From positions 1-64,000 of the forward strand of contig JANWYG010000009.1 of the NCBI GenBank assembly GCA_025057015.1: a DNA stretch of 64,000 bases, in the 5' to 3' direction. Below the pieces are notes generated by a model. That model ran no database searches. It saw only the letters and a program-made list of their open reading frames with translations, and was not told the DNA's origin. The translations under genes and the position numbers were made by a program. This DNA comes from Blastocatellia bacterium (GTDB lineage: Bacteria > Acidobacteriota > Blastocatellia > Chloracidobacteriales > JADJPF01). This document shows positions 1 through 64,000 of this stretch, piece after piece. The stretch's first letter is position 1. Every line of letters starts with the position of its first letter.

Positions 1-483
1 CTACAAGAGTGGCGCGCCCAGGGCATTCGGATTTTACGCAACAGCCATGAACGCCTTGAGCGCAACGGTGCAGCGATTTACCTCATTGGCGTGGACGACC
101 CACACCTGTGGATGGACGACCTCAAGAAGGCGCTGCGGGGCGTGCCAGCGGATGCCTGCAAGATTTTGCTCGCCCACTCCGCCGACATCTGGGAGGAAGC
201 CGTGCGCAGCGGCGTAGATCTCATCCTGTCGGGGCATACGCATGGCGGTCAAGTTCGCTTGCCGCTCCTCGGCGCGCTCATTGCCAACACGCGCAAGATC
301 CCACGTGCCTACGCCGCCGGGTTGTTTGACCTCACGGACCACACGCAACTGTTTGTCAATCGCGGCTTAGGACATTCTACCCTGCCGCTGCGGTTCCTCT
401 GCCGCCCGCAGGTAGCGATCGTGACGCTGCGAAAAGAAAAGCCAGGAACAGGAAAATCGGGACGTCGTCCCGCCGCCTCTTGA
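1..483 (+). CDS. Metallophosphoesterase, C-terminal part (cut by window edge)
   Basis: The reading frame is open from base 1 to a TGA at 481-483, so the start lies outside the window. The 160 visible residues include LLAHSADIWEEAV and the metal-binding GHTHGGQ signature, then a tail containing VNRGLGHSTLPLR. This is the C-terminal half of the YkuE/YaeI-like calcineurin-fold phosphohydrolases, which bind two metal ions and often act on lipid-linked or phosphodiester substrates. The N-terminal metal ligands (GDxHxG and GNHD motifs) are not in the window, so catalytic completeness cannot be judged. The last residues are basic and low-complexity. Its substrate cannot be inferred. Confidence 0.85.
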   Translation, partial: LQEWRAQGIRILRNSHERLERNGAAIYLIGVDDPHLWMDDLKKALRGVPADACKILLAHSADIWEEAVRSGVDLILSGHTHGGQVRLPLLGALIANTRKIPRAYAAGLFDLTDHTQLFVNRGLGHSTLPLRFLCRPQVAIVTLRKEKPGTGKSGRRPAAS

Positions 484-573
484 GAGACCGCCGATTGAAT
501 GAACGGATGCCACCCTTTGACGTCCGCTCCGCCCCTGTCATGGCTCAGACGGGCGCTTGAACCGCGTCACACC

Positions 574-1392
574 TCATCGCAGGGAGCGGGCGCACCAGCC
601 GTATTGGTCTTGGTCGGCAACGCCCCACAGTTCATCATAACACGGGTTCGGTGTAGGACGACCGCAGGAGCGTTCATACGGACCGGACTGGCTGACGCAC
701 CACTGCTCTAACGGCCGCTGGTTGACGTTCAGCCCTGAGCAGCCCGAACGGCGGACGCGATAAACTTTTGTGTGGCCGTCCACAAAGTTCGCGTTCGCCA
801 TCTCGCTATGCCGCCCCGTCACCGGCGAGTCGAACAGGTTGAAGTTACAGGCGCTGCGCGACGCCAGGTTGCCGTCGTAGTTCATGACGGTCTCCGCCGG
901 GTAGTTGATCTCCGACAGCCGAATGACCGCATGGTTCGCGCCCGTCAGCACGTTGTTCGGTCCGTCCTCAAACACGGCATAGTTAAACATGTAACTACCG
1001 TATTGAAAACCGCCACACTCGCCGCCGGGCAACCCCAACAGACGGAACGCCGCGTCAATGTCCAGCGCTTGGGGCTCCGAGGGGCACTGGTAGACCTGTC
1101 GGTTCTTGATATACGGTTCTACCGCGCCGAGGAAGGTCATCGCACACAGCTGATTGGAAGCATTACGGCTCAAGTAGACGCTCATGGGGAAGGTCTCGTC
1201 ATAGTCCTGCGTATACATGGCAACGGCTGTTCCCAACTGTTTCATGTTGCTCATACACGACGCTTGCCGCGCTTTCTCCCGCGCCCGTGCGAAAACAGGC
1301 ATGAGGATGGCGGCCAAGATGGCAATAATTGCAATCACGACCAGCAACTCAATGAGAGTAAAACCCCGACGACCTAACCATTGCTTGCTCAT
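574..1392 (-). CDS. H-X9-DG (DUF1559) prepilin-like protein
   Basis: The protein starts with a short basic leader and a class III prepilin signal: RRG followed by [18 protein letters not shown], with the conserved Glu at +5. The next segment, [20 protein letters not shown], is typical of the DUF1559 pseudopilin-like family, and the C-terminal half has the H-X9-DG motif ([13 protein letters not shown]). Such proteins are abundant in Planctomycetes and Armatimonadota. They are presumed to be processed by a prepilin peptidase and assembled in, or exported through, a type II/IV-like machine. I chose the ATG at 1392 because GAGGTG sits 7 nt upstream; an upstream in-frame ATG at 1428 would put 12 extra residues before the signal. 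It is unrelated to the pilin operon at the far end of the window. Confidence 0.85.
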
Positions 1393-1443
1393 ACCAATCA
1401 CCTCGGAATAGGAATTGAAAGATTGCATCCAACCCTGTTACAA

Positions 1444-1472
1444 ATCATAGCATAAGCGCGTTGAATCAGCAA
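1444..1472 (-). promoter_or_regulatory. Sigma-70-like promoter for the prepilin-like gene
   Basis: Reading the minus strand, TTGCTG (1472-1467) is followed after exactly 17 nt by TATGAT (1449-1444). It lies about 50 nt before the chosen ATG at 1392. This is consensus matching by eye only. Confidence 0.45.
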
Positions 1473-1509
1473 CTCTTTTTTTCCCATCCATGGTTATCCT
1501 ACTGCTGGC

Positions 1510-1538
1510 TTGCCCCCCGCGCCGATTCAGGGTAGAAT
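1510..1538 (+). promoter_or_regulatory. Sigma-70-like promoter for the YihY-family gene
   Basis: TTGCCC (1510-1515), a 17-nt spacer and TAGAAT (1533-1538) precede the gene starting at 1566. The spacing is ideal and the -10 box differs from consensus at one base. Support is by eye only. Confidence 0.4.
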
Positions 1539-1565
1539 GGGCGCAAATAAAGGCGCAGAGGGACG

Positions 1566-2474
1566 ATGATGATGTGGGACGACTTCACCCGTCAACTCAC
1601 CAAAATCGGGCGAGGGTGCCTCCGTCTTCGAGCGGTGCGCATCCTGTGGAGGGCAATGAAAGCCTACGACAAGGACGGCTGCATTTATATGGCTGCCGCG
1701 CTGTCGTTCTACGCGATGCTGTCGCTTATCCCCATGACGTTCGTGGGGCTATGGGCGATGACCGCCATAGTTGGCTCTTCGGAGAAAGCGCAAGAGGCGT
1801 TGAGAGAACTCCTGTCTCAGCATCTGATGCCGCAGGCAGTGGAGGACCTCATGCAGCGCGTGAAGGACATCGCGCACGCAGGCGTCTCCGCAATTCTGGG
1901 AACGTGGTGGAGCGTGCTGGCGTTCGTTTGGTCGGGTGTGAGTTTTTACGAGTCGCTGCACAGCACGCTTTCCACCGCTTGGGGCGGGCAGCAGATACGC
2001 CCGTTCCTTCAGCGTAAGTTGCTCACACTCGCTGCCTTCGCCACGGCTGGGGCTTTCTTCGTGCTGACGATGTATCTCACCGCCGCCGTCACGGCGATTG
2101 ACAACTTAAACCCCAAGATTTTGGGCGTTTCGCTGCACGGCTTTTGGGTGGGCGTGCTGCGCGGGCTGCCGTTTGCGTTTTCGATTGCGATGTTCTGTCT
2201 CCTCTACAAATTCATGCCCAACGCCTTTGTGCCGTGGCGGCTCGCCTTAGCGACGGCGATGCCCGTGGGCATCCTATGGGAATTGGGCAAGCGGCTGTTT
2301 ACCACCTACGTCGCCTCGCGCGGCACTTATAGCAGCATCTACGGACCGATGGCGGGGTTCGTGCTTTTGATGGTTTGGATTTACTATTCCTCTACCATTG
2401 TCCTCTTCGGCGCGGAAGTCGGCGCCGCGTGGCAGCGGGAGGAGGAGTCAATGGGGCGCCTCGATACTGGATAA
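1566..2474 (+). CDS. YihY/virulence-factor-BrkB family membrane protein
   Basis: The 302-residue protein has the family hallmarks: an N-terminal amphipathic stretch (WRAMKAYDKDGCIYMAAALS), then about six hydrophobic segments, with AALSFYAMLSLIP early and the conserved GTYSSIYGPMAGFVLLMVWI near the end. The length matches YihY/BrkB proteins (roughly 280-330 aa), inner-membrane proteins once misnamed RNase BN. Their transport or assembly role is unresolved. The start is ambiguous among three consecutive ATG codons (1566, 1569, 1572). AGAGGGA lies just upstream and its spacing favours the third. A good promoter lies at 1510-1538. The neighbours do not suggest a pathway. Confidence 0.9.
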   Translation: MMMWDDFTRQLTKIGRGCLRLRAVRILWRAMKAYDKDGCIYMAAALSFYAMLSLIPMTFVGLWAMTAIVGSSEKAQEALRELLSQHLMPQAVEDLMQRVKDIAHAGVSAILGTWWSVLAFVWSGVSFYESLHSTLSTAWGGQQIRPFLQRKLLTLAAFATAGAFFVLTMYLTAAVTAIDNLNPKILGVSLHGFWVGVLRGLPFAFSIAMFCLLYKFMPNAFVPWRLALATAMPVGILWELGKRLFTTYVASRGTYSSIYGPMAGFVLLMVWIYYSSTIVLFGAEVGAAWQREEESMGRLDTG

Positions 2475-2529
2475 ATAAGGTAGGTCGCCATGAATGTTGT
2501 CCCGCTCTTGGAAACTCAGTAAGTCCCAA

Positions 2530-2640
2530 TTTATGGCGCAGAGCGCAGCCATCTCCGTCATGAGGAAACGTCGTTGCGAGCGGAGCGCAGCCATCCCCCT
2601 CGCGTTCGAAGGGAACGGCTGCGCTCCACTCAGAATGACA
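2530..2640. repeat. Inverted/direct repeat element in the GC-rich intergenic region
   Basis: GGAGCGCAGCC at 2582-2592 is exactly inverted as GGCTGCGCTCC at 2617-2627, and the flanks extend the pairing imperfectly to about 21 bp. A partial direct copy (GAGCGCAGCCATC) also occurs near 2538, before a second one at 2584. It lies between the yihY-like gene and a LuxR remnant, in the longest gene-free stretch (2475-2836) of the GC-rich part. The structure resembles a dispersed intergenic palindromic repeat, but copy number cannot be seen from one window. Confidence 0.55.
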
Positions 2641-2650
2641 GCCCTACCGT

Positions 2651-2782
2651 CAAATCACAGAGCGGCTTTTCATCAGCGAGGAGACCGTGAAGGACCACGT
2701 CAGCAACATTCTGGACAAACTCCATGTCAACGATCGCACCGAAGCCGCGCGGGCGGCGGTGCGGCATGGACTGGTGGAATAG
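2651..2782 (+). pseudogene. LuxR-type HTH C-terminal remnant
   Basis: In frame 2 the DNA reads [20 protein letters not shown], then [20 protein letters not shown], ending LVE and TAG at 2780-2782. This matches helices 2-4 of the LuxR/GerE DNA-binding domain found at the C-terminus of NarL-type response regulators. No start codon or receiver domain lies upstream. The frame begins at the right-hand flank of the repeat at 2530-2640, as if the repeat or a deletion replaced the first part of the gene. It is most likely a decayed regulator whose last 43 codons survive. An alternative is a recent assembly join within the repeat. Confidence 0.7.
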
Positions 2783-2836
2783 ATGGTTGGGTGGTGGGCA
2801 ATGGAAGGCGCAAATCCGTGAGTTTGCTTGGGGAGA

Positions 2837-4000
2837 ATGAACGCTTTACGTGACACGCTTTTTCGCATGGCCATTCCGCGTCTCGCCGGCACGACAGGCG
2901 AGGCAGACGTCCGCGAATACCTTTGCGCGGAGTTGGAACAGTTGGGATTGCCGGTCGAACGGGAAGCGTTCACTTTTTCTCGGTTCAACGTTGACGTGCT
3001 GTCGCGGCTGGGCATCGTGGCGACGGCAATGCTCCTTGTCTGGAATGGCACTCTCTACGCGCGCGGGTCATCGTGGCTCATTCTTCCAACGCTTCTGACC
3101 ATCTCGGTCATGGTCGCCATCACGCAATGGCATCGCTACTTCGACAGGTTCCTGCGCGTCGGCACACTCCTGCGCTCGGAAAACATCATCGCCCGACTTC
3201 CCACATGCAATCCGCAACAGGCAACACGCAACACGCTGTTGATTCTCATGGCGCACTACGATAGCAAGTCCTCCTCGCTCCCGATATGGCCGCGTATGCT
3301 GATGGTGTTGGCAACTTTGATATTGACGGGTTTCCTGTGCGCTGTCTTCTTGATCATCGGAGTTCTTCGATGGTTCGGCTTCGACAACTTCTCATCCCTC
3401 TGGTCGTGGCTCTGCGCCATTGACGTCGTTCTGCTGCTCGCGCTGCTGTTCAACCGAACGGGGAACCGTTCGCCGGGCGCGTTCGACAATGCGTGCGGCG
3501 TGGCGGCAGTGTTGGAAACGGCGCGGCGTTTGAAGGAATCTCCGCCGATGAACGTGGATGTGTGGTGCGTGTTCACCGGCGCCGAGGAGTTCGGCTTGTG
3601 CGGCGCGGTGGCTTTTCTGGAGCGACATTCTCTGGACAAACAACAAACCTATCTGCTCAACCTCGACACGCCCTTCACACCGAAGGGTGCAATCTACTAC
3701 AACAGGAGTTTTGGTCTGCCGGCACAAAAGACCTCTGCATCCTTAAATCACTACCTCCTTGCCGCCGCCGAGAAAGTGGGGGTGACAGTCAAACCGTTCC
3801 ACCTGCCCCTGGGTGTCGCCGCCGACCACGTGCCGTTCGTGCGACACGGCTATCACGCGGCGTGTTTGGTCGCGCCCACCTTGCTCATTCACTCGCCGCA
3901 CGATGCGCCCGAGCGCGTGCCGCTGGAGGCGTTGGAGCAGGTCGTGCAAATCTGTGTGGGCGTGGCGCGGGAACTGGAGAACGCGACGCACGATACATGA
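2837..4000 (+). CDS. Membrane-embedded M28-family metallopeptidase
   Basis: The zinc ligands of the M28 (aminopeptidase Y/S) fold can be picked out in order: His and Asp in LMAHYDSKSS, Asp in GAFDNACG, the Glu pair in GAEEFGLCG, Asp in LLNLDTP and the final His in LIHSPHD. Three or more hydrophobic stretches interrupt the domain: one near residues 60-100, and two after the first His that are insertions unusual for soluble M28 enzymes. The protein is therefore probably anchored in the cytoplasmic membrane. It likely removes N-terminal residues from peptides, but the substrate is unknown. The start could be ATG 2837 or TTG 2828. The GGGGAGA motif touches the ATG, so the choice is uncertain by a few residues. 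Confidence 0.8.
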   Translation: MNALRDTLFRMAIPRLAGTTGEADVREYLCAELEQLGLPVEREAFTFSRFNVDVLSRLGIVATAMLLVWNGTLYARGSSWLILPTLLTISVMVAITQWHRYFDRFLRVGTLLRSENIIARLPTCNPQQATRNTLLILMAHYDSKSSSLPIWPRMLMVLATLILTGFLCAVFLIIGVLRWFGFDNFSSLWSWLCAIDVVLLLALLFNRTGNRSPGAFDNACGVAAVLETARRLKESPPMNVDVWCVFTGAEEFGLCGAVAFLERHSLDKQQTYLLNLDTPFTPKGAIYYNRSFGLPAQKTSASLNHYLLAAAEKVGVTVKPFHLPLGVAADHVPFVRHGYHAACLVAPTLLIHSPHDAPERVPLEALEQVVQICVGVARELENATHDT

Positions 4001-4075
4001 TGCCCAGATACAAAGACACCCCGATGCAACGGCTTGTCTCCCTGCATCCTCGCATCACGTTTCATGCATCATGTT

Positions 4076-4435
4076 TCACTTTTTCTTCTTCGCCGCCGCT
4101 TTGGACAGCACCCGATACTTAACATGAATCACCCCGCGCGAGGGCAGGGCGAGGTGCCCGAAGGCGTGACGCGAAAGGTCGAGGTCTCTGCCGCGCACGA
4201 ACGGTCCGCGCCCGGCGACGGTGACGACGATGCGCTTGCTGCCATGCACCACCTCAACCTTCGTGCCAATCGGCAGCGTGCGGTGCGCCGTAACCATCTT
4301 TTTGCCGGGGTTATACCAACTGGCTTTGGTCGTGCGCCATTGGGGGTCACTCAAACAGGGGAAACTCAACGCCGTAAATGCGAGGGCTGCGATGAAGGCT
4401 GCGACGGCGACTGTCCGTTGATGCACAACCATCAT
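4076..4435 (-). CDS. Short RlpA-like double-psi beta-barrel protein
   Basis: From the ATG at 4435 (preceded by AAGAAAGG) the 119-residue product has a signal peptide (hydrophobic AVAAFIAALAFTALSF). One double-psi beta-barrel domain follows, with ASWYNPGKKMVTAHRTLPIG, GTKVEVVHG, AGRGPFVRGRDLDLSRHAF and the end VKYRVL. RlpA-type barrels cleave or bind denuded peptidoglycan glycans in the envelope. There is no SPOR domain. The canonical RlpA/3D motif is only partly kept: NDRGPF is AGRGPF here, so one putative acidic position is lost. It could be a binding rather than a cleaving version. The Lys-rich tail (KAAAKKKK) may contact anionic wall polymers. It is the last gene of the GC-rich segment. 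Confidence 0.75.
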   Translation of the reverse strand: MMVVHQRTVAVAAFIAALAFTALSFPCLSDPQWRTTKASWYNPGKKMVTAHRTLPIGTKVEVVHGSKRIVVTVAGRGPFVRGRDLDLSRHAFGHLALPSRGVIHVKYRVLSKAAAKKKK

Positions 4436-4493
4436 CCTTTCTTGCTTTCTTGATGGAACTGCCCGGCGGCATCTCAATGGCTTCCATAAAAAA

Positions 4494-4570
<77 letters not shown>

Positions 4571-4583
4571 AAAGCAGCTCACT

Positions 4584-4612
4584 AGAGTAGCAAAAGATCT
4601 TCCTCTTGTCCA
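4584..4612 (-). promoter_or_regulatory. Promoter of tRNA-Ala(CGC)
   Basis: On the minus strand TGGACA (4612-4607) and TACTCT (4589-4584) are separated by 17 nt, and the tRNA starts 14 nt after the -10 box. The same arrangement stands before the other two tRNAs, which supports it although the -10 box is weak. Confidence 0.45.
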
Positions 4613-4615
4613 GAG

Positions 4616-7600
4616 TTACAGGTTATGCGTACTTCTCTTTCTATTCCAGCGTTCCTTGAGCATTACAAACAGCAACGGTAGTAATCCTAGGATACTCCAG
4701 GAAAGATGCAGCTTGCTTTCCTTTACAACTTCAGCCTGTGGTCCGGCACCGCCACTCTTTTTAGCATCCGGTCGGATGAAAGGACGAGCCTTTGCAGCTT
4801 CTTTCTTTATCTGCTCATCTGTCTTATCAGAAACCACTACGGCCATCCTATCCATCTCTTGCTTGTTGAAAGGACGTGAGCCACGACGATTAAATACAGT
4901 TAGCTGGTTACCGCTTTCATCTACCGCACGATCACGATCAAGGCCTTTAGAAATCGCCAGCGCTTTACCCTCGGTATGGTAAGTAGCTATCAATTTAGGT
5001 TTCGGTTTTGGGCTCCAACCATAGATATCTTCATTTGTATCAGGCCCAAACAGTTGTACCACCCGCAGGCCATTCTTACCATCAGCAAGATAGGCAAAAG
5101 CAGTATTTACCGTCATACCTACTTTGACATCGTGCGTATCATTTATCTCACCACCAGCATTATACACCTGATAAAGTTGAGGCTCTTCTGGCTTAAGCAC
5201 ATCGACTATCACAAGACCGTTTTTACCAGCAGCGATATAGGCGTAAGTACGTGCAACATAGATGTTATGAGCATCCTCTATCGGAAGCTTTGCCTTCTCC
5301 ACAGGTCTTGGCTTAGCCATATTAGCAATATTCAGTACCTTAAGCCCCTCGTCATCTACTACAAAAGCATACCGATATTGTACAGCGACAGCATGGGGAT
5401 TCTTCAAAAAAGGCTCGCCTATCTCAGCAGTAAGCTTCGGATCAAGCGGATTGCTTATATCGATTACGTAGAGGCCATGGTCGGTCGCCACATAGGCATA
5501 GTTGCCGGCTATGGTCAAGTTCATAGCACCTTTGAGCTTTCCATCAGGATTAAACGTCACTGCTCGACGAACAAAGTTGTTTCGCGGCTCTCCATCAAGC
5601 AACGTAGCCACTCCTGGGCCATCTTTTAGTATCTCACCCTTGGCTGTCTTCTTACGCTTTAACGTCGGATCAGCAGGGTTATTGCCAATAACTATGAAAC
5701 CTTCTTCTTTGTCCGTACCGTAGAGAAATGCATACACTAGCGAGATTGGCTGTTCCTCATTCTCAGGGAATCGCTGCCGTGTAGGATCTACTCCGAGCGT
5801 AGTAGGAGAAGCTATCGCCGTAGCATACTTGCTACGCACATAAAACTTTTGTCCAAGCGGAGAGACCGGAGCAGTGACTATCCGCTCAGAAAAGTCTTTG
5901 ACATCTATAGCATTTACATCATAAATACGAAAGCCACCAGTACCGTTTGCCGTATACAAATATTCTCCGCGTAGCTGCAGCGAACGTATTTCCGACCCAT
6001 TTGCCCGATGCTCATAGCGCTGGGTTTTAGGATAAAAACCTTCACCGTGAGGATTCTTCTTCAGCTTAGCATACTGCTTTGGATAAGCCAGCTCGTGCAG
6101 CTTACTTCCTATCACTGCCTGAGGTTGGTCGTGTTCGGTTACTGCTATCGCTTCAAAGCCATGATGACCAGTAGCTACGTACACGTATTTGTACATGAAG
6201 TTTACTAGATTCGTTCCCTGCATTAACACTTGTGCCATCCAAGCATTATTGTCCTTCGCTTTAGATAGATGGCAATCCGTGCAAGTTTTTGTCTCAGTCG
6301 CACGTACCGTATGCGGCACGAAAGTAGAGAAAGCCTGCCCCGAAAAACCCTCAGAAGATATGGTCTGCTGTTGTATATAGGTGAAGTTGCGGTTCTGATT
6401 CTGCGAATCAACCAGTATCGCACAACTAGAACGTGCCGGCGAGATTTTGTGTCCCATGACCGTACCATCTACTGCCAGAAACCAAATATCATCTCGCAAA
6501 GTCTGATAGTTATATTGAGTCCAGTTGCGAAAGTTATCTCGCGAATAACCCTCTTTTGACGTCCCCTCATTATGTAGCAACGGGCGGTTACGATTCGCTT
6601 CCATAGGCAAGTGACAACCAAAGCAACTCGTCGTCCAAGACGTATGACAGGCAAAACAGGTCATCTTCTTGTCCGAATGCGCAAGCACTGACTCACGCCC
6701 CGGCCGGTCAATATCATCCTTAGGATCCGGTACGTCACCCCAAGTACCGTCCGTACGATAGGTCTTAGCATAACGCGACTTGGGCTTATAGTCCGGGTGG
6801 TTTGGATCTATAGAGTCAAGCGTCTGAACTATCCGCCAGCGCAGTCCTTCGGTAACCATAGAGTTTTGATAAATATCTCCGGTCTTTTTATCTATCTCGA
6901 AGACCCGCTTACCAAAAGGAGTTCGAATCTTAGAGAGATCCAATCCTTTCTTGTTGATCACCTTGCCGTTATAGCGTCCTTGTCCAGCAGCCGGCCCGCT
7001 GGTTATCCCAGTCGCACGTTGGTAGATAGTACCGTGACAGTCTATGCAAGTAATCTCTATGGCAGCACGGGGTTCGGCATAAAGATTACCGTTGCCGTGT
7101 GAGTCACCTCGAAAGTGACAATCTACGCAATGCATTCCCTTTTCCAAGTGAATGTCACGTAACTGTACAACTTTTTTGAACTTCTCAGGATCGTTGAAGT
7201 CGATCTTATTACCGTCCTTATCCAATAGATTGCCATATCGATCTTGTTTATAGACAGCACGAAAGACCCAACCGTGTCCGTGAAAATCAGCAAACTGTGT
7301 ATGCTTGAGCTTGGGATTTACCTCTTTCCACAGTTCTATGAGAAACTCTTTATTCTGTCCCCATAGCCCCCTTATAGCAGAACCTTCAGGATTACGTTCC
7401 CGAATCTGTTCCTTTTCTTCGGCACTGAGATCTTCAGCTGGCTTTGCTCCCTTATACATATGCTCGCCATCAGTTTCGTTATCCCACCAGATATAACCAA
7501 AATAGCCAAGCAACATATTAGTTCCCGGATGAATATGACAGACCATACACTGGCTTGAAGGAATACCATTTGTCATCTGGTGTTTTATGGGATGTCCGGG

Positions 7601-8701
7601 CTCGTTCTTAGGTATAGTGGGATCAGCAGTATATGTAGTACCTCGATTACCATACTTGGCAAAACCTGCTGAATGAAAAGGATCGCGATCGTTTGCGTAA
7701 ACTACATGACATGCCGTACAGCCCGATGAACGATAGTCACCTGGTTGATCGTTCGTTCCTAAAAACGACAGCAGTGGGTCAAGCAGTCGCGTCTTCTGTA
7801 CGCCCTGAAAAGTAGGGTCGGTGCGTAGTTCAGTCCCAAATCCTCTCGAAGAGAGCTTTATATCTGGCTTACCCGGATCTTCTTCTATGTTCGGACTACC
7901 GATATCTGAAGGAAAGCCCTTCTCACCACCACCTCGCTCAAAGACCCGCAACACGTTTCCCGGATGAGTCGCTTCATACCGCGGCAGCGGGTTGAGATAA
8001 GGTATAACACCTTTTAGCCGTGTCTCTTCTGGTGTGGGCGGTGGTATTGTTTGTATACGTTGAGGCCTACCATCGATACTATAACTTTCACCAAAATGCG
8101 TGTTCTTATAAGGGAAAGCGCCGTTATTGTAAAATATTGCCCCCCAAAGCATCCCTCCATGCGTCATCATGCTCTTGCGAACCTGATAGACCTCCTGCGG
8201 ATGACAATTCGCCGTCCCACAACTGATTCCTGCAGCGCGTAGATCCCCAGGATTTATGAAGCGTACAAACTCAGGACTTTCTCTTAATATCAGAGCATTT
8301 GTCCTCTCGGGATTGCGTGAAGAGGGTTCTTTCAGATGTTTACCCCAAGCTTCCGGATAGCGTGGTTCGACATGCGCTCGTTTTTTAACTTGCTCATACT
8401 CGGGACTACCCTTAACCGCCCCAGGAGCTATCGCCGGCTCAGCATTGCCACCATGGCAGTCAGTGCATCCTATGCCAAGCTCAAAATCAGTAGGGTTTTG
8501 GTGCATCGACTCGGATCCCTCATGGCATGAAAGACAGCCTGCACTTTTGGGATCTTCTTTCTGTGACTTCTTCTTCTGCACCAGTGAAACAACAGAACTA
8601 TCAGCATTAGGACTAGAATTGAAAAGAAATACTATAGCTATCCATGCAACTGCTATCACAAAAGCTAGTTTGATATTTTCGCCGCAGCTTCTTGAAGTCA
8701 T
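4616..8701 (-). CDS. Decaheme-type cytochrome c with LVIVD beta-propeller
   Basis: The start is the ATG at 8701, with AGGAGA 8 nt upstream; an in-frame GTG at 8719 lies before the SD. A membrane segment (about residues 12-28, [17 protein letters not shown]) is followed by nine CXXCH haem motifs at about residues 56, 79, 328, 385, 525, 552, 682, 693 and 807. A tenth motif is of the CX4CH type (CGTANCH, about 161). Residues about 885-1250 form a beta-propeller with repeated LVIVD-type strands ([48 protein letters not shown]). A C-terminal hydrophobic helix ([14 protein letters not shown]) followed by basic residues would anchor it with the haem domain outside the cytoplasm. It likely carries electrons across the periplasm, partnered by the beta-barrel gene 20 nt upstream. 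I do not recognise a named family for the whole protein. Confidence 0.85.
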
Positions 8702-8721
8702 GGTCGCTTTCTCCTGCACTT

Positions 8722-10650
8722 CTAGTACGTAAAACGTATCGTAGCAAACAGGTTGAATAGAATTTTGTTGCCTGTTTCAATACCGCACAGCAATTGCCCT
8801 TTAGGCTTGCAATTGGACGTATAGATGGACTTGAACCCTTCACCAGGCTGAAATGCTGAAAAACCAGTGAATATAACGAAATTTTCGCTTAGATAAGGAC
8901 GATATCTCATACCTATATGATAGTCCGTGCCTAGATATTTCTCTATGTTAGGCTGAAAAAGGGCTAGTTCCAGCGGCTCAGTGCGCATAAATCTGATCAA
9001 ATTGACGTTGCTGATTATTCTCACTTTTTGAGTAAGATCAGCATCCATTCCTCCACCAGCCAAAAACAGCCCAGGATTGACATGATTAGCTTGTCCATGC
9101 ACTTTACTTGGGCGCAGAGCCGGTATAAGGCTTGCCGGAGTAGTAAGAAACGTAGTCGTGTTTAAAAACGGTATACCTGTATTATTAAGAAAGCTAAATC
9201 TACCACCGGCAAAGTTATTGTCGTCCAGGATCGAATCAAAGCCACGGCCTGTACCATCCGTAGGATTTCCGTCGCCAGAAGTATAAAAGAAGCTAGTACG
9301 TAGCCTTAGCCAGTCGCGATCGACTGAAAGTTCCGCCGCAGCAAGCTGTGCGTTGACGTCTATCTTCCGCCCCGCTAACCCATTAAAAGTATCTTCGCCG
9401 AAAACTTGATAAAACGCCGTACTCAAATTCAGTCCTCCACCTATCTTGCCAAATATCCACGGTAACCGTTCGCCAAAATGTCCATCTGTAGTCAGCCCTA
9501 TGTAATGAGTCCTAACACTGTGCGGTACTGCAAAACCAAACACCGCAGGACGCACCGGAAAACCGTTCCGATCGTTAAAAGGCTTGCTATTATCACGGTT
9601 GTGGTGATAGCTGACACTTACCGTATAGCCCTTTTTGAAAGTGTCCTGACGATAGATATTTGCTATGTAAACCTGTTGGTTCCTAAAGTTAAAGGTATTT
9701 AACCCACTGTTTGTATCCTTTTCTAATTGATGAAAAAACGCAAAATTAAACTGATAACGATTGCTGGCAAAGTTACCAAAAAGTCTAGCTCCTAGGTTCG
9801 TATCATTGTAAATGAATCCGCGAAAATCGCTGTTGAAAGTCTGTATGCCAGCACGAAAAGAAGTAGTGTCATAAAACGGGCTATGACCACCACGACTGCC
9901 ACGACCTCGCAAGAAAGGAAACACTCTAGGCGTATCACCAAGCCTGTATTCACCATAAAGTTCCTGCAATATTACGTGGCTATCTCGCCGAGTATTCCCT
10001 TCGCGCGGGTCTATGCGTAACACACCACGCTCTTCCGTATGAGCGTAGTTGATGTTGAACGCAAGCAAAGCGTGTATTCGAAAGTCTATTGGCTTGAAAG
10101 AATTAGCTCCCTGGTAGAAGTCAACTCCAGCCTTAAACGTCTGCGAAAAAGCAAACAGCTTACTGCGCCCGAAGAATTCCCGCGCGTCAGGACGTTCAGC
10201 ACTTATCAAGCTCGGTAGAGGTATTCGCTGAGCACTCAAGAAGGTCTCGCTCACTAGCTTGAGAGCAAGAAATTTGTCACGGCCTATGATGGGATAATCT
10301 CCTTTGAGAACGTTCTGTCGATAAGGATTAAGTGCCCGGCCCCTTTCAAACGGCAGATCAGCATCTGCACCAGGCACTCTATCCCAATTAGGAAAACCTA
10401 TCCTCCAGCGATCCTCAACTGGGATAAAGTCGCCCGACTCTTCCAATCTCTTCATTTCTTCCTTCGCCCAGTCAGGACTACTGGGATCCATACCCTTTAT
10501 ACCTGTCTTACGCCCTGAAAATCCTAGAGGCTTATTCTCATCTGTAGTCCAGGTCGCATTTGAGTTTCCTTCTCTCGAGTTTTTCTCCTGAGCAAGAGCT
10601 ACCTGAACCAAAAGAAAAGTCACTAATAAAAAAATCCAGACTATTTTCAT
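8722..10650 (-). CDS. Outer-membrane beta-barrel protein of the cytochrome operon
   Basis: A signal peptide ([20 protein letters not shown]) is followed by a region rich in alternating aromatic/polar strands and glycine-asparagine turns, for example [17 protein letters not shown] and [14 protein letters not shown]. The protein ends in [13 protein letters not shown], the aromatic C-terminal pattern of outer-membrane barrels. The first 100 residues contain a [14 protein letters not shown] segment. At about 640 residues it is the size of MtrB/PioB-like or alginate-export-like barrels, but I could not assign a family. It ends 20 nt before the multiheme cytochrome start, so the two are almost certainly co-transcribed. 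A porin-cytochrome conduit is the natural hypothesis. The ATG at 10650 (GAAGAG close by) is preferred over 10665. Confidence 0.75.
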
Positions 10651-10750
10651 ATCTCTTCGACCCATATTTTTGAAACTTAAACGCTATCTGAACCGCAATC
10701 CTAGCACTAAAAAAATCACACAGCAAACTTTAATTAAAACATCTTAAAAT

Positions 10751-10773
10751 TTGAAGAGTAAAAATTACTTCAA
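10751..10773. promoter_or_regulatory. Inverted repeat between divergent genes
   Basis: TTGAAG (10751-10756) is repeated inverted as CTTCAA (10768-10773) across an 11-nt AT-rich centre. It lies between the barrel/cytochrome operon and the divergent GlcG-like gene, a likely operator position. No known regulator motif is recognised. Confidence 0.3.
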
Positions 10774-10791
10774 TTAGTTACTTTTTAGACA

Positions 10792-10820
10792 TAGACAACA
10801 CTTTTCCTATGTGATACTTT
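10792..10820 (+). promoter_or_regulatory. Putative promoter of the GlcG-domain gene
   Basis: TAGACA (10792-10797), a 17-nt spacer and TACTTT (10815-10820) precede the ATG at 10858, with AAGGAG just before the start codon. The match is moderate. Confidence 0.35.
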
Positions 10821-10857
10821 GCTTCTATGAAGCAACCTTTTTGAATAAGGAGTACGT

Positions 10858-12981
10858 ATGACCGCGCATCGGTGGATGCCTATCCTAGGCCTTATCTTCA
10901 GCATTCTATCTATTAGCTTGTTTGACCATAGAGTATCTAGCAGCAATGTTTCTAATAGCACTGCTCCCAAGATAGATAGAGAGCGAACCATTTTTGACAA
11001 GAAAAGGCTGATCATCCGCGGGGAGAATTTCGAGCCAGGTTCCTTCATTGAGCTACGTACCTCCAATGACGAGAGCATATCAGCAAAAGGTCAAACCAAA
11101 GTCATAGACTCCACGACTATTATTCTCGAAGGCCTGAAAAGAGAGGACTTTCCAGATGGTACGGCAGTTATAACAGTTCGCAATGCAGCAGGTGAAGCCG
11201 TAACCGAGCACATAGCAGTGATACCAAGTGCAATCGGGCCTAGCCCACTTACAGTTTCCGACATACAGACCATAATAGGCCAAGCTGTAGCTGCAGCCCA
11301 GCGGTTTAGGGTTGCAGCTACTATAGCCATAACAGATCGAGAAGGCAACGTCCTTGCTATTTACCAGATGAACGGTGCAAATAAGCTGGTAGTGGTAAAG
11401 GACTTAGGGCCAGCAGGAAAAGGCCTTGAAGGTCTGGGCGGACCACAAGGGTTTGACGCAAAGAACACAAATCAACTAGTACAATCAGTCTTTGCTGCTA
11501 TTTCTAAAGCTGGTACAGGCGCATTTCTCAGTACTCAAGGCAACGCCTTTACTACTCGGACAGCCGCCTACATTATCCGCGAGCATATACCACCTTTTAT
11601 CCGCAACATGCCAAGCGGGCCGCTCTTTGGCGTGCAGATTTCCAATCTAGGCTGCAGCGACGTCAAGCTCCAAGGTCTACCGCTAGGACTTTCTGGCGAT
11701 CCTGGAGGGATACCTATTTACAAGAACGGACGAATGGCAGGAGGCCTTGGTATCGAACTGAACGGCATCTACACAGTAGCGCTCAACCGGCCTGAGGACC
11801 TGGGAAGAAAGCTAACCGAAAGCGATCCGCTCTTCTTCCAAGAGGGATTAGAAGAGATCATAGCCTTCGCAGCAGTACGTGGGTATGAAGCCCCGGACGC
11901 CATTACAGCAGACAAAATCCTAGTCAATGGCATCAGGCTTCCTTTCCGCCGGCAGTTTGACATTCCCTTAGTAACTGCTGACTCCTTTAACCGCCTGCCA
12001 GGAAAACTGTTACCACTACCAGGAGAAAACACTCCTCGCATTCGCACCGGCGTTCCTACAGAGTTCAGAGACATCACTCTGCGCGGGCGTCCCGTGCGGG
12101 TAGTGAACCGTTTCTTTCCCTTTAGAGGTTCTCGTACGGGTCTATCCGCTGCTGAAGTCGAACAGATACTTTTTCAAGCTTTAGTCGAGGCTAACCGAGT
12201 CCGCGCTGCCATCCGTCGGCCTCTTGAAGTACCTGCAGAAGTTAACATAGCTGTAGTCGACTTCGACGGCAACGTGTTAGGTCTTATCAGCACTCCTGAC
12301 GCCCCAGTGTTTGGGTTTGATGTATCGTCTATGAAAGCTCGTGCCGCAACTACTTTTAGTCGTCCCGACGCCGCACAGCTACTTACCACGATAGGTCTCG
12401 GCAAGTACGTAAAGCGTGTGCAAGATGAAGGCCTACTTCTCAACGGAGCTTATGCCATTACTAGTCGTGGCATCGGCTGGATGCACCGTCCGTTCTATCC
12501 TGATGGTATACAGAATGACCAAAGTAGCGGTCCTGGTCCTCTTTCTGTTGGCCCTGAAGAATTTAGCCCGCTCAATAATGGTTTCCAGACCGACTACTTA
12601 CTACTAGGTCGCAAGGACAACAACCCGCTGTCCATAGTTATACTCCGTAGCGTACTGAATGCAATGAAGCTTGCAGGCGATCCAAAGAACAACTTTAAAG
12701 ACCCAAACTTCTGTGATGCCTCAAACGGGCGAACTCGAACCAATCTATTTAACAACGGCTTGATGATCTTTTCCGGAAGCAGTCTTCTCTACAAAGAAAA
12801 CCGCCTGGTAGGTGCAATAGGCATTAGCGGTGATGGTACTGATCAGGACGACATCATTTCTGCATTTGGGAGCGAAGGTTTCGAAGCACCACCAGAAATA
12901 CGCTCCGACAGGTTTTTCATGCGCGGTGTGCGCATCCCCTATACCAAATTCCCCCGCCACCCACATCTAGGAGAAGAATAA
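10858..12981 (+). CDS. Secreted protein with two HbpS/GlcG-like (haem-binding) domains
   Basis: The 707-residue protein has an N-terminal signal-like segment (MPILGLIFSILSISLF). A short IPT/Ig-like beta domain follows at about residues 40-120 (KKRLIIRGENFEPGSFIELR). Two DUF336/GlcG-type domains come next: one from about residue 131 (LTVSDIQTIIGQAVAAAQRF, then ATIAITDREGNVLAIYQM) and one from about 430 (LSAAEVEQILFQALVEANRV, then VNIAVVDFDGNVLGLIS). GlcG/HbpS proteins bind or degrade haem in other bacteria. The secreted location and divergence from a multiheme cytochrome operon suggest haem scavenging, sensing or cytochrome maturation, which is inference. The start is set by AAGGAG 5 nt before the ATG. 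Confidence 0.75.
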   Translation: MTAHRWMPILGLIFSILSISLFDHRVSSSNVSNSTAPKIDRERTIFDKKRLIIRGENFEPGSFIELRTSNDESISAKGQTKVIDSTTIILEGLKREDFPDGTAVITVRNAAGEAVTEHIAVIPSAIGPSPLTVSDIQTIIGQAVAAAQRFRVAATIAITDREGNVLAIYQMNGANKLVVVKDLGPAGKGLEGLGGPQGFDAKNTNQLVQSVFAAISKAGTGAFLSTQGNAFTTRTAAYIIREHIPPFIRNMPSGPLFGVQISNLGCSDVKLQGLPLGLSGDPGGIPIYKNGRMAGGLGIELNGIYTVALNRPEDLGRKLTESDPLFFQEGLEEIIAFAAVRGYEAPDAITADKILVNGIRLPFRRQFDIPLVTADSFNRLPGKLLPLPGENTPRIRTGVPTEFRDITLRGRPVRVVNRFFPFRGSRTGLSAAEVEQILFQALVEANRVRAAIRRPLEVPAEVNIAVVDFDGNVLGLISTPDAPVFGFDVSSMKARAATTFSRPDAAQLLTTIGLGKYVKRVQDEGLLLNGAYAITSRGIGWMHRPFYPDGIQNDQSSGPGPLSVGPEEFSPLNNGFQTDYLLLGRKDNNPLSIVILRSVLNAMKLAGDPKNNFKDPNFCDASNGRTRTNLFNNGLMIFSGSSLLYKENRLVGAIGISGDGTDQDDIISAFGSEGFEAPPEIRSDRFFMRGVRIPYTKFPRHPHLGEE

Positions 12982-12999
12982 AGCTTTGAGACGCTAGCA

Positions 13000-13024
13000 G
13001 CAAGGGCAGCATTTGTGCCCTTGC
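13000..13024. terminator. Hairpin between convergent genes
   Basis: GCAAGGGCA (13000-13008) pairs perfectly with TGCCCTTGC (13016-13024) around a 7-nt loop, in the 56-nt gap between the convergent genes ending at 12981 and 13038. There is no clear T-run on either side, so terminator strength is uncertain, but the position favours a shared terminator. Confidence 0.55.
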
Positions 13025-13037
13025 CGCTTGTCCACTC

Positions 13038-16000
13038 CTAGAAGGTATAGCGAACGCCGAGCTGTATCGCCATCGGATCACTTAGAGTGGTTGAAAGCAG
13101 GTACTTACCGTCATTACCACGGATGCGACGGAAGACTGAGGAAGGCGGCTGATAGACCGGACGTCCACCTTGTATTATAGTACCAGGCCCGAAAATGAGA
13201 GCAGGTCCGCCAGCTTGTGGGTTATCGAAGTTGAACACATTGAAGAACTCGGCCGAAAACGTTACCTTGCCCTTCTCACCCGGCACGTTAAATGCCCTCT
13301 GTACTCTGAGGCTTGCGTCAGCAAAGCCATAATTCCTGAATGTATTTCTCCTGAGCACTCGACCGTTTATTATCGCACGGTCACTGAATTGTCCGTCACG
13401 GTTTACGTCCGCACCAACATTGCCGCTAAATGGCCTAGCAGAAGCCAGCCTTACTATACCTGATATTTGAAGGCCATAGGGCAACTGGAAAGCACCGTTG
13501 CTTGTAAACTGATGCCTCTGATCTATACGTGAAAAACCAAACTCGTTTGCCAAGTCATTCGCGTCATCATACTGTATTCCAGCAAAGTTGCGCTCATTAT
13601 CATCGTCAGAGTAGTTACCCGAAACAGTGTAGTAAGCGTCAAAGACATACTTCGGACGACGAACGTTTAGCGAGAGCGTAGCAGCTCTATACATTGATCT
13701 AGCCGAAGCTTCTTGTATACGCACTATGCTGAAGCGTGGATCTGGACGTGGGTTGGAATAGATATTTCGCCCAGTAGCGTCTTTGACTGGTAAAGGCAGG
13801 TTTACGTCTCTGAGCCTCTCAGCCTGAGTAGTATTGATATACTGAAAGTTAATACCAGCTATGATCCCTTCCGAGATCTTGTAGTCAGCGCTGACGTTAA
13901 ACTGTGTAGCGCGAGGGTTGCGGAAGTTTGGATCGAAGAAAGCTACTACCGGAGCACCAAGTGGCGTCTTAAATAGCTGTGCAAGCTGAGCTTCAGTAAA
14001 CGCCGGCAAGTTTGACAAACTGGCTTTTGACAAGTCAATGCCAACGGTCCTGAATGCATTATTGATATCGTTAAAGCTGTTGAGCACTATGCTGAACCCC
14101 CGCTCTGGATTACCGCCGTTATTCGTGATAGCCTGGTTAAACAGCAACAGTGGCGTGCGTGCTACAAAGCGTCCAGCACCCATACGGAGCACTAGTTTAC
14201 CCTTGCCCTGCACATCCCAAGAGACACCAAATCGCGGTTGGTATTGTTTTAGATCGTCAGAGATTTTGGTAGCACCAGGGAAACGACGCTCTGGAGCAGT
14301 AGCTGGCAACAAGTCCGGATTGAACGTACCTTCATAGCGAAAACCGAGATTAAGCGTTATATTCGGCCTGATGCGGTACTCATCTTGGACGAAAAACGCT
14401 AGTTCTTTCTGCGCGGCAGTAAACTTGCCGCTACCTACGAACTGGCGAAATTGCGCAGGTCTGCGAGCAGCCCAGTCCGCTAGCGAGTTGAAGGTATAAA
14501 CACCGGGATTATCACCGCGGAAGATCTGGTCGACGAAGACTCGATTGAAGTCAAAGCCAAACTTCGTCGTATGGCCAGACCAGATATACGTAGCATTGTT
14601 AGACACTTGATAGCGATCGTCGAACTGAGTTATAGGTAAGAAAGCCCGTTGACCATAGACACCTACTAATGCACCGGCATTACGAACGTTGACTTCTGGG
14701 CCTGTAGCGTTGTTCACACGTGGTCGCTCTTCATAGGCATATTGGAAACGAAACTCGTTCAGGAAAGTGTTTGTGAAAACGGAGTTGAGCTGAATGACCG
14801 TAGTATAGGTTCGATTGCGCTCCGTACCGTTATTTGAAAGCGCTCTATTAGTGAAAAGCTCTATACCTCCACCGGCAGAGGTAGCATTTTCACCTGTATT
14901 GTTAGAAAAGTTAAACCTACCTGACAGCGTGTGATTATTGAACATTCTGTGGTCGATACGGCCAAGTATTGCCTGAGCGTCGTTCGTTTTGTTAAAAGGA
15001 CCTTCTTTTGCGACCGATACGAACAACTGCCCAAGCTCAGTATTCCTCAGGTTCTGCACGTCTAAGGCAGTGTACTTAACCTGAAGCGGCTCAGTTGCCT
15101 TCTGGATATCGACAGCAGTGAAGAAGAAAGTTTGGTTCCTTTTGATCGGCCCTCCCATAGATCCGCCAAACTGCTGTTGCCGGCCTACAGGCTTTCGACC
15201 TAGAGCATCCTCCATTTGAAGAGCAGCATCACGGATCAAGTAAAATACTGAGCCATGAAACTCGTTTGTACCAGACTTAGTGATAACATTGACGACACCG
15301 CCGGTGGAACGGCCAAACTCAGCAGAAAAGCTATTACGAGCTACTTGGAATTCCTGTATAGCCTCCTGACTTACGGTAAACGCAAAACCTGCTCGTTCAC
15401 CGCCGCGTATACCACCGAAGAACGGCTGGTTGTAGTCAGCTCCGTCGATGTTGATGTTGATGTTTATTCCGCGCTGACCTGCAATAGAAAGCCCATTGCG
15501 CTCAGGCTCTATAGTCACTGTTGGTGTAAGCAGCAAGAAATCCTGAAATCTACGTCCATTCGCAGGCAAGTTCTGTATCTGCTGAGTATTAATTATAGCC
15601 TGGGCGGAAGAACGCGTCGGTTCAAGAGTAATGCCCGTAGTCTGTGATGCACTGATTTCGACTACATCGCTTGTAGCACCAACTTTCAACGAAAAACTGG
15701 CATTAATTGAGCTCCCAAGGGTAACAAGTACCTCCTGAGCTGCTGCTTCAAATCCACTTGCAACTACTTTTATCTCGTACGGGCCTACGGGCAATAGCGG
15801 CACAGCGTACCGACCAGCCTCATCAGTAGTTGTAGTACGAGTGTAGTTGGTATCCTTGTTCCTTACCGTCACCTCTGCGCCGGAAATAGCAGCGTTTGAG
15901 GTATCGGTCACCTGCCCGACGATCTGCCCACCAGTAGCCTGTGACTGCGCCCAAAGGGGTGTCACAAACAAGGCAAGCCCAGAGAATACCAAGACCGCCG

Positions 16001-16052
16001 ACACAGTTAAATGACTGATAGGCCTCAGCCACGCCTTAGCTGATCCGTTCAT
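13038..16052 (-). CDS. Oar-like TonB-dependent outer-membrane receptor
   Basis: AGGAGG stands 7 nt before the ATG. After a signal peptide ending near ALFVTPLWAQS comes a carboxypeptidase-regulatory-like (CnaB-type) domain (GGQIVGQVTDTSNAAISGAE to about residue 125). A plug domain follows, with LPANGRRFQDFLLLTPTV and EFQVARNSFSAEFGRSTGGV, and a long 22-strand barrel region ends in the outer-membrane signature LGVRYTF. The length (1004 aa) and architecture match the Oar/CarboxypepD_reg TonB receptors that are expanded in Acidobacteriota and used for uptake of oligomers or other large ligands. No TonB box is obvious. The gene stands alone, convergent with the GlcG-domain gene, so the ligand cannot be inferred. 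Confidence 0.9.
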   Translation of the reverse strand: MNGSAKAWLRPISHLTVSAVLVFSGLALFVTPLWAQSQATGGQIVGQVTDTSNAAISGAEVTVRNKDTNYTRTTTTDEAGRYAVPLLPVGPYEIKVVASGFEAAAQEVLVTLGSSINASFSLKVGATSDVVEISASQTTGITLEPTRSSAQAIINTQQIQNLPANGRRFQDFLLLTPTVTIEPERNGLSIAGQRGINININIDGADYNQPFFGGIRGGERAGFAFTVSQEAIQEFQVARNSFSAEFGRSTGGVVNVITKSGTNEFHGSVFYLIRDAALQMEDALGRKPVGRQQQFGGSMGGPIKRNQTFFFTAVDIQKATEPLQVKYTALDVQNLRNTELGQLFVSVAKEGPFNKTNDAQAILGRIDHRMFNNHTLSGRFNFSNNTGENATSAGGGIELFTNRALSNNGTERNRTYTTVIQLNSVFTNTFLNEFRFQYAYEERPRVNNATGPEVNVRNAGALVGVYGQRAFLPITQFDDRYQVSNNATYIWSGHTTKFGFDFNRVFVDQIFRGDNPGVYTFNSLADWAARRPAQFRQFVGSGKFTAAQKELAFFVQDEYRIRPNITLNLGFRYEGTFNPDLLPATAPERRFPGATKISDDLKQYQPRFGVSWDVQGKGKLVLRMGAGRFVARTPLLLFNQAITNNGGNPERGFSIVLNSFNDINNAFRTVGIDLSKASLSNLPAFTEAQLAQLFKTPLGAPVVAFFDPNFRNPRATQFNVSADYKISEGIIAGINFQYINTTQAERLRDVNLPLPVKDATGRNIYSNPRPDPRFSIVRIQEASARSMYRAATLSLNVRRPKYVFDAYYTVSGNYSDDDNERNFAGIQYDDANDLANEFGFSRIDQRHQFTSNGAFQLPYGLQISGIVRLASARPFSGNVGADVNRDGQFSDRAIINGRVLRRNTFRNYGFADASLRVQRAFNVPGEKGKVTFSAEFFNVFNFDNPQAGGPALIFGPGTIIQGGRPVYQPPSSVFRRIRGNDGKYLLSTTLSDPMAIQLGVRYTF

Positions 16053-16324
16053 ACCCTATCCTCCTAAAGTTACTCAAGGTTGAGATTATTTCAGATAAAG
16101 AAAATCTGCTCCAGGATTGATAAAACACCTTGGGTAACTAAAATATCACCGACTTAAACAATGAGCAAGCAAGAGTATTCGGATAGATCTCTGATTTACA
16201 GAATGTTGACAGCTAAAGCAAAATCTATAACTCATCACTCAGGCTAGTTATCAAGTTTTAAGCAAGGATTGCGATCGACAAACTGAGGTGATAAAGTTTT
16301 TCTCAAAAAAGCTAAGAGTTTGAT

Positions 16325-17779
16325 ATGAGCCTTAACCCTTCGGTAATTTTCGGCTTGAAGCTCAAGAAATTTCGAGAGATGCGAGGGCTGACAATCACGG
16401 AATTTGCGGCTCTGTGCGAACTATCTCCAATGTATCTTACCGAATTGGAAAAGGGATCAAAGTACCCAAAGCCCGACAAAATTCATCGTATCGCCAAAGC
16501 ACTAGGTAGAAGCTACGAAGACCTAATTTCACCTAAACTCACTGAAGAGTTTGCTCCGCTGGAAGACTTTTTAAATTCACCTATACTGGCCAACTTTCCC
16601 TTTCACTTGTTTGGCATATCTCTCAAAGACCTTGTAGATATGCTAACTCGTAGCCCAGCACAGGTTTCTGCGTTGCTCAAAGCGCTGCTAAATATAGCTG
16701 AAAGCCATCATCTACAACTCGAGGATCTATTCCGTGTAGCCCTGAGAGCATATCAAGAAAGCAAGCTAAATTACTTCGAGGATATAGAGGATGCTGTAGA
16801 GGAGCTCATCCGGAATTATGGGCCAAACTCTAGCCTCGAACACTTAAATAAACTGCTAAGAGAGCTTTACGACTATAAGATAGATTTCGAACATTTGAGC
16901 AGATATCCAGAGTTACTCATCTATAGGTCCGTTTACCTCGACCTTAGTTCCCCTCGGTTGCTCGTCAATCCTGCGTTGAGTCTACCACAAAAGCGCTTTG
17001 TTTTAGCCAGAGAGCTAGGCTATCAGTTTTTAGGCCTGAAGGAACGTGCCTGGACTTTCGTCCCGGAACAAGCCAGCTCATTTGAACAGGTACTGAACGA
17101 TTTTAAAGCATCTTACTTTGCCGGAGCACTTCTCATAAACAAAGAGCAGATACTGGCTGATCTCAAAAGGCTGTTTGAGATGCCGAACTGGGACTATAGA
17201 GAGCTACTTGCGCTAGTAGAAAAGTATGATGCGACACCGGAGATGCTTTTTTACAGAATAAGTGAACTAGTACCAACTTTTCTCGGCTTGAAACTACACT
17301 TCTTGAGATACAATTTTGAAGAAGGACAGATCCGATTAGTAAAACAGCTCAATACAGCACATTTTACCGTCGGTTTGAGCATGAGCGAGCACCACTGCAG
17401 GAGATGGGCAGTGTTACGCTACCTCAAAAAGCTTGCTAGAGAGGTTGGAAAAAAAGGCAGATATATTTTTGCAGGAGCGCAGCTTTCGAAATTCGTGGAT
17501 TCAGAAAAACAGTTTCTATGCCTTAGCATAGCAAGCAGCTCACCGCTAAGACAAGGTACGCTGTCGAGCGTTGCCATCGGACTTTATCAAGACGAATCGC
17601 TAGAACGACAGGTAAAGTTCTTAGCAGACAAAACCATTCCCAGAATACAGGTAGGAACGTCCTGTGAAAGATGTCCTCTGAGGGATTGCCAAGAAAGGGC
17701 AGCTGAAGCTACAGTTTTATTAAATCTAGAACAACGGCGTAAGAGAATTAATTTACTGAAGCTATTGCGACAAGAATGA
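16325..17779 (+). CDS. XRE/IrrE-type regulator, ScfR/RamB-like
   Basis: Residues about 8-65 form a Xre-type HTH (LKKFREMRGLTITEFAALCE, SPMYLTELEKGSKYPKPDK). The central region corresponds to the IrrE/ImmA-like (M78) domain, but the zinc motif HExxH is degenerate (ARELGYQFLGL). The C-terminal third resembles the DUF2083 domain of short-chain acyl-CoA-responsive regulators (RamB, PrpR, ScfR). It keeps the conserved Cys cluster CERCPLRDCQER, which may bind an iron-sulfur cluster. Those relatives control propionate, glyoxylate or fatty-acid metabolism, and no such genes are adjacent here. It begins a four-gene forward cluster and overlaps the next gene by ATGA. Start context is weak, so the N-terminus is inferred from the HTH position. 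Confidence 0.75.
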   Translation: MSLNPSVIFGLKLKKFREMRGLTITEFAALCELSPMYLTELEKGSKYPKPDKIHRIAKALGRSYEDLISPKLTEEFAPLEDFLNSPILANFPFHLFGISLKDLVDMLTRSPAQVSALLKALLNIAESHHLQLEDLFRVALRAYQESKLNYFEDIEDAVEELIRNYGPNSSLEHLNKLLRELYDYKIDFEHLSRYPELLIYRSVYLDLSSPRLLVNPALSLPQKRFVLARELGYQFLGLKERAWTFVPEQASSFEQVLNDFKASYFAGALLINKEQILADLKRLFEMPNWDYRELLALVEKYDATPEMLFYRISELVPTFLGLKLHFLRYNFEEGQIRLVKQLNTAHFTVGLSMSEHHCRRWAVLRYLKKLAREVGKKGRYIFAGAQLSKFVDSEKQFLCLSIASSSPLRQGTLSSVAIGLYQDESLERQVKFLADKTIPRIQVGTSCERCPLRDCQERAAEATVLLNLEQRRKRINLLKLLRQE

Positions 17780-18156
17780 AAAATATAGCAACCGAACACT
17801 TACAGCACGCAATCTATGAACTAGCTCAAAGGCTAGGCGTACCTAAAGACTCCTATCTGCTCAGTCCTATGGATCTACAGGACAGCGAGCAGATTAAAAT
17901 GAGAATAGATGGTTTAACGCTAGCCTTCGTAAGCTTTTGCTATCACAAGCATCCTCGCGGCGAGAACGTCTACGAACTAATAGAACAACAAGAAACTGTA
18001 GCAGAAGGCTCACCTGAATACATAGAATTAGAAGCTAGAGCAGAAACTGCCGCGGCATTAGAAATTCCCTTTATCGTCAAGTTAAACGAACTGCTGGAAG
18101 ATTACTCGATAATAAGATATAACCTAGAGCAACTAGTAGAGAAGATGGAAGGTTAG
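17776..18156 (+). CDS. Small acidic helical protein of unknown function
   Basis: I do not recognise this 126-residue protein. It is acidic, mostly alpha-helical by inspection and has no signal peptide or membrane segment. The ATG overlaps the stop of the ScfR-like gene (ATGA), and the FHA gene starts 17 nt after it, so translation is probably coupled. Segments such as HLQHAIYELAQRLGVPKDSY and LLEDYSIIRYNLEQLVEKME suggest a small adaptor or a partner of one of its neighbours. The coding style matches the flanking genes, so it is probably real. Confidence 0.7.
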   Translation: MKNIATEHLQHAIYELAQRLGVPKDSYLLSPMDLQDSEQIKMRIDGLTLAFVSFCYHKHPRGENVYELIEQQETVAEGSPEYIELEARAETAAALEIPFIVKLNELLEDYSIIRYNLEQLVEKMEG

Positions 18157-18173
18157 ATTGTGAGGTAAGAACT

Positions 18174-19088
18174 GTGGATTTTAATAACAGACACCTTAAG
18201 GAAATGGAAAGCTTTCTTTCCTCTTCATTGAGCCAGGCTAGCAATCTGACAGAAGATGACTTAGATCCGCGGGAGATAATCTATCAGTTGATAGAGGCCA
18301 TAAAACAAAACACTTGCTTCTACGGTGACGGTATACCTTGTGTACCTAATTTAGTGGTAGTAGTGATTCCGGAAACTAAGGCTGACAGAGTTGAAGATCT
18401 TGAGACTATATTCAACAGACCGACCTTCTTGAAGCTACTGTCAGCATTTCTCTACTCTACTCAGCTAAGGATATTCAACCCTCTATTTGTAGATGTACAG
18501 ACGGTAAGTAAAGGCGATAGTCGCGTCATGTACCGCCGCGCATCGCTTGGTCTCGAGTGGCCACGCCCTGAATTGGCAAGCGAACAAATAAGAGTAGAAA
18601 TAAACTATAGGAACAAACAAATAATCAACGTCATTCCCCAAACTCCTGAAATTCCACAGCTTGCTCGACTGACAGCACTAAATTCTACAGTTTATCACAA
18701 CCGCTATGTCATCACTAAAAAGTGTGTCAGAATAGGCCGATTGCGCACTATAGTTAATGAAAACGGTAAGATGATTAGGCGTAACGATTTCGTCTTTGCC
18801 CATCAAGATTCACCCGAAGATGCTTCTAACAGCGTCTCCCGACAGCATGCCTCGATAGTATACCAACACGGCATCTTTAATCTCATCGACCATGGAAGTA
18901 TCAATGGAACGATAATCCAAAGACTCAGAACAAAGAGCCAACTTTATGTCACACCTCAACATGTAAACGGTATACCGCTAGAAGACGGCGACATGATAAG
19001 GTTTGGATCAGCGTGGGTAAATTTTGAGTTCGTACCTAAAGAAGTAGTAACTCGGACACCAGTACCCTTTCTACCCGAACCAAATTAG
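18174..19088 (+). CDS. FHA-domain protein
   Basis: The C-terminal 110 residues form a forkhead-associated domain that binds phosphothreonine peptides: VRIGRLRTIV, then SVSRQHASIVYQHG (the SRxH core), GSINGTIIQR (the NGT loop) and the closing strand IRFGSAWVNFEF. The N-terminal half (about residues 1-170) resembles the DUF3662-like helical/beta module of FhaA-type proteins, although this match is weaker. Translation starts at GTG 18174 with GAGGT upstream. Its place between a small unknown gene and zapA suggests a link between Ser/Thr phosphorylation and cell division or envelope growth, which is inference. No Ser/Thr kinase gene is in the window. Confidence 0.85.
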   Translation: MDFNNRHLKEMESFLSSSLSQASNLTEDDLDPREIIYQLIEAIKQNTCFYGDGIPCVPNLVVVVIPETKADRVEDLETIFNRPTFLKLLSAFLYSTQLRIFNPLFVDVQTVSKGDSRVMYRRASLGLEWPRPELASEQIRVEINYRNKQIINVIPQTPEIPQLARLTALNSTVYHNRYVITKKCVRIGRLRTIVNENGKMIRRNDFVFAHQDSPEDASNSVSRQHASIVYQHGIFNLIDHGSINGTIIQRLRTKSQLYVTPQHVNGIPLEDGDMIRFGSAWVNFEFVPKEVVTRTPVPFLPEPN

Positions 19089-19092
19089 CTAT

Positions 19093-19401
19093 ATGAAGAT
19101 ACGAAAATCGAACTTTACAGCAAAAACCACCTTAGCAGTGCAAATATATGGTAGCGAGTACGAGCTCTCAGCAAACGCCGAGCCAGAGTATATACGTCAA
19201 CTTGCCGAAGAAGTAGACCTGCGAATGCGGGCTATGGCGCAAAAATTTCCTCACTATACTAGGTATAAAATAGCCATCTTGACCCTCCTAGAAATGGCCG
19301 ACGAGCTCAGATCAATACAATCTACTCTTTCCCAACAAGAAGCACAGATAGAAGCTCGCTTGCAACAAATGGAGATGTTTATGGAGAAACTGCTAGCCTA
19401 A
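19093..19401 (+). CDS. zapA: Cell division protein ZapA
   Basis: The 102-residue protein has the ZapA pattern: a beta strand pair (TTLAVQIYGSEYELSANA), then helix YIRQLAEEVDLRMRAMA, then the long coiled-coil helix YKIAILTLLEMADELRSIQ that mediates antiparallel dimerisation. ZapA crosslinks FtsZ filaments at the division ring. The length is normal. It starts 4 nt after the FHA gene stop and overlaps the convergent PATAN/J-domain gene by 9 nt at the 3' end. Confidence 0.85.
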   Translation: MKIRKSNFTAKTTLAVQIYGSEYELSANAEPEYIRQLAEEVDLRMRAMAQKFPHYTRYKIAILTLLEMADELRSIQSTLSQQEAQIEARLQQMEMFMEKLLA

Positions 19402-21129
19402 ACTCTTTAAACCTCGCAGCAGCTCTTCCATCTCCGAATGACCCAAGTAAGCGCTGAGTTCTTTCACAAACGCTGGAAAAAAGCTTTCTGGTTCAAGTTC
19501 CGGTAGCAGCCCTGCATCACTTGCCTGTTTGATAAGCCCTATGACGCGAACGAGCACTAGCGATGGCGGCCAGTTATTGACACTAGCTTTGTTACGTGCC
19601 CAATTGCACGTGATTTCCGCGAGCTTTGTCATCTCGATATGAACAGGCGGGCGGCTCCTAAATATCATAGACATCGCCTCTACAGCAAAAAGCATCGCCC
19701 TTTTGTCTTCAAAATACTCAAAGGCTTCCTTAAGAGCACGGTTTATGTCAATTTTTGCTCCAGAATTACGGTTGTCACTGTGATAGTCAATCTCATCTGA
19801 AACCGCGCGCGTAGGCCCTTCACGCTTAGACATAAACTGCGGTAGTTGCGAAGCAGGCTGTGGTAGTTGTGCAGTAGGCTGCTGCTGAGGTACTCCATAA
19901 AATCCCTGAGGTGGAAGAGCCGCTGTAACAGGTGTATATTGGCCATACTGTCCAGTGGGCAATGTAAATTGGCCTGTATTAGCAATAGGCAAGCCACCAG
20001 TTACAGCACTTCCCATAGGCATAGATTGTAAAGGCATCATAGGCGTAGACTGCGGCGGCAAATAGCCCGGCTGTTGTGGCATTCCAGGCATCTGCGGTGA
20101 TGGGTAGGAAGGCTGCTGCATATGCCAAGTTACTATCGGCTGCTGCGGCTGGGGCAGCGGCTGAGAAACTGGTGGCTGTGGCTGAGTAGTTACAGATTTA
20201 CTGCGAACATAGTTGTAGCTTTCTGTAATACCTCTGAATATGTGCTCCAAATCTGCACGTTCCTCAGCAGAGACTTCTGACTGCGAATCAGGATGAAACT
20301 TAGACGCCAACCGGTTATAAGCATCGTAGATCTCTGTCAGGGTGGCATTAGCAGCAACACCAAGTATAGTGTATGGATTCTTTGACTCGAGTCGCTGCTT
20401 CATCTCTTGTATCTCCTTTTGGCGGCTGTTTACCACTTCGACCTGCTTGAGCATCCCTATTGCCAACAGACCATAGACCGCTTGCAATACCTTCTCAGGC
20501 CTGTCCCGACAGCTTACTATCACGCGAAGTAAATCCATAGGCTCTTTGACCAGAGAAAGCACCGATAGCTCGACAGGACTAAATGCTATCGACTGTATCT
20601 TCGAACGGTTGGGCATCGGTGCGAGATACTTCGATATATCGCCAATACCTGCCCTTATCACATCAAAGTCGGTTATAGACCTAATACCTTCCAAAATAAG
20701 CGTCTGCGTCGAAAATCGCAACTTCAAGTCTTCAGGTGCACGCCCCTCACCCTCAAGAAACTGATAGAGCCCTTCTTTCCATTCGTACACCGATCTAACT
20801 ATTCCAGCCATCTGGAGCGTTAAGTAGCTCAGCAGCTCACGCTCGGTGATTACTCCACGGTCGACCATATATTTTCCGAGGCGGGTTCCAGCAGGTACAG
20901 ACGCAAGCAGCTCGCTCAATCTTTCCCTAGTCAGCTTTCCTTGCTTGACAAGCATTTCTCCCAGCCGATCCTCTGGACGATTACTTAGAGCAAACACTAT
21001 ATGACCCCGCTCGAAGAATATCTGCTTCATCAGCAAGTCTTGCCTAAGAAGGAGCTCCCCGCTTAACCGCTCATTGAAAATCTTCCTGAAAACCTCTGCT
21101 ATAGAAAAAGGTTTTATAACACCTTGCAT
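19393..21129 (-). CDS. PATAN (DUF4388) and J-domain protein with Pro/Gln linker
   Basis: Residues about 1-110 form a DUF4388/PATAN domain (RLSGELLLRQDLLMKQIFFE, GHIVFALSNRPEDRLGEML) of the type often linked to two-component and gliding-motility proteins. Residues about 255-320 are a J-domain: NPYTILGVAANATLTEIYDA followed by SKFHPDSQSE, with the HPD tripeptide needed to stimulate DnaK ATPase. Then comes a low-complexity Pro/Gln/Met linker of about 120 residues and a helical C-terminal domain. The fusion suggests a chaperone-recruiting adaptor on a signalling scaffold. A promoter lies at 21197-21226. It is convergent with zapA. Confidence 0.8.
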   Translation of the reverse strand: MQGVIKPFSIAEVFRKIFNERLSGELLLRQDLLMKQIFFERGHIVFALSNRPEDRLGEMLVKQGKLTRERLSELLASVPAGTRLGKYMVDRGVITERELLSYLTLQMAGIVRSVYEWKEGLYQFLEGEGRAPEDLKLRFSTQTLILEGIRSITDFDVIRAGIGDISKYLAPMPNRSKIQSIAFSPVELSVLSLVKEPMDLLRVIVSCRDRPEKVLQAVYGLLAIGMLKQVEVVNSRQKEIQEMKQRLESKNPYTILGVAANATLTEIYDAYNRLASKFHPDSQSEVSAEERADLEHIFRGITESYNYVRSKSVTTQPQPPVSQPLPQPQQPIVTWHMQQPSYPSPQMPGMPQQPGYLPPQSTPMMPLQSMPMGSAVTGGLPIANTGQFTLPTGQYGQYTPVTAALPPQGFYGVPQQQPTAQLPQPASQLPQFMSKREGPTRAVSDEIDYHSDNRNSGAKIDINRALKEAFEYFEDKRAMLFAVEAMSMIFRSRPPVHIEMTKLAEITCNWARNKASVNNWPPSLVLVRVIGLIKQASDAGLLPELEPESFFPAFVKELSAYLGHSEMEELLRGLKSLG

Positions 21130-21196
21130 ATCCTGCCGCCCCTAAGTAAATAGTCAGACCGCGTCAAACTCATACATATACACCACTATTCTTCTG

Positions 21197-21226
21197 ATCA
21201 TACAGTTAGCAATAAACCGATTGCAA
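21197..21226 (-). promoter_or_regulatory. Promoter of the PATAN/J-domain gene
   Basis: On the minus strand TTGCAA (21226-21221), an 18-nt spacer and TATGAT (21202-21197) lie in the 113-nt gap before the ATG at 21129. The -10 box has five of six consensus bases. Confidence 0.45.
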
Positions 21227-21242
21227 GCAAGTAATTAATAGC

Positions 21243-21527
21243 TCAAAGAAGGCGTCTGTATGCCAAGTAACAGCCAAGTACCGGCAGAAGGACAAAGAAC
21301 AGTACTTCGATCAGGTCAGGGAACTTTGCCTGCATACCTATCCAAATCGACAGGCAGACAACAGCTAGAGCTGAAATCATTCCTAGGGAAATCACAAGCA
21401 AGCGAGGTTCGCCAAGATACTCGTTGTTATCAACAATCAAAAACTTACTTGAACGAAACCTCACTCTAATTCGCATTGCTACAACAAGAAGTAACACCGC
21501 TATGAAGAAAAACAGTAAAACTTTCAC
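21243..21527 (-). CDS. Small three-helix membrane protein
   Basis: Three hydrophobic helices fill this 94-residue product: VLLFFFIAVLLLVVAM, RLLVISLGMISALAVVCLSI and DLIEVLFFVLLPVLGCYLAY. A basic loop (RIRVRFRSS) separates the first two. The family is not recognised. It starts 8 nt after the HerA-like gene stop, making it the last gene of the heat-shock-initiated transcription unit. It might tether the ATPase to the membrane, but no sequence feature shows that. Confidence 0.65.
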   Translation of the reverse strand: MKVLLFFFIAVLLLVVAMRIRVRFRSSKFLIVDNNEYLGEPRLLVISLGMISALAVVCLSIWIGMQAKFPDLIEVLFFVLLPVLGCYLAYRRLL

Positions 21528-21535
21528 TTGATTGA

Positions 21536-23164
21536 TTACACGTCTATACCATCGTACTGAACGCGTCGACCTTCGGGTTTGAGCAACACTGACCGACTTC
21601 TCTCTAACTCACGCTGCACAGACTCTGAGTACCATTTCGCCCACTCCTGAGGAGCATCTATTGTCTGTCCGCCATGACGAGTCAGTCGTTGCCTGACTCT
21701 ACATAATACAGGTACATTTATGGCAACTCCAGCAACTATTAACTGTCCCTTGCTAAGTGCAGGGAGTTCATCCAAAGTACTGCGGCCTACGCTTTCTATG
21801 CTCGAGGCTATAGTCTTTTGATCTATGGGATTAACTATTCTCAAGATAAACTGCGTCTGACACTGACTGAGAACATCCTGATCTAGCTTACCAGGTCTTT
21901 GTGTGATTAATCCCACACCTATGCCAAACTTCCTTCCCTCAGACAAGATCTGTCTTAGTATATCGGTAGAGACAACATTCGCCGTTGCCGGTGCAAAACG
22001 ATGAGCCTCCTCTAAAAGAATAAAGACAGGAAACGGCAGCTGATCTTCAGGATTTGCCGCTAAGTTCCGCTGAGTCACCCAACCGATGCGTGCGTCACTA
22101 ATACGCCGCAGCAAGGTGCCTACTATGACCTGCTGTTCGTGTTGATCTATTTCGTTCAATTGCAGCACCGTACACTGCCCCGGCTGAAAAAGCTCTGTCA
22201 GGTGATTGTGCTCGACATCGGAAAAGACTTTACTCGAGCGAAATCTGTACTCAAGCTTCCAGCATACAGCTTCTATAGTTGATGCCGCCAAAGTTCGCTG
22301 CTCGCTGTCTTCATATTTTAGCTGCAGCATCGCTTCATAGAGATCCCGAAAGCCATAAGTACGGCGACTCTGTAATTCTTGAAAACCGCGACTGAGATAA
22401 TAACTCTGCTTATCCGTCATCTCCGGCAGCAAATACCGGATATCAGAAAACTTCAAAGTATTAAAGCGAACACGCACTCGATCCGGTAGCAAGATCTTGA
22501 CCTTCGGGGCATAGCTACCCTCGCAAAGTTCTGGTATCGCCTCTAAATCCTTCAAAGTACCATATTCACCGTGAGGATCTACAATCAGGATAGCAGCGCG
22601 ATTATTCGGCCTGAGCATCTCTTCAACAAGCACGCCAGCAGCATAGCTCTTACCAGCTCCGGTACTAGCAAGTATAGCTAAATGCGTAGAGGCTATCTCT
22701 TTGACCGACACTACTATAGGTACTCTTCCTTCGGGTCTACTTAGCAGGCTCCCTATCTGCGCTGCTCCAGGTTGGCCTGGTCTACAAGGATTAAGAACTA
22801 GCTCTAGCATCTGATCAGAAGCAAGCCATACGCTTTGACCAGGTATAGGAGGAACACGGGGATTGACAAAATCGCGCAAAGCTTCGTCAAAATATCCTAT
22901 CGTTGATACGTTAACTTCATAGAGCTCACAGCCAGCCTCCATTCCTAATAGATCGGTAATGATCTGAGGCGGAGTTTCAGGATCTGCCAGTAGCCCGTCA
23001 GGAAGCATGCGCGCAAGCCTACAGCCCGTAATCGTGCCTAATATCTCCCGACCACAGGCCTTGTAAAATACAAACTCCCCAACTCGAGCATGCTCATTGT
23101 CAGTAGTAATAAACAAATAGTCGTTAGCAACCTTGCCAGGCCCTTTCACTGTTCCTATAATCAT
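21536..23164 (-). CDS. HerA-like ATPase (FtsK/HerA superfamily)
   Basis: An N-terminal HAS-barrel (IIGTVKGPGKVANDYLFITT) precedes the AAA core: Walker A ILASTGAGKSYAAG at about residue 160, the strand ILIVDPHGEYG typical of HerA/VirB4-like ATPases, Walker B FPVFILLEEAHRF, and the sensor/arginine region QTQFILRIVNP with GLITQRPGKL. HerA proteins form hexameric DNA translocases, usually with NurA nuclease; no nurA is visible here. The ATG at 23164 overlaps the upstream permease stop as ATGA, so I prefer it over the in-frame start at 23179. The position behind hspR and an ABC exporter suggests heat-shock co-regulation. Confidence 0.85.
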   Translation of the reverse strand: MIIGTVKGPGKVANDYLFITTDNEHARVGEFVFYKACGREILGTITGCRLARMLPDGLLADPETPPQIITDLLGMEAGCELYEVNVSTIGYFDEALRDFVNPRVPPIPGQSVWLASDQMLELVLNPCRPGQPGAAQIGSLLSRPEGRVPIVVSVKEIASTHLAILASTGAGKSYAAGVLVEEMLRPNNRAAILIVDPHGEYGTLKDLEAIPELCEGSYAPKVKILLPDRVRVRFNTLKFSDIRYLLPEMTDKQSYYLSRGFQELQSRRTYGFRDLYEAMLQLKYEDSEQRTLAASTIEAVCWKLEYRFRSSKVFSDVEHNHLTELFQPGQCTVLQLNEIDQHEQQVIVGTLLRRISDARIGWVTQRNLAANPEDQLPFPVFILLEEAHRFAPATANVVSTDILRQILSEGRKFGIGVGLITQRPGKLDQDVLSQCQTQFILRIVNPIDQKTIASSIESVGRSTLDELPALSKGQLIVAGVAINVPVLCRVRQRLTRHGGQTIDAPQEWAKWYSESVQRELERSRSVLLKPEGRRVQYDGIDV

Positions 23165-24414
23165 GTGTACTTCAACCACTTAACTACTTCTGGCAAACTA
23201 GGCCGTTTGCCATACATTAAGATCCCAACTCGGTAAATCTTACTACCCACCCAAGCAAATAAGAATACAGAAGCTACTAACAAGAAGATAGATAACGCTA
23301 TTTGCCAAAACGGCGGAGTTTGAACCGTTATCCTAAGAAACATAAGTACAGGCGAGAAAAAAGGAAACAGCGAAAGGACTATCGAGACTTTGCTACTAGG
23401 GTCAGCTATCACAAACTGGTTTAGTATTATTGGTATAACTATTAGTATCGTAACCGGCGCCTGTATCTGCTGTACATCTTGCTCGTTAGAGACCATAGAG
23501 CCTACCATCGCGTAAAGAGCAGCATAAAGCAAATACCCAAGAACAAAGTAGATGAAAAAGTATATTGCTATTGACAGGTTAATACTCGGTAAGAAGCTCT
23601 TGATACTAACAAGCATACCAGCAAACAACGGTGGCAAAGCTAGAGCGCATAGCAACCAGACAAGAAGCTGCGTAAGACCTACAAGACCAATGCCTACAAT
23701 CTTGCCAAAAAGCAACTCCAGCGGAGAAACCGAAGAGACTATGATCTCAACTATGCGATTCTGCTTTTCTTCGGCAACACTGCGCAGCACATTTATTCCA
23801 TAGACCACTATCATTATGTAAATTAGCATCATCAGCAAAAAGGCTAAGACGAAGGTCTGTCCGTAATCTGCGCGTGCCTGCCCGCCTTGCTCCAGCTTGT
23901 TAGTCTGCAGCTTGACTTTTCTATTTAGCTCCTCAATTTGCTGCTGACTCATGCCAGCAAGCCGTAACCGCTGAGCCACTAAAGCCTTGCTCAAACTGTC
24001 TTTGAGCTGCTCCTGTAAGTTGAAATCGCTGACGTTTTTAGCATAGTACTTTACAACAGCGTCACTCAGCATTTCCTTAGGCAGTAGCACATAGCCCAGC
24101 AGTTTCCCCTGCTCAACCTCCGTATTTAAGCCAGCTTGCCTTGTCACCACCTCCTCTTCAGAGCCAGTAATCAGCTCCTTTACTTCAATCTTATTTTCCT
24201 TAAGCTGCTCCACTACCCTCTCTGCCAGCCCTTCCTGCCCAGAGCAATCCACAACAGCCATCAGCTTTTGCCCCGAAGAAAGCTTCATTACCACTACTGG
24301 AATGATAACAAGTAACGCAAGTACCACTGGGCCTAGTAGGGTGCCTACGATGAACCATTTAGAGCGCACACGCTCCAAATATTCCCGCTTTATGATCAAA
24401 ACAGTTTTGCTCAT
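23161..24414 (-). CDS. natB: ABC-2 type permease, NatB-like
   Basis: An N-terminal transmembrane helix (WFIVGTLLGPVVLALLVIIP) is followed by a large extracytoplasmic domain of about 160 residues and then five hydrophobic helices: TFVLAFLLMMLIYIMIVVYG, IVGIGLVGLTQLLVWLLC, YFFIYFVLGYLLYAALYAMV, VTILIVIPIILNQF and IALSIFLLVASVFLFAWV. The motif EEKQNRIVEIIVSSVSPLEL is diagnostic of NatB/ABC-2 exporters. It pairs with the ATPase gene upstream (ATGA overlap). Relatives extrude sodium ions or small organic compounds. Substrate specificity cannot be read from the sequence. Confidence 0.85.
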   Translation of the reverse strand: MSKTVLIIKREYLERVRSKWFIVGTLLGPVVLALLVIIPVVVMKLSSGQKLMAVVDCSGQEGLAERVVEQLKENKIEVKELITGSEEEVVTRQAGLNTEVEQGKLLGYVLLPKEMLSDAVVKYYAKNVSDFNLQEQLKDSLSKALVAQRLRLAGMSQQQIEELNRKVKLQTNKLEQGGQARADYGQTFVLAFLLMMLIYIMIVVYGINVLRSVAEEKQNRIVEIIVSSVSPLELLFGKIVGIGLVGLTQLLVWLLCALALPPLFAGMLVSIKSFLPSINLSIAIYFFIYFVLGYLLYAALYAMVGSMVSNEQDVQQIQAPVTILIVIPIILNQFVIADPSSKVSIVLSLFPFFSPVLMFLRITVQTPPFWQIALSIFLLVASVFLFAWVGSKIYRVGILMYGKRPSLPEVVKWLKYT

Positions 24415-25313
24415 CCATCCACTCCGGTCACCTTGTTTACGAATATCTCATGGAGCGAAGGTTCTAGAAGCTCAAACTTACGGATGATAGCACCTGCATT
24501 AATCGCTTTGCGGAGTATCTGTTGGGCCTGCTCGACAGAAGAAATATTTAGCTCGTAATGTTCAGGAAAACGCTCTACACTTAGAGAATCGTCCTTAAGA
24601 AAGCTATCACCTCCATCAAACGCTATTAACAGCTTGCGTATTCCATAATTGCTTTTGACATCTCGCAGGCGACCAGCTAGCACCTTGCGAGACTTGTTAA
24701 TCAAACAGATCTCGTCACAAAGCTTTTCTACTTGCTCCATAACATGCGTCGATAGGATTATGGTCACCCCACTTTTACTTAGCTCGCGTATTACTTCCAT
24801 TAAAAGAGAGGTATTTACGGGATCAAGTCCAGAGAAAGGCTCATCAAGGATAAGCAGCCGTGGTTCATGCAGCAACGCAGCTATAAACTGTATCTTCTGC
24901 TGCATGCCTTTAGAGAGTTCTTCAGTCTTTTTATCCAGCCATTCAGCTATTTTGAGCCGTTCTGCCCAAGTGACAATCCGATTAGCAGAATCCTTGCTGT
25001 CAACACCTTTGAGGCCCGCCAAAAAGAGCAGTTGCTCGCGCACCTTCATCTTTTTATAGAGGCCACGCTCTTCCGGCAGATAGCCTATCTTCGATCGTAG
25101 CTTTGCCGAAGCCGGCTCTCCGAAGATATATACACTGCCACTATCTGGAACAGTGATATTAACAATCATCCTGATAGTGGTCGTCTTACCAGCACCGTTC
25201 GGTCCAAGGAGGCCAAACACGCACCCAGAAGTTATGTCTAAAGACAGCGAGTCAACAGCTTTGAATTCACCATAGCTTTTAGAGACGTTCTGTAAAGAAA
25301 CAGCCGTGGTCAA
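24411..25313 (-). CDS. natA: ABC transporter ATPase, NatA-like
   Basis: Walker A GPNGAGKTTTIRM, Q-loop region IGYLPEERGLYKKM, signature ELSKGMQQK (a NatA-type variant of LSGGQ), Walker B LLILDEPFSGLD and the switch histidine STHVMEQ are all present. The DUF4162-like C-terminal tail is typical of drug/sodium ABC-2 ATPases. Translation begins at TTG 25313 with AGGAG upstream, 9 nt after the hspR stop. It partners the downstream permease. Lying behind hspR makes it a probable heat-shock-inducible exporter. Confidence 0.9.
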   Translation of the reverse strand: MTTAVSLQNVSKSYGEFKAVDSLSLDITSGCVFGLLGPNGAGKTTTIRMIVNITVPDSGSVYIFGEPASAKLRSKIGYLPEERGLYKKMKVREQLLFLAGLKGVDSKDSANRIVTWAERLKIAEWLDKKTEELSKGMQQKIQFIAALLHEPRLLILDEPFSGLDPVNTSLLMEVIRELSKSGVTIILSTHVMEQVEKLCDEICLINKSRKVLAGRLRDVKSNYGIRKLLIAFDGGDSFLKDDSLSVERFPEHYELNISSVEQAQQILRKAINAGAIIRKFELLEPSLHEIFVNKVTGVDG

Positions 25314-25322
25314 AACTCACTC

Positions 25323-25760
25323 CTATTCTTCGTCACTTTCCAGCAGCTGCACCTTGCAGTCCGATTGTCGCGTCTTCTGAGAAGAAAGTATCACTGAGTG
25401 TACAGGCTGGACTCGCACCAGTGCATTTTTGATCTTGTCGTCGTTTTGCAGCACTTCGCTAGAAACATGCTGCCTGAGAAGTTCGACGAAACGCTGAAAC
25501 TCACGCTGCATTTCTTCTATCTTCTCACGCAAGTTTAGTATGATCTCCACTCCAGCAAGATTGACGCCCATGTCTCTTGTGAGACTCAAGATTAATTCTA
25601 ACCGCCGCAGGTCTTCCTCGGTGTAAAATCGCGTGTTACCCTCCGAACGCGAAGGCCGCAACAGTCCCTCGCGCTCATACAGACGCAAGGTTTGAGCGTG
25701 AATGCCGTAAGCATCCGCTACTACGCTGATAGTGTAGCCTTTGCTCTTTTTCTTCTTCAC
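25323..25760 (-). CDS. hspR: HspR, MerR-family heat-shock repressor
   Basis: The 145-residue protein has a MerR winged HTH (YTISVVADAYGIHAQTLRLY, EREGLLRPSRSEGNTRFY) followed by a coiled coil (EIILNLREKIEEMQREFQRF). HspR represses the dnaK operon by binding HAIR sequences and uses DnaK as co-repressor in other bacteria. It follows dnaJ by 11 nt, so it is part of the operon it should control, and a HAIR-like site overlaps the dnaK promoter at 28913-28933. Start GTG 25760 has GGGAGG 6 nt upstream. Confidence 0.9.
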   Translation of the reverse strand: MKKKKSKGYTISVVADAYGIHAQTLRLYEREGLLRPSRSEGNTRFYTEEDLRRLELILSLTRDMGVNLAGVEIILNLREKIEEMQREFQRFVELLRQHVSSEVLQNDDKIKNALVRVQPVHSVILSSQKTRQSDCKVQLLESDEE

Positions 25761-25771
25761 GGCTCGCCTCC

Positions 25772-26863
25772 CTATTCTAGTCCCATCTCGGCTCGTGGGT
25801 TCTCTGGGTTAAGTTTGGCAAACTTCCTAAGCAGATCCTTAGTATCTTCGCTTATTATCTTAGGCAGCACTATTTTCACTTCTACGTACTGATCGCCGCA
25901 AGCTTGACCACGTAGCGATGGTACTCCTTTTTCTCGCAGCCTAAATTTTTGCCCTGACTGTGTTCCTGGCGGAATCCGTAATACCGCCTTACCAGAAATC
26001 GTCGGCACCTCTATCTTTGCGCCCAAAGCCGCTTCAGGAACCGTAATAGGAATGCTGCAGTATATATTATCACCCTTTCTGACAAAGTATGGGTGTTCTG
26101 CCACTTTGGTATTGATAAACAAGTCTCCTGCCGGTCCGCCATAAAGTCCTGCATTGCCCTTACCCGGCACGCGCACTCTAGAGCCATTATCTACTCCGGC
26201 AGGAATTTTCACCTTTATAGTCTCAGTCTTCGGCACGATCCCTTTACCAGCACACAACTGACAACTTTCAGCTTTTGTACCCGTACCGCTACAATCTGGG
26301 CACATAGAACTAAACCGTACTCTACCAGCCGCACTTTGCACCTTACCGCTTCCACTACAACGTCGACAAGCACTGCTACCTAACTCTCCACCGCCACCAC
26401 AACGTTGACAGGCATCGTTGCGGCTAACACTTATACTGGTAGTCAGGCCCCGCACAGCTTCTTCGAAAGAAAGCGACAGAGAATACTCTATGTCACTGCC
26501 TTTCTGGGGCGTCTTTGCCTGAGGCCTACGCCGCGTAGAGCTACCACCGCCAAAGATTTCAGCAAAAATGTCGGCAAAGCTTCCCGTCCCAAAGCCCCCA
26601 AAATCAGAAAAGTCAAAGCCTCCAGCTTGCTGACCGATATTATCAGAGTAAGTGCCGTACCGATCATAGACTTTACGTTTTTCAGGATCTCCAAGAACTT
26701 CAAACGCCTCAGAGATCTTCTTAAACTGTTCTTCAGCAGCTTTGTCGCCGGGATTAACATCAGGGTGGTACTTGCGAGCAAGCCGCCTGTAAGCTTTCTT
26801 TATCTCCTCGGCGGTAGCATCGCGTGAAACCCCCAGTATCTCGTAGTAGTCCTTGCGTGACAT
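25772..26863 (-). CDS. dnaJ: DnaJ co-chaperone
   Basis: Full type-A DnaJ: J-domain with [20 protein letters not shown] (HPD kept), then a Gly/Phe-rich segment ([16 protein letters not shown]). Four zinc-finger repeats follow ([32 protein letters not shown]), then the client-binding C-terminal domains. The 363 residues are a normal length. It delivers unfolded proteins to DnaK and stimulates its ATPase. It lies 58 nt after dnaK, with a hairpin between them. No grpE gene is present in this operon, which is unusual for HspR-controlled dnaK operons. Confidence 0.97.
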
Positions 26864-26893
26864 ATCCCAACTTCACTCACTCATCACGAGTAA

Positions 26894-26916
26894 GACCCGG
26901 CCTTAGAAACCGGGTC
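26894..26916 (-). terminator. Intercistronic hairpin between dnaK and dnaJ
   Basis: GACCCGG (26894-26900) pairs with CCGGGTC (26910-26916) around a 9-nt loop, directly after the dnaK stop in the direction of transcription. It has no T-run, so it probably acts as an mRNA stability or partial attenuation element that keeps DnaK in excess over DnaJ. That role is inference. Confidence 0.5.
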
Positions 26917-26921
26917 AGAGT

Positions 26922-28835
26922 TTATTTCTTATCGTCTACGTCTACATACTCAGCATCTATTACATCATCGTCAGCCTTCTTGTTAGACCCACCGCTCGCC
27001 CTCGAGCCGCTACTGGCACCACTACTAGACGTAGCTCCTGCAGAACGATACATCACCTCAGCCACTTTATGCGAAGCTTTCGTCAGCTTCTCATAGAGAG
27101 AGTTTAGCTCGGCAGTCGAAGCCGTCTCGAGCTTAGATCGGCACTCACGAATGATATCCTCTATCTCGCTTATGACGCTTGCATCAATCTTCTCTTTGTT
27201 TTCATTAATGATCTTCTCGGTCGAGTACACCAGACTATCCAGCTTGTTGCGAGCCTCTATCTGCTCCTTCCTCCGCTTATCAGCTGCAGAGTTGGCCTCA
27301 GCTTCCTTGATCATTCTGTCGATCTCTTCCTTAGACAGCCCAGAACTGGCCGTAATGGTTATCTTTTGCTCGCGGCCGGTACCTAAATCTTTAGCAGAGA
27401 CGTTAACTATACCATTTGCGTCTATGTCAAACGTCACCTCTATCTGCGGTACCCCTCTAGGAGCTGGTGGAATGCCTACCAAATGGAACCTACCGAGCGT
27501 ACGATTATCCTTGGCCATAGGCCGCTCGCCCTGCAAGACGTGTACTTCCACCGAAGTCTGATTGTCCGAAGCTGTAGAAAAGATCTCGCTCTTGCGAGTA
27601 GGTATAGTCGTATTGCGCTCTATCAACTTAGTAAAGACTCCCCCTAGAGTCTCTATGCCAAGCGACAACGGAGTCACATCAAGCAACAGCAGGTCCTTTA
27701 CATCACCTGCAAGCACGCCAGCTTGTACAGCCGCCCCTATGGCTACGACTTCATCAGGATTTACACCCTTATGCGGCTCTTTTCCAAAAAACTCGCGCAC
27801 CATTTGCTGTACTTTCGGTATACGAGTAGAGCCGCCGACCAACACAACTTCATCTATCTGACTGGGCTTAAGACCAGCATCCGCAAGCGCTTGCTCGCAA
27901 GGTTTGAGCGTGCGACGCAAGATGTCATCTACAAGGGCCTCAAATTTTGACCGCGTAAGCTTCATCACCAAGTGCTTCGGTCCGGAAGCATCAGCCGTAA
28001 TAAAAGGCAAGTTGATCTCAGTCTCCATAGTCGACGACAGCTCGATCTTGGCCTTCTCGGCAGCCTCCTTGAGTCGCTGCAGCGCCATTTTGTCATTCGA
28101 CAAATCTATGCCCTGATCCTTCTTGAACTCGCTTATTATCCATTTGATCAATCGCTCGTCTATATCATCACCGCCCAGATGCGTATCACCGTTTGTCGCT
28201 TTGACCTCTACTACGCCTTCACCTACCTCCAGTATAGAAATGTCAAACGTACCACCACCAAAGTCAAATACCGCTATCGTTTCATCCTTCTTCTTGTCCA
28301 AGCCGTACGCAAGCGCAGCAGCCGTAGGCTCGTTCACTATACGCATTACTTCAAGCCCTGCAATCTTACCAGCATCCTTAGTGGCCTGCCGTTGCGAATC
28401 GTTGAAGTATGCAGGCACGGTAATGACCGCCTTTTCCACCTTCTCACCTAAGTACTCCTCAGCTGCAGTCTTAAGCTTTTGCAATATCCTTGCTGAGATC
28501 TCCGGCGGCGAATACTCCTTGCCACCTATCACTACCCTGCAGTCACCATTCGGCGCAGCCTTTACCGTGTATGGCACTTGCCTGATCTCATCAGTCACCT
28601 CGTTGAAGCGACGCCCCATAAAACGCTTGATCGAATAAACCGTATTCTCCGGATTCGTTATCGCCTGTCGCTTCGCTAACTGACCTACTAACTGCTGCCC
28701 ATCCTTCGTAAAAGCCACTACCGAAGGCGTCGTCCTACCGCCCTCAGAGTTCGGTATCACCGTCGGGGTCCCACCCTCCATAATAGCTACCACGGAATTC
28801 GTAGTACCTAGATCTATCCCTATTATCTTGCTCAT
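26922..28835 (-). CDS. dnaK: DnaK (Hsp70) chaperone
   Basis: The ATPase domain begins [20 protein letters not shown] and contains [10 protein letters not shown]-type ([14 protein letters not shown]), [11 protein letters not shown] and [11 protein letters not shown] motifs. The substrate-binding domain and helical lid follow, ending with a Ser/Gly/Ala-rich linker and the acidic tail [13 protein letters not shown]. The length of 637 residues is typical. The ATG at 28835 is set by GAGGAGG upstream; the in-frame extension to 28853 runs through the SD. It is first in the operon with dnaJ and hspR. Confidence 0.98.
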
Positions 28836-28903
28836 TCCTAAAAACCTCCTCAATGCAACTCCTAGCCTGATCGCCTAGAAGCTCGCTGTTTATTATATCT
28901 CAT

Positions 28904-28932
28904 AGTATAAAGATTGAGTATATGATTGTCAA
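28904..28932 (-). promoter_or_regulatory. dnaK operon promoter
   Basis: On the minus strand a perfect TTGACA (28932-28927) is followed after 17 nt by TATACT (28909-28904). The start codon of dnaK is about 70 nt downstream. A second TATAAT-like box lies at 28897-28892 without a matching -35. Confidence 0.7.
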
Positions 28933-28933
28933 G
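28913..28933. promoter_or_regulatory. HAIR-like HspR operator
   Basis: ATTGAGT-N7-TGTCAAG (28913-28933) matches the HAIR consensus CTTGAGT-N7-ACTCAAG at 11 of 14 half-site positions. It overlaps the -35 box and spacer of the dnaK promoter, as expected for a repressor site, and HspR is encoded in the same operon. Confidence 0.65.
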
Positions 28934-28964
28934 TTTTTTGTGTGTCAACTTATCAAAGTAACTT

Positions 28965-30122
28965 TCAAGAAGGATTTACCTGTAGCTCAGAGTCGCCCTG
29001 AGGAAGAGGCACTCTGCCCACACGAGTGTAGAAAGGCGAGCGTAAGTAAAGCTTGATCACCGCACTCAAGATTATCTTCGCACACGCCATAACGGGCGCA
29101 GCAAGCACTATCCCTATAATCCCGAACAAATGATGGCCTATGATGACTCCGGTTAGAACTAAAAACGGGTGCAACTCAAGCTTATCTCCCAAGATACGTG
29201 GCGTAAGTATGAACCCCTCTATAGCCTGAATTACCGGATAACACGCAACGACAGCCAAAAACTTCCAAATACTAGGCTCATCAAACGCCGTAAACACTAT
29301 CACCAAAAGCGCCGCAAACGCAGTACCAAAGTAAGGCACTAAATGCCCAAAACCAGAAAGCACTCCCAATGTGAAACCCATACGGACATTAAGCACTGAA
29401 AAAGCTGCTACATAAAGCAGCGCCATCAACGTACATACAAGTATTTGTCCGCGAACAAAGCTCCTCAGAGCGCTCCCGATCTGCCCAAACAGCTCGCTCG
29501 CTGCAGCTCTGTTACGCTCCGGAACTAACTTATAAATAGCAGACGCAAGCGCCTTGAAATCCACCAATATGTAGTAGACGAAAAATGGAATGAGCACAAA
29601 ATTAAGCAAGCTTGAAGTAAGGTGTCCAAACTGCCCTAGGGCGCTCTTAACAAAGCCCACTACTGGCATAGTGAGCGGCGAAGGATCGTGCAAGAATCCC
29701 TCTACCTGATGATGCAGACGTTCGTACAAGGCCGGATTGAATCGTTGTAACGCTTGCAGCTTCCCGCGCACCCACTGCGCTATTGCGGCTCCCTTCTCAG
29801 GTAGCTGCGCTGCTATATCGCTAATCTGTGATACTAGACTAGGTATTAAAAACAGCAATATAGCTAGAAGAAATAGCCCAGAAACAAGCAAAGTAAGTAC
29901 GGTAGCGCGATGGCGAGATATAGATAAACGTTCGAAGAACTCTACAACTGGCTCTAGAATATACGCAAACGCAAGAGAGATAAGCAGCGGCAAAAAGACC
30001 GGCCTCAGGGCCTCTCTCAATCGCTGAAACGCCTCTATCAAAGCGTATCCTAACACAAGCATCACGAGCAAAGTCGTGATAAAAGGAAACACCGCCGGCC
30101 ATTCTTGCCAGTACCTTCTCAT
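28965..30122 (-). CDS. AI-2E family (PerM-like) membrane transporter
   Basis: The 385-residue protein has the family layout: paired N-terminal helices (FITTLLVMLVLGYALI, VFLPLLISLAFAYILEPVV), a third helix (VLTLLVSGLFLLAILLFLIP), a long soluble segment, then a cluster of helices. The conserved LGVLSGFGHLVPYFG and the C-terminal GHHLFGIIGIVLAAPVMA are visible. Family members export AI-2 or act as ion antiporters, so the name does not fix the substrate. It overlaps pgsA by 4 nt and ends the overlapping operon. The dnaK promoter begins only about 30 nt downstream. Confidence 0.85.
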   Translation of the reverse strand: MRRYWQEWPAVFPFITTLLVMLVLGYALIEAFQRLREALRPVFLPLLISLAFAYILEPVVEFFERLSISRHRATVLTLLVSGLFLLAILLFLIPSLVSQISDIAAQLPEKGAAIAQWVRGKLQALQRFNPALYERLHHQVEGFLHDPSPLTMPVVGFVKSALGQFGHLTSSLLNFVLIPFFVYYILVDFKALASAIYKLVPERNRAAASELFGQIGSALRSFVRGQILVCTLMALLYVAAFSVLNVRMGFTLGVLSGFGHLVPYFGTAFAALLVIVFTAFDEPSIWKFLAVVACYPVIQAIEGFILTPRILGDKLELHPFLVLTGVIIGHHLFGIIGIVLAAPVMACAKIILSAVIKLYLRSPFYTRVGRVPLPQGDSELQVNPS

Positions 30123-30676
30123 TTTTTCCTCCGATAATCTTTAAGCGCCCGCCTGACAAAATAGATATAATGAACACCCGAAAAAATTGTCATAGCTAGA
30201 GCTAAGAAATAGATCTCGGCCAATACCTTCCTGCTGAAGTAAACTACCTGCGCCAGCAGAAAAAAGACTAATGTTGCTGTCAACACTAAGGTATTCAGTT
30301 TTCCGGGAAGAGACGGCTTGAAGTCGCTAAATCCTGTCGTCAATCTAACTATCAGCGCCCCGACAACTATTCCTAGGTCGCGAGCGAAGACAGCCACCGT
30401 AAGCCATATCGGCAACGGTTCATATCCAGGACTCGGTATACTCAAGACGGCACATGCCACCACTAGTAGGAGTTTATCTGCTGCCGGATCAAGCCACTGT
30501 CCTAACCGACTGGTTTGCCCTAGCTTGCGTGCCAGATATCCGTCTAACCCGTCCGAAATACCGGCAAGCAAAAAGACTGCAAGCGCTTGTTCCCATTTTC
30601 TTTCCAATACAAGATAAACAAACAGCGGTAGCGACAGGAGCCTCAAAAGCGAGATAACGTTTGGGACAGTATACAC
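30119..30676 (-). CDS. pgsA: CDP-diacylglycerol-glycerol-3-phosphate 3-phosphatidyltransferase
   Basis: The CDP-alcohol phosphotransferase signature DG-x2-AR-x8-G-x3-D-x3-D is complete in DGLDGYLARKLG followed by LGQWLDPAADK. Around it lie the usual hydrophobic helices of a PgsA (185 aa). It makes phosphatidylglycerophosphate, the first step to phosphatidylglycerol and cardiolipin, in the cytoplasmic membrane. The GTG start shares one base with the hutU stop, implying translational coupling. The head sequence YTVPNVISLLRLLSLP is typical of PgsA rather than PssA. Confidence 0.88.
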   Translation of the reverse strand: MYTVPNVISLLRLLSLPLFVYLVLERKWEQALAVFLLAGISDGLDGYLARKLGQTSRLGQWLDPAADKLLLVVACAVLSIPSPGYEPLPIWLTVAVFARDLGIVVGALIVRLTTGFSDFKPSLPGKLNTLVLTATLVFFLLAQVVYFSRKVLAEIYFLALAMTIFSGVHYIYFVRRALKDYRRKK

Positions 30677-32322
30677 TAGCCAAGCATCGGTATCTTGATC
30701 TTATGTGAGCGCGCAACTTCTATAGCCCGTTCATAACCAGCATCGACATGTCGCGCAATTCCTATCCCCGGATCATTAGTAAGCACTCTATTGAGCCTTC
30801 TTGCGGCTTCGACCGTACCATCAGCAACCGTTACTTGTCCAGCATGTAGGCTATAACCTATACCTACACCGCCACCATGATGGAAAGAAACCCAGCTTGC
30901 ACCGGACGCCGTATTAAGCAAAGCGTTCAGTATAGGCCAGTCAGCTATGGCATCCGAACCGTCTTTCATCGATTCGGTCTCCCTATACGGCGAAGCAACC
31001 GACCCACAATCAAGGTGATCACGGCCGATTACTATAGGCGCCTTCAGATCACCTCGCTTAACAAGCTCATTCATAGCCTCAGCAAAGTCTGCGCGCTCAC
31101 CATACCCTAGCCAGCAGATCCGCGCAGGTAGACCTTGAAAAGCTATCCTCTCACGTGCAAGTCGTATCCATCTATTCATTGAAGCGTTCTCTGGAAACAT
31201 CTCGCATACAAGATCGTCCGTACGACGAATATCTGCCGGATCACCTGACAGAGCTACCCAGCGAAACGGCCCCTTACCTTCACAAAAAAGTGGCCTGATG
31301 TACTCAGGCACAAACCCAGGTATCGTGAATGCGTCTATTACACCTTCGGCCTTAGCCATAGCTCGGATATTGTTTCCATAGTCGAAGACTACGGCACCCA
31401 TTTTTTTTAGCTCAAGCATCGCTGCTACATGCTTCGCCATAGCAGCCATAGACCGACGGACATACTCTTGTGGCTCTCTCCGTCTAAGCTCTACCGCTTC
31501 GTCTAGACTCATTCCATCAGGGACGTATCCGTTAAGCGGATCATGAGCGCTTGTCTGATCAGTCACTACATCTGGCACTACCTGACGACGGACTAGCTCA
31601 GGTAATACTTCTGCGCAGTTTCCTACCAATCCCACAGAGAGTGCTTTGCCTGCTTTCCTAGCTTCCAAAACAATCTCCAGAGCTTCGTCTAGCGAATAAC
31701 TGATCCGGTCACAGTAACGAGTTTTTATACGCTTTTCTATACGCGCTGGCTCTACATCTATTCCCAAAAATGCCGCACCGTTCATAGTGGCTGCAAGCGG
31801 CTGTGCCCCACCCATACCGCCAAGTCCCCCGCTTACAACCAGTTTGCCACAAAGACTGCCTCCAAAGTGCCGCTCAGCCACAGCAGCAAAAGTCTCGTAA
31901 GTACCTTGTACTATCCCTTGCGTTCCGATGTAAATCCAGCTACCGGCGGTCATTTGTCCATACATCAGCAAGCCTAACTGCTCAAGCCGCCTAAATTCAT
32001 CCCAGTTCGCCCAGTGTCCTACTAGATTTGAATTTGCTATCAGCACCCGCGGCGCGTACTCATGGGTGCGAAACACACCGACCGGTTTGCCCGATTGAAC
32101 GAGCAATGTTTCATCGTTTTCCAGCTCTTTTAGTGTTCTCACTATAGCGTCAAAACAATCCCAGTTGCGCGCTGCCTTGCCAGCACCACCGTAGACTATC
32201 AGCTCCTCGGGCTTTTCCGCCACCTCTGGATCTAGATTGTTACACAGCATCCTGTAGGCTGCTTCTTGCTGCCAGCCTTTGCAGGTAAGCTTGTTGTCAC
32301 GCTCAGCCCTTATTATTCTCAT
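30676..32322 (-). CDS. hutU: Urocanate hydratase
   Basis: Urocanase adds water to urocanate to give imidazolone propionate in histidine degradation, using tightly bound NAD+. The protein (548 aa, normal length) shows the N-terminal Rossmann-linked motif [15 protein letters not shown], the long conserved [17 protein letters not shown], the glycine-rich [13 protein letters not shown], and the active-site region [15 protein letters not shown] with its Cys. No hutH, hutI or hutG neighbours are present. It overlaps both flanking genes by 1-4 nt in an operon of unrelated function. Confidence 0.97.
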
Positions 32323-33710
32323 CCAGATACCTCTATATCCAACAACTTAGCCTCTAGCAAGTTGATGATACTTTCCATTACTTCCAAATCTGGCTTAGAC
32401 ACCTGATCTAATATGGTCTTGATCTTAGCCGTCTTATTTACAGCAATCAGCACGAGCGCATCCGTAGTAGACAACCCGCTCTGTACTATTTTCTCCGTGC
32501 CAGGCTTAAGCATTGTCTCTTCTCCCTTTTCAAAACGTGCAAGTAACATCTTAAACTCGTCCATCTGCCTGTAACCTTCAAGCAGCAAGTTCTCAATCTT
32601 GTCCTGTACCGTCACTTCGACCGCAAGCTGCTTGTTCTCAAACAGAAATCTGCCCTCATCCAGAGCAAGTATGCGAAATAGCGCTTTCAGGCCGCTAAAC
32701 TTACCAAAAGTAGCTTGCACTATCTGACCACTTTGCAAAAATATCCTAGCTACACCCTTTGAAGAGTCTATCACGAGCTCCCCAGTCTTTTGATTGTTCG
32801 AGATGATCTGCAACACATCGGGCAGAGATACTTCTGAGAGCTGTCCCTGAATTACTCCTGCCGCACCACGACGCAGGTTACTTTTCTCAACAAGCTTGCT
32901 TACACGCAACTGTAGTTCACGTACAGAGAATGGCTTGCTCAGATACTCGTCTGCTCCATGCTCAAGACCTGCTATCTTATCTTCAACTGCTCCTCTAGCA
33001 GTGAGAAATAGAAAAGGAGTCTTCGAAACGCTACTAGAACGCATCCTCTTGAGCAACTCCATACCGTCCATCACCGGCATCATCACATCTGAAATGATGA
33101 TATCGGGTCGCTCTTGTACAGCTATATCTAGCGCTTCTTGCCCGTTCACAGCAAAGAGCAACTCATAGTCTTGCTCGAGAGCTGCCTCAAGGACCGACCT
33201 TGTCATCACATCGTCCTCAGCTATGAGTATCCTTGGCTTTGAAGGCTTGCCTGCTGCTGCAGAAGAACCCGCTGCTTCCTCAGGTCTAGTCTTACGGCTA
33301 ACTATTGACTCCACCAAAAGCTGCACATCTTTGGCATGGCCTGCAGTAGTATCTTCAGCTTTGTTAAGAATCGCCTGCACGCGTAGTTCTATACCCAACT
33401 TAGGGCGCTCTTTAGAGACCTTCGTATCATACCCAAGCCTGAATCCTTCTATCTCCTCCCATTTCTCTGATTCCGGAACTATGAACATAAAGGGAATACG
33501 AGACAACTGCTCATCTTCTATAGCAGATTTAAAAAAGCTATAGCTTTCTTCATCAGGGTATTTCAAGATTATTAGCATAGGCGAGATGGATAGCACAGCA
33601 TCTACAGTAAGCTCGTCAAGCGTTTCAAGCTTTACTGCAAATTTGGCTGTGGCCTCGCGTACGCTCTCTAAAAGAGCCTCTTCGTCCACCTTTACAAGAA
33701 TTGTCTGCAT
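32319..33710 (-). CDS. Response regulator with PATAN (DUF4388) output
   Basis: Residues about 1-120 look like a receiver-like fold that has lost its phosphorylation residues. After an Ala/Ser-rich linker comes an intact receiver (about 160-280): [11 protein letters not shown] acidic pocket, [11 protein letters not shown] phospho-acceptor Asp, FLTARG and LSKPF conserved Lys. The C-terminal domain is a PATAN/DUF4388 module ([20 protein letters not shown]). There is no DNA-binding domain, so output is probably by protein contact. ATG 33710 has GAGGG 7 nt upstream and is preferred over TTG 33716. It overlaps hutU by ATGA and leads the operon. Confidence 0.88.
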
Positions 33711-33825
33711 CGACAAACCCTCAACTGTCGTGGGAAGTAAATTTTACTGAAACCTGTAGGTACAGACAAATAGTTTTAGAAACTACCTATAAACGCGTTA
33801 TTAACTATATTAAGGAGAAAAGCTT

Positions 33826-34224
33826 ATGAATCACATCATCGGAAAAGAAGGTGAACTACTAGCTATAAGTTTTCTCGAACGCAACCGATACCGCATATGC
33901 GCGACAAACTTCACAGCACCCATAGGAAAATCCTCAACCGGAAAAACAATACTTGGTGAGATAGACATAATAGCATTCGATGGTCAAGTCCTTTGTTTCA
34001 TAGAAGTTAAGACAAGAAGCTACCTCGGACTGTATGCTCCACAAGATGCTGTAGATGCTGCCAAAAAGCTCAACATAGCTCTCACTGCTCGTAAGTATCT
34101 CAGGCTCGTCGGATGGAAGTACAAACCTTACAGATTCGACGTCGTAACTGTCATCCTTCAACAAGGTTCGGCTCCGAAATTGGAAATCCTAAAAAACTAT
34201 TTTGCAGATCCTTTGAGAAAATAG
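33826..34224 (+). CDS. YraN/UPF0102 family putative endonuclease
   Basis: The 132-residue protein has the family order: HIIGKEGELLAISFLERNRY, then GEIDIIAFDGQVLCFIEVKT with the D and ExK nuclease-fold residues, then DAAKKLNIALTARKYL and the closing RFDVVTVIL strand. UPF0102 proteins have the restriction-endonuclease-like fold and probably cut Holliday junctions or flaps. A segment of about 10 extra residues (APIGKSSTGKT) is inserted before the GEID motif. AAGGAG precedes the ATG. Divergent from the PATAN response regulator operon. Confidence 0.9.
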   Translation: MNHIIGKEGELLAISFLERNRYRICATNFTAPIGKSSTGKTILGEIDIIAFDGQVLCFIEVKTRSYLGLYAPQDAVDAAKKLNIALTARKYLRLVGWKYKPYRFDVVTVILQQGSAPKLEILKNYFADPLRK

Positions 34225-34292
34225 TCTTGCCGAACCTATGCCACTTGTCTATTATTAGCTAAAAGTTATCAGGGCTGCGTTCAAGGGAAACT

Positions 34293-34754
34293 ATGCAAAC
34301 ATATAGCAAACTGAGAGTCCGTTTAGGTCTAAATACTCCCAATATCCTGGAAATAGCACGGCATGAGCTTTCAAAAAAACGCCCCCTCAGAATCCAAGCT
34401 TGTGGTACTTCAATGCAGCCGAGCATTAACGACGGCGACTATCTGCTAGTCGAGCCTTGTCACCCTTCAGAAGTCCGTCGCGGAGATGTAGTGCTTGTAG
34501 AAACCTCTAGAGCCACAGCTTTAATACGCCGCGTCGTTAAGATAGAACAAAGAAACGGCATCAATACTTTTATCGTTCGCGCAGATGCCGCTTCGATATA
34601 CGACCTGCCAGTACCTTTCTCTCATTTCGTAGGAAAGGTCACCTCGATAGAAAAAAACGGCAGCAAACTGGATCTAGACAAACCTCTTACTAAAATACGA
34701 CTCTATTTAGCAGGTCTAATACAAAAGATGATGAAGATTTTCAAAACGCCCTAG
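34293..34754 (+). CDS. S26-type (S24/S26) peptidase-like protein
   Basis: The Ser motif CGTSMQPSINDGDYLLVEP places the catalytic Ser near residue 40, followed by RRGDVVLVE, as in signal peptidase I and related S24/S26 proteins. Where signal peptidases carry the general-base Lys (usually KRV), this one reads LIRRVVKI, so the Lys is replaced by Arg with another Lys four residues on. There is no N-terminal membrane anchor, only a weakly hydrophobic C-terminal segment. Activity is therefore uncertain. It lies 68 nt after the YraN gene and ends 4 nt from the convergent uppP gene. Confidence 0.75.
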   Translation: MQTYSKLRVRLGLNTPNILEIARHELSKKRPLRIQACGTSMQPSINDGDYLLVEPCHPSEVRRGDVVLVETSRATALIRRVVKIEQRNGINTFIVRADAASIYDLPVPFSHFVGKVTSIEKNGSKLDLDKPLTKIRLYLAGLIQKMMKIFKTP

Positions 34755-34758
34755 TCTC

Positions 34759-35631
34759 TCAAGGCTCTAGTTTTCCGCTAACAAGTAGAACCATCAACAG
34801 TAGCCCAAGCAATATTCTATAAATTATGAAGATTGCCGTCGAACGCTGCTGCAAAAATGTCATAAGAAACGCTATCGAGATATATCCTACTACTGCTGAA
34901 ACAAATGTAGATGCTACGACGGCCACCAGCATTGATCTGTCTAATAGTAAGCCACCATACCTATAGTTATCGTAAACAACATTATAGAATTCATAAAGCC
35001 CTGAAGCACCTATAGCAGGTATGCTTAAAAGAAAAGAAAATCTAGCTGCGGTGACCCTAGTCATGCCCAAAAACAAGCCAGCTGTAATCGTCGTACCAGA
35101 GCGGGATGACCCAGGAATAAGCGCTAATGCCTGGGCAATCCCTATGACCAGCGCATCATACACACCTAAGTCATTCACAGTTCTGTTTCGTTTACCTAAG
35201 CACTCAGCAAGAAACAACAACAAAGCTAAGCCTATTAAACTGCCGGAGATAACATATAAATTCTTCGTAAACGCGCCCTCTATAAAATCTTTAAAAAGTA
35301 GTCCCAGTATTCCTATCGGCAAAGAGCCTATGGCGACATACCAGCCTAGCCGAGCCGCAGGTGATAAACCTTCCCTTTGCTGCAAATATGCTATGTTACC
35401 CTTGAGGAACTCCTGCCCTATCGTAATTATATCCGACGCAAAGTAGGTAAGCACAGCAACTAGCGTCCCTAGTTGCATTACAGCCATAAATGCCGTCCAC
35501 TGCTCAGGATGACGAGAATCTACAACTCCTAGCAGCCTTCCTACAAGAGTCAAATGTGCAGTACTGCTTATGGGAATGAACTCCGTCAAACCCTGCGTTA
35601 TACCTAGGATAATAGCTTTAATTACATCCAT
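34759..35631 (-). CDS. uppP: Undecaprenyl-diphosphatase UppP/BacA
   Basis: The protein (290 aa) carries both family signatures: GITQGLTEFIPISSTAHLTL at the N-terminus and the phosphatase loop ALIPGSSRSGTTITAGLFLG in the middle, within about eight membrane helices. It dephosphorylates undecaprenyl diphosphate to recycle the cell-wall lipid carrier, and its overexpression gives bacitracin resistance in other species. The start ATG lies 2 nt after the stop of the large sensor kinase, with CTGGAG upstream. It is the last gene of the leuS-led transcription unit. Confidence 0.95.
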   Translation of the reverse strand: MDVIKAIILGITQGLTEFIPISSTAHLTLVGRLLGVVDSRHPEQWTAFMAVMQLGTLVAVLTYFASDIITIGQEFLKGNIAYLQQREGLSPAARLGWYVAIGSLPIGILGLLFKDFIEGAFTKNLYVISGSLIGLALLLFLAECLGKRNRTVNDLGVYDALVIGIAQALALIPGSSRSGTTITAGLFLGMTRVTAARFSFLLSIPAIGASGLYEFYNVVYDNYRYGGLLLDRSMLVAVVASTFVSAVVGYISIAFLMTFLQQRSTAIFIIYRILLGLLLMVLLVSGKLEP

Positions 35632-35633
35632 TG

Positions 35634-38600
35634 CTACTCCAGAGACAAGTTCAAGACTCTTCTAAACAGCCGAAGTAATCGCAGCCGACTAAACGGCTTG
35701 CTAGCTATATCCGAAAAGCCGGCTTTAAGCAACCTCTGTTGCTCCTCAGCATCGGGAAACTCCGCTATAGCAACTATAGGAACCGCTGCCTTCCGCCTAA
35801 AAAGTGCTACAATCTCAGCCATCCTATAACCAAGCTTGTTGGTATCAACAACTATCATCACCGGCATTAAGCTCTCTAACGAATGCAGCACAGCCTCAAC
35901 ACTTTGCTTAAACAGTATCCGGTAATTTAGCTTTTCTAAAACCGATTTGATAACGCCGGTACTTTCATCCCTATCACCCAACACCAGCACGCAATTTGGG
36001 CCTGCTTCCTCTGACAGCTGGGTTACTGTAGTTATTGGCAACCGAACAGTGAAAACACTACCACGGTCAGGCCCTTCGCTCTCAGCCGTGATGCTGCCAC
36101 CATGGAAATCCACTATCGACTTAACTAAAGACAAACCTATACCCAGCCCACCATAGTTACGAGTCGAACTGCTGTCAGCCTGTCGAAATTTCTCAAACAC
36201 ATAAGGCAGAAACTTAGGGTCGATCCCTATCCCATTATCCTCTACCCGCAAAACTAGCTCGTCTTTGTCTCTGTAAGTCTTCATTAAGACATAACCGTTA
36301 GGCCGAGAAAATTTTATAGAGTTCGAAAGCAAGTTCCAAACCACTTGCTGTAGCCTACTGCTGTCAGCAGTTATTAGAGGCAAATCCTCGGCTAAGTCCA
36401 ATAAAAGTTGCACTTTGCGTTCTTGCGCCAGCTGCTTTACGGTCTCTATAGCAGATATAACTACAAAGTTAAGAGACGTAGGTTCAAATTCCAGCTTGAG
36501 CAATCCGCTCTCTATACGAGAAAGATCTAAGAGATCGTTAATAAGCTGCTCAAGTGACTCGCAGTTCTTGAGTACTGCTTCTAGGCCGGCCGCAACTTCC
36601 GGATCAGTTACATGCTGTTCAGAAAGCAGCTCTGTCCAGCCGCGTATTGCCGTAAGAGGTGTACGCAGCTCGTGTGAGAGAATAGCAAGAAACTCATCCT
36701 TTAACTTATTTGCTTCCCTAAGCTTTCTAAGAGTAGCGTGTATGCTAGAAAGCAACTGAGAATTCTCTATAGCTACTCCTATCTGCCTACCTATGCTTGC
36801 TATCAACTGCAACTCACTCTGACGAAAGCTTTGACGTTCTCTAAATACCAGCACCAGCATGCCAAGAGTTCTATCTTTGCTTACTGCCTTTGCCAACAAC
36901 ACCGAACGCAAACCCTGGCATTTTACTAAATCGAATATCGACCGCTTTCCACCCACTTCAAGAACATCCTCTACGGCATAGACCTCATCAAACTCCTGTG
37001 CTAGTCCAACTAAAGCTTCTCTAAAAGACAAGTCCGAAAATAACCCATCACTAGATTCCGGAGCGTACATCATAGAAGAAAGTCTTTCTTGTTCTTCATC
37101 TAACAGCATCAAAATCCCCACATCAGCACCCATAAGCTCCACTGCCTTACTAAAGGCACCCTTTACTACCTGCTCCAACTCCAAAGACTTGGTAATTTCT
37201 TGAGAGATAGCATTCAATACAGACAGCTCACGGTTGCGCCGTGCAGTTTCGAGTTCCGCCAATCGCTCTTTTGTCACGTCCCTAACAGTAACCACCAAAC
37301 CAGTTACCACTGTTGTAGCATCGACGGCTGGATCTATGTTAAGTATTAGATAACGTCCATCATAGCACCTAGCTTCTGCTCTGACACTTAAACCCTTATA
37401 TGCCTCTTCAAAAGGATCAAAACCTATCGACTCTCTATCAATATCAAGCTTGTTCAGCAGTTCTTGAACAGTTAGATTGGCAGCATCAACTAAACCACAT
37501 ATCTTACAAAGGGCTCGATTGATACAAGTCACTTGACCCTGAGCAGACACCATAGCCACACCGTCGGCCATAGAGTCAAAAGTATGCTGCCACTGAGCAC
37601 GCCCTTCCTTGACCAGCTCAAATAGTCTCGCATTGTGCAGTGACACAGCTAGCTGGCCAGCTATGGAAACAACCGTCTCTACTTCAGCCGATTCCCACTG
37701 TCGACTAGCAGCTGCTTGCAAGGCTAGGACACCCAACAACTTGCCAGAAAGCATTATCGGTACGTACATTTCAGCTATAGATACACCATCATAGTGCACC
37801 ATGGGAGCACGCCGAGTATTTATCCATTCAACCACATCCTGCCTGTCGAAAGCCCTCCAACTTTCACCCGAAGCCATGTACTCTTTAGCTACGTAATAGT
37901 TACCTTCAGCATCCACAAGCAGAACAAAACACCTCGAAGCTCTCATAGCTATGCCTAACTGCTTCACCACGCTGGCTAACATCTCACCACTTTCGAAAGA
38001 CTCTGCTAAGCTTCTCAAAATATTCGTTATAAGCTGCTCACGGCGCATCTGTTTGCGGCTATTTTCTAGCAGCCGCGCATGGCTTACAGCTACAGCAACC
38101 TGATTCACTATAGCTTGCACGAAGTCCAGTTCGGCTTCGAGGCTAGTCTCTGCTCCCACTATACCGAGCACTCCCATCAAAGTGCGGTCAATACGCAAAG
38201 GCACGTATATAGCACCCGGCGGTACGCTTAAACTTCCAACCTTCAGCGAGCGCGGCAAGGTATAAAACTTGCCCGTCTCAAAAGACGCATTCTCATCAAA
38301 AAGTGATCTGTCTAAACTAGCCCCCAGGATAGAAGTAGAGCCTCGGCTACAATACTCTGCCCTTACTACTATCTCTGAAGTTGCCATATCTACCAGTCCT
38401 ATATAGCAATGCTCCAGCTTGAGCGTCTTTCCCAGCTCATTTACCGTAGTTCGTAATATTTCCTCAATGTCAAGCGATCGACGTACCGCAGTGGTTATCT
38501 GATTGAAAAGTCTCTCCCTCTCAGCAATAGCTCTCAGTCTGCTTACCAAACGAGAATGCTCAATTGCCAGAGACAACAACTGAGCCACGGTAGTTACCAG

Positions 38601-40040
38601 ATCACATTCTTCACTACTCCAATTTCTCACTCTGTCGCACTGATCTACACAGAGGAAAAATTGATCCTGTGCGGCATTAACCAGGCAGCAAATCGTCGAA
38701 AGGATATTATGCGCTCTAAAATAACCATACAGGTGAGCAAAATTAGGATCATTTTGCAGATCACTAACTACAGACTTTCCAGTCTTTACCGCTTCACTGA
38801 TACAGGGATTAGTATGCAACGGAAAACTCCCTAGAGGGGTTATCCCTTGACCGTAGTATTCATAAATCCTGCGAGCATTCTCTTCATGTAGATATCCAGA
38901 CACTACATAGCATCGGCTGGCACGCAAGAATCTTCCAAGCTCATTGACTACTTGCTGCAGGATAACTTCTAGATCTAAATCGTTACCCAGGATCTTTATA
39001 ACACGAAGTATTAAATCCTCTCGTCGACGCGACTGATTGTCCACAGAAAGCACCCCTGAAACTCTGTTCTTAAGCCGGTAAACACCAGCAGCTGCAGCAG
39101 TTACGGCTTGCTCTACTAAATCCAGGGTACTCTCCTCGACAGAACCTTTGCTTCTTCTAAAGAACAGAACTGCTCCGAAAACTTCGTCATTAAAAAGCAA
39201 AGGAAAAGCAAAGCAGCTCCTTAGCCCATCATTTATCCACTCCCGCCTTACACCTAAAGAACCAGCCTCAGTGAGATCAGCAAGCACCAGCCGCCGACGA
39301 TTAGCAATGCACCAACCAGGCAGAGCATAACCTGCAGGCAAATAATATCCGAAATCGAACTTCTCGGCTTGATAGCGCGCCTGTTCTACCAAATTCAACT
39401 GGCCTGTAGAATCATCTATCATGTTAAGTGAAGCCAAATCAAAATGCATTACTCGCCGCAGCTTGACTATTAGCGTATGAAATAGCTCGAAGAGATCGCC
39501 TACAAGCAACATTTGGTTAGTAAGTTCGGCAATGACAGCATAGCTACTAGATTGCCTACGAAGCCGACCAAAACGCAACGTAATGTCCACCGCTTGCGAG
39601 ATATCGTCTACAAAATTAATAAAAGAACTTACTTCTGATTCCGACCACTTACGCAGCTTATCGCATTCTTGCACCGACACTACCGCAAGCGGCGATTCAC
39701 CAACACTTACTGCAGCAGCCAACATAGAGCGCACTCCCCAAACCTCAACCTGCTTGCGCTCCGCACCTCTAAGTTCACTCAAGGCTTCGCTAAAGACAAT
39801 AGGTAGCCCAGAGTGCAGCATCTGCCGCACAAGCGAACTCTCCAAATCTAAGAAAGACCTGCCTAGTATCGACTTCGTTCCTTCACTGCACGCTTCAAAT
39901 GTAGCTCTCAAAGACGAGAGGTGCGCTTGAAAAACCACTGCTCTAGAAACATTAAACTGCTGCCTTAGAAACTTAACCGACGCATCAAAGACTTTCTCAC
40001 TAACTTCCTCTTTGAGTAATCTCTTGAGAAAGTCGCTCAC
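35634..40040 (-). CDS. Giant multi-GAF/PAS hybrid sensor histidine kinase
   Basis: Soluble 1468-residue kinase. By visible repeats it holds five GAF domains (about residues 10-160, 165-325, 335-500, 505-660, 665-810), one PAS domain (about 815-930) and a sixth GAF (about 945-1100). HisKA follows, with FLAILSHELRTPLTAIRGW carrying the phospho-His. HATPase_c comes next (VWNLLSNSIKFSRPNG, DNGIGI, YGGLGIGLSLVKSIVD). A C-terminal receiver keeps the Asp in MIVVDTNKL and the Lys in IASKPF but has an altered acidic pocket (LGDRDE). No membrane segment is seen, so it probably senses cytoplasmic small molecules or redox state. Start GTG has GGAGG upstream. Confidence 0.92.
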   Translation of the reverse strand: MSDFLKRLLKEEVSEKVFDASVKFLRQQFNVSRAVVFQAHLSSLRATFEACSEGTKSILGRSFLDLESSLVRQMLHSGLPIVFSEALSELRGAERKQVEVWGVRSMLAAAVSVGESPLAVVSVQECDKLRKWSESEVSSFINFVDDISQAVDITLRFGRLRRQSSSYAVIAELTNQMLLVGDLFELFHTLIVKLRRVMHFDLASLNMIDDSTGQLNLVEQARYQAEKFDFGYYLPAGYALPGWCIANRRRLVLADLTEAGSLGVRREWINDGLRSCFAFPLLFNDEVFGAVLFFRRSKGSVEESTLDLVEQAVTAAAAGVYRLKNRVSGVLSVDNQSRRREDLILRVIKILGNDLDLEVILQQVVNELGRFLRASRCYVVSGYLHEENARRIYEYYGQGITPLGSFPLHTNPCISEAVKTGKSVVSDLQNDPNFAHLYGYFRAHNILSTICCLVNAAQDQFFLCVDQCDRVRNWSSEECDLVTTVAQLLSLAIEHSRLVSRLRAIAERERLFNQITTAVRRSLDIEEILRTTVNELGKTLKLEHCYIGLVDMATSEIVVRAEYCSRGSTSILGASLDRSLFDENASFETGKFYTLPRSLKVGSLSVPPGAIYVPLRIDRTLMGVLGIVGAETSLEAELDFVQAIVNQVAVAVSHARLLENSRKQMRREQLITNILRSLAESFESGEMLASVVKQLGIAMRASRCFVLLVDAEGNYYVAKEYMASGESWRAFDRQDVVEWINTRRAPMVHYDGVSIAEMYVPIMLSGKLLGVLALQAAASRQWESAEVETVVSIAGQLAVSLHNARLFELVKEGRAQWQHTFDSMADGVAMVSAQGQVTCINRALCKICGLVDAANLTVQELLNKLDIDRESIGFDPFEEAYKGLSVRAEARCYDGRYLILNIDPAVDATTVVTGLVVTVRDVTKERLAELETARRNRELSVLNAISQEITKSLELEQVVKGAFSKAVELMGADVGILMLLDEEQERLSSMMYAPESSDGLFSDLSFREALVGLAQEFDEVYAVEDVLEVGGKRSIFDLVKCQGLRSVLLAKAVSKDRTLGMLVLVFRERQSFRQSELQLIASIGRQIGVAIENSQLLSSIHATLRKLREANKLKDEFLAILSHELRTPLTAIRGWTELLSEQHVTDPEVAAGLEAVLKNCESLEQLINDLLDLSRIESGLLKLEFEPTSLNFVVISAIETVKQLAQERKVQLLLDLAEDLPLITADSSRLQQVVWNLLSNSIKFSRPNGYVLMKTYRDKDELVLRVEDNGIGIDPKFLPYVFEKFRQADSSSTRNYGGLGIGLSLVKSIVDFHGGSITAESEGPDRGSVFTVRLPITTVTQLSEEAGPNCVLVLGDRDESTGVIKSVLEKLNYRILFKQSVEAVLHSLESLMPVMIVVDTNKLGYRMAEIVALFRRKAAVPIVAIAEFPDAEEQQRLLKAGFSDIASKPFSRLRLLRLFRRVLNLSLE

Positions 40041-40066
40041 TTTGCCACCTCCAAAGCAGACAGAAG

Positions 40067-40525
40067 CTACTCAGGTACAGGTCTACCCATAGATGCATAT
40101 ATTTCTTTTATCTGCTCGATCTCAGCAGCTGCCTCTTTGTGACCTGGTTCGAGTTCCAAAGTCCGTCGAAACAGCTTGAGTGCCTGAGGATATTTCACTC
40201 GAGGTGGCAGCGACTCATCGTACATAACGCTGCTGCCAAACTCATAGGTTGCTTGTGCAAGCCTTTTTCGAAGCTGCTCATCCTTTGGGTTCGCTTCATA
40301 AGACTTCTCCAGCTCAACAAGCGACACAGGCTTCTCTACGCCAGTCAAAGCAGAGCTTCTACCAGCAGTCGAAGGTACAGAAGCTTGCCCATAGCCACTA
40401 CCTACAGGCGTATCGACAGAACGAACCTCACCAGCCGGAATTTCCTCTTTGTCAGTTATAGGAGTCGGTTGGCGACCCTCGCTACAAGCTACCAGTACAA
40501 GAGGTAACAGCCATAAGTACTTCAT
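40067..40525 (-). CDS. Lipoprotein with TPR-like helices
   Basis: The ATG at 40525 is preceded by AGGAGG, so the longer in-frame ORF reaching 40696 is not used. The 152-residue product has a lipoprotein signal (WLLPLVLVACSEG, lipobox Cys near residue 13), a low-complexity Gly/Ser linker, and a C-terminal pair of TPR-like helices (EKSYEANPKDEQLRKRLAQA, ALKLFRRTLELEPGHKEAAA). It is likely anchored in a membrane facing the periplasm. No specific family is recognised. It follows the M14 peptidase by 70 nt and precedes the GAF kinase by 26 nt. Confidence 0.7.
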   Translation of the reverse strand: MKYLWLLPLVLVACSEGRQPTPITDKEEIPAGEVRSVDTPVGSGYGQASVPSTAGRSSALTGVEKPVSLVELEKSYEANPKDEQLRKRLAQATYEFGSSVMYDESLPPRVKYPQALKLFRRTLELEPGHKEAAAEIEQIKEIYASMGRPVPE

Positions 40526-40595
40526 AAATCTTCCTCCTAGACTTAAGGCTACCATAAGAACTAAGTTCCTTCCAAAAGATACCCTAAGGCGAGAT

Positions 40596-43229
40596 TCATT
40601 CCAGATTTGGATCAGATAGGTGTCCGAAGAAGACAGAATTGAGCAGCAATCTACTAGTCTCTTGCCAAAAAGCCCGAAAGTTAGGAGTGTCAGCAAAAAG
40701 TATGACGCTACCCTTACCTACTCTTTCACGAAGTAAATATGCAGTATGCTGTAGCTTCTGCTCATTTTCGGCAGATACAAAACCAGCTAGTCGGTTAACT
40801 TCTTTTGGATACCAAACTACGTTCTCTCCCTTTGCAGTCAAACTTAGAATCGGAGAGTTGTTGTTAAGCACCGATACCTCCTGCCCATAGCCAAAACCTA
40901 ACGGATGCGTGTTATCTATCTTAAGCCGAAAGATTGCTCCAGGAATGCTGTCGGTCATCTTACGCATTTCGCGCTCGATATAAGGTATCACCTCCACCTG
41001 TTTGCCATTCTCTTGATCCACTTTCTGCTTGGACTCAGACGCTTCCTTAGCTTTCTCCCGCTCGATACGAGCTTCTTCCTCTCTCTTGGAGATATACTTA
41101 TATGTAATGCTGGCAGCAAGACCAGACTCCTTAGCCGTGGCAAAAATAGCGCCACCCTTGATGCCTATAAATACGTTTCCAGCCCGCACCCATTCCTTTA
41201 ACCGCTCTACCACTGTCTTATCCAGCGACGAATAAGCACGCTCCTGATCATCAGGGAAAATTATGACGTTATAGCGCCAGAGATCTATAGAAGCAAGCTG
41301 CTTTATCGTCACCGGTGTAAACTGTATGTTATAGATCTCGTCAAACTCAAACCATATGGCACCATAATCGGAAGGGCTGACACCAGCACCCATTACCACC
41401 AATATCTTAGGGACCTTAAGAGCCAGAAGACGCCCCGAACCTAGATCCACACCTTCCTCTGCTTTAGCAGAAGGTACAACCCAGATGTCATGCCCGTGAG
41501 CCACAGCTAACTCGCTAAGCCGCTCCGACGCTTGAGCACGCACAACTATAGTTCCAGGAGCAAAGTTTCTTCCCGCTATACGAAAAGCTCTCAGCGAGAC
41601 ATATGTCTCATAGCTCTCAACTAGCAACTTAGACAGCGTTCTTAGAGCGCCTATCGTCTCAGATGTGAAGATATAGTAATTACCTTCTCCTTCAATCTTG
41701 CCCTTTACTACAGGCGCCTCAGTCAACAACTCCGACGCCACCTGAGGTAAATAATCCACCCAATAGCCCTCTATACCGTAAGCCAGAGGCAACGTCCAAG
41801 CTGTCACATCGTAAAAAAAAAGCTCCTTTACCGGAGCTTCCTTTTCCAACAAAGCTTTTGCCAACAAGCCAGCAGGCTGGGCAAGTTTGACTATATATGT
41901 CCCTTGCGGAAAATCACGCTCCGTAGCGGCGTCGTCATAGTAGCTACGCACGCCCTTCAGCCTAAAACCCTGCGTCGCTCGATGAACTTCTACCCCTTGT
42001 GCCATAAGCAAAGCCACCATAGCAGCCGTTCGCGCAGGATCTCTGCCAGCGAGGAAAAAATAACAAGCACGCCCAGAGTCCACGGCTTGCTTACGGAACT
42101 TGTAATAATCCTCAAGGCGATCCCGCCGCGTCTCGACAGCAGTCTTTAACGTTGCTATCCCACTCAAGAAGTGCTCTCTTATTCTCTCGCGTAGCGACAG
42201 GCTTCTCTGCCGACCCTCAAGATCCAGTATTATCCCCGCCTTGCCACCTCCTGCTTTCTCATAAGTCATCCCCACCGCTCCCTGTAAAGCCGGCCAAGAG
42301 TCACCATAGCCAGGATACTGTAAGTCATAGTCTTCGCCCGTGTAGTAGGGGATGCCGAAATGATCGAAAACGGCAGCATTTCCTCGGCCATATATAGCTA
42401 GCCAATCAACCGTAAGCTTAGGCAGGTTGTGATTTATAGGCTTTGCAGCAGGTGGAAAGAAATAGCTCCTTTCAGGCGACATCTCGTGATAATCAACGTG
42501 CACTTGGGGTTGCCAATCTAGATATGCCTTGACGCGCGCTCGGGTCTCTTGCTGCGTCTGCCAAGCCCAGTCCCTGTTGATGTCAAACAGATAATGATTG
42601 TACCTGCCTGCAGGCCACGGCGGCTGATGTTCATAGGCATTCAGATCACTGCGAGGATACTTACCACTCGCCTGCTCATAAAAAGCCACATACCGCTCCC
42701 TACCATCAGGATTTGCTAACGGATCTACTATAACTACTAGCTCATCGAGAATCTTTGCCGTTTGCTGGCTGCTATCAGCAAGCAGATGATAGACCAGCTG
42801 CACTGCTGCTTCTGAAGAAGAAGCTTCATCACCATGTACGCCATAGCTCAGCCACACGGTGCCTGGCAGCTCTTCTACCAGCTTCTTCATCTGCTCTTCA
42901 GCAAGCTTTCGAGGATCTGACAATAGCAGATTAGCTCTACGAATCTCTTCCAACCGTAAGAGGTTACGCGGGCTACTGATAAATAGGAGCACTAGTGGTC
43001 TGTCTTCAACCGTACGCCCGTACTCGACTATTTTTATCTTGTCTGATCTCCGAGCAAGCTCGCGGTAATAGTCCAGCAACCGGTGATGACGCGTAAAGCG
43101 CTCCCCAAGACGATACCCTAGTACCTCCTGCGGCACAGGAACCAGTCCGTCATACTTCGCATCAGGATAAAGCTCTTGAGCGCCGACTACCATAGCCAAT
43201 AATAGGTACAGGCTAAGGAACACCTTCAT
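40596..43229 (-). CDS. M14-family zinc carboxypeptidase
   Basis: After a signal peptide (FLSLYLLLAMVVGAQE) comes an M14 catalytic domain: the first two zinc ligands are in SYGVHGDEASSSEAAV (HxxE), the third is the His of VHVDYHEMSPE, and the catalytic Glu is in VGMTYEKAGGG. The remaining 500 residues form a large C-terminal region with a class-I glutamine-amidotransferase-like Rossmann part (VIIFPDDQERAYSS, VFIGIKGGAIFATA). This domain order matches the large secreted M14 proteins of Acidobacteriota/Bacteroidetes. It overlaps leuS by ATGA. Its peptide substrate is unknown. Confidence 0.92.
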   Translation of the reverse strand: MKVFLSLYLLLAMVVGAQELYPDAKYDGLVPVPQEVLGYRLGERFTRHHRLLDYYRELARRSDKIKIVEYGRTVEDRPLVLLFISSPRNLLRLEEIRRANLLLSDPRKLAEEQMKKLVEELPGTVWLSYGVHGDEASSSEAAVQLVYHLLADSSQQTAKILDELVVIVDPLANPDGRERYVAFYEQASGKYPRSDLNAYEHQPPWPAGRYNHYLFDINRDWAWQTQQETRARVKAYLDWQPQVHVDYHEMSPERSYFFPPAAKPINHNLPKLTVDWLAIYGRGNAAVFDHFGIPYYTGEDYDLQYPGYGDSWPALQGAVGMTYEKAGGGKAGIILDLEGRQRSLSLRERIREHFLSGIATLKTAVETRRDRLEDYYKFRKQAVDSGRACYFFLAGRDPARTAAMVALLMAQGVEVHRATQGFRLKGVRSYYDDAATERDFPQGTYIVKLAQPAGLLAKALLEKEAPVKELFFYDVTAWTLPLAYGIEGYWVDYLPQVASELLTEAPVVKGKIEGEGNYYIFTSETIGALRTLSKLLVESYETYVSLRAFRIAGRNFAPGTIVVRAQASERLSELAVAHGHDIWVVPSAKAEEGVDLGSGRLLALKVPKILVVMGAGVSPSDYGAIWFEFDEIYNIQFTPVTIKQLASIDLWRYNVIIFPDDQERAYSSLDKTVVERLKEWVRAGNVFIGIKGGAIFATAKESGLAASITYKYISKREEEARIEREKAKEASESKQKVDQENGKQVEVIPYIEREMRKMTDSIPGAIFRLKIDNTHPLGFGYGQEVSVLNNNSPILSLTAKGENVVWYPKEVNRLAGFVSAENEQKLQHTAYLLRERVGKGSVILFADTPNFRAFWQETSRLLLNSVFFGHLSDPNLE

Positions 43230-45676
43230 CTTACAACTATATTGACCAACCGCTTCGGTACATAGAGTAAGTTGATTATATCTTTACCCTCTATCTGCCG
43301 CTTAACATTCTGGCTATCAAGTGCTAATCGCTTGACCTCATCCTCAGAAACGTCAACCGGCAGATTGGGCACACGGTCGCGCACTTTGCCGTTTACTTGT
43401 ATGACCAAAGTGAAGACTTCATCAGCAGCAAGCACTGGATCAAAGTCCGGCCATCGCTGCTGATGCACGCTGTAACTTTCACCTAACTCCTGCCATAACT
43501 CTTCAGCTATATGTGGCCCTATAGGAGCTATCAACAGTACAAGTGTCCTTACAGCTTGTTTCCATTGAGGCAGCAAAGTCAGCGGTGTTTCCTTGGCTTT
43601 GACTAGGTAGTTGAGATATTCCATCAACCTAGCAACCGCTGTGTTGAACCTAAAGTGCTCTATATCTTGTCCTACACGAGCTATGGTTTTATGCATCCAC
43701 CGCTCCAGCTCTTTTACTTGTTCAGCCGAGGGTTCACCGGAAGCAGCCGGCGGGGGCTCAAGAACAAAGTTCCAGATCTTTTTGTAAAACCGATTGATAC
43801 CTTCTATGCCTTTACTTGACCAAGGACCACCGGCATCCCAAGGGCCGATAAACATCAAATAAGTACGAAAGACGTCCGCACCATACATATCAACCTGTTC
43901 ATCAGGATTGACGACACTCTCAGGTCGAGACTTAGACATCTTCTGGCCATCCTCAGCCAGCATCAGCCCCTGATTAAATAACCGAATGAACGGCTCAGAA
44001 TGATTCACTAGGCCCATGTCTCTAAGAGCTTTAGTGAAAAACCTGGCATAAAGCAGATGCATAGTAGCGTGCTCTATTCCACCGGCATACTCGTCTACAG
44101 GCAGCCATTTCTCAGCCAAAGCAGAGTTCATCCACTTGTCGCTAATCTTAGGATCGAGATATCTAAACCAATACCAAGACGAGTCAACAAACGTGTCGCA
44201 CGTATCAGTATCACGCTCAGCTTCACCACCACAAACCGGACAAGTAGTCCTACGAAAACCTTCGCTCAACTTCAACGGAGACTCACCTGTAGGCAAAAAC
44301 TGCACTCCTTCGGGCAACAGCACAGGCAACTGATCCTCTGGTACAGGATGCGTACCACAGCTACTACAGTGCACCATAGGAATAGGAGCACCCCAATAGC
44401 GCTGCCGGCTAATCAGCCAGTCATGCAGCCGATAAGTCACTGCTGCTTTACCCAGCCCGCGCTCCTGCAGCGCATCAATGATAGCCTGTTTACCTCGCTC
44501 ACTAGCCAGCCCATCAAACTCACCCGAAGCAACCATAATGCCTGCTCCAGTATAGGCAGCTTCGAGCTGTTCACCGTTCCAACCTTCAGGTGCTATCACT
44601 ACCTTGACAGGCAGTCCATACTTGGAAGCAAAGGCAAAGTCTCGCTCATCATGTGCCGGTACAGACATAATCGCCCCCGTACCGTAGTTCATCAACACAT
44701 AGTCAGCTACCCATATAGGCAACCGCTCGCCTGTAAATGGATGCAGCGCATACCCACCAGTAAACACACCCGTCTTCTCTCGAGTGAGAGCAAGACGATC
44801 AATCTCCGTCAGACGTTTCGTCTGCTCTATGTATGCTTCAACTAGCGGACGCTGCTCGGCAGTTACTATCCTAGTAACCAGTGGATGTTCAGGAGCAAGA
44901 ACCAGAAAGGTAGCCCCAAAAAGCGTATCAGGTCGCGTAGTAAAGACCGTTATCGTTTCATCATAACTTTCGAGCTTAAAAATAATTTCAGCTCCAGCAC
45001 TACGACCTATCCAGTCAGTCTGTAAAACACGTACTCGCTCCGGCCACTCAATAGCTGAAAAATCCAGCAGCTCCTCAGCATACTTAGTTATCCTAAACAA
45101 CCACTGTTCCAAATCCTTCTTGGTTACAGGCGTCTGACATCTATCACACCTGCGGTCCTCTCCCTTGACTTGCTCACGCGCAAGCGAAGTATTGCATTTA
45201 GGACACCAGTCCACAGGCGCTTTCTTCCTGTATGCAAGGCCATGTTTGTAAAACTGTATAAACAACCACTGAGTCCACTTGTAATATTCAGGATCACAAG
45301 TGATGACCTCGTGGCTCCAATTGTAACTTGCTCCCATAGATGCAAACTGGCGCCGCATGTAGGCTATGTTTTCATAAGTCCAAGTCTTCGGATCTAGGCC
45401 GTGCTTTATAGCAGCGTTCTCCGCCGGCAGCCCAAACGCATCAAATCCCATCGGAAAAAAGACGTTATACCCCTTCATCCTCAAATAACGCGCCTTCGCA
45501 TCCGGAGGAGCATACATAAACCAATGTCCTATATGTAGCGCTCCGCTTGGATACGGAAACATAGTGAGAAAATACCACTTGGGCTTATCAGCACTAGGGT
45601 CAAAATTATAGAGGCCATCTTCGGCCCACCTTTTTTGCCACTTAGGTTCTATCTCCTTAGGGTTATACTTCCTCAT
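43226..45676 (-). CDS. leuS: Leucyl-tRNA synthetase
   Basis: Class I synthetase motifs are complete: GALHIGHWFMY (HIGH), an editing domain with TTRPDTLFGATF, and GQKMSKSRPESVV (KMSKS). A zinc-ribbon-like CPKC...CDRC segment is present in the first half, and the anticodon-binding and C-terminal domains end at PKRLVNIVVR. At about 816 residues it is a normal bacterial LeuS. ATG 45676 is preferred over GTG 45682. It heads the unit leuS, M14 peptidase, lipoprotein, kinase, uppP. Confidence 0.98.
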   Translation of the reverse strand: MRKYNPKEIEPKWQKRWAEDGLYNFDPSADKPKWYFLTMFPYPSGALHIGHWFMYAPPDAKARYLRMKGYNVFFPMGFDAFGLPAENAAIKHGLDPKTWTYENIAYMRRQFASMGASYNWSHEVITCDPEYYKWTQWLFIQFYKHGLAYRKKAPVDWCPKCNTSLAREQVKGEDRRCDRCQTPVTKKDLEQWLFRITKYAEELLDFSAIEWPERVRVLQTDWIGRSAGAEIIFKLESYDETITVFTTRPDTLFGATFLVLAPEHPLVTRIVTAEQRPLVEAYIEQTKRLTEIDRLALTREKTGVFTGGYALHPFTGERLPIWVADYVLMNYGTGAIMSVPAHDERDFAFASKYGLPVKVVIAPEGWNGEQLEAAYTGAGIMVASGEFDGLASERGKQAIIDALQERGLGKAAVTYRLHDWLISRQRYWGAPIPMVHCSSCGTHPVPEDQLPVLLPEGVQFLPTGESPLKLSEGFRRTTCPVCGGEAERDTDTCDTFVDSSWYWFRYLDPKISDKWMNSALAEKWLPVDEYAGGIEHATMHLLYARFFTKALRDMGLVNHSEPFIRLFNQGLMLAEDGQKMSKSRPESVVNPDEQVDMYGADVFRTYLMFIGPWDAGGPWSSKGIEGINRFYKKIWNFVLEPPPAASGEPSAEQVKELERWMHKTIARVGQDIEHFRFNTAVARLMEYLNYLVKAKETPLTLLPQWKQAVRTLVLLIAPIGPHIAEELWQELGESYSVHQQRWPDFDPVLAADEVFTLVIQVNGKVRDRVPNLPVDVSEDEVKRLALDSQNVKRQIEGKDIINLLYVPKRLVNIVVR

Positions 45677-45778
45677 AAACACAACTCAGAAATCAAAAAA
45701 ATGAACGCGCAAATTGTGCCACAAAAGTAGACCAAAATACAAATCAGCTCAGAACGGCCAATCGTAGAACTGCAAGAA

Positions 45779-45807
45779 TTGACAATAGCAAAAATATAGT
45801 TTAAATA
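45779..45807 (+). promoter_or_regulatory. Promoter of tpm, near-leaderless
   Basis: TTGACA (45779-45784), a 17-nt spacer and TAAATA (45802-45807) end only 9 nt before the ATG at 45817. With a normal start point the mRNA leader would be about 0-4 nt. No ribosome-binding sequence is visible before the ATG. Confidence 0.45.
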
Positions 45808-45816
45808 AGCCTACCA

Positions 45817-46488
45817 ATGGATGCAAAGTTCTGGCAAGATCGCTGGGAAAAAGGGCAAATAGGCTTCCACCTCCAAACAGTCAATCCACACTTGATCAAG
45901 TGGTGGCCTAGGCTGAACTTAGCTCCCCAAACCGCAGTTTTTGTGCCACTTTGTGGCAAAACACTCGATATCCCGTGGTTAATCAAACAAGGGCACTACG
46001 TAGTTGGCGTTGAGATTAGCCCGGTAGCAATCAGGCAGTTTCTCCAAGAAAACAACCTTTCGGCAAGGGTTACCCAAAACGACAAGTTTGAGCGTTATGA
46101 AGCTGATAGCCTGTGCCTACTCTGCGGCGACTACTTCGATCTTCAACCAGAAGATGTAGGAAATGTTAGTGCCGTCTACGATCGTGCCGCACTTGTCGCT
46201 CTGCCAGAAAAAGAAAGATTCCGATATACGGCTAAACTAAAGACACTATTGAATAAACCGAGCCGAATGCTACTTATTACTTTAGAGTACGACCAAACTG
46301 CCCGCCCAGGGCCTCCTTTTAGCGTACCCCCACAGGAGGTGCCCAAGCACTACGCTGATCTGGCTGAAATAAAACTGCTCGCCAGTCATGACGTCAGCAA
46401 TGAATTCCCCGACTGGCAGATCCAAGTAACAGAACATGTATTTGAAATTCTTCTAGATCACGCTCCTGATAGCCTCGACAGGATCTAA
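45817..46488 (+). CDS. tpm: Thiopurine S-methyltransferase-family protein
   Basis: The 223-residue protein matches bacterial Tpm: MDAKFWQDRWEKGQIGFH at the N-terminus, the SAM motif I variant VFVPLCGKTLDIPWL, GVEISPVAIRQF, and the family motif AVYDRAALVALP. Tpm methylates sulfur, selenium or tellurium compounds and gives tellurite/selenite resistance in some bacteria. Its physiological substrate here is unknown. The start has almost no 5' leader. The 3' end overlaps the convergent permease gene by 36 nt. Confidence 0.92.
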   Translation: MDAKFWQDRWEKGQIGFHLQTVNPHLIKWWPRLNLAPQTAVFVPLCGKTLDIPWLIKQGHYVVGVEISPVAIRQFLQENNLSARVTQNDKFERYEADSLCLLCGDYFDLQPEDVGNVSAVYDRAALVALPEKERFRYTAKLKTLLNKPSRMLLITLEYDQTARPGPPFSVPPQEVPKHYADLAEIKLLASHDVSNEFPDWQIQVTEHVFEILLDHAPDSLDRI

Positions 46489-47712
46489 GTTTGCAGCCCT
46501 TATAGCCGGATATAGACCTGCTATGATACCGACTATTATAGAAGTAACCAATCCTGCAACAATGGCCCAAATAGGGAGCATGGCAGGAAAGTTGATAAAC
46601 ATCCTGATCAGAAAGGCCATACCGACTCCTAAAAGCGCTCCTATGATGCCCCCTATGATAGTCAAGAGCACAGCTTCAAGTAAAAACTGAAGCAATATGT
46701 CCCGCCGACGAGCACCTACAGCTCGACGTATACCTATTTCAGCCGTACGTTCCGTCACAGCCACAAGCATTATATTCATCACGCCTACACCACCTACAAC
46801 CAGTCCTGCAAGTGCTATTGGTGCTACCAGTGCCGCAAGTCCAGCCAGGATCTGTTCTACGGCTTCGAATACCTGTTCGGCACGATTGACTCCAAAATTA
46901 TTAGGTGCATCGGCAGGTACCTTACGCCTGGCTCGCAGCAAGTAGGTCACCTGCTCTATCACCTCGTCGACTTGACCAGGTGCAGCACGAGCTACTATTA
47001 CTGTGCCTTTAATTTCGGGATATCGCTCAGCAACGGTCTCGAAAGGTGCATAGATTATTCTTTCGTCTAACTCGTCACTGCCTAAGACCCCTTCGCCAGC
47101 AGCTGCCGCCAATACGCCTATAACACGATAACCCGTACCGTCTATCTTGATAGACTTGCCCAAAGGATCTAAGTCATCAAACAGCTGTTGCGCTATTCCC
47201 TTGCCTATGACAACCACCTTTGCCCGACCGCGTCGCTCACCCTCGGTGAAAAATCTACCACGGTCAACTCGAACAGAGACTATATCGGGAAAGTTTTCCC
47301 ACACACCTAGCAACAGCGGGCGGATGGCTTGCTTGCCTTGAGCTGTCACCGTCGGATTATTGGCCGATGGGCCGTAACTACCGCGCACTTTCTGCGGAGA
47401 GACAGCTTGAGGCTTATCCAAAGCTGCTACTGCAAGTGCATCTTCATAAGTCAATTCAGGCCGTTGCCGTTCCTCAGCAGTAGGAATGCGAAACGAAGGA
47501 CCTATCTTCTCTTCCTTGGTAAAGTAAATCACGTTTGGAGCACTGCGCTCAGTAACTGCAGCTACCCTCGCAGATAAACCGTCAAGTACTGCCCCCACCA
47601 TCACTACTACAGATACGCCGATGATAACGCCGAGCAAAGTCAAACCTGAACGCAATTTATTTGCAAGTAGCGAAGCTCTCGCCGCAGAAAACATTTCCGC
47701 CAATTGCTTCAT
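46453..47712 (-). CDS. MacB/FtsX-type ABC permease (second of pair)
   Basis: MacB topology: N-terminal helix (KLRSGLTLLGVIIGVSVVVM), a periplasmic MacB_PCD domain of about 200 residues, then three C-terminal helices with the FtsX motif VTERTAEIGIRRAVGARR and the end LDPVEAIR. Such permeases act with a separate MacA-like adaptor and a LolD/MacB-type ATPase to move lipoproteins, peptides or small molecules by mechanotransmission. No ATPase domain is fused and none is adjacent. It overlaps the first permease by ATGA (SD AAGGAG) and the tpm end by 36 nt. Confidence 0.9.
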   Translation of the reverse strand: MKQLAEMFSAARASLLANKLRSGLTLLGVIIGVSVVVMVGAVLDGLSARVAAVTERSAPNVIYFTKEEKIGPSFRIPTAEERQRPELTYEDALAVAALDKPQAVSPQKVRGSYGPSANNPTVTAQGKQAIRPLLLGVWENFPDIVSVRVDRGRFFTEGERRGRAKVVVIGKGIAQQLFDDLDPLGKSIKIDGTGYRVIGVLAAAAGEGVLGSDELDERIIYAPFETVAERYPEIKGTVIVARAAPGQVDEVIEQVTYLLRARRKVPADAPNNFGVNRAEQVFEAVEQILAGLAALVAPIALAGLVVGGVGVMNIMLVAVTERTAEIGIRRAVGARRRDILLQFLLEAVLLTIIGGIIGALLGVGMAFLIRMFINFPAMLPIWAIVAGLVTSIIVGIIAGLYPAIRAANLDPVEAIRSVI

Positions 47713-48950
47713 CCCTCACTCCTTAGTGCTTCTGCTGGATCCAGCTGCGAGGCACGCCGTGCAGGAACCACTCCAAAAATTATCCCCACAGTACAAGACA
47801 GCAAAACTGCAGCACCTACTGCCCACAGCGGAACACTAAGCGGCACTCCAAGTAACGCCCTAGCAAGCCAAACTATAGCCACAGAAGCAGTCATACCTAG
47901 AAGTCCACCGCAGAAGGTAAGCATCATAGATTCGAGCAAAAACTGCGCTAAAATGTCATTACGCCTAGCCCCCAGCGCCATTCTAATGCCTATCTCCCGC
48001 GTTCGCTCCGTCACTGAGGCAAGCATCATGTTCATTATCACCACACCTGCTATGATCAAAGCTATACCCGTAAGTGGATACACCACTGCTGCCACAAGCA
48101 TAGTAATCTCAGCTGCAAAAGCTTCGACACTTTTTGAAGTAGTAAGACTAAAATTATCCTCCTCTCCAGGCCCAAGAGCTCTTGTTTGTCTCATCGCTAC
48201 ACGCACAGTTTCAATGATTTCATCCGCTGATTTGTCTTTAGACCTAACTAGCAAAGCAAGTGAACGACCTCTACTACCAAGCATCTTGAGAAAGGTTCCC
48301 AGGGGTATCTGCACAAAGGCATCCTGTGAAACACCAAGTGTCGAACCCCGCCGAGCATATACTCCTACGACTTCATAACTTGCTACGCCTATCTTGATGG
48401 TTTTTCCAACGGGATTTTCAGTGGGAAACAAATAATCGGCTACGTCTGCACCTATTACGCAAACCTGCCTACGGTACTCATCATCGACAGAGTTCAAACG
48501 ACGCCCAAACTCCAGTTTGATAGCGTCTAACTCTATGACGTTTGGCGTCACGCCTTGCAAAACTATACCCTTGAGAGTACTTCTCCCTCGCTTCACCGGC
48601 AGACTAGAGTCAACCTGAGCACCTACCTCGTAAGCGGCTCCTAGACGCGTCTTTAGTTTTTCAAGATCTTCTAGACTTATGCTAGGTCGCTTAGCTCTTG
48701 CTTCAGCAAAAGCTTGGGCATCACCACGAAAGTCCTGAAACGCAGCCTTGTCAATCCTAACCGTACCCGGACTTAGTCCCGAAACTGTATCTGCAATAAA
48801 TCTCTTCGCTCCTTCAAGCAATGCAGCTATCAACACCACTACAGCTATACCTACGACCACCCCAAGCAGTGTAAGCGAAGTTCGAAGCACTCTAGATCTT
48901 AGTCCATCCCAAGCTATACTAAAAGCTTCTTGCCAGACTTCGTAACGCAC
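47709..48950 (-). CDS. MacB/FtsX-type ABC permease (first of pair)
   Basis: Same architecture as its downstream partner: SRVLRTSLTLLGVVVGIAVV N-terminal helix, a MacB_PCD region, and the C-terminal FtsX helices with SVTERTREIGIRMALGARRN and LDPAEALRSEG. The two proteins are clearly paralogous and may form a heterodimer. The start is GTG 48950. Upstream is a tRNA region rather than an ATPase or membrane-fusion gene, so the ATPase must be encoded elsewhere. Confidence 0.9.
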   Translation of the reverse strand: MRYEVWQEAFSIAWDGLRSRVLRTSLTLLGVVVGIAVVVLIAALLEGAKRFIADTVSGLSPGTVRIDKAAFQDFRGDAQAFAEARAKRPSISLEDLEKLKTRLGAAYEVGAQVDSSLPVKRGRSTLKGIVLQGVTPNVIELDAIKLEFGRRLNSVDDEYRRQVCVIGADVADYLFPTENPVGKTIKIGVASYEVVGVYARRGSTLGVSQDAFVQIPLGTFLKMLGSRGRSLALLVRSKDKSADEIIETVRVAMRQTRALGPGEEDNFSLTTSKSVEAFAAEITMLVAAVVYPLTGIALIIAGVVIMNMMLASVTERTREIGIRMALGARRNDILAQFLLESMMLTFCGGLLGMTASVAIVWLARALLGVPLSVPLWAVGAAVLLSCTVGIIFGVVPARRASQLDPAEALRSEG

Positions 48951-49198
48951 TAAATTCTAAACTTGCAAAAATATAACGCCCCTTTTTCTATTGTAGCAGC
49001 AAACCCTGCTCAACAAGCCCAAGGTTGCCGCTTTGCAGCAGCTAGCCAAGGTCGAGAGCTTCAGCAAAAAGTCAGTCCTCCGCTGTTAGAGCAGTTCAGA
49101 AGAAGTACCAGCAGTTGAAAGTTAAGGAAAGCAGAATAGTTGCTAGACTCTAGTAGTTGAAGTATTAGACTACTTATGAACAACAGGCCATTAAAATA
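48951..49198. other. Intergenic stretch with possible coding remnant
   Basis: Between the permease start and the terminator of tRNA-Ala(GGC) I see no complete gene. The plus strand around 49010-49140 reads like coding sequence broken by a frameshift: one frame gives LNKPKVAALQQLAKVESFSK before a stop, and another gives RAVQKKYQQLKVKESRIVAR before a stop. It could be the tail of a decayed gene or chance. The permease promoter should also lie here, but no good -35/-10 pair was found. Confidence 0.3.
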
Positions 49199-49232
49199 GG
49201 GCTACTTACAAGGTAGTTTCTGTAAGTAGCCC
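49199..49232. terminator. Terminator of tRNA-Ala(GGC)
   Basis: GGGCTACTTACA pairs perfectly over 12 bp with TGTAAGTAGCCC around a 10-nt loop. A TATTTT tail follows on the minus strand and a TTTT tail on the plus strand, so it may work in both directions. It begins 12 nt after the tRNA 3' end. Confidence 0.8.
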
Positions 49233-49243
49233 TTTTCGACTTA

Positions 49244-49316
<73 letters not shown>

Positions 49317-49331
49317 ATTATCAGAAAGACA

Positions 49332-49360
49332 AAGATAGCCAGTTCTTATAATTTTGTCAA
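49332..49360 (-). promoter_or_regulatory. Promoter of tRNA-Ala(GGC)
   Basis: Perfect TTGACA (49360-49355 on the minus strand), 17-nt spacer and TATCTT (49337-49332), 15 nt before the mature tRNA start. Confidence 0.65.
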
Positions 49361-49433
49361 CTGCTTTTCACTTCAAAAAGCCAAGTCTCCCAAAAAGGCT
49401 CCAAGAAAATGTGGAGGAGAAGACTTTGTAGCA

Positions 49434-50777
49434 CTAGAGACCGACACGAGCGCAAAGCTGCTTGAACTCACTTTTTGCAAGATTCACTACTTTCTCTTCA
49501 TCTATAGAAAAAAGCTGCCGACCTTGCATCAACACCCTTCCGTTTACTATCACTGTGTCAACATCTGAAGCAGTTGCTGAATAAACCAAAGTCGATATGA
49601 CATCTGAAGCAGGGGTAGTATGTGGCTTATTAAGCTTGATGAGCACCAAGTCTGCCTTCTTACCCACCTCTATGCTGCCGAGCTGCTTTTCCATCCCCAA
49701 AGTACGAGCACCTGCTATTGTAGCCATTTTAAACGCTACCTTTGCCGGTAAAGCCTCTGATCCGTTAGACACTTTTTGCAGCAGAGCTGCAAGCCTCATT
49801 TCGGTGAAAATGTCCAATCTGTTATTACAAGGAGCTCCGTCAGCACCTAAAGAGACGTTTACACCTCTTTTGAGTAGGTCACAAACCGGAGCTATACCTG
49901 AAGCCAGTTTCAAGTTTGATGAAGGACAGTGCAAAACATGCGTTTTCGTCGCTGCAAGTAGCTGCTTTTCCTCTTCACTCAAATGTACACAGTGCGCAAG
50001 CGCTACGTGATTACCAGTCAAGCCTACACTATGTAGGTAATCAACGTTGCGCATACCAGTTCTGTTTAAGACTAGTTCTACTTCGCGTAGGTTTTCAGAA
50101 GCATGCGTATGAACCAGAACACTATTTTCTAAAGCAAGGCGCGCTACTTCTTGTAGCAACTCGTGGCTACAAGAAACAGCAAAGCGCGGGGCAAAGCAAA
50201 ACTGCACCAAAGACTCCCGGTTGTTCCAACGCTTCATTAGCCTCAGCGACTCATCAAGGGATTCTTTAGTTCGTTCCTTAAGTGCTTCCGGCACGCCGTC
50301 ACCTACGTCCATCATACACTTGCCTATGAAGGCACGAAAACCTGTACGCTGTACCGCTTCAAACACTGCCTCTGTGTGATTTACCGTCTCCATAGTGAGG
50401 GCCGCCGTCGTACCACCTTTGATCATCTCTGCTACTGCTAGCAATGCCGAAATCGTAAGAGACTGTGGAGTATGAGCCGCTTCAAGCGGCCAGATTCGCT
50501 TCCTTAGCCAGTCAAGTAGTTCAAGATCATCGGCAGATCCTCGAAAAAGCGTCTGGCACAAATGCACGTGCGTTTGTATAAAGCCCGGGCAGACCAGCAT
50601 GCCAGTAGCATTTATCGTCGAAACCGCTTGGCCAGAGCTCATTTTGAAAGTAGGAAACGAAAGAGAGTCTCCTATTTCTAGAACTTGCCCATCTCCAATT
50701 AAAATGTCACAATTTTGGACTTCTGCCTCCTCACCAATCAAACAGGTTCCATTCTTTATGAGCAAAAAGTCGCTCAT
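49434..50777 (-). CDS. Amidohydrolase, Mta/SAH deaminase or TrzN/ATZ type
   Basis: Metal-dependent aminohydrolase of the TRZ/ATZ group: PGFIQTHVHLCQTLFRG (HxH), VLVHTHASENLREVE, VALAHCVHLSEEE, and the catalytic Asp in SLGADGAPCNNRLD. The C-terminal composite barrel closes with VGKKADLVLIKLN. It likely deaminates an adenosine-like (S-adenosylhomocysteine, methylthioadenosine) or guanine-like compound, and the exact substrate cannot be fixed by eye. ATG 50777 is chosen because AGAGG stands 7 nt upstream; ATG 50792 lacks such a site. It follows the TPR gene by 11 nt. Confidence 0.88.
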   Translation of the reverse strand: MSDFLLIKNGTCLIGEEAEVQNCDILIGDGQVLEIGDSLSFPTFKMSSGQAVSTINATGMLVCPGFIQTHVHLCQTLFRGSADDLELLDWLRKRIWPLEAAHTPQSLTISALLAVAEMIKGGTTAALTMETVNHTEAVFEAVQRTGFRAFIGKCMMDVGDGVPEALKERTKESLDESLRLMKRWNNRESLVQFCFAPRFAVSCSHELLQEVARLALENSVLVHTHASENLREVELVLNRTGMRNVDYLHSVGLTGNHVALAHCVHLSEEEKQLLAATKTHVLHCPSSNLKLASGIAPVCDLLKRGVNVSLGADGAPCNNRLDIFTEMRLAALLQKVSNGSEALPAKVAFKMATIAGARTLGMEKQLGSIEVGKKADLVLIKLNKPHTTPASDVISTLVYSATASDVDTVIVNGRVLMQGRQLFSIDEEKVVNLAKSEFKQLCARVGL

Positions 50778-50788
50778 AATACTACCTC

Positions 50789-51967
50789 TCAATCAGCATG
50801 CTGCAGCAGGTCCTTGCGTAACAAGCTACTCCATCTAGCATCATCTTTCGCAAGCTTCTGATGCATGCTTTTACAAGTCACTAATAGATTCGGCAGCTTG
50901 TCAGGTCGGGAGCGCAAAGCAGTTCGGTAAGGCGTTATAGGCTTGATGTCATAGGCAGCCTGAAAATATTTGCGCGCCTTCTCTATCAGGTTGCACTTCA
51001 GATAGACTAAGCCTAGGTAATAAAGCGCCAAATCAAAACCAGGATCCATCTCTACAGCTTGTTGGAGATGTTGCAGTGCCAGCTCGGTATTGTCTTTCAG
51101 AAAATAGGCATATCCTACAAGAAAGTGCATTTCTGCAGAAGGCCTCAGCACTAAAGCCCGTCTAAGGTGCGTAAGAGCTTCATCTATACAACCCTCGCTG
51201 GCTAGAATCCTGCCTAGGCCATAGTGAGCTGCAAAGGAATCCTGCTTGAGGCTTAAAGCCCTTTGCAAAAGAGCCTTCGCTGAGACTACTTCTCCTTGCT
51301 CACTATACACAATGCCGAGCATAAGTACGGCGCGGTAATGCTGAGGATCTCTTTCGACAACCCTCTGTAAATAGTCCCGCGCTAAAGCGATTTTTTGATG
51401 GTAATAGAAGTATTCGCCGAGAAAGAGGTTCAGTTCTACGTTTTCTGGGTCTAGCAAAGCGGCCTTCTCAAGAATCCTAGCAGCACGCTTATGCTCTCCT
51501 GCCAAAAAGTGACCAAACGCTCGATTAAGCATTTTGACAAAAGCAGCTTCAGGTTCAGCAGCAGCAAGCAAGATCTTCTCACGACGCATTTCCAACAGTT
51601 CCCGAACATTGCTAACTTCAGCCCTGGAGTTGAGTTGCCGCTGCCAAAGTAGTTGCAGTACTTCTTTGTCTACTAGCCGCTTTTGATCGAGCAAATCTAT
51701 GAGCGATTCAAGCAAAGCACGATCGGTGAAACTGTTAGATGCCTGTTTGTGAAGTATATCCAATAGCCGCTCGAATCGCTCTTGCATCTTGACAAGAGCA
51801 TATTCGAGCGCGCTTATACGTTCCAGCAGATGCTCTTCCATGCTGTTTGTAAGCATCGCCGTACTGGCAGCCCTCGGCAGCACGGTTATCATCAATCTCG
51901 TACCGCACCGCACACAGTACTGCTCATTACCGCTGTTTAACGCTTTACACCTTTGGCAGAATATCAT
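50789..51967 (-). CDS. Zinc-ribbon TPR protein
   Basis: The N-terminus is a four-Cys zinc ribbon (FCQRCKALNSGNEQYCVRCG). A coiled-coil region (about residues 40-130) follows, then at least five TPR repeats, for example HYRAVLMLGIVYSEQGEVVS and FDLALYYLGLVYLKCNLIEK. It is cytosolic with no enzyme motif, so it is probably a protein-interaction scaffold. Its ATG follows directly on the stop of the 3-hydroxyacyl-CoA dehydrogenase gene, so it is co-expressed with the acyl-CoA enzymes. Confidence 0.85.
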   Translation of the reverse strand: MIFCQRCKALNSGNEQYCVRCGTRLMITVLPRAASTAMLTNSMEEHLLERISALEYALVKMQERFERLLDILHKQASNSFTDRALLESLIDLLDQKRLVDKEVLQLLWQRQLNSRAEVSNVRELLEMRREKILLAAAEPEAAFVKMLNRAFGHFLAGEHKRAARILEKAALLDPENVELNLFLGEYFYYHQKIALARDYLQRVVERDPQHYRAVLMLGIVYSEQGEVVSAKALLQRALSLKQDSFAAHYGLGRILASEGCIDEALTHLRRALVLRPSAEMHFLVGYAYFLKDNTELALQHLQQAVEMDPGFDLALYYLGLVYLKCNLIEKARKYFQAAYDIKPITPYRTALRSRPDKLPNLLVTCKSMHQKLAKDDARWSSLLRKDLLQHAD

Positions 51968-52819
51968 CTAGTAATTGTAAAATCCCTTCCCGCTTTTACA
52001 TCCAAGCCAGCCAGCGTCAACATACTTTTTGAGCAATGGGCAAGGACGATATTTAGGATCGTTAAAACCCTCATATAGGACGTTCATAATAGCTAGACAA
52101 ACATCGAGCCCGATGAAATCCGCCAGCTGAAGTGGTCCCATAGGATGACGCATTCCAAGCTTCATAATCTCGTCTATAGCTTCGACAGTACCTACACCTT
52201 CATATAACGCAAAGATCGCTTCGTTTATCATAGGCATCAAAACTCTGTTGGACACAAAGCCTGGCGCGTCTTTCACTTCTATCGGTATCTTACCCAGATT
52301 TTCAGAAAGCTTTTTCACAAAATCGAAAGTCTCATCCGATGTAGCAAGCCCCCTGATTATCTCTACAAGCTTCATCACAGGCACCGGGTTCATAAAGTGC
52401 ATACCTATGACGCGATCAGGGCGTGCCGTAGCAGCCGCGAGCTTTGTGATAGATATAGACGAAGTGTTAGTCGCAAGTATCACATCAGGCCTTAGCATGC
52501 TGTCTAAGTTAGAAAACAGCTCACGCTTTATCTGGAGATTTTCAGTAACAGCTTCGACAACAAAGTCTGCATTCCGCAGTTCGTTCAAGTCGATCACCGT
52601 ACGTATCCGCGACATTACCTCATCCTTTGCCTCTGGAGTCAACCGATCTTTGTCTATGTCGCGCTGTAAGCTAGAAGAAATAGAGTTCTTTGCACGCTCC
52701 AAGAACTCCTCTCGAACATCACAAAGCACTACATCAAACCCTCTGCGCGCTGCCACTTGCGCTATGCCGGAACCCATGGTTCCTGCTCCCACTACAGCGA
52801 AAAGCTTTATCTCTTGCAT
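51968..52819 (-). CDS. hbd: 3-hydroxybutyryl-CoA dehydrogenase
   Basis: Rossmann NAD-binding motif VVGAGTMGSGIAQVAARRGF, the catalytic His and Glu region VIGMHFMNPVPVMKLVEII, PGFVSNRVLMPMINEA, and the C-terminal GLDVCLAIMNVLYEGF identify the short (about 283 aa) Hbd/PaaH form. It oxidises or reduces (S)-3-hydroxyacyl-CoA. ATG 52819, with GGAGAAAGG upstream, is preferred to TTG 52831. Together with the thiolase 14 nt upstream it can form or break acetoacetyl-CoA/3-hydroxybutyryl-CoA. Confidence 0.95.
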   Translation of the reverse strand: MQEIKLFAVVGAGTMGSGIAQVAARRGFDVVLCDVREEFLERAKNSISSSLQRDIDKDRLTPEAKDEVMSRIRTVIDLNELRNADFVVEAVTENLQIKRELFSNLDSMLRPDVILATNTSSISITKLAAATARPDRVIGMHFMNPVPVMKLVEIIRGLATSDETFDFVKKLSENLGKIPIEVKDAPGFVSNRVLMPMINEAIFALYEGVGTVEAIDEIMKLGMRHPMGPLQLADFIGLDVCLAIMNVLYEGFNDPKYRPCPLLKKYVDAGWLGCKSGKGFYNY

Positions 52820-52833
52820 ACCTTTCTCCAAGT

Positions 52834-54012
52834 CTATCTTTCTACAGCCATAGCTACAGCATTACCGCCACCTAAGCATAAGGAAACGATTCCGCGCTTA
52901 GCGTCCCTTCGTTGCATTTCATAAAGCAAAGTCGTAAGACACCGTGCTCCGCTTGCTCCTATAGGATGCCCTATAGCCACCGCTCCGCCGTTGACATTTA
53001 CCTTAGCACTATCAAGCCCCAACTCTCTAGTTACAGCTAGAGCTTGTACAGCAAACGCCTCATTTAGCTCAAAAAGATCTACGTCATCTACATTCCAACC
53101 CACCTTCTGAAGCAGTTTCCGAACAGCTACTACCGGAGCCATCATTATCCGCTTAGGCTCAATTCCACCTGTAGCTTGGCCGACTATTCGGGCCAAAACC
53201 TTATAGCCGCGTTCAGAAGCGAGCCGACCACTAGTAACTACAGCAGCTGCAGCACCGTCGTTTATGCCCGGAGCGTTACCTGCAGTGACGCTACCCTGAG
53301 GATCAAAAGCCGGTTTGAGCTTCGCTAAAGCTTCTATAGTCGTATCCGGCCTCACTGATTCATCCGCGGCAAACAAAACAGTCTCCCCTTTCTTCTGAGA
53401 AATGGATACAGGCACTATCTCAGCAGCAAAATATCCTTGCTGCTGTGCCGCAGCTGCCTTCATGTGCGACTGTACGGCGAACTCGTCTTGCTCCTGTCGC
53501 GAGATCTTATACTCTTTTGCAACCCACTCAGCACTACTTCCCATGTGCCAATTCTCAAACGGGCACCACAAACCATCTTGTATAACAGCATCTAGCACTT
53601 GGCCATGTCCCAGCCTGTAGCCTTCTCTTGCTCTAGGAACGAGATAAGGAGCATTTGTCATCGACTCCATTCCGCCAGCAACTACTATCTCAGCATCCCC
53701 AGCCTGAATAGCTTGTGCCGCTAACATAACCGCCTTCAGCCCAGAACCGCACACTTTGTTTACCGTAAAGGCAGACACTGTAGGTGGCAATCCGGCAAAC
53801 AATGCAGCTTGTCTGGCTGGATTCTGCCCAAGTCCTGCACCAATTACGTTGCCCATTATGACTTCTTCCACTTCGCTGGCGTCTATACCAGCACGCTCTA
53901 TAGCAGCACGTACTGCTATCGCTCCTAATTCTGTAGCCTTGAAACTTTTCAATGCCCCCAAAAACTTTCCCACAGCAGTACGAGCAGCACTAATTATTAC
54001 CACTTCATTCAT
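52834..54012 (-). CDS. thlA: Acetyl-CoA acetyltransferase (thiolase)
   Basis: Thiolase with all catalytic groups: Cys in [14 protein letters not shown], the [10 protein letters not shown] loop, His in [12 protein letters not shown] and the final Cys in [12 protein letters not shown]. It condenses two acetyl-CoA or cleaves acetoacetyl-CoA. ATG 54012 gives the usual N-terminus ([18 protein letters not shown]). However, AGGAGG lies at 54039-54034, only 3 nt before an in-frame TTG (54030) and far from the ATG, so the start is unresolved. That AGGAGG is half of a hairpin described separately. Confidence 0.95.
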
Positions 54013-54034
54013 AATCACACTCGACGGCAAAAAC

Positions 54035-54062
54035 CTCCTGCTACCTAAGCAGGAAGCAGGAG
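54035..54062 (-). promoter_or_regulatory. Attenuator-like hairpin before the thiolase gene
   Basis: On the minus strand CTCCTGCT (54062-54055) pairs with AGCAGGAG (54042-54035) across a 12-nt loop and is followed by G and five T. The downstream arm contains the best Shine-Dalgarno sequence (AGGAGG). It can be read as a terminator, as an SD-sequestering hairpin, or both. Confidence 0.45.
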
Positions 54063-54071
54063 AAAAGCCAT
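54045..54071 (-). CDS. Possible leader peptide before the thiolase gene
   Basis: An eight-codon ORF (MAFLLLPA, stop TAG) starts at ATG 54071, with TAAGGAGG directly upstream, though spacing from the full SD is only 1 nt. It runs through the upstream arm of the 54035-54062 hairpin and ends in its loop. A ribosome translating it would disrupt the hairpin. Three consecutive Leu codons invite comparison with amino-acid leader peptides. Whether it is translated is unknown. Confidence 0.35.
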
Positions 54072-54171
54072 GCCTCCTTAACTAAATTTATCGAAGCTCT
54101 GTAAGACTTTAGGCCAGTCTGTTAAATCGATTCTAGCACGTATTACAGCAGCTACTCTACCAATCTTACCA

Positions 54172-55602
54172 CTAAGGGAATTCGGTTAAATCCATTTGAT
54201 CGGACGATGGTGGTCGTATAGGTAGCCATACCCGAAAAGTCGTACCTGCACCGACCTTGCTCTGTACCTCTATCTTTCCAGAATGCAATCCAACTATGCG
54301 TCTCACTAGCGCCAATCCCAAACCTGTTCCCGTCTCCTTAGTAGAAAAGTAAGGCTCGAAAATCTTGTCAATATCCTGCTCGTCTATGCCAACTCCCGTA
54401 TCACAAATACTCACCTCAAGAGCTTCGCCGCTTTGACTGCACAAAACGCGAAGCTCCCCTCCGGCCGGCATTGCTTGCACAGCATTTAACAAAAGGTTAG
54501 AAAAACAGCTCCTTAGCTGCTCAAAATCAGCTTCTATCTGTAGTTCTTCAGAACAGCTCAGCTCTATGCTGATACCCTGCTGCTCGGCCTGGTCCTTACA
54601 TAAGGCTATCGATTGCAACATCAATTCTTTTACAGAAACAGGTTTGGGATCCAACTTAATAGGGCGACCATAGGAGAGAAAGTTCCGTATCAAGCGATCA
54701 AGGCGCTTTATCTCCTCCTTTATACTTACTATCCTTTCAAAATACTCCTGCCTAGCTGCAGGCTCAGCAGGGGCATATTTGCTACGCAGATAGTCTATGC
54801 TGAGCGAGATATAGTTAAGAGGATTCTTCACCTCATGCGCTATGCCAGATGCAAGTCTACCCACTAGCGCCGATCGTTGAGCCGCATAGAGCTTCTGTTC
54901 TAGCTCATGCCTTTCACGTAACCCAGCCACCATCTCGTTAAATACTTGAACAAAGCGGCCTATCTCGTCATGCCTCTTAGTAGTAACAAAGACATCAAAA
55001 TCGCCAGCAGCCACCTTTTTAGCTGCAGCTATTAAATCTGAAACAGGCCGAGTAAACTGCAGCACGAGAACAAGTGATATGCAAATCGCAACAAGCAAAA
55101 CACCAAACGTAACAAGCAGTCGCCGACGAGAAGCTGACCTAAGTAGCTCAGGTAGTTCAGCCGTAGCAACTACTATTACTAAGTCTAACTTGCCTTTATC
55201 AGTCTCCACCTCAAAGCTGTATAGGTTATATCTCTTGTTCCTATCGGTTCTATAGTCTCCAAAACCGAGCTCCCGAAACTGTTTACCTATATCCGCCGCA
55301 TCAGAACTGTCTTCTACTATACCTTTGCTATTTACTACTAATATCCTGTGTACGCTCGATCTAGGGCTTCCCTGCAAGCGTCGATCCTTTAAAAAATCGC
55401 TTAACCACTGCGTACTAGAAAGCGATCTCTGGGCTATATCTATAGCTTCTGCCAAATCAAGCTGTTCACGATGCACTTCGCTTATGAAATTGCGCTCAAC
55501 GTGCTGATTGAGCTGATAAAGTATGCTAGTAGTAGCCACCAAAGCAAAGATTAGTATCAGCGATATACGGGCACTAAAGCTGTAAAAGATGAAGCTTCCC
55601 AT
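54172..55602 (-). CDS. Membrane sensor histidine kinase (NtrB-like), orphan
   Basis: N-terminal helix (RISLILIFALVATTSILYQL), a periplasmic sensor domain of about 130 residues, a second helix (LLVTFGVLLVAICISLVLVL), a HAMP domain (RPVSDLIAAAKKVAAGDF), HisKA with GIAHEVKNPLNYISLSIDYL (phospho-His), and HATPase_c with NLLLNAVQAMP, DTGVGI and GTGLGLALVRRIV. The HEVKNPLN form resembles NtrB/AtoS-type kinases that pair with sigma-54 activators, but no response regulator is adjacent. It sits between tRNA-Val and the thiolase operon. Confidence 0.92.
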   Translation of the reverse strand: MGSFIFYSFSARISLILIFALVATTSILYQLNQHVERNFISEVHREQLDLAEAIDIAQRSLSSTQWLSDFLKDRRLQGSPRSSVHRILVVNSKGIVEDSSDAADIGKQFRELGFGDYRTDRNKRYNLYSFEVETDKGKLDLVIVVATAELPELLRSASRRRLLVTFGVLLVAICISLVLVLQFTRPVSDLIAAAKKVAAGDFDVFVTTKRHDEIGRFVQVFNEMVAGLRERHELEQKLYAAQRSALVGRLASGIAHEVKNPLNYISLSIDYLRSKYAPAEPAARQEYFERIVSIKEEIKRLDRLIRNFLSYGRPIKLDPKPVSVKELMLQSIALCKDQAEQQGISIELSCSEELQIEADFEQLRSCFSNLLLNAVQAMPAGGELRVLCSQSGEALEVSICDTGVGIDEQDIDKIFEPYFSTKETGTGLGLALVRRIVGLHSGKIEVQSKVGAGTTFRVWLPIRPPSSDQMDLTEFP

Positions 55603-55626
55603 TAGAAAGCTCTCAAAGTGAGGAAT

Positions 55627-55653
55627 AAAAAAGGCGACCTCTACAGGGTCGCC
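55627..55653 (-). terminator. Terminator of tRNA-Val(UAC)
   Basis: GGCGACC (55633-55639) pairs with GGTCGCC (55647-55653); on the minus strand the stem is followed by six T. It starts 5 nt after the tRNA 3' end and separates the tRNA from the histidine kinase gene. Confidence 0.85.
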
Positions 55654-55657
55654 AGTA

Positions 55658-55729
55658 TGGGCGATACTGGATTCGAACCAGTGACCCCCGGTTTGTAAGA
55701 CCGATGCTCTACCTCTGAGCTAACCGCCC
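55658..55729 (-). tRNA. tRNA-Val(UAC)
   Basis: Minus-strand cloverleaf: acceptor GGGCGGT/ATCGCCC, D-arm GCTC/GAGC, anticodon arm TCGGT-CTTACAA-ACCGG with anticodon TAC (valine GUA), and T-arm ACTGG/CCAGT. CCA is not encoded. It has its own promoter and terminator. Confidence 0.96.
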
Positions 55730-55743
55730 TCAAAGAGGGGAAG

Positions 55744-55772
55744 ATTATAAGGTTTCTCGAAATAAAAAGCAA
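55744..55772 (-). promoter_or_regulatory. Promoter of tRNA-Val
   Basis: TTGCTT (55772-55767), a 17-nt spacer and a perfect TATAAT (55749-55744) on the minus strand, 14 nt before the tRNA. Confidence 0.7.
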
Positions 55773-55787
55773 ACCATGAGTTCCAGA

Positions 55788-56771
55788 CTATTCTAACTGC
55801 TTTGCAACCACAGGAAACTCGATCACCTTTATCCTCTCGGAAAAAGCTCGATCTAAAAACAATTTTCTAGAAAGCTTTACACGCACAGCTCTTACAGTAT
55901 CTATCCACTTCTCATCTGGTAATATGGGCGTACTATAGATACCAGTATCAGTTACGTATTCTATAGACATACCGTCCAGCTTGCCTATCAAACTATCCTT
56001 GCCCCCTCTCACTACTACACCGTGCACAAGATCGTAAGCTAAAACACCACCTTCGTTCCTAAAAACATATAGCCCATCGGCTCTTCTCACTGCATATACT
56101 ACCGACAGCTTTGGCTTAATTACAGCACTACCTGCCGCAAAATTTATAGTAGGAGTAACATTCCTAAGCTGAGGCAAATCAACGCCACAGCTGCCAGTAC
56201 CACATAAGTCATAGATCAACTCAGCTGCAGCTCCAACTTTAGCTAGAGACTTCAGTCTCACAACCCTTGCAACTAGCCCTTCCTCGACAGAACCCCTGCC
56301 TACGAGCAGTACAAGATCATGTTCATGATAACCATCAGAGGAGTCTACAGCAGTAGCTCGTCCTCTACCATCTTTTCCATATACCTCGCTATCAGCAATC
56401 AGTTCCAGCCGAGGAGCCCCCCGAGAAGCATAAAGTATTACAAATCCATCGTTACCAGCTATTTTGAGCGGAGTAATTACCCCCAACCGGAACGGTTTCA
56501 AACTCGGTATTTCGAACAGTGGTAGCTTTGGAAAAGCATCTCTGCCAGCAGTTTCGTCATATGCAGCAATCCCTCTGCCCGGCAAAATACCTACCAGCTG
56601 CGCAAACGATTGCTCGACAGCAGCTAGTTCGCGCTCAGCTTGAATTAAAACCTCTTGCCGCTTATGTACTTGCAAGAACTTTTGATAAAGCTCACCAGTC
56701 GCTGCCAGCAAAATTCCACCTATGAAAACCACTAACAGCACTTCGAGCAAGCTGACACCTTTCTGACACAT
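55788..56771 (-). CDS. PilW-like minor pseudopilin
   Basis: Prepilin signal QKG followed by VSLLEVLLVVFIGGILLAAT with Glu at +5. An amphipathic helix follows (RQEVLIQAERELAAVEQSFA), then a large beta-rich C-terminal domain of about 260 residues. The size and last position among the minor pilins match PilW/GspJ. Minor pilins form the tip that initiates pilus assembly. Starts 7 nt after the PilV-like gene; AGAGG precedes the ATG. Confidence 0.8.
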   Translation of the reverse strand: MCQKGVSLLEVLLVVFIGGILLAATGELYQKFLQVHKRQEVLIQAERELAAVEQSFAQLVGILPGRGIAAYDETAGRDAFPKLPLFEIPSLKPFRLGVITPLKIAGNDGFVILYASRGAPRLELIADSEVYGKDGRGRATAVDSSDGYHEHDLVLLVGRGSVEEGLVARVVRLKSLAKVGAAAELIYDLCGTGSCGVDLPQLRNVTPTINFAAGSAVIKPKLSVVYAVRRADGLYVFRNEGGVLAYDLVHGVVVRGGKDSLIGKLDGMSIEYVTDTGIYSTPILPDEKWIDTVRAVRVKLSRKLFLDRAFSERIKVIEFPVVAKQLE

Positions 56772-56778
56772 AAAATTA

Positions 56779-57249
56779 TTACCTCTTTACACCTTCGATC
56801 TTTGAAGCCCTAGCCAGCCTCATAATACCGCGCCGTTCTAAACAAACTACCGAGACAAAAGCCTTGATCTCGCCAGCTGAGGTGTCTCTTACAAGCATCC
56901 ATTGCCGAAGAAATTTAGCCTCACTCTTTGCTTGTATTCCACTTACAGGCTGACCTCTGTCATCCAGCAAATCGTAATACCCATCCAACACTGGCGCCGG
57001 AGCTATTGAACCAAGTTTGTTGACCTGCGTAGGAAACCTAGAAAAAGCTTCTCCTGCTCCCCTAATCACCTCAGAAGCTTTAGACTGCGACAAAGTCCCT
57101 ATGCCAGCTAACCTCGACACAAATTTTCCGCTCTGTACCGCCGTAGCACTCAGCCGTAACCAAGTGACGAAAGCCAGCATTACGAGAGTCAAAGCCACAA
57201 GATACTCCACTAGCGAAAAACCATGCTTAAAGTCAGAGTCTAACTTCAT
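56779..57249 (-). CDS. PilV-like minor pseudopilin
   Basis: The signal KHG followed by FSLVEYLVALTLVMLAFV with Glu at +5 and a 156-residue length fit PilV/GspI. GGAGG lies 6 nt before the ATG. It is a predicted tip pilin assembled with its PilW- and PilX-like neighbours. The C-terminus (VSVVCLERRGIMRLARASKI) is basic. Confidence 0.8.
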   Translation of the reverse strand: MKLDSDFKHGFSLVEYLVALTLVMLAFVTWLRLSATAVQSGKFVSRLAGIGTLSQSKASEVIRGAGEAFSRFPTQVNKLGSIAPAPVLDGYYDLLDDRGQPVSGIQAKSEAKFLRQWMLVRDTSAGEIKAFVSVVCLERRGIMRLARASKIEGVKR

Positions 57250-57261
57250 GACGCGCCTCCA

Positions 57262-58332
57262 CTAGTCAAAATTACTGCCGATGTCCACTACTTTGATTAC
57301 CGTGTTCCAAGTATACCCTCCCAACCGCCTGGAATCTCTATTACCTCTAATCGCAACAGAAAAACAGCCGCTGGTATTGTGTGTATCTTCAGGAATAGAA
57401 TTAGCTACAAGTAGGAATCCCAGTCCTGGAGCAAGAGTAAGACAAAACTGGTCTTGATAGTTAGAATCTAGGCACGTAGCTAAATTACGTTGACACTCTC
57501 TAGAAGAGCACTCTCTCTGAAAGCACTCGCTACCAGGCATACAAAGCTCTGGTTCACGACAATTTGTGTCTCCGGGCGTGCCCTCTAGAGTCTCACATTT
57601 GACAACAAACGGCATCGGCATTTTCTTCAACAAACTGCCTGTCCTAGGACAGCTTACTACTCCAGTGGTAATGGAATCAAAAGTGTATAGATTGGTTACC
57701 ACATCGTAATAGACCACAAAACGTTTGTTCACATCATAGTAGGTACGTGCATCAATATCTGCTCTGATCATCCACCGATAGCGCTCTACTCTTGGCCTTC
57801 CTCGCTTTCTCTGCTCTAGCCGCACCGCTTCTTGCACTAATTCTTTAGAGACAAATACACCTTTCAGGGCATAATCGTACGAATTCCTGGTCTCGCGCAG
57901 TATTTCTCTCCACTCAGGAGTCAACAACAAATTAGGATCATCGGGCTTCAAAGCGGTAACATCATCTATAGTCTGGCCAGTCTTACCCCGTAATCCATCC
58001 AAAATGCCCGCTGGATTGCACAGCGATGATTGCTCACTAAGCGGAGTCTCAGAAGTAACAGCCGTCTGACAAAAATAAGCATCACCTCGTAACTGCTTAT
58101 CTATATGGTCGCGAACATCTCTCTCTATAGCAGAGTAAATATGTTCCTCTATATGAGTTCTTACTGCAGTGGCTACAGACAACCCAAAACCATCCGACCA
58201 CCGTAGCGCTGACTCCAAGTTAGCATCAGCAAGCCTAGTGCCCGTATAAATCAGAACCTCAAGAATCAACACCGTAACTACTACCCATAAAAACAGTACC
58301 ACTATCACTAATCCAAAACCGTCCTTCTTCAT
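57262..58332 (-). CDS. PilX/GspK-like cysteine-rich minor pilin
   Basis: The N-terminus KKDGFGLVIVVLFLWVVVTV resembles PilX/GspK, which lack a strict Glu+5; no acidic residue is at +5 here. The 356-residue protein has twelve Cys, with ten packed into the last third (for example CMPGSECFQRECSSRECQRN), suggesting a disulfide-rich knob exposed at the pilus tip. The Cys-rich block has no family match I recognise. It is flanked by GspH-like and PilV-like genes with gaps of 12-14 nt. Confidence 0.7.
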   Translation of the reverse strand: MKKDGFGLVIVVLFLWVVVTVLILEVLIYTGTRLADANLESALRWSDGFGLSVATAVRTHIEEHIYSAIERDVRDHIDKQLRGDAYFCQTAVTSETPLSEQSSLCNPAGILDGLRGKTGQTIDDVTALKPDDPNLLLTPEWREILRETRNSYDYALKGVFVSKELVQEAVRLEQRKRGRPRVERYRWMIRADIDARTYYDVNKRFVVYYDVVTNLYTFDSITTGVVSCPRTGSLLKKMPMPFVVKCETLEGTPGDTNCREPELCMPGSECFQRECSSRECQRNLATCLDSNYQDQFCLTLAPGLGFLLVANSIPEDTHNTSGCFSVAIRGNRDSRRLGGYTWNTVIKVVDIGSNFD

Positions 58333-58346
58333 AATTACCTCTACTT

Positions 58347-58805
58347 TTAGAAACCGCCGTCCAGCTCGGCAATTTGCATATATCCTTCTTTACTTACTAA
58401 GACAGCAAAACTGCGCTGATCACTTACTACAAAGAAGGCATGGTTATCAGCTAGCTTACCCGAATACACTTCGAAGGTAACGCTCTTTTGTGGTCTATAG
58501 CAAAAAGTCATTTCACCAATGCAAAGACAATCAAGACGACAGTTGCTATTTGGCAGTCGCGTCACTATCTTAATGCCAGGCGTATCAGGAAGATAGGATA
58601 TGTCAAACGTTCTGGCCTCTATGCTACTGCTACCTGATAACGCTTCTCTACGTGCAACCGATAAACTGTTGACTATCTGAGCAGCAACTTTCCGCGCGTC
58701 AAAACTCAATTTGCCGCGCGTCATGTTTACAGTGACTGCTACTGCAGAAATGGCGATTACAGCAATAACCAGCAAAATCTCTATTAGCGAATACCCTGTC
58801 TGCAT
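58347..58805 (-). CDS. GspH/FimT-like minor pseudopilin
   Basis: Prepilin signal MQTG followed by YSLIEILLVIAVIAISAVAV with Glu at +5, then the FimT/GspH-typical KVAAQIVNSLSVARREAL helix and a beta-rich C-terminal domain. ATG 58805 has GGAGG upstream; the earlier GTG 58811 overlaps the pilC stop. It begins the minor pilin block. Confidence 0.85.
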   Translation of the reverse strand: MQTGYSLIEILLVIAVIAISAVAVTVNMTRGKLSFDARKVAAQIVNSLSVARREALSGSSSIEARTFDISYLPDTPGIKIVTRLPNSNCRLDCLCIGEMTFCYRPQKSVTFEVYSGKLADNHAFFVVSDQRSFAVLVSKEGYMQIAELDGGF

Positions 58806-58807
58806 CC

Positions 58808-59941
58808 TCACCTCCCAGCTAGGCTACCAACAGCAGCACTAAGACCCGAATAGTAGGAAATCACAATCATACCTACTATGATTCCTGCAGCTATCATCAT
58901 CACTGGCTCTATCAGCCTCACAGTACGATCAATGCTCTGATCAGCCTTCTCAAACAGCTGTAGCGCGTAGCTCTGCAATGTAGAACCCAGCTTTCCATTC
59001 TTCTGAGCACTGGCTATAACCATATATACCTTTCCATCGAAAAGTGGATGCGAGGTTCTGAGACATTCGCAGAACGAAATACCGTCATACAATTTTTCGC
59101 GAGCTTTTTTTAATCCTTCCGCTACTTCCTGATTACTGCAGCTTTCTGCGGCCACACCAAGTACTTCCTGCGGAGTTAAACCAGCAGAAAAAAGCATTCC
59201 CATAAGCCATAAAATCTCGCCTAGAGTCAAGTTGACAAAGATCCTGTTGAGTGGACTCACTCTCAGTTGCAATCTTGCCAGAAACTTCTTGCCCTGAAGC
59301 GAAGATAAATAGTTGTTCACTGCTGCTGCTAAAGCTGCCGAAGCCACTAGAAACACCCACCAGTGTCGTTCTACTAATTCACCTAAGGTAATTAAAGCCT
59401 TGGTCATAAAACTTATCTCTTTAGCACCTAGCTGCAAGAGTACGCTCTTGAGAGCAGGTAAGATATAAAATGCAAAGGCTGATATTGTTATTACGACGGC
59501 CAAAAAAACTAGAGCAGGATAAGTCATGCCTGAAATGACGCGCTCTCTTATACTACTCCTTCGCTTTATATATAACGCGATCATATCCAGAATTCCGTCA
59601 TGAAACTCCCTGCCATCAAACCTACGGGTCCACTTGCCAGACTTCTCAGCAGCCCTTATCAGTGCGCAGTACTCCTGACTGAAAACACCTGGATATGCCC
59701 GCATAGCTTCACTAAGCATCTGACCGTTTTCTACTGAAGAAGTAAGCTTCGACAAAACTTCGGCTAGATGCCTATTCGAAGTACCCTGTCTAAGCATCCT
59801 AAGAATCTGATTTACTGGAATACCTGCTTCATAAAGATCTCTAAAACTCTCGGTGAAAACTATAAGCTCGTCATCCTTCAGCTTATAGTTACTCTCGTCT
59901 GCAAGACACACTTTCCCCTTTCCAGGATTAAAAACCCTCAC
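58808..59941 (-). CDS. pilC: PilC/GspF inner-membrane platform protein
   Basis: Two tandem GspF domains: FTESFRDLYEAGIPVNQILR with SGKWTRRFD in the first, and LWLMGMLFSAGLTPQEVL with AQKNGKLGSTLQSYALQL in the second. Three helices are visible (MTYPALVFLAVVITISAFAF, WWVFLVASAALAAAVNNYL, MMIAAGIIVGMIVISYY). It anchors the assembly ATPase at the cytoplasmic membrane. GTG 59941 with AAGGAGG 6 nt upstream is preferred to TTG 59947, which abuts the SD. Confidence 0.93.
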   Translation of the reverse strand: MRVFNPGKGKVCLADESNYKLKDDELIVFTESFRDLYEAGIPVNQILRMLRQGTSNRHLAEVLSKLTSSVENGQMLSEAMRAYPGVFSQEYCALIRAAEKSGKWTRRFDGREFHDGILDMIALYIKRRSSIRERVISGMTYPALVFLAVVITISAFAFYILPALKSVLLQLGAKEISFMTKALITLGELVERHWWVFLVASAALAAAVNNYLSSLQGKKFLARLQLRVSPLNRIFVNLTLGEILWLMGMLFSAGLTPQEVLGVAAESCSNQEVAEGLKKAREKLYDGISFCECLRTSHPLFDGKVYMVIASAQKNGKLGSTLQSYALQLFEKADQSIDRTVRLIEPVMMIAAGIIVGMIVISYYSGLSAAVGSLAGR

Positions 59942-59952
59942 TTTCAACCTCC

Positions 59953-61767
59953 TTAGGATAACTTTTTCGTCGGAATATCGGCCTCTGACGGTTTTTCTAG
60001 GCCTTCGGCAATAGCATCTGGTAAGCCTACGTGATATAATAGCTGCTCTAGTGTAGTTTCTCTACGCAAAACTTTCTCCAAACCTGACATCCAAAGTGTT
60101 CGCAAACCTTCTTGTATTGCTTGAGAACGCAGCTCATCAGGGGTAGCACCATAGCTTATCATCTCTCGCAACTTTCGAGAGATAACTAAGACTTCAAACA
60201 CACCAACACGTCCTTTATAACCGGTACCACCGCAAGACTGACAAACACTACCGTCTTTTGTCCTACCAGTCGCTTTGACAAACTCCGCCCTGCTTTGTCC
60301 TAGCCGAGAAGCGTATTCGTAAAGCCGGTCAACGCGATTTGTGCTCTCATCGCTAACCTGCTCACAATCACTACAGATACGTTTTAGTAGCCGCTGTGCT
60401 ATTATAGCCCTGACTGCACCAGCAATTTTGTAATCTTCTATACTGAAGTTTCTAAGTCTATCGATAGCCTCGACAGAACTCGCCGTATGCATAGTGGTCA
60501 GCACTAGATGGCCTATGCCTGCCGCCTCTATCGCCATACGTGCCGGCTCAGGCTCGCGTACCTCACCCACTACGATAATGTCGGGATTGTGTCTCAACAA
60601 ATGTGCAAGATAGTAGCTAAAGCCACGCTTTTCATTATTTTTCTGACCAACGGCTATCTGTGTGACGTAAGGCAAATTAAACTCCGGAGGATCTTCGACA
60701 GTCACTATCTTCTTGTTAGGAAAGGTCTTCTGGAACTCCTTTATTTGACAGACCATAGTCGTGTTCTTGCCGCGATTTACTGGTCCTGCAAATATCACCA
60801 ACCCTTGTGTAAACATCATTATCTGTTCGCGAAAGACCTGAAGCTGTGTCGGTAGCAAACCTATGGAGTCTAGATCAAAGCGAAAGTTATCCTTTTCCTG
60901 TATTCTTATCGATATTGACTCACCTCTAGCATCACCGGAAGGAATAAAATTGACGCGAAACTCTACATTAGATTCCCTGCAAGCATAAGCTAGCGTGGGC
61001 CTAATTACTCCTGACTGGCCATCCCAATTGTTGTTAGGATCTAAGTCAGCGTAAATTTTAAGTATCTGAGGTATACGCTCATACTTCTCAAGCTCCATAC
61101 ACTCTTCATGTATTACCTTGTAATCTCCATCGACACGAATACGGCACACCATAACTTCTCTACGGCGGCTAGCACCTTTGTCAACATAAAAATGGTCGAT
61201 ATCCAGATCCGTAGCCATCTGCCAATGCGCGTCACAAAGCAAGGTCTCTACTAACTCCCTCAAAGCAGCGTCTTGATCAGTTAGTTTTCGGGAATTAGTA
61301 AAAACCAGATGCTTCTGCCTTCTTTTTGCCCTTACGCTTTGGATTCTGCTCGACAGTTCTCTGTAACGTTCATCCCGCTCTTTCTGATTGCGTCTCAAAT
61401 CTCTGCGCAAATAATGGCAATCAATTGCTGAGACTATAGAATCTCTATCCGTATAGACAAACTCAAAGTTAGTGCCCGGATGCAATTTTTTGAGTACTCG
61501 TTCAGCTATCGCTTGAGTAGCTCTATCAGCACAAGCTAGAATCACGCTACCTGCTACTTTTTCTATCGGCAGCAAAGCATGTTCTTTTGCAAACTTAGGA
61601 TCTAGTAGTTCGAGCAACTCATCCTCTACATTGAACAACCTGGTTTTATCTAGTAGAGAATGACTAGCCTGCTGCAAAGATTCTTCAGAAGAAAAGCAGC
61701 TTTTGTTTACAGCAGCCATCAACCTGTTGGGTTCTGAGTTGACCTTTTTTAACATCCTTAATATCAT
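59953..61767 (-). CDS. pilB: PilB/GspE-like secretion ATPase with altered Walker A
   Basis: The 604-residue protein has an N-terminal MshEN/GspE_N domain (LPIEKVAGSVILACADRATQ) and a C-terminal GspE core. The Asp box (TVEDPPEFNLPYVTQIAVG), Walker B (DIIVVGEVREPEPARMA), His box (LVLTTMHTASSVEAIDRLRN) and the zinc-binding CSDC...CQSCGG are present. Walker A at residues 328-336 reads GPVNRGKNT instead of GPTGSGKTT: the Lys is kept, but the Mg-coordinating Ser/Thr is Asn335. The N2 subdomain before it is also divergent (the ASDIHIEP-type motif reads LDIDHFYVD). Overlaps pilO by ATGA with AAGGAG upstream. Powers pilus extension if active. Confidence 0.9.
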   Translation of the reverse strand: MILRMLKKVNSEPNRLMAAVNKSCFSSEESLQQASHSLLDKTRLFNVEDELLELLDPKFAKEHALLPIEKVAGSVILACADRATQAIAERVLKKLHPGTNFEFVYTDRDSIVSAIDCHYLRRDLRRNQKERDERYRELSSRIQSVRAKRRQKHLVFTNSRKLTDQDAALRELVETLLCDAHWQMATDLDIDHFYVDKGASRRREVMVCRIRVDGDYKVIHEECMELEKYERIPQILKIYADLDPNNNWDGQSGVIRPTLAYACRESNVEFRVNFIPSGDARGESISIRIQEKDNFRFDLDSIGLLPTQLQVFREQIMMFTQGLVIFAGPVNRGKNTTMVCQIKEFQKTFPNKKIVTVEDPPEFNLPYVTQIAVGQKNNEKRGFSYYLAHLLRHNPDIIVVGEVREPEPARMAIEAAGIGHLVLTTMHTASSVEAIDRLRNFSIEDYKIAGAVRAIIAQRLLKRICSDCEQVSDESTNRVDRLYEYASRLGQSRAEFVKATGRTKDGSVCQSCGGTGYKGRVGVFEVLVISRKLREMISYGATPDELRSQAIQEGLRTLWMSGLEKVLRRETTLEQLLYHVGLPDAIAEGLEKPSEADIPTKKLS

Positions 61768-62315
61768 TGCAACGACTCCTTCTTAGCTAAGAATGCAGAG
61801 GCATTTATATAAGCTCTAACAGTGAGGGTTGGTTGCTGCTCTTGCTCCTGCACTAACTTTATGCTATTTACCCTCAGGATACGCTTGAAACGGGAAAAAT
61901 CTTCTACAAAGCGGCTCACTGCGTCATAGTAGCCCAAAACTTCTACCTGTATTTGTATTTCCTTGACAACACCTAAATCTATGGACTTCGAGCTTTGAGA
62001 AAAATATTCAAGCTTTAGTCCTCGATCAGCAGCACGTGCAGCAAGCCAGCTAAGTATCTCAGGTAGTTCAGCTTCCTGAGGAATAAGCGGGCTGAGTGAT
62101 TGGTAGATTTGCTTGGTTCGACGTAAAGCTGCTTCTAGCTCTGCAGAGTTCTTTTGCAGACTTTCATTCGCGTCATTTTCGGCTCGCTTCTTATCTACCT
62201 CTGTCTTCTTTAGCCTGAGCCTGCCGCGTTCTGAAGACAAATAGACAGCCTCGGCCAGTTCTATGATAGAAAAAGCAACCAGTATCGATATACAAATAGA
62301 CACTATCAGCCTCAT
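61764..62315 (-). CDS. pilO: PilO-like alignment-complex protein
   Basis: A short N-terminus and one helix (LIVSICISILVAFSIIELAE) are followed by a coiled coil (KKTEVDKKRAENDANESLQK) and the PilO ferredoxin-like domain (LKLEYFSQSSKSIDLGVVKE, GYYDAVSRFVEDFSRFKRI). The 183 residues are a normal length. It bridges the inner-membrane platform to the outer-membrane secretin with PilN and PilP. ATGA overlaps with both neighbours. Confidence 0.88.
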   Translation of the reverse strand: MRLIVSICISILVAFSIIELAEAVYLSSERGRLRLKKTEVDKKRAENDANESLQKNSAELEAALRRTKQIYQSLSPLIPQEAELPEILSWLAARAADRGLKLEYFSQSSKSIDLGVVKEIQIQVEVLGYYDAVSRFVEDFSRFKRILRVNSIKLVQEQEQQPTLTVRAYINASAFLAKKESLQ

Positions 62316-63790
62316 CTAACTTCTCCTATTACTTCCTTTATCTTTACCAACGGAGTCAGTGGCACTTCACCAACATACTTACAAGCTATTTCATACTGTC
62401 CAGGACTATTTTTATCGTCGTAGACAGGTATGACATTGGCAAAAGTTCCGACACTTTGTCCCAACCTGTTTGCAAGTGCCACCACTGCCGAGCGATCCAA
62501 GGCATATCCCTTGAGCTTGACATCAGTATTTTCTATATACAGCTCCTTAAAGAAGACTCCCTCAGGTACGCGGTAGCTTAGCTCATAAAGCACTTTCCTC
62601 ACGGTAAGCTGATTGCGGCCTATTTGCTCTATGATGGAAAGCTTTGCCTTCAGATCCTCAAGCTGAGCTCTGTAACTGTTGTGTAACGAACGTACCTCGG
62701 CAAGCCTTTTTGCGCGGTTTTCTTCGACTAACTCCTGTTGCCGAAGAAGTTCTTCTTCTTGATACAAAACAACTCCGTGATATCCGACTACGAGAAGTGC
62801 TACGAAAACTGCTATAACTATAGCGTTTGTCTGCAAGGCCGATAGAGCTTGAAGGAAGACACTGAATCTCCTTTGCTTGTAGCTACTGCTGACATCATCT
62901 GCTACCACGCTAAGGGTGTTCTCTAGACGTCTCGGCAACTCTTTTGACGCAACCCAGTCGGTTGTCGAAAGATTGATGCCTACGCAATCAAGCATCATCG
63001 CCGCAGAAGCAATAGCAACCGTCAGGCGATGTGCTTGCTGTTCTAAATGAGAAAAAGCTTCTTCATTTAGCTTATCGGTCTTAATAGGCAGATAGGACAA
63101 TGCAGAAAAATACTCTACTTTGGCCAAAGCTCGCATCTGCTCCGCTTCCTTTTCGCTACAGTCACCGCAGAGCAAAACTCTATCAGGCCGCCCTGCTTTC
63201 TCTATAATTATTTTGGCTAAGTCTGAAAGTTCAGTCCTACAAACTTCGAAAGAAGATATCCATAGTGGCATGCCGTTATGTACCACACAAATCGTCAAAT
63301 AATCTCCACAAAAACATGCTATGAGAGCTTTCTCTTGCCTACTTTCGAAACGGTACAAATAAACCAGCGATACTGCTACGTGTCCCACAGATAGTTTCTT
63401 TAGGACAGGAAAAATAGTTGACACACCGCTTACTACTTCGTCAGCTGTAGTCTTTTCTACAGCGGCTACTATCGCACCGTCATCCACACCCACGTAGTCA
63501 ACTATTTGACGCTCCAGATCAAGGCTAAATTTACGCACCTGCAGTTCGAACGTCTCAGTAGTAAACTCTTCTACGGCGAAGGCTACTGCATGCGAATCTC
63601 CAAGAATGACACAGACCGATTTTGCAGCAGCAAGACTAGTCTCAGCGTTACCTTCTTCTGTATGGTACTCGAAAGCTTCGAGTCTATACTTCTTACCTTC
63701 TAAACGAAGCTTTACGACTTTAGTGATAGCCTGATTAGACACGTCTACAGACACTACTTCCTTGGCCTCACCAAACACTCGGCCTAGCAT
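62312..63790 (-). CDS. PilM-PilN fusion (GspL-like) assembly protein
   Basis: Residues about 1-270 look like a divergent actin-fold PilM/GspL cytoplasmic domain (AKEVVSVDVSNQAITKVVKL, ALIACFCGDYLTICVVHNGM), though the nucleotide motifs are not clear. A single helix follows (NAIVIAVFVALLVVGYHGVV), then a coiled coil and a PilN domain (VRKVLYELSYRVPEGVFFKE, VKLKGYALDRSAVVALANRL). PilM and PilN are usually separate proteins; GspL of type II secretion has this fused arrangement. SD GGAG is 8 nt before the ATG. It is first of the pilus operon visible here. Confidence 0.8.
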   Translation of the reverse strand: MLGRVFGEAKEVVSVDVSNQAITKVVKLRLEGKKYRLEAFEYHTEEGNAETSLAAAKSVCVILGDSHAVAFAVEEFTTETFELQVRKFSLDLERQIVDYVGVDDGAIVAAVEKTTADEVVSGVSTIFPVLKKLSVGHVAVSLVYLYRFESRQEKALIACFCGDYLTICVVHNGMPLWISSFEVCRTELSDLAKIIIEKAGRPDRVLLCGDCSEKEAEQMRALAKVEYFSALSYLPIKTDKLNEEAFSHLEQQAHRLTVAIASAAMMLDCVGINLSTTDWVASKELPRRLENTLSVVADDVSSSYKQRRFSVFLQALSALQTNAIVIAVFVALLVVGYHGVVLYQEEELLRQQELVEENRAKRLAEVRSLHNSYRAQLEDLKAKLSIIEQIGRNQLTVRKVLYELSYRVPEGVFFKELYIENTDVKLKGYALDRSAVVALANRLGQSVGTFANVIPVYDDKNSPGQYEIACKYVGEVPLTPLVKIKEVIGEVR

Positions 63791-63904
63791 AAGCTATTCT
63801 CCCCAACTCAAAATTCAAAATTGCTTAGAGCAGCTTTTGTGCCAGACTCTGTCCTACTACGAAAACCTGTAGTCTGGAGAAAGGCTTCGCTTCGATACTT
63901 CCAA

Positions 63905-64000
63905 TCAAAGCTGTAACAGCTGCTGTGGATGCCTAATCTGACAGTCTAAACCTGCCAGTTTTGGCATAACTTGCAGAGCACCTTTTTTATCGTTTCGACA
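63905..64000 (-). CDS. Possible C-terminal fragment of an upstream gene
   Basis: On the minus strand a frame is open from the window edge to TGA (63907-63905), giving 31 residues that include GALQVMPKLAGLD. It may be the last codons of the gene preceding the pilus operon, or a chance open frame. The visible piece is too short to assign. The 115 nt that follow hold no further gene and probably contain the pilus operon leader. Confidence 0.25.
   Translation of the reverse strand, partial: CRNDKKGALQVMPKLAGLDCQIRHPQQLLQL

Follow-up and report, generated by a model that had tools for sequence, protein, structure and literature searches.

A decahaem cytochrome-propeller fusion and its AlgE-like barrel partner, candidate parts of a trans-envelope electron-transfer system in Acidobacteriota and other phyla

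Several systems have been described in which a porin or a propeller protein is tied to multihaem cytochromes. The Geobacter extHIJKLMNOPQS cluster is concerned with selenite and tellurite, and its porin ExtI is required for the reduction of these two but not of Fe(III) citrate (PMC5877670). In SEEP-SRB1, Geobacter and relatives, an operon combines a beta-propeller protein with 16- and 26-haem cytochromes (PMC5539420), while the porin-multihaem clusters of Verrucomicrobia include eight-haem periplasmic cytochromes and porins of at least 20 predicted strands (PMC5615132). The porin-cytochrome conduit PioAB is able to run inwards (PMC6831781). Acidobacteriota rank among the commonest soil bacteria. 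For most multihaem cytochromes of wastewater Acidobacteriota, the substrates are unknown (PMC8100337).

The cytochrome, the barrel and a divergent neighbour

The window analysed here is a stretch of 64,000 nucleotides from a Blastocatellia bacterium (contig JANWYG010000009.1). The gene here called CYT occupies 4616-8719 on the minus strand, as a 1,367-aa reading frame opening with GTG, and encodes a protein in which a decahaem c-type cytochrome is joined to an LVIVD beta-propeller. Its likely start is the ATG at codon 7 (position 8701), which is preceded by AGGAG and lies 20 nt past the stop of the barrel gene, the very spacing given in the original prediction. The haem domain (6260-8545, minus strand; residues ~59-820) contains nine CXXCH motifs, at residues 62, 85, 334, 391, 531, 558, 688, 699 and 813, together with a non-canonical CX4CH motif (CGTANCH, residues 167-173) at 8201-8221 on the minus strand; these make up the ten haem-binding motifs that had been predicted. 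All ten are kept in 21 of 21 homologues from the class and in 54 of 54 from the wider set; among the latter, the third motif is CX4CH in 36, CX2CH in 17 and CX3CH in one. Besides the motif histidines, ten more are invariant in the alignment of the 54, and these could ligate the haems of CYT, fitting bis-histidine electron-transfer haems. Since these histidines are numerous enough to make each haem six-coordinate, and a CXXCK-type motif was not found in CYT, the protein appears to lack an obvious active site. The invariance of the motifs in 54 sequences, along with an N-terminal export-type hydrophobic helix (residues 15-33, 8621-8677, minus strand; an export signal or an anchor by hydropathy), identifies it as a multihaem c-type cytochrome.

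The C-terminal propeller (residues ~905-1295, 4835-6007, minus strand) matches Pfam PF08309 with an E value of 8.7e-24 and 83 bits against a gathering cut-off of 20.2, which places it in the LVIVD family. A C-terminal propeller is also seen in the AlphaFold2 model of a complete homologue, L064, which was modelled in place of the 1,367-aa window protein, so that this element of the original prediction is confirmed. The haem domain of the L064 model is of low to moderate confidence, with the haems absent from it; generic propellers alone were matched by Foldseek, and that comparison therefore leaves the haem domain uninformed. Hydropathy indicates a second hydrophobic helix, with a basic tail, near the C-terminus (residues 1336-1354, 4658-4714, minus strand). 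Both of the terminal membrane helices noted originally are thus present in the window protein, but the C-terminal one is limited to part of the Blastocatellia and missing in Terriglobia and Planctomycetota homologues. The anchored C-terminus, which had been singled out as unusual, was accordingly rejected as a defining feature.

Immediately upstream, at 8722-10665 on the minus strand, lies BAR, an AlgE-like outer-membrane barrel with a signal peptide; a second ATG, at 10650, is a possible start, and it is there that the original prediction ended. The AlphaFold2 model is an 18-strand barrel (pLDDT 80.5) whose best Foldseek match is AlgE (E 1.6e-15, target-normalised TM 0.67, identity 11%), so that at the level of fold, with its 18 strands, it belongs with AlgE; MtrB is not among its best 50 Foldseek matches. 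BAR itself has no Pfam match of any kind. PF13372, the alginate-export family, is matched weakly in 5 of 46 homologues (best E 3.1e-5), and MtrB_PioB is matched by neither BAR nor 45 homologues. An outer-membrane barrel partner had been predicted and is indeed found, but as an 18-strand, AlgE-like protein rather than an MtrB-like sheath. Judging from the model, its pore probably leaves too little room for a cytochrome to be ensheathed as in MtrB, which makes a cytochrome threaded through it doubtful. In some homologues of BAR, a tetrahaem domain is fused at the N-terminus.

Divergent from BAR, at 10858-12981 on the plus strand, is a gene for a secreted HbpS/GlcG-like protein, assigned to that family by PF03928 (E 1.8e-18; 67.3 bits against a cut-off of 25). 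The gene layout likely places both putative promoters, that of the BAR-CYT operon and that of the HbpS-like gene, in the intergenic region 10666-10857. The divergent arrangement is repeated in 43 of 49 scored loci.

Distribution and companions of the pair

A scan of 84,980 species gave 380 relatives, and the 80 that were examined belong to Acidobacteriota, Rokubacteria and Planctomycetota. The system is thus present in Acidobacteriota, as proposed, but not confined to them; the pair is found in bacteria from soil and hot springs that span at least three phyla. Conservation and co-location of the pair, a check put forward with the original prediction, held: CYT and BAR occur together in all 39 Blastocatellia genomes that have either (0 of 19 in the rest of the class set), and BAR is directly upstream of CYT, by a 700-bp rule, in 67 of 79 scored loci. 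In five more it lies upstream but beyond that rule or with overlapping ORF calls. Its retention in at least three phyla excludes chance, and by these comparisons CYT-BAR is conserved as a system rather than a peculiarity of this locus.

The HbpS-like gene follows the pair closely. It is found in 44 of 46 Acidobacteriota genomes with CYT versus none of 350 without it, in 12 of 12 further CYT-bearing genomes reached through other loci and, in Blastocatellia, in 38 of the 39 genomes with CYT/BAR versus none of the 19 without. On this co-occurrence the secreted protein is an almost obligate third core partner, one that the earlier reading of the locus had missed.

The three genes are usually accompanied by a redox module of the inner membrane that is linked to NAD(P)H. 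In relatives, the operons run on into 4-, 8- and 9-haem cytochromes and two inner-membrane genes, f3 and f5. The first, found in 38 of 39 CYT/BAR Blastocatellia genomes versus 0 of 19 without, encodes a cNMP-binding domain, a 4Fe-4S domain and a transmembrane bundle with invariant histidine pairs 634/648 and 816/830; the second encodes an FHA domain, a transmembrane segment, seven haems, another transmembrane segment, a 4Fe-4S domain and an FAD/NAD(P) oxidoreductase. The helix bundle of the module is predicted to hold two b-haems. Outside Blastocatellia there is an alternative module, consisting of NuoEF-like and HoxU/cNMP proteins, a transmembrane protein with histidines 81/95 and 285/299, and a decahaem cytochrome; its transmembrane protein is present in 21 of 22 non-class genomes with CYT versus 8 of 350 without. 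In the window's own genome, where haem-gene clusters were located by pattern search, f3/f5, h8/h9 and h4 lie at three separate loci elsewhere. Besides these, that genome encodes an alternative complex III, a cluster of oxidase genes and NrfHA, and the gene for another barrel, which Pfam assigns to the AlgE family (E 4e-62), directly precedes those for NrfH-NrfA, a periplasmic reductase.

A possible route across the envelope and its rivals

We suggest, with about an even chance of being right, that BAR, CYT and the HbpS-like protein form the outer end of an undescribed trans-envelope electron-transfer system. The flavin/Fe-S module would oxidise NAD(P)H on the cytoplasmic side of the inner membrane, and the two stacked b-haems would carry electrons across that membrane; from there we infer an outward flow through periplasmic multihaem cytochromes to CYT, which would act as an electron-transfer decahaem with its propeller docking a partner. 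CYT, the barrel and the HbpS-like protein might then deliver electrons at or beyond the outer membrane, candidate acceptors being soluble Fe(III), Mn, humics or a shuttle. What the sequences show directly is the parts themselves, the invariance of the haem sites and histidines, and the linkage and co-occurrence of the genes. This pathway is supported in that the pair keeps company with further multihaem cytochromes and with the NAD(P)H-linked module of the inner membrane, so the trans-envelope part of the original prediction gains ground while a pore-threaded cytochrome becomes doubtful. Against a conduit, the AlgE-like barrel of 18 strands probably makes too narrow a sheath for a haem wire; the C-terminal helix, in those Blastocatellia homologues that have it, would keep CYT membrane-bound on the periplasmic side; no lipobox that would place CYT on the surface was found in it; many hosts look like aerobes; and alternative complex III, the oxidase cluster and NrfHA give the window's genome ordinary respiratory outlets.

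A rival reading is a periplasmic reductase having its own channel. A soluble substrate, which could be an oxyanion (for instance selenite or tellurite), a nitrogen oxide or an organic electron acceptor, would enter through BAR and be reduced by CYT within the periplasm, the electrons staying inside the cell. AlgE, which BAR resembles in fold, is a solute channel; the haem domain is remotely related to ExtM/ExtN of the selenite/tellurite cluster and, by profile, weakly matches octahaem nitrite reductase; and the same genome pairs an AlgE-family barrel with NrfH-NrfA. We nevertheless consider it somewhat unlikely, given histidines enough for all haems to be six-coordinate, no CXXCK found and no obvious active site, and given that the extra secreted partner and up to ~30 further haems suggest long-range transfer. 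Less probable again, and decidedly so, is reductive iron or haem acquisition, with an NAD(P)H-driven surface ferric or haem-iron reductase supplying assimilation and the HbpS-like protein serving to bind haem or iron. HbpS binds iron, and the two-histidine-pair pattern shown by the inner-membrane proteins is typical of ferric reductase/NADPH oxidase bundles. The HbpS/PduO-C/GlcG fold can also bind haem (PMC4923194). Obtaining iron with so large a number of haems would be costly, however, and siderophore, haem-uptake or Fur-type neighbours do not recur among the conserved gene families. Electron uptake, with the chain running inwards to oxidise extracellular Fe(II), Mn(II) or reduced humics for NAD+ reduction or respiration, is very improbable: porin-cytochrome conduits such as PioAB can work in that direction and pyridine-nucleotide and Fe-S modules are present, but electron flow from an NAD(P)H flavoprotein to coupled haems is downhill in the outward direction.

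Returning to the trans-envelope pathway, a more specific version is possible but tentative: an unnamed, quinone-independent route from NAD(P)H to the outside, conserved in Acidobacteriota, Planctomycetota and Rokubacteria of soils and hot springs, in which cyclic-nucleotide-gated Fe-S/b-haem proteins would span the inner membrane and the AlgE-like barrel, decahaem-propeller and secreted HbpS-like protein would be a new type of outer-membrane terminus. If the trans-envelope reading holds, porin-cytochrome transfer would extend to another class of barrel, with an NAD(P)H-linked, apparently quinone-free entry, in groups seldom counted as electroactive. A three-gene core with a defined inner-membrane module, gained and lost together, makes a concrete, testable candidate.

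Comparison with known systems

No description of such a system was found in the open-licence literature on LVIVD cytochromes, HbpS with multihaem proteins, propeller-cytochrome fusions or Acidobacteriota conduits. Direct sequence search against solved structures gave nothing for CYT or BAR, and profile search gave nothing for BAR and, for CYT, only short stretches of octahaem nitrite reductase/NrfA. In line with the original statement, no Mtr, Pio or Omc family model reaches its cut-off, the DmsE/MtrA-type model TIGR03508 scores 14.8 bits with CYT against 192.2, and the family-model matches listed for CYT include no MtrC/OmcA model. Membership of the Mtr, Pio, DmsE and OmcA families was rejected on these profile scores. 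MtrCAB, PioAB and MtoAB likewise have a barrel gene adjoining a decahaem gene, with periplasmic cytochromes linked, but the barrel of MtrCAB and PioAB is a large MtrB/PioB-family protein of ~26 strands, whereas BAR has 18 and is AlgE-like. The best structural match of BAR is AlgE itself (PF13372). What separates them is an identity of only 11%, the lack of any Pfam match in BAR and its fusion or linkage to haem proteins.

The SEEP-SRB1 operon likewise ties a propeller protein to multihaem cytochromes in a proposed electron-transfer system, but its six-bladed propeller is separate and it has a prolyl isomerase and no known porin, whereas in CYT an LVIVD propeller is fused and a barrel is present. 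In the Verrucomicrobia clusters, compared by description only, a non-Mtr porin again adjoins multihaem cytochromes in environmental bacteria. The closest known relatives are Geobacter ExtM and ExtN, and they are remote. The haem domain of CYT has detectable homology to the models of both, though its 65-84 bits with the ExtM model NF040943, over short stretches, are far below the cut-off of 800, and ExtM membership was rejected in favour of remote homology. CYT has ten haems and a propeller fusion, whereas ExtM is a 12-haem protein described without a propeller. ExtH rhodanese, the ExtI porin and ExtKL are absent from the recurrent neighbour families listed, and Pfam shows no relationship between BAR and the phosphate-selective porins. 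Like this locus and its companions, the ext cluster brings together a porin, multihaem cytochromes, an inner-membrane cytochrome b and an Fe-S protein; what the CYT system adds is the AlgE-like barrel, the HbpS-like partner and the NAD(P)H modules.

The cytochrome and its barrel partner

The gene for the cytochrome (CYT, 4616-8719, minus strand) encodes 1,367 aa from a GTG; an alternative start, an ATG six codons in, lies behind AGGAG, and with it the 20-nt spacing from the barrel gene given in the original prediction is reproduced. The ten haem-binding motifs claimed there are found as nine CXXCH and one CX4CH. Pfam matches are to LVIVD (E 8.7e-24) and to weak multihaem models, and in a structure model of the complete homologue L064 the C-terminal beta-propeller, also part of that prediction, is confident and the haem region comes out as helical, at low to moderate confidence; Foldseek with this model returned generic propellers only. 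All ten haem sites are kept in 21 homologues from the class Blastocatellia and in 54 spanning Acidobacteriota, Rokubacteria and Planctomycetota, the third site being CX4CH in 36 of the 54, CX2CH in 17 and CX3CH in a single sequence. Ten additional His are invariant (116, 376, 380, 397, 482, 524, 541, 681, 716 and 803), and Met-His follows haem 1 in 48/54. A second His is thus available for every haem, and pure electron transfer is the simplest inference; one haem may still have an open site.

The partner protein (BAR, 8722-10665, minus strand) has no sequence match in Pfam, NCBIfam or PDB. Its AlphaFold2 model, for which 46 homologues were used, shows 18 long strands (mean pLDDT 80.5), and Foldseek groups it with AlgE, the alginate exporter (E 1.6e-15, target-normalised TM 0.67, 11% identity). 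The BAR N-terminus is modular: a tetrahaem domain, c3-like, is fused to it in loci L028, L033, L036, L037 and L039, as well as in L040, while other lineages, including most Terriglobia, carry a carboxypeptidase-regulatory-like domain (27 of 46 homologues scanned). Second BAR copies in two close relatives (G002:C52:133974-135788 and G003:C251:11762-13555) lie on contigs from which a CYT match is absent.

Divergent from BAR lies a gene for an HbpS/GlcG-like secreted protein (10858-12981, plus strand; PF03928, E 1.8e-18), which is a third core member of the system. Beside this system is a large TonB-receptor-like OMP_b-brl_4 barrel (13038-16052) that carries a carboxypeptidase-regulatory domain at its N-terminus and is not conserved at this place in most relatives; after it comes an HTH_3 and IrrE-like (Peptidase_M78) regulator (16325-17779). 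Elsewhere in the window are a prepilin-like DUF1559 (SBP_bac_10) protein (574-1428) whose N-terminus bears a methylation motif and whose family is associated mainly with Planctomycetes, and what resembles, by sequence appearance, a type IV pilus/type II secretion assembly cluster (55788-63790; GspE/PilB-like ATPase, PilC-like, PilM/N/O-like).

Conservation and co-occurring partners

Strong CYT matches occur in 39 of 58 Blastocatellia genomes, with BAR in the same 39; a class tally of 43 for CYT counts four weak partial matches (G020, G024, G028, G049). A scan of 84,980 species, one genome each, gave 380 relatives, the best 80 of which were kept; by their labels these come from Acidobacteriota (Blastocatellia, Terriglobia with the isolate Granulicella aggregans, Bryobacterales and Acidiferrales), Rokubacteria and Planctomycetota; the Betaproteobacteria label of L062 may be a binning error. 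The pair, whose conservation in other Acidobacteriota the original prediction had proposed to check, stays together: BAR is directly upstream of CYT on the same strand, often with a 4-nt overlap, in 67 of 79 loci with readable CYT. Five further loci have it upstream, beyond the 700-bp rule or with a larger overlap by ORF call; the other seven are contig ends (L085, L101, L102, L107), a BAR on the other strand (L092) and two loci at which BAR was not detected (L108, L119).

An HbpS-like homologue lies near CYT-BAR in 50 of 81 clustered sequences (80 loci plus the window); its orientation, scored in 49 loci, is upstream and divergent in 43. By inspection, the N-terminus of some homologues (L051 and L062) resembles a lipoprotein signal. 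It is present in 38/39 class genomes with CYT versus 0/19 without and, by profile (E <= 1e-40, 396 Acidobacteriota genomes), in 44/46 versus 0/350 in the phylum (Fisher P 2e-14 and 2e-56, values that ignore shared ancestry), and also in 12/12 CYT-bearing genomes reached via other loci, Planctomycetota and Rokubacteria among them, sometimes non-adjacent. The inner-membrane redox protein f3 is likewise found in 38/39 versus 0/19 class genomes, four of the 38 being weak matches, to the cNMP/Fe-S part only, which represent a second, diaphorase module. Presence and absence alternate within genera (G043 versus G028; G030 versus G041; G045, G345, G407 and G413 versus other g13), and in the Chloracidobacterium-like G006 the HbpS-like gene (C2:409972) and f3 (C1:2013357) are both far from CYT (C2:722360), so the co-occurrence cannot come from one missing contig.

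Inner-membrane modules and the proposed route

In L028, L033, L036, L037 and L039, 4-, 8- and 9-haem cytochromes come after CYT, and after them f3 and, if the locus extends that far, a second inner-membrane redox protein, f5. In this genome f5 and f3 lie apart from the CYT locus (C4:42604-48331), the 8- and 9-haem cytochromes with an FHA-GAF-nucleotide cyclase at C14:166740-170355, and the 4-haem cytochrome at C16:119652-120155. The f5 layout is FHA, TM, seven haem motifs, TM, 4Fe-4S and FAD/NAD(P) oxidoreductase; that of f3 is cyclic-nucleotide-binding, 4Fe-4S and TM bundle, in which invariant His are paired at a distance of 14 residues (634/648, 816/830), a pattern that predicts two stacked b-haems. 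The f5-f3 pair (L135) resembles an NAD(P)H:periplasmic cytochrome oxidoreductase of an uncharacterised kind, perhaps under cyclic-nucleotide control. The cyclase (L133, C14:168715-170355) adjoins the 8- and 9-haem cytochromes; in other genomes, too, related FHA-cyclase genes lie close to the cytochrome operon, which fits the presence of cNMP-binding domains in the electron module.

The diaphorase module, common outside Blastocatellia, comprises a NuoEF-like diaphorase, a HoxU/NuoG-like cNMP Fe-S protein, a 306-aa TM protein (His 81/95 and 285/299), a decahaem protein and a c554-like tetrahaem protein; its TM protein is found in 21/22 non-class genomes with CYT versus 8/350 without. A non-exhaustive look recognised no quinone-reactive subunit. 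This genome also has an alternative complex III-like cluster (L136, C7:128605-139000; pentahaem protein, MoCo-like and NrfD-like subunits), after which come genes for oxidase subunits.

For these observed parts, with their invariant ligands, linkage and co-occurrence, the best-supported order would run from NAD(P)H through flavin and Fe-S to two b-haems across the inner membrane, then by periplasmic multihaem proteins to CYT, and from CYT by BAR and the HbpS-like protein to an acceptor. The order itself is inferred, as are outward flow, an acceptor outside the cell and docking by the propeller. Instead of sheathing a cytochrome in its pore, BAR might pass a shuttle or soluble acceptor, or hold CYT at the membrane.

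The main rival reading makes CYT a periplasmic reductase, and two observations strengthen it. The porin ExtI is required for selenite/tellurite reduction and dispensable for Fe(III) citrate (PMC5877670), and in this genome a PF13372 (alginate export) barrel gene lies directly 5' of NrfH and NrfA (L134, C5:15494-18686), a second pairing of an AlgE-like barrel with a multihaem cytochrome, which suggests that such barrels serve periplasmic haem enzymes.

Comparison with known systems

The lumen of an 18-strand AlgE-like barrel is much narrower than that of MtrB, so a cytochrome sheathed in the modelled BAR pore, as in MtrAB, is doubtful. In line with the original prediction, CYT and BAR fell in neither of the MtrCAB/PioAB protein families. 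The CYT haem domain has remote homology to ExtM, at 65-84 bits too low a score to count as ExtM (cut-off 800), and to ExtN, with short stretches similar to octahaem nitrite reductase (E 6e-5). A SEEP-SRB1 operon with a propeller plus 16/26 haems was judged to be a different system, and the eight-haem clusters of Verrucomicrobia are set apart by description only. In earlier surveys, a few Acidobacteriia are reported to carry MtrCAB (PMC8805035), and Holophaga to have clusters of the MtrB/ExtB type (PMC7399161); a description of the present family was not found in open-licence papers. The CYT-BAR multihaem system is real and widespread, apparently undescribed and a member of none of the families tested, and it probably works like a porin-cytochrome system.
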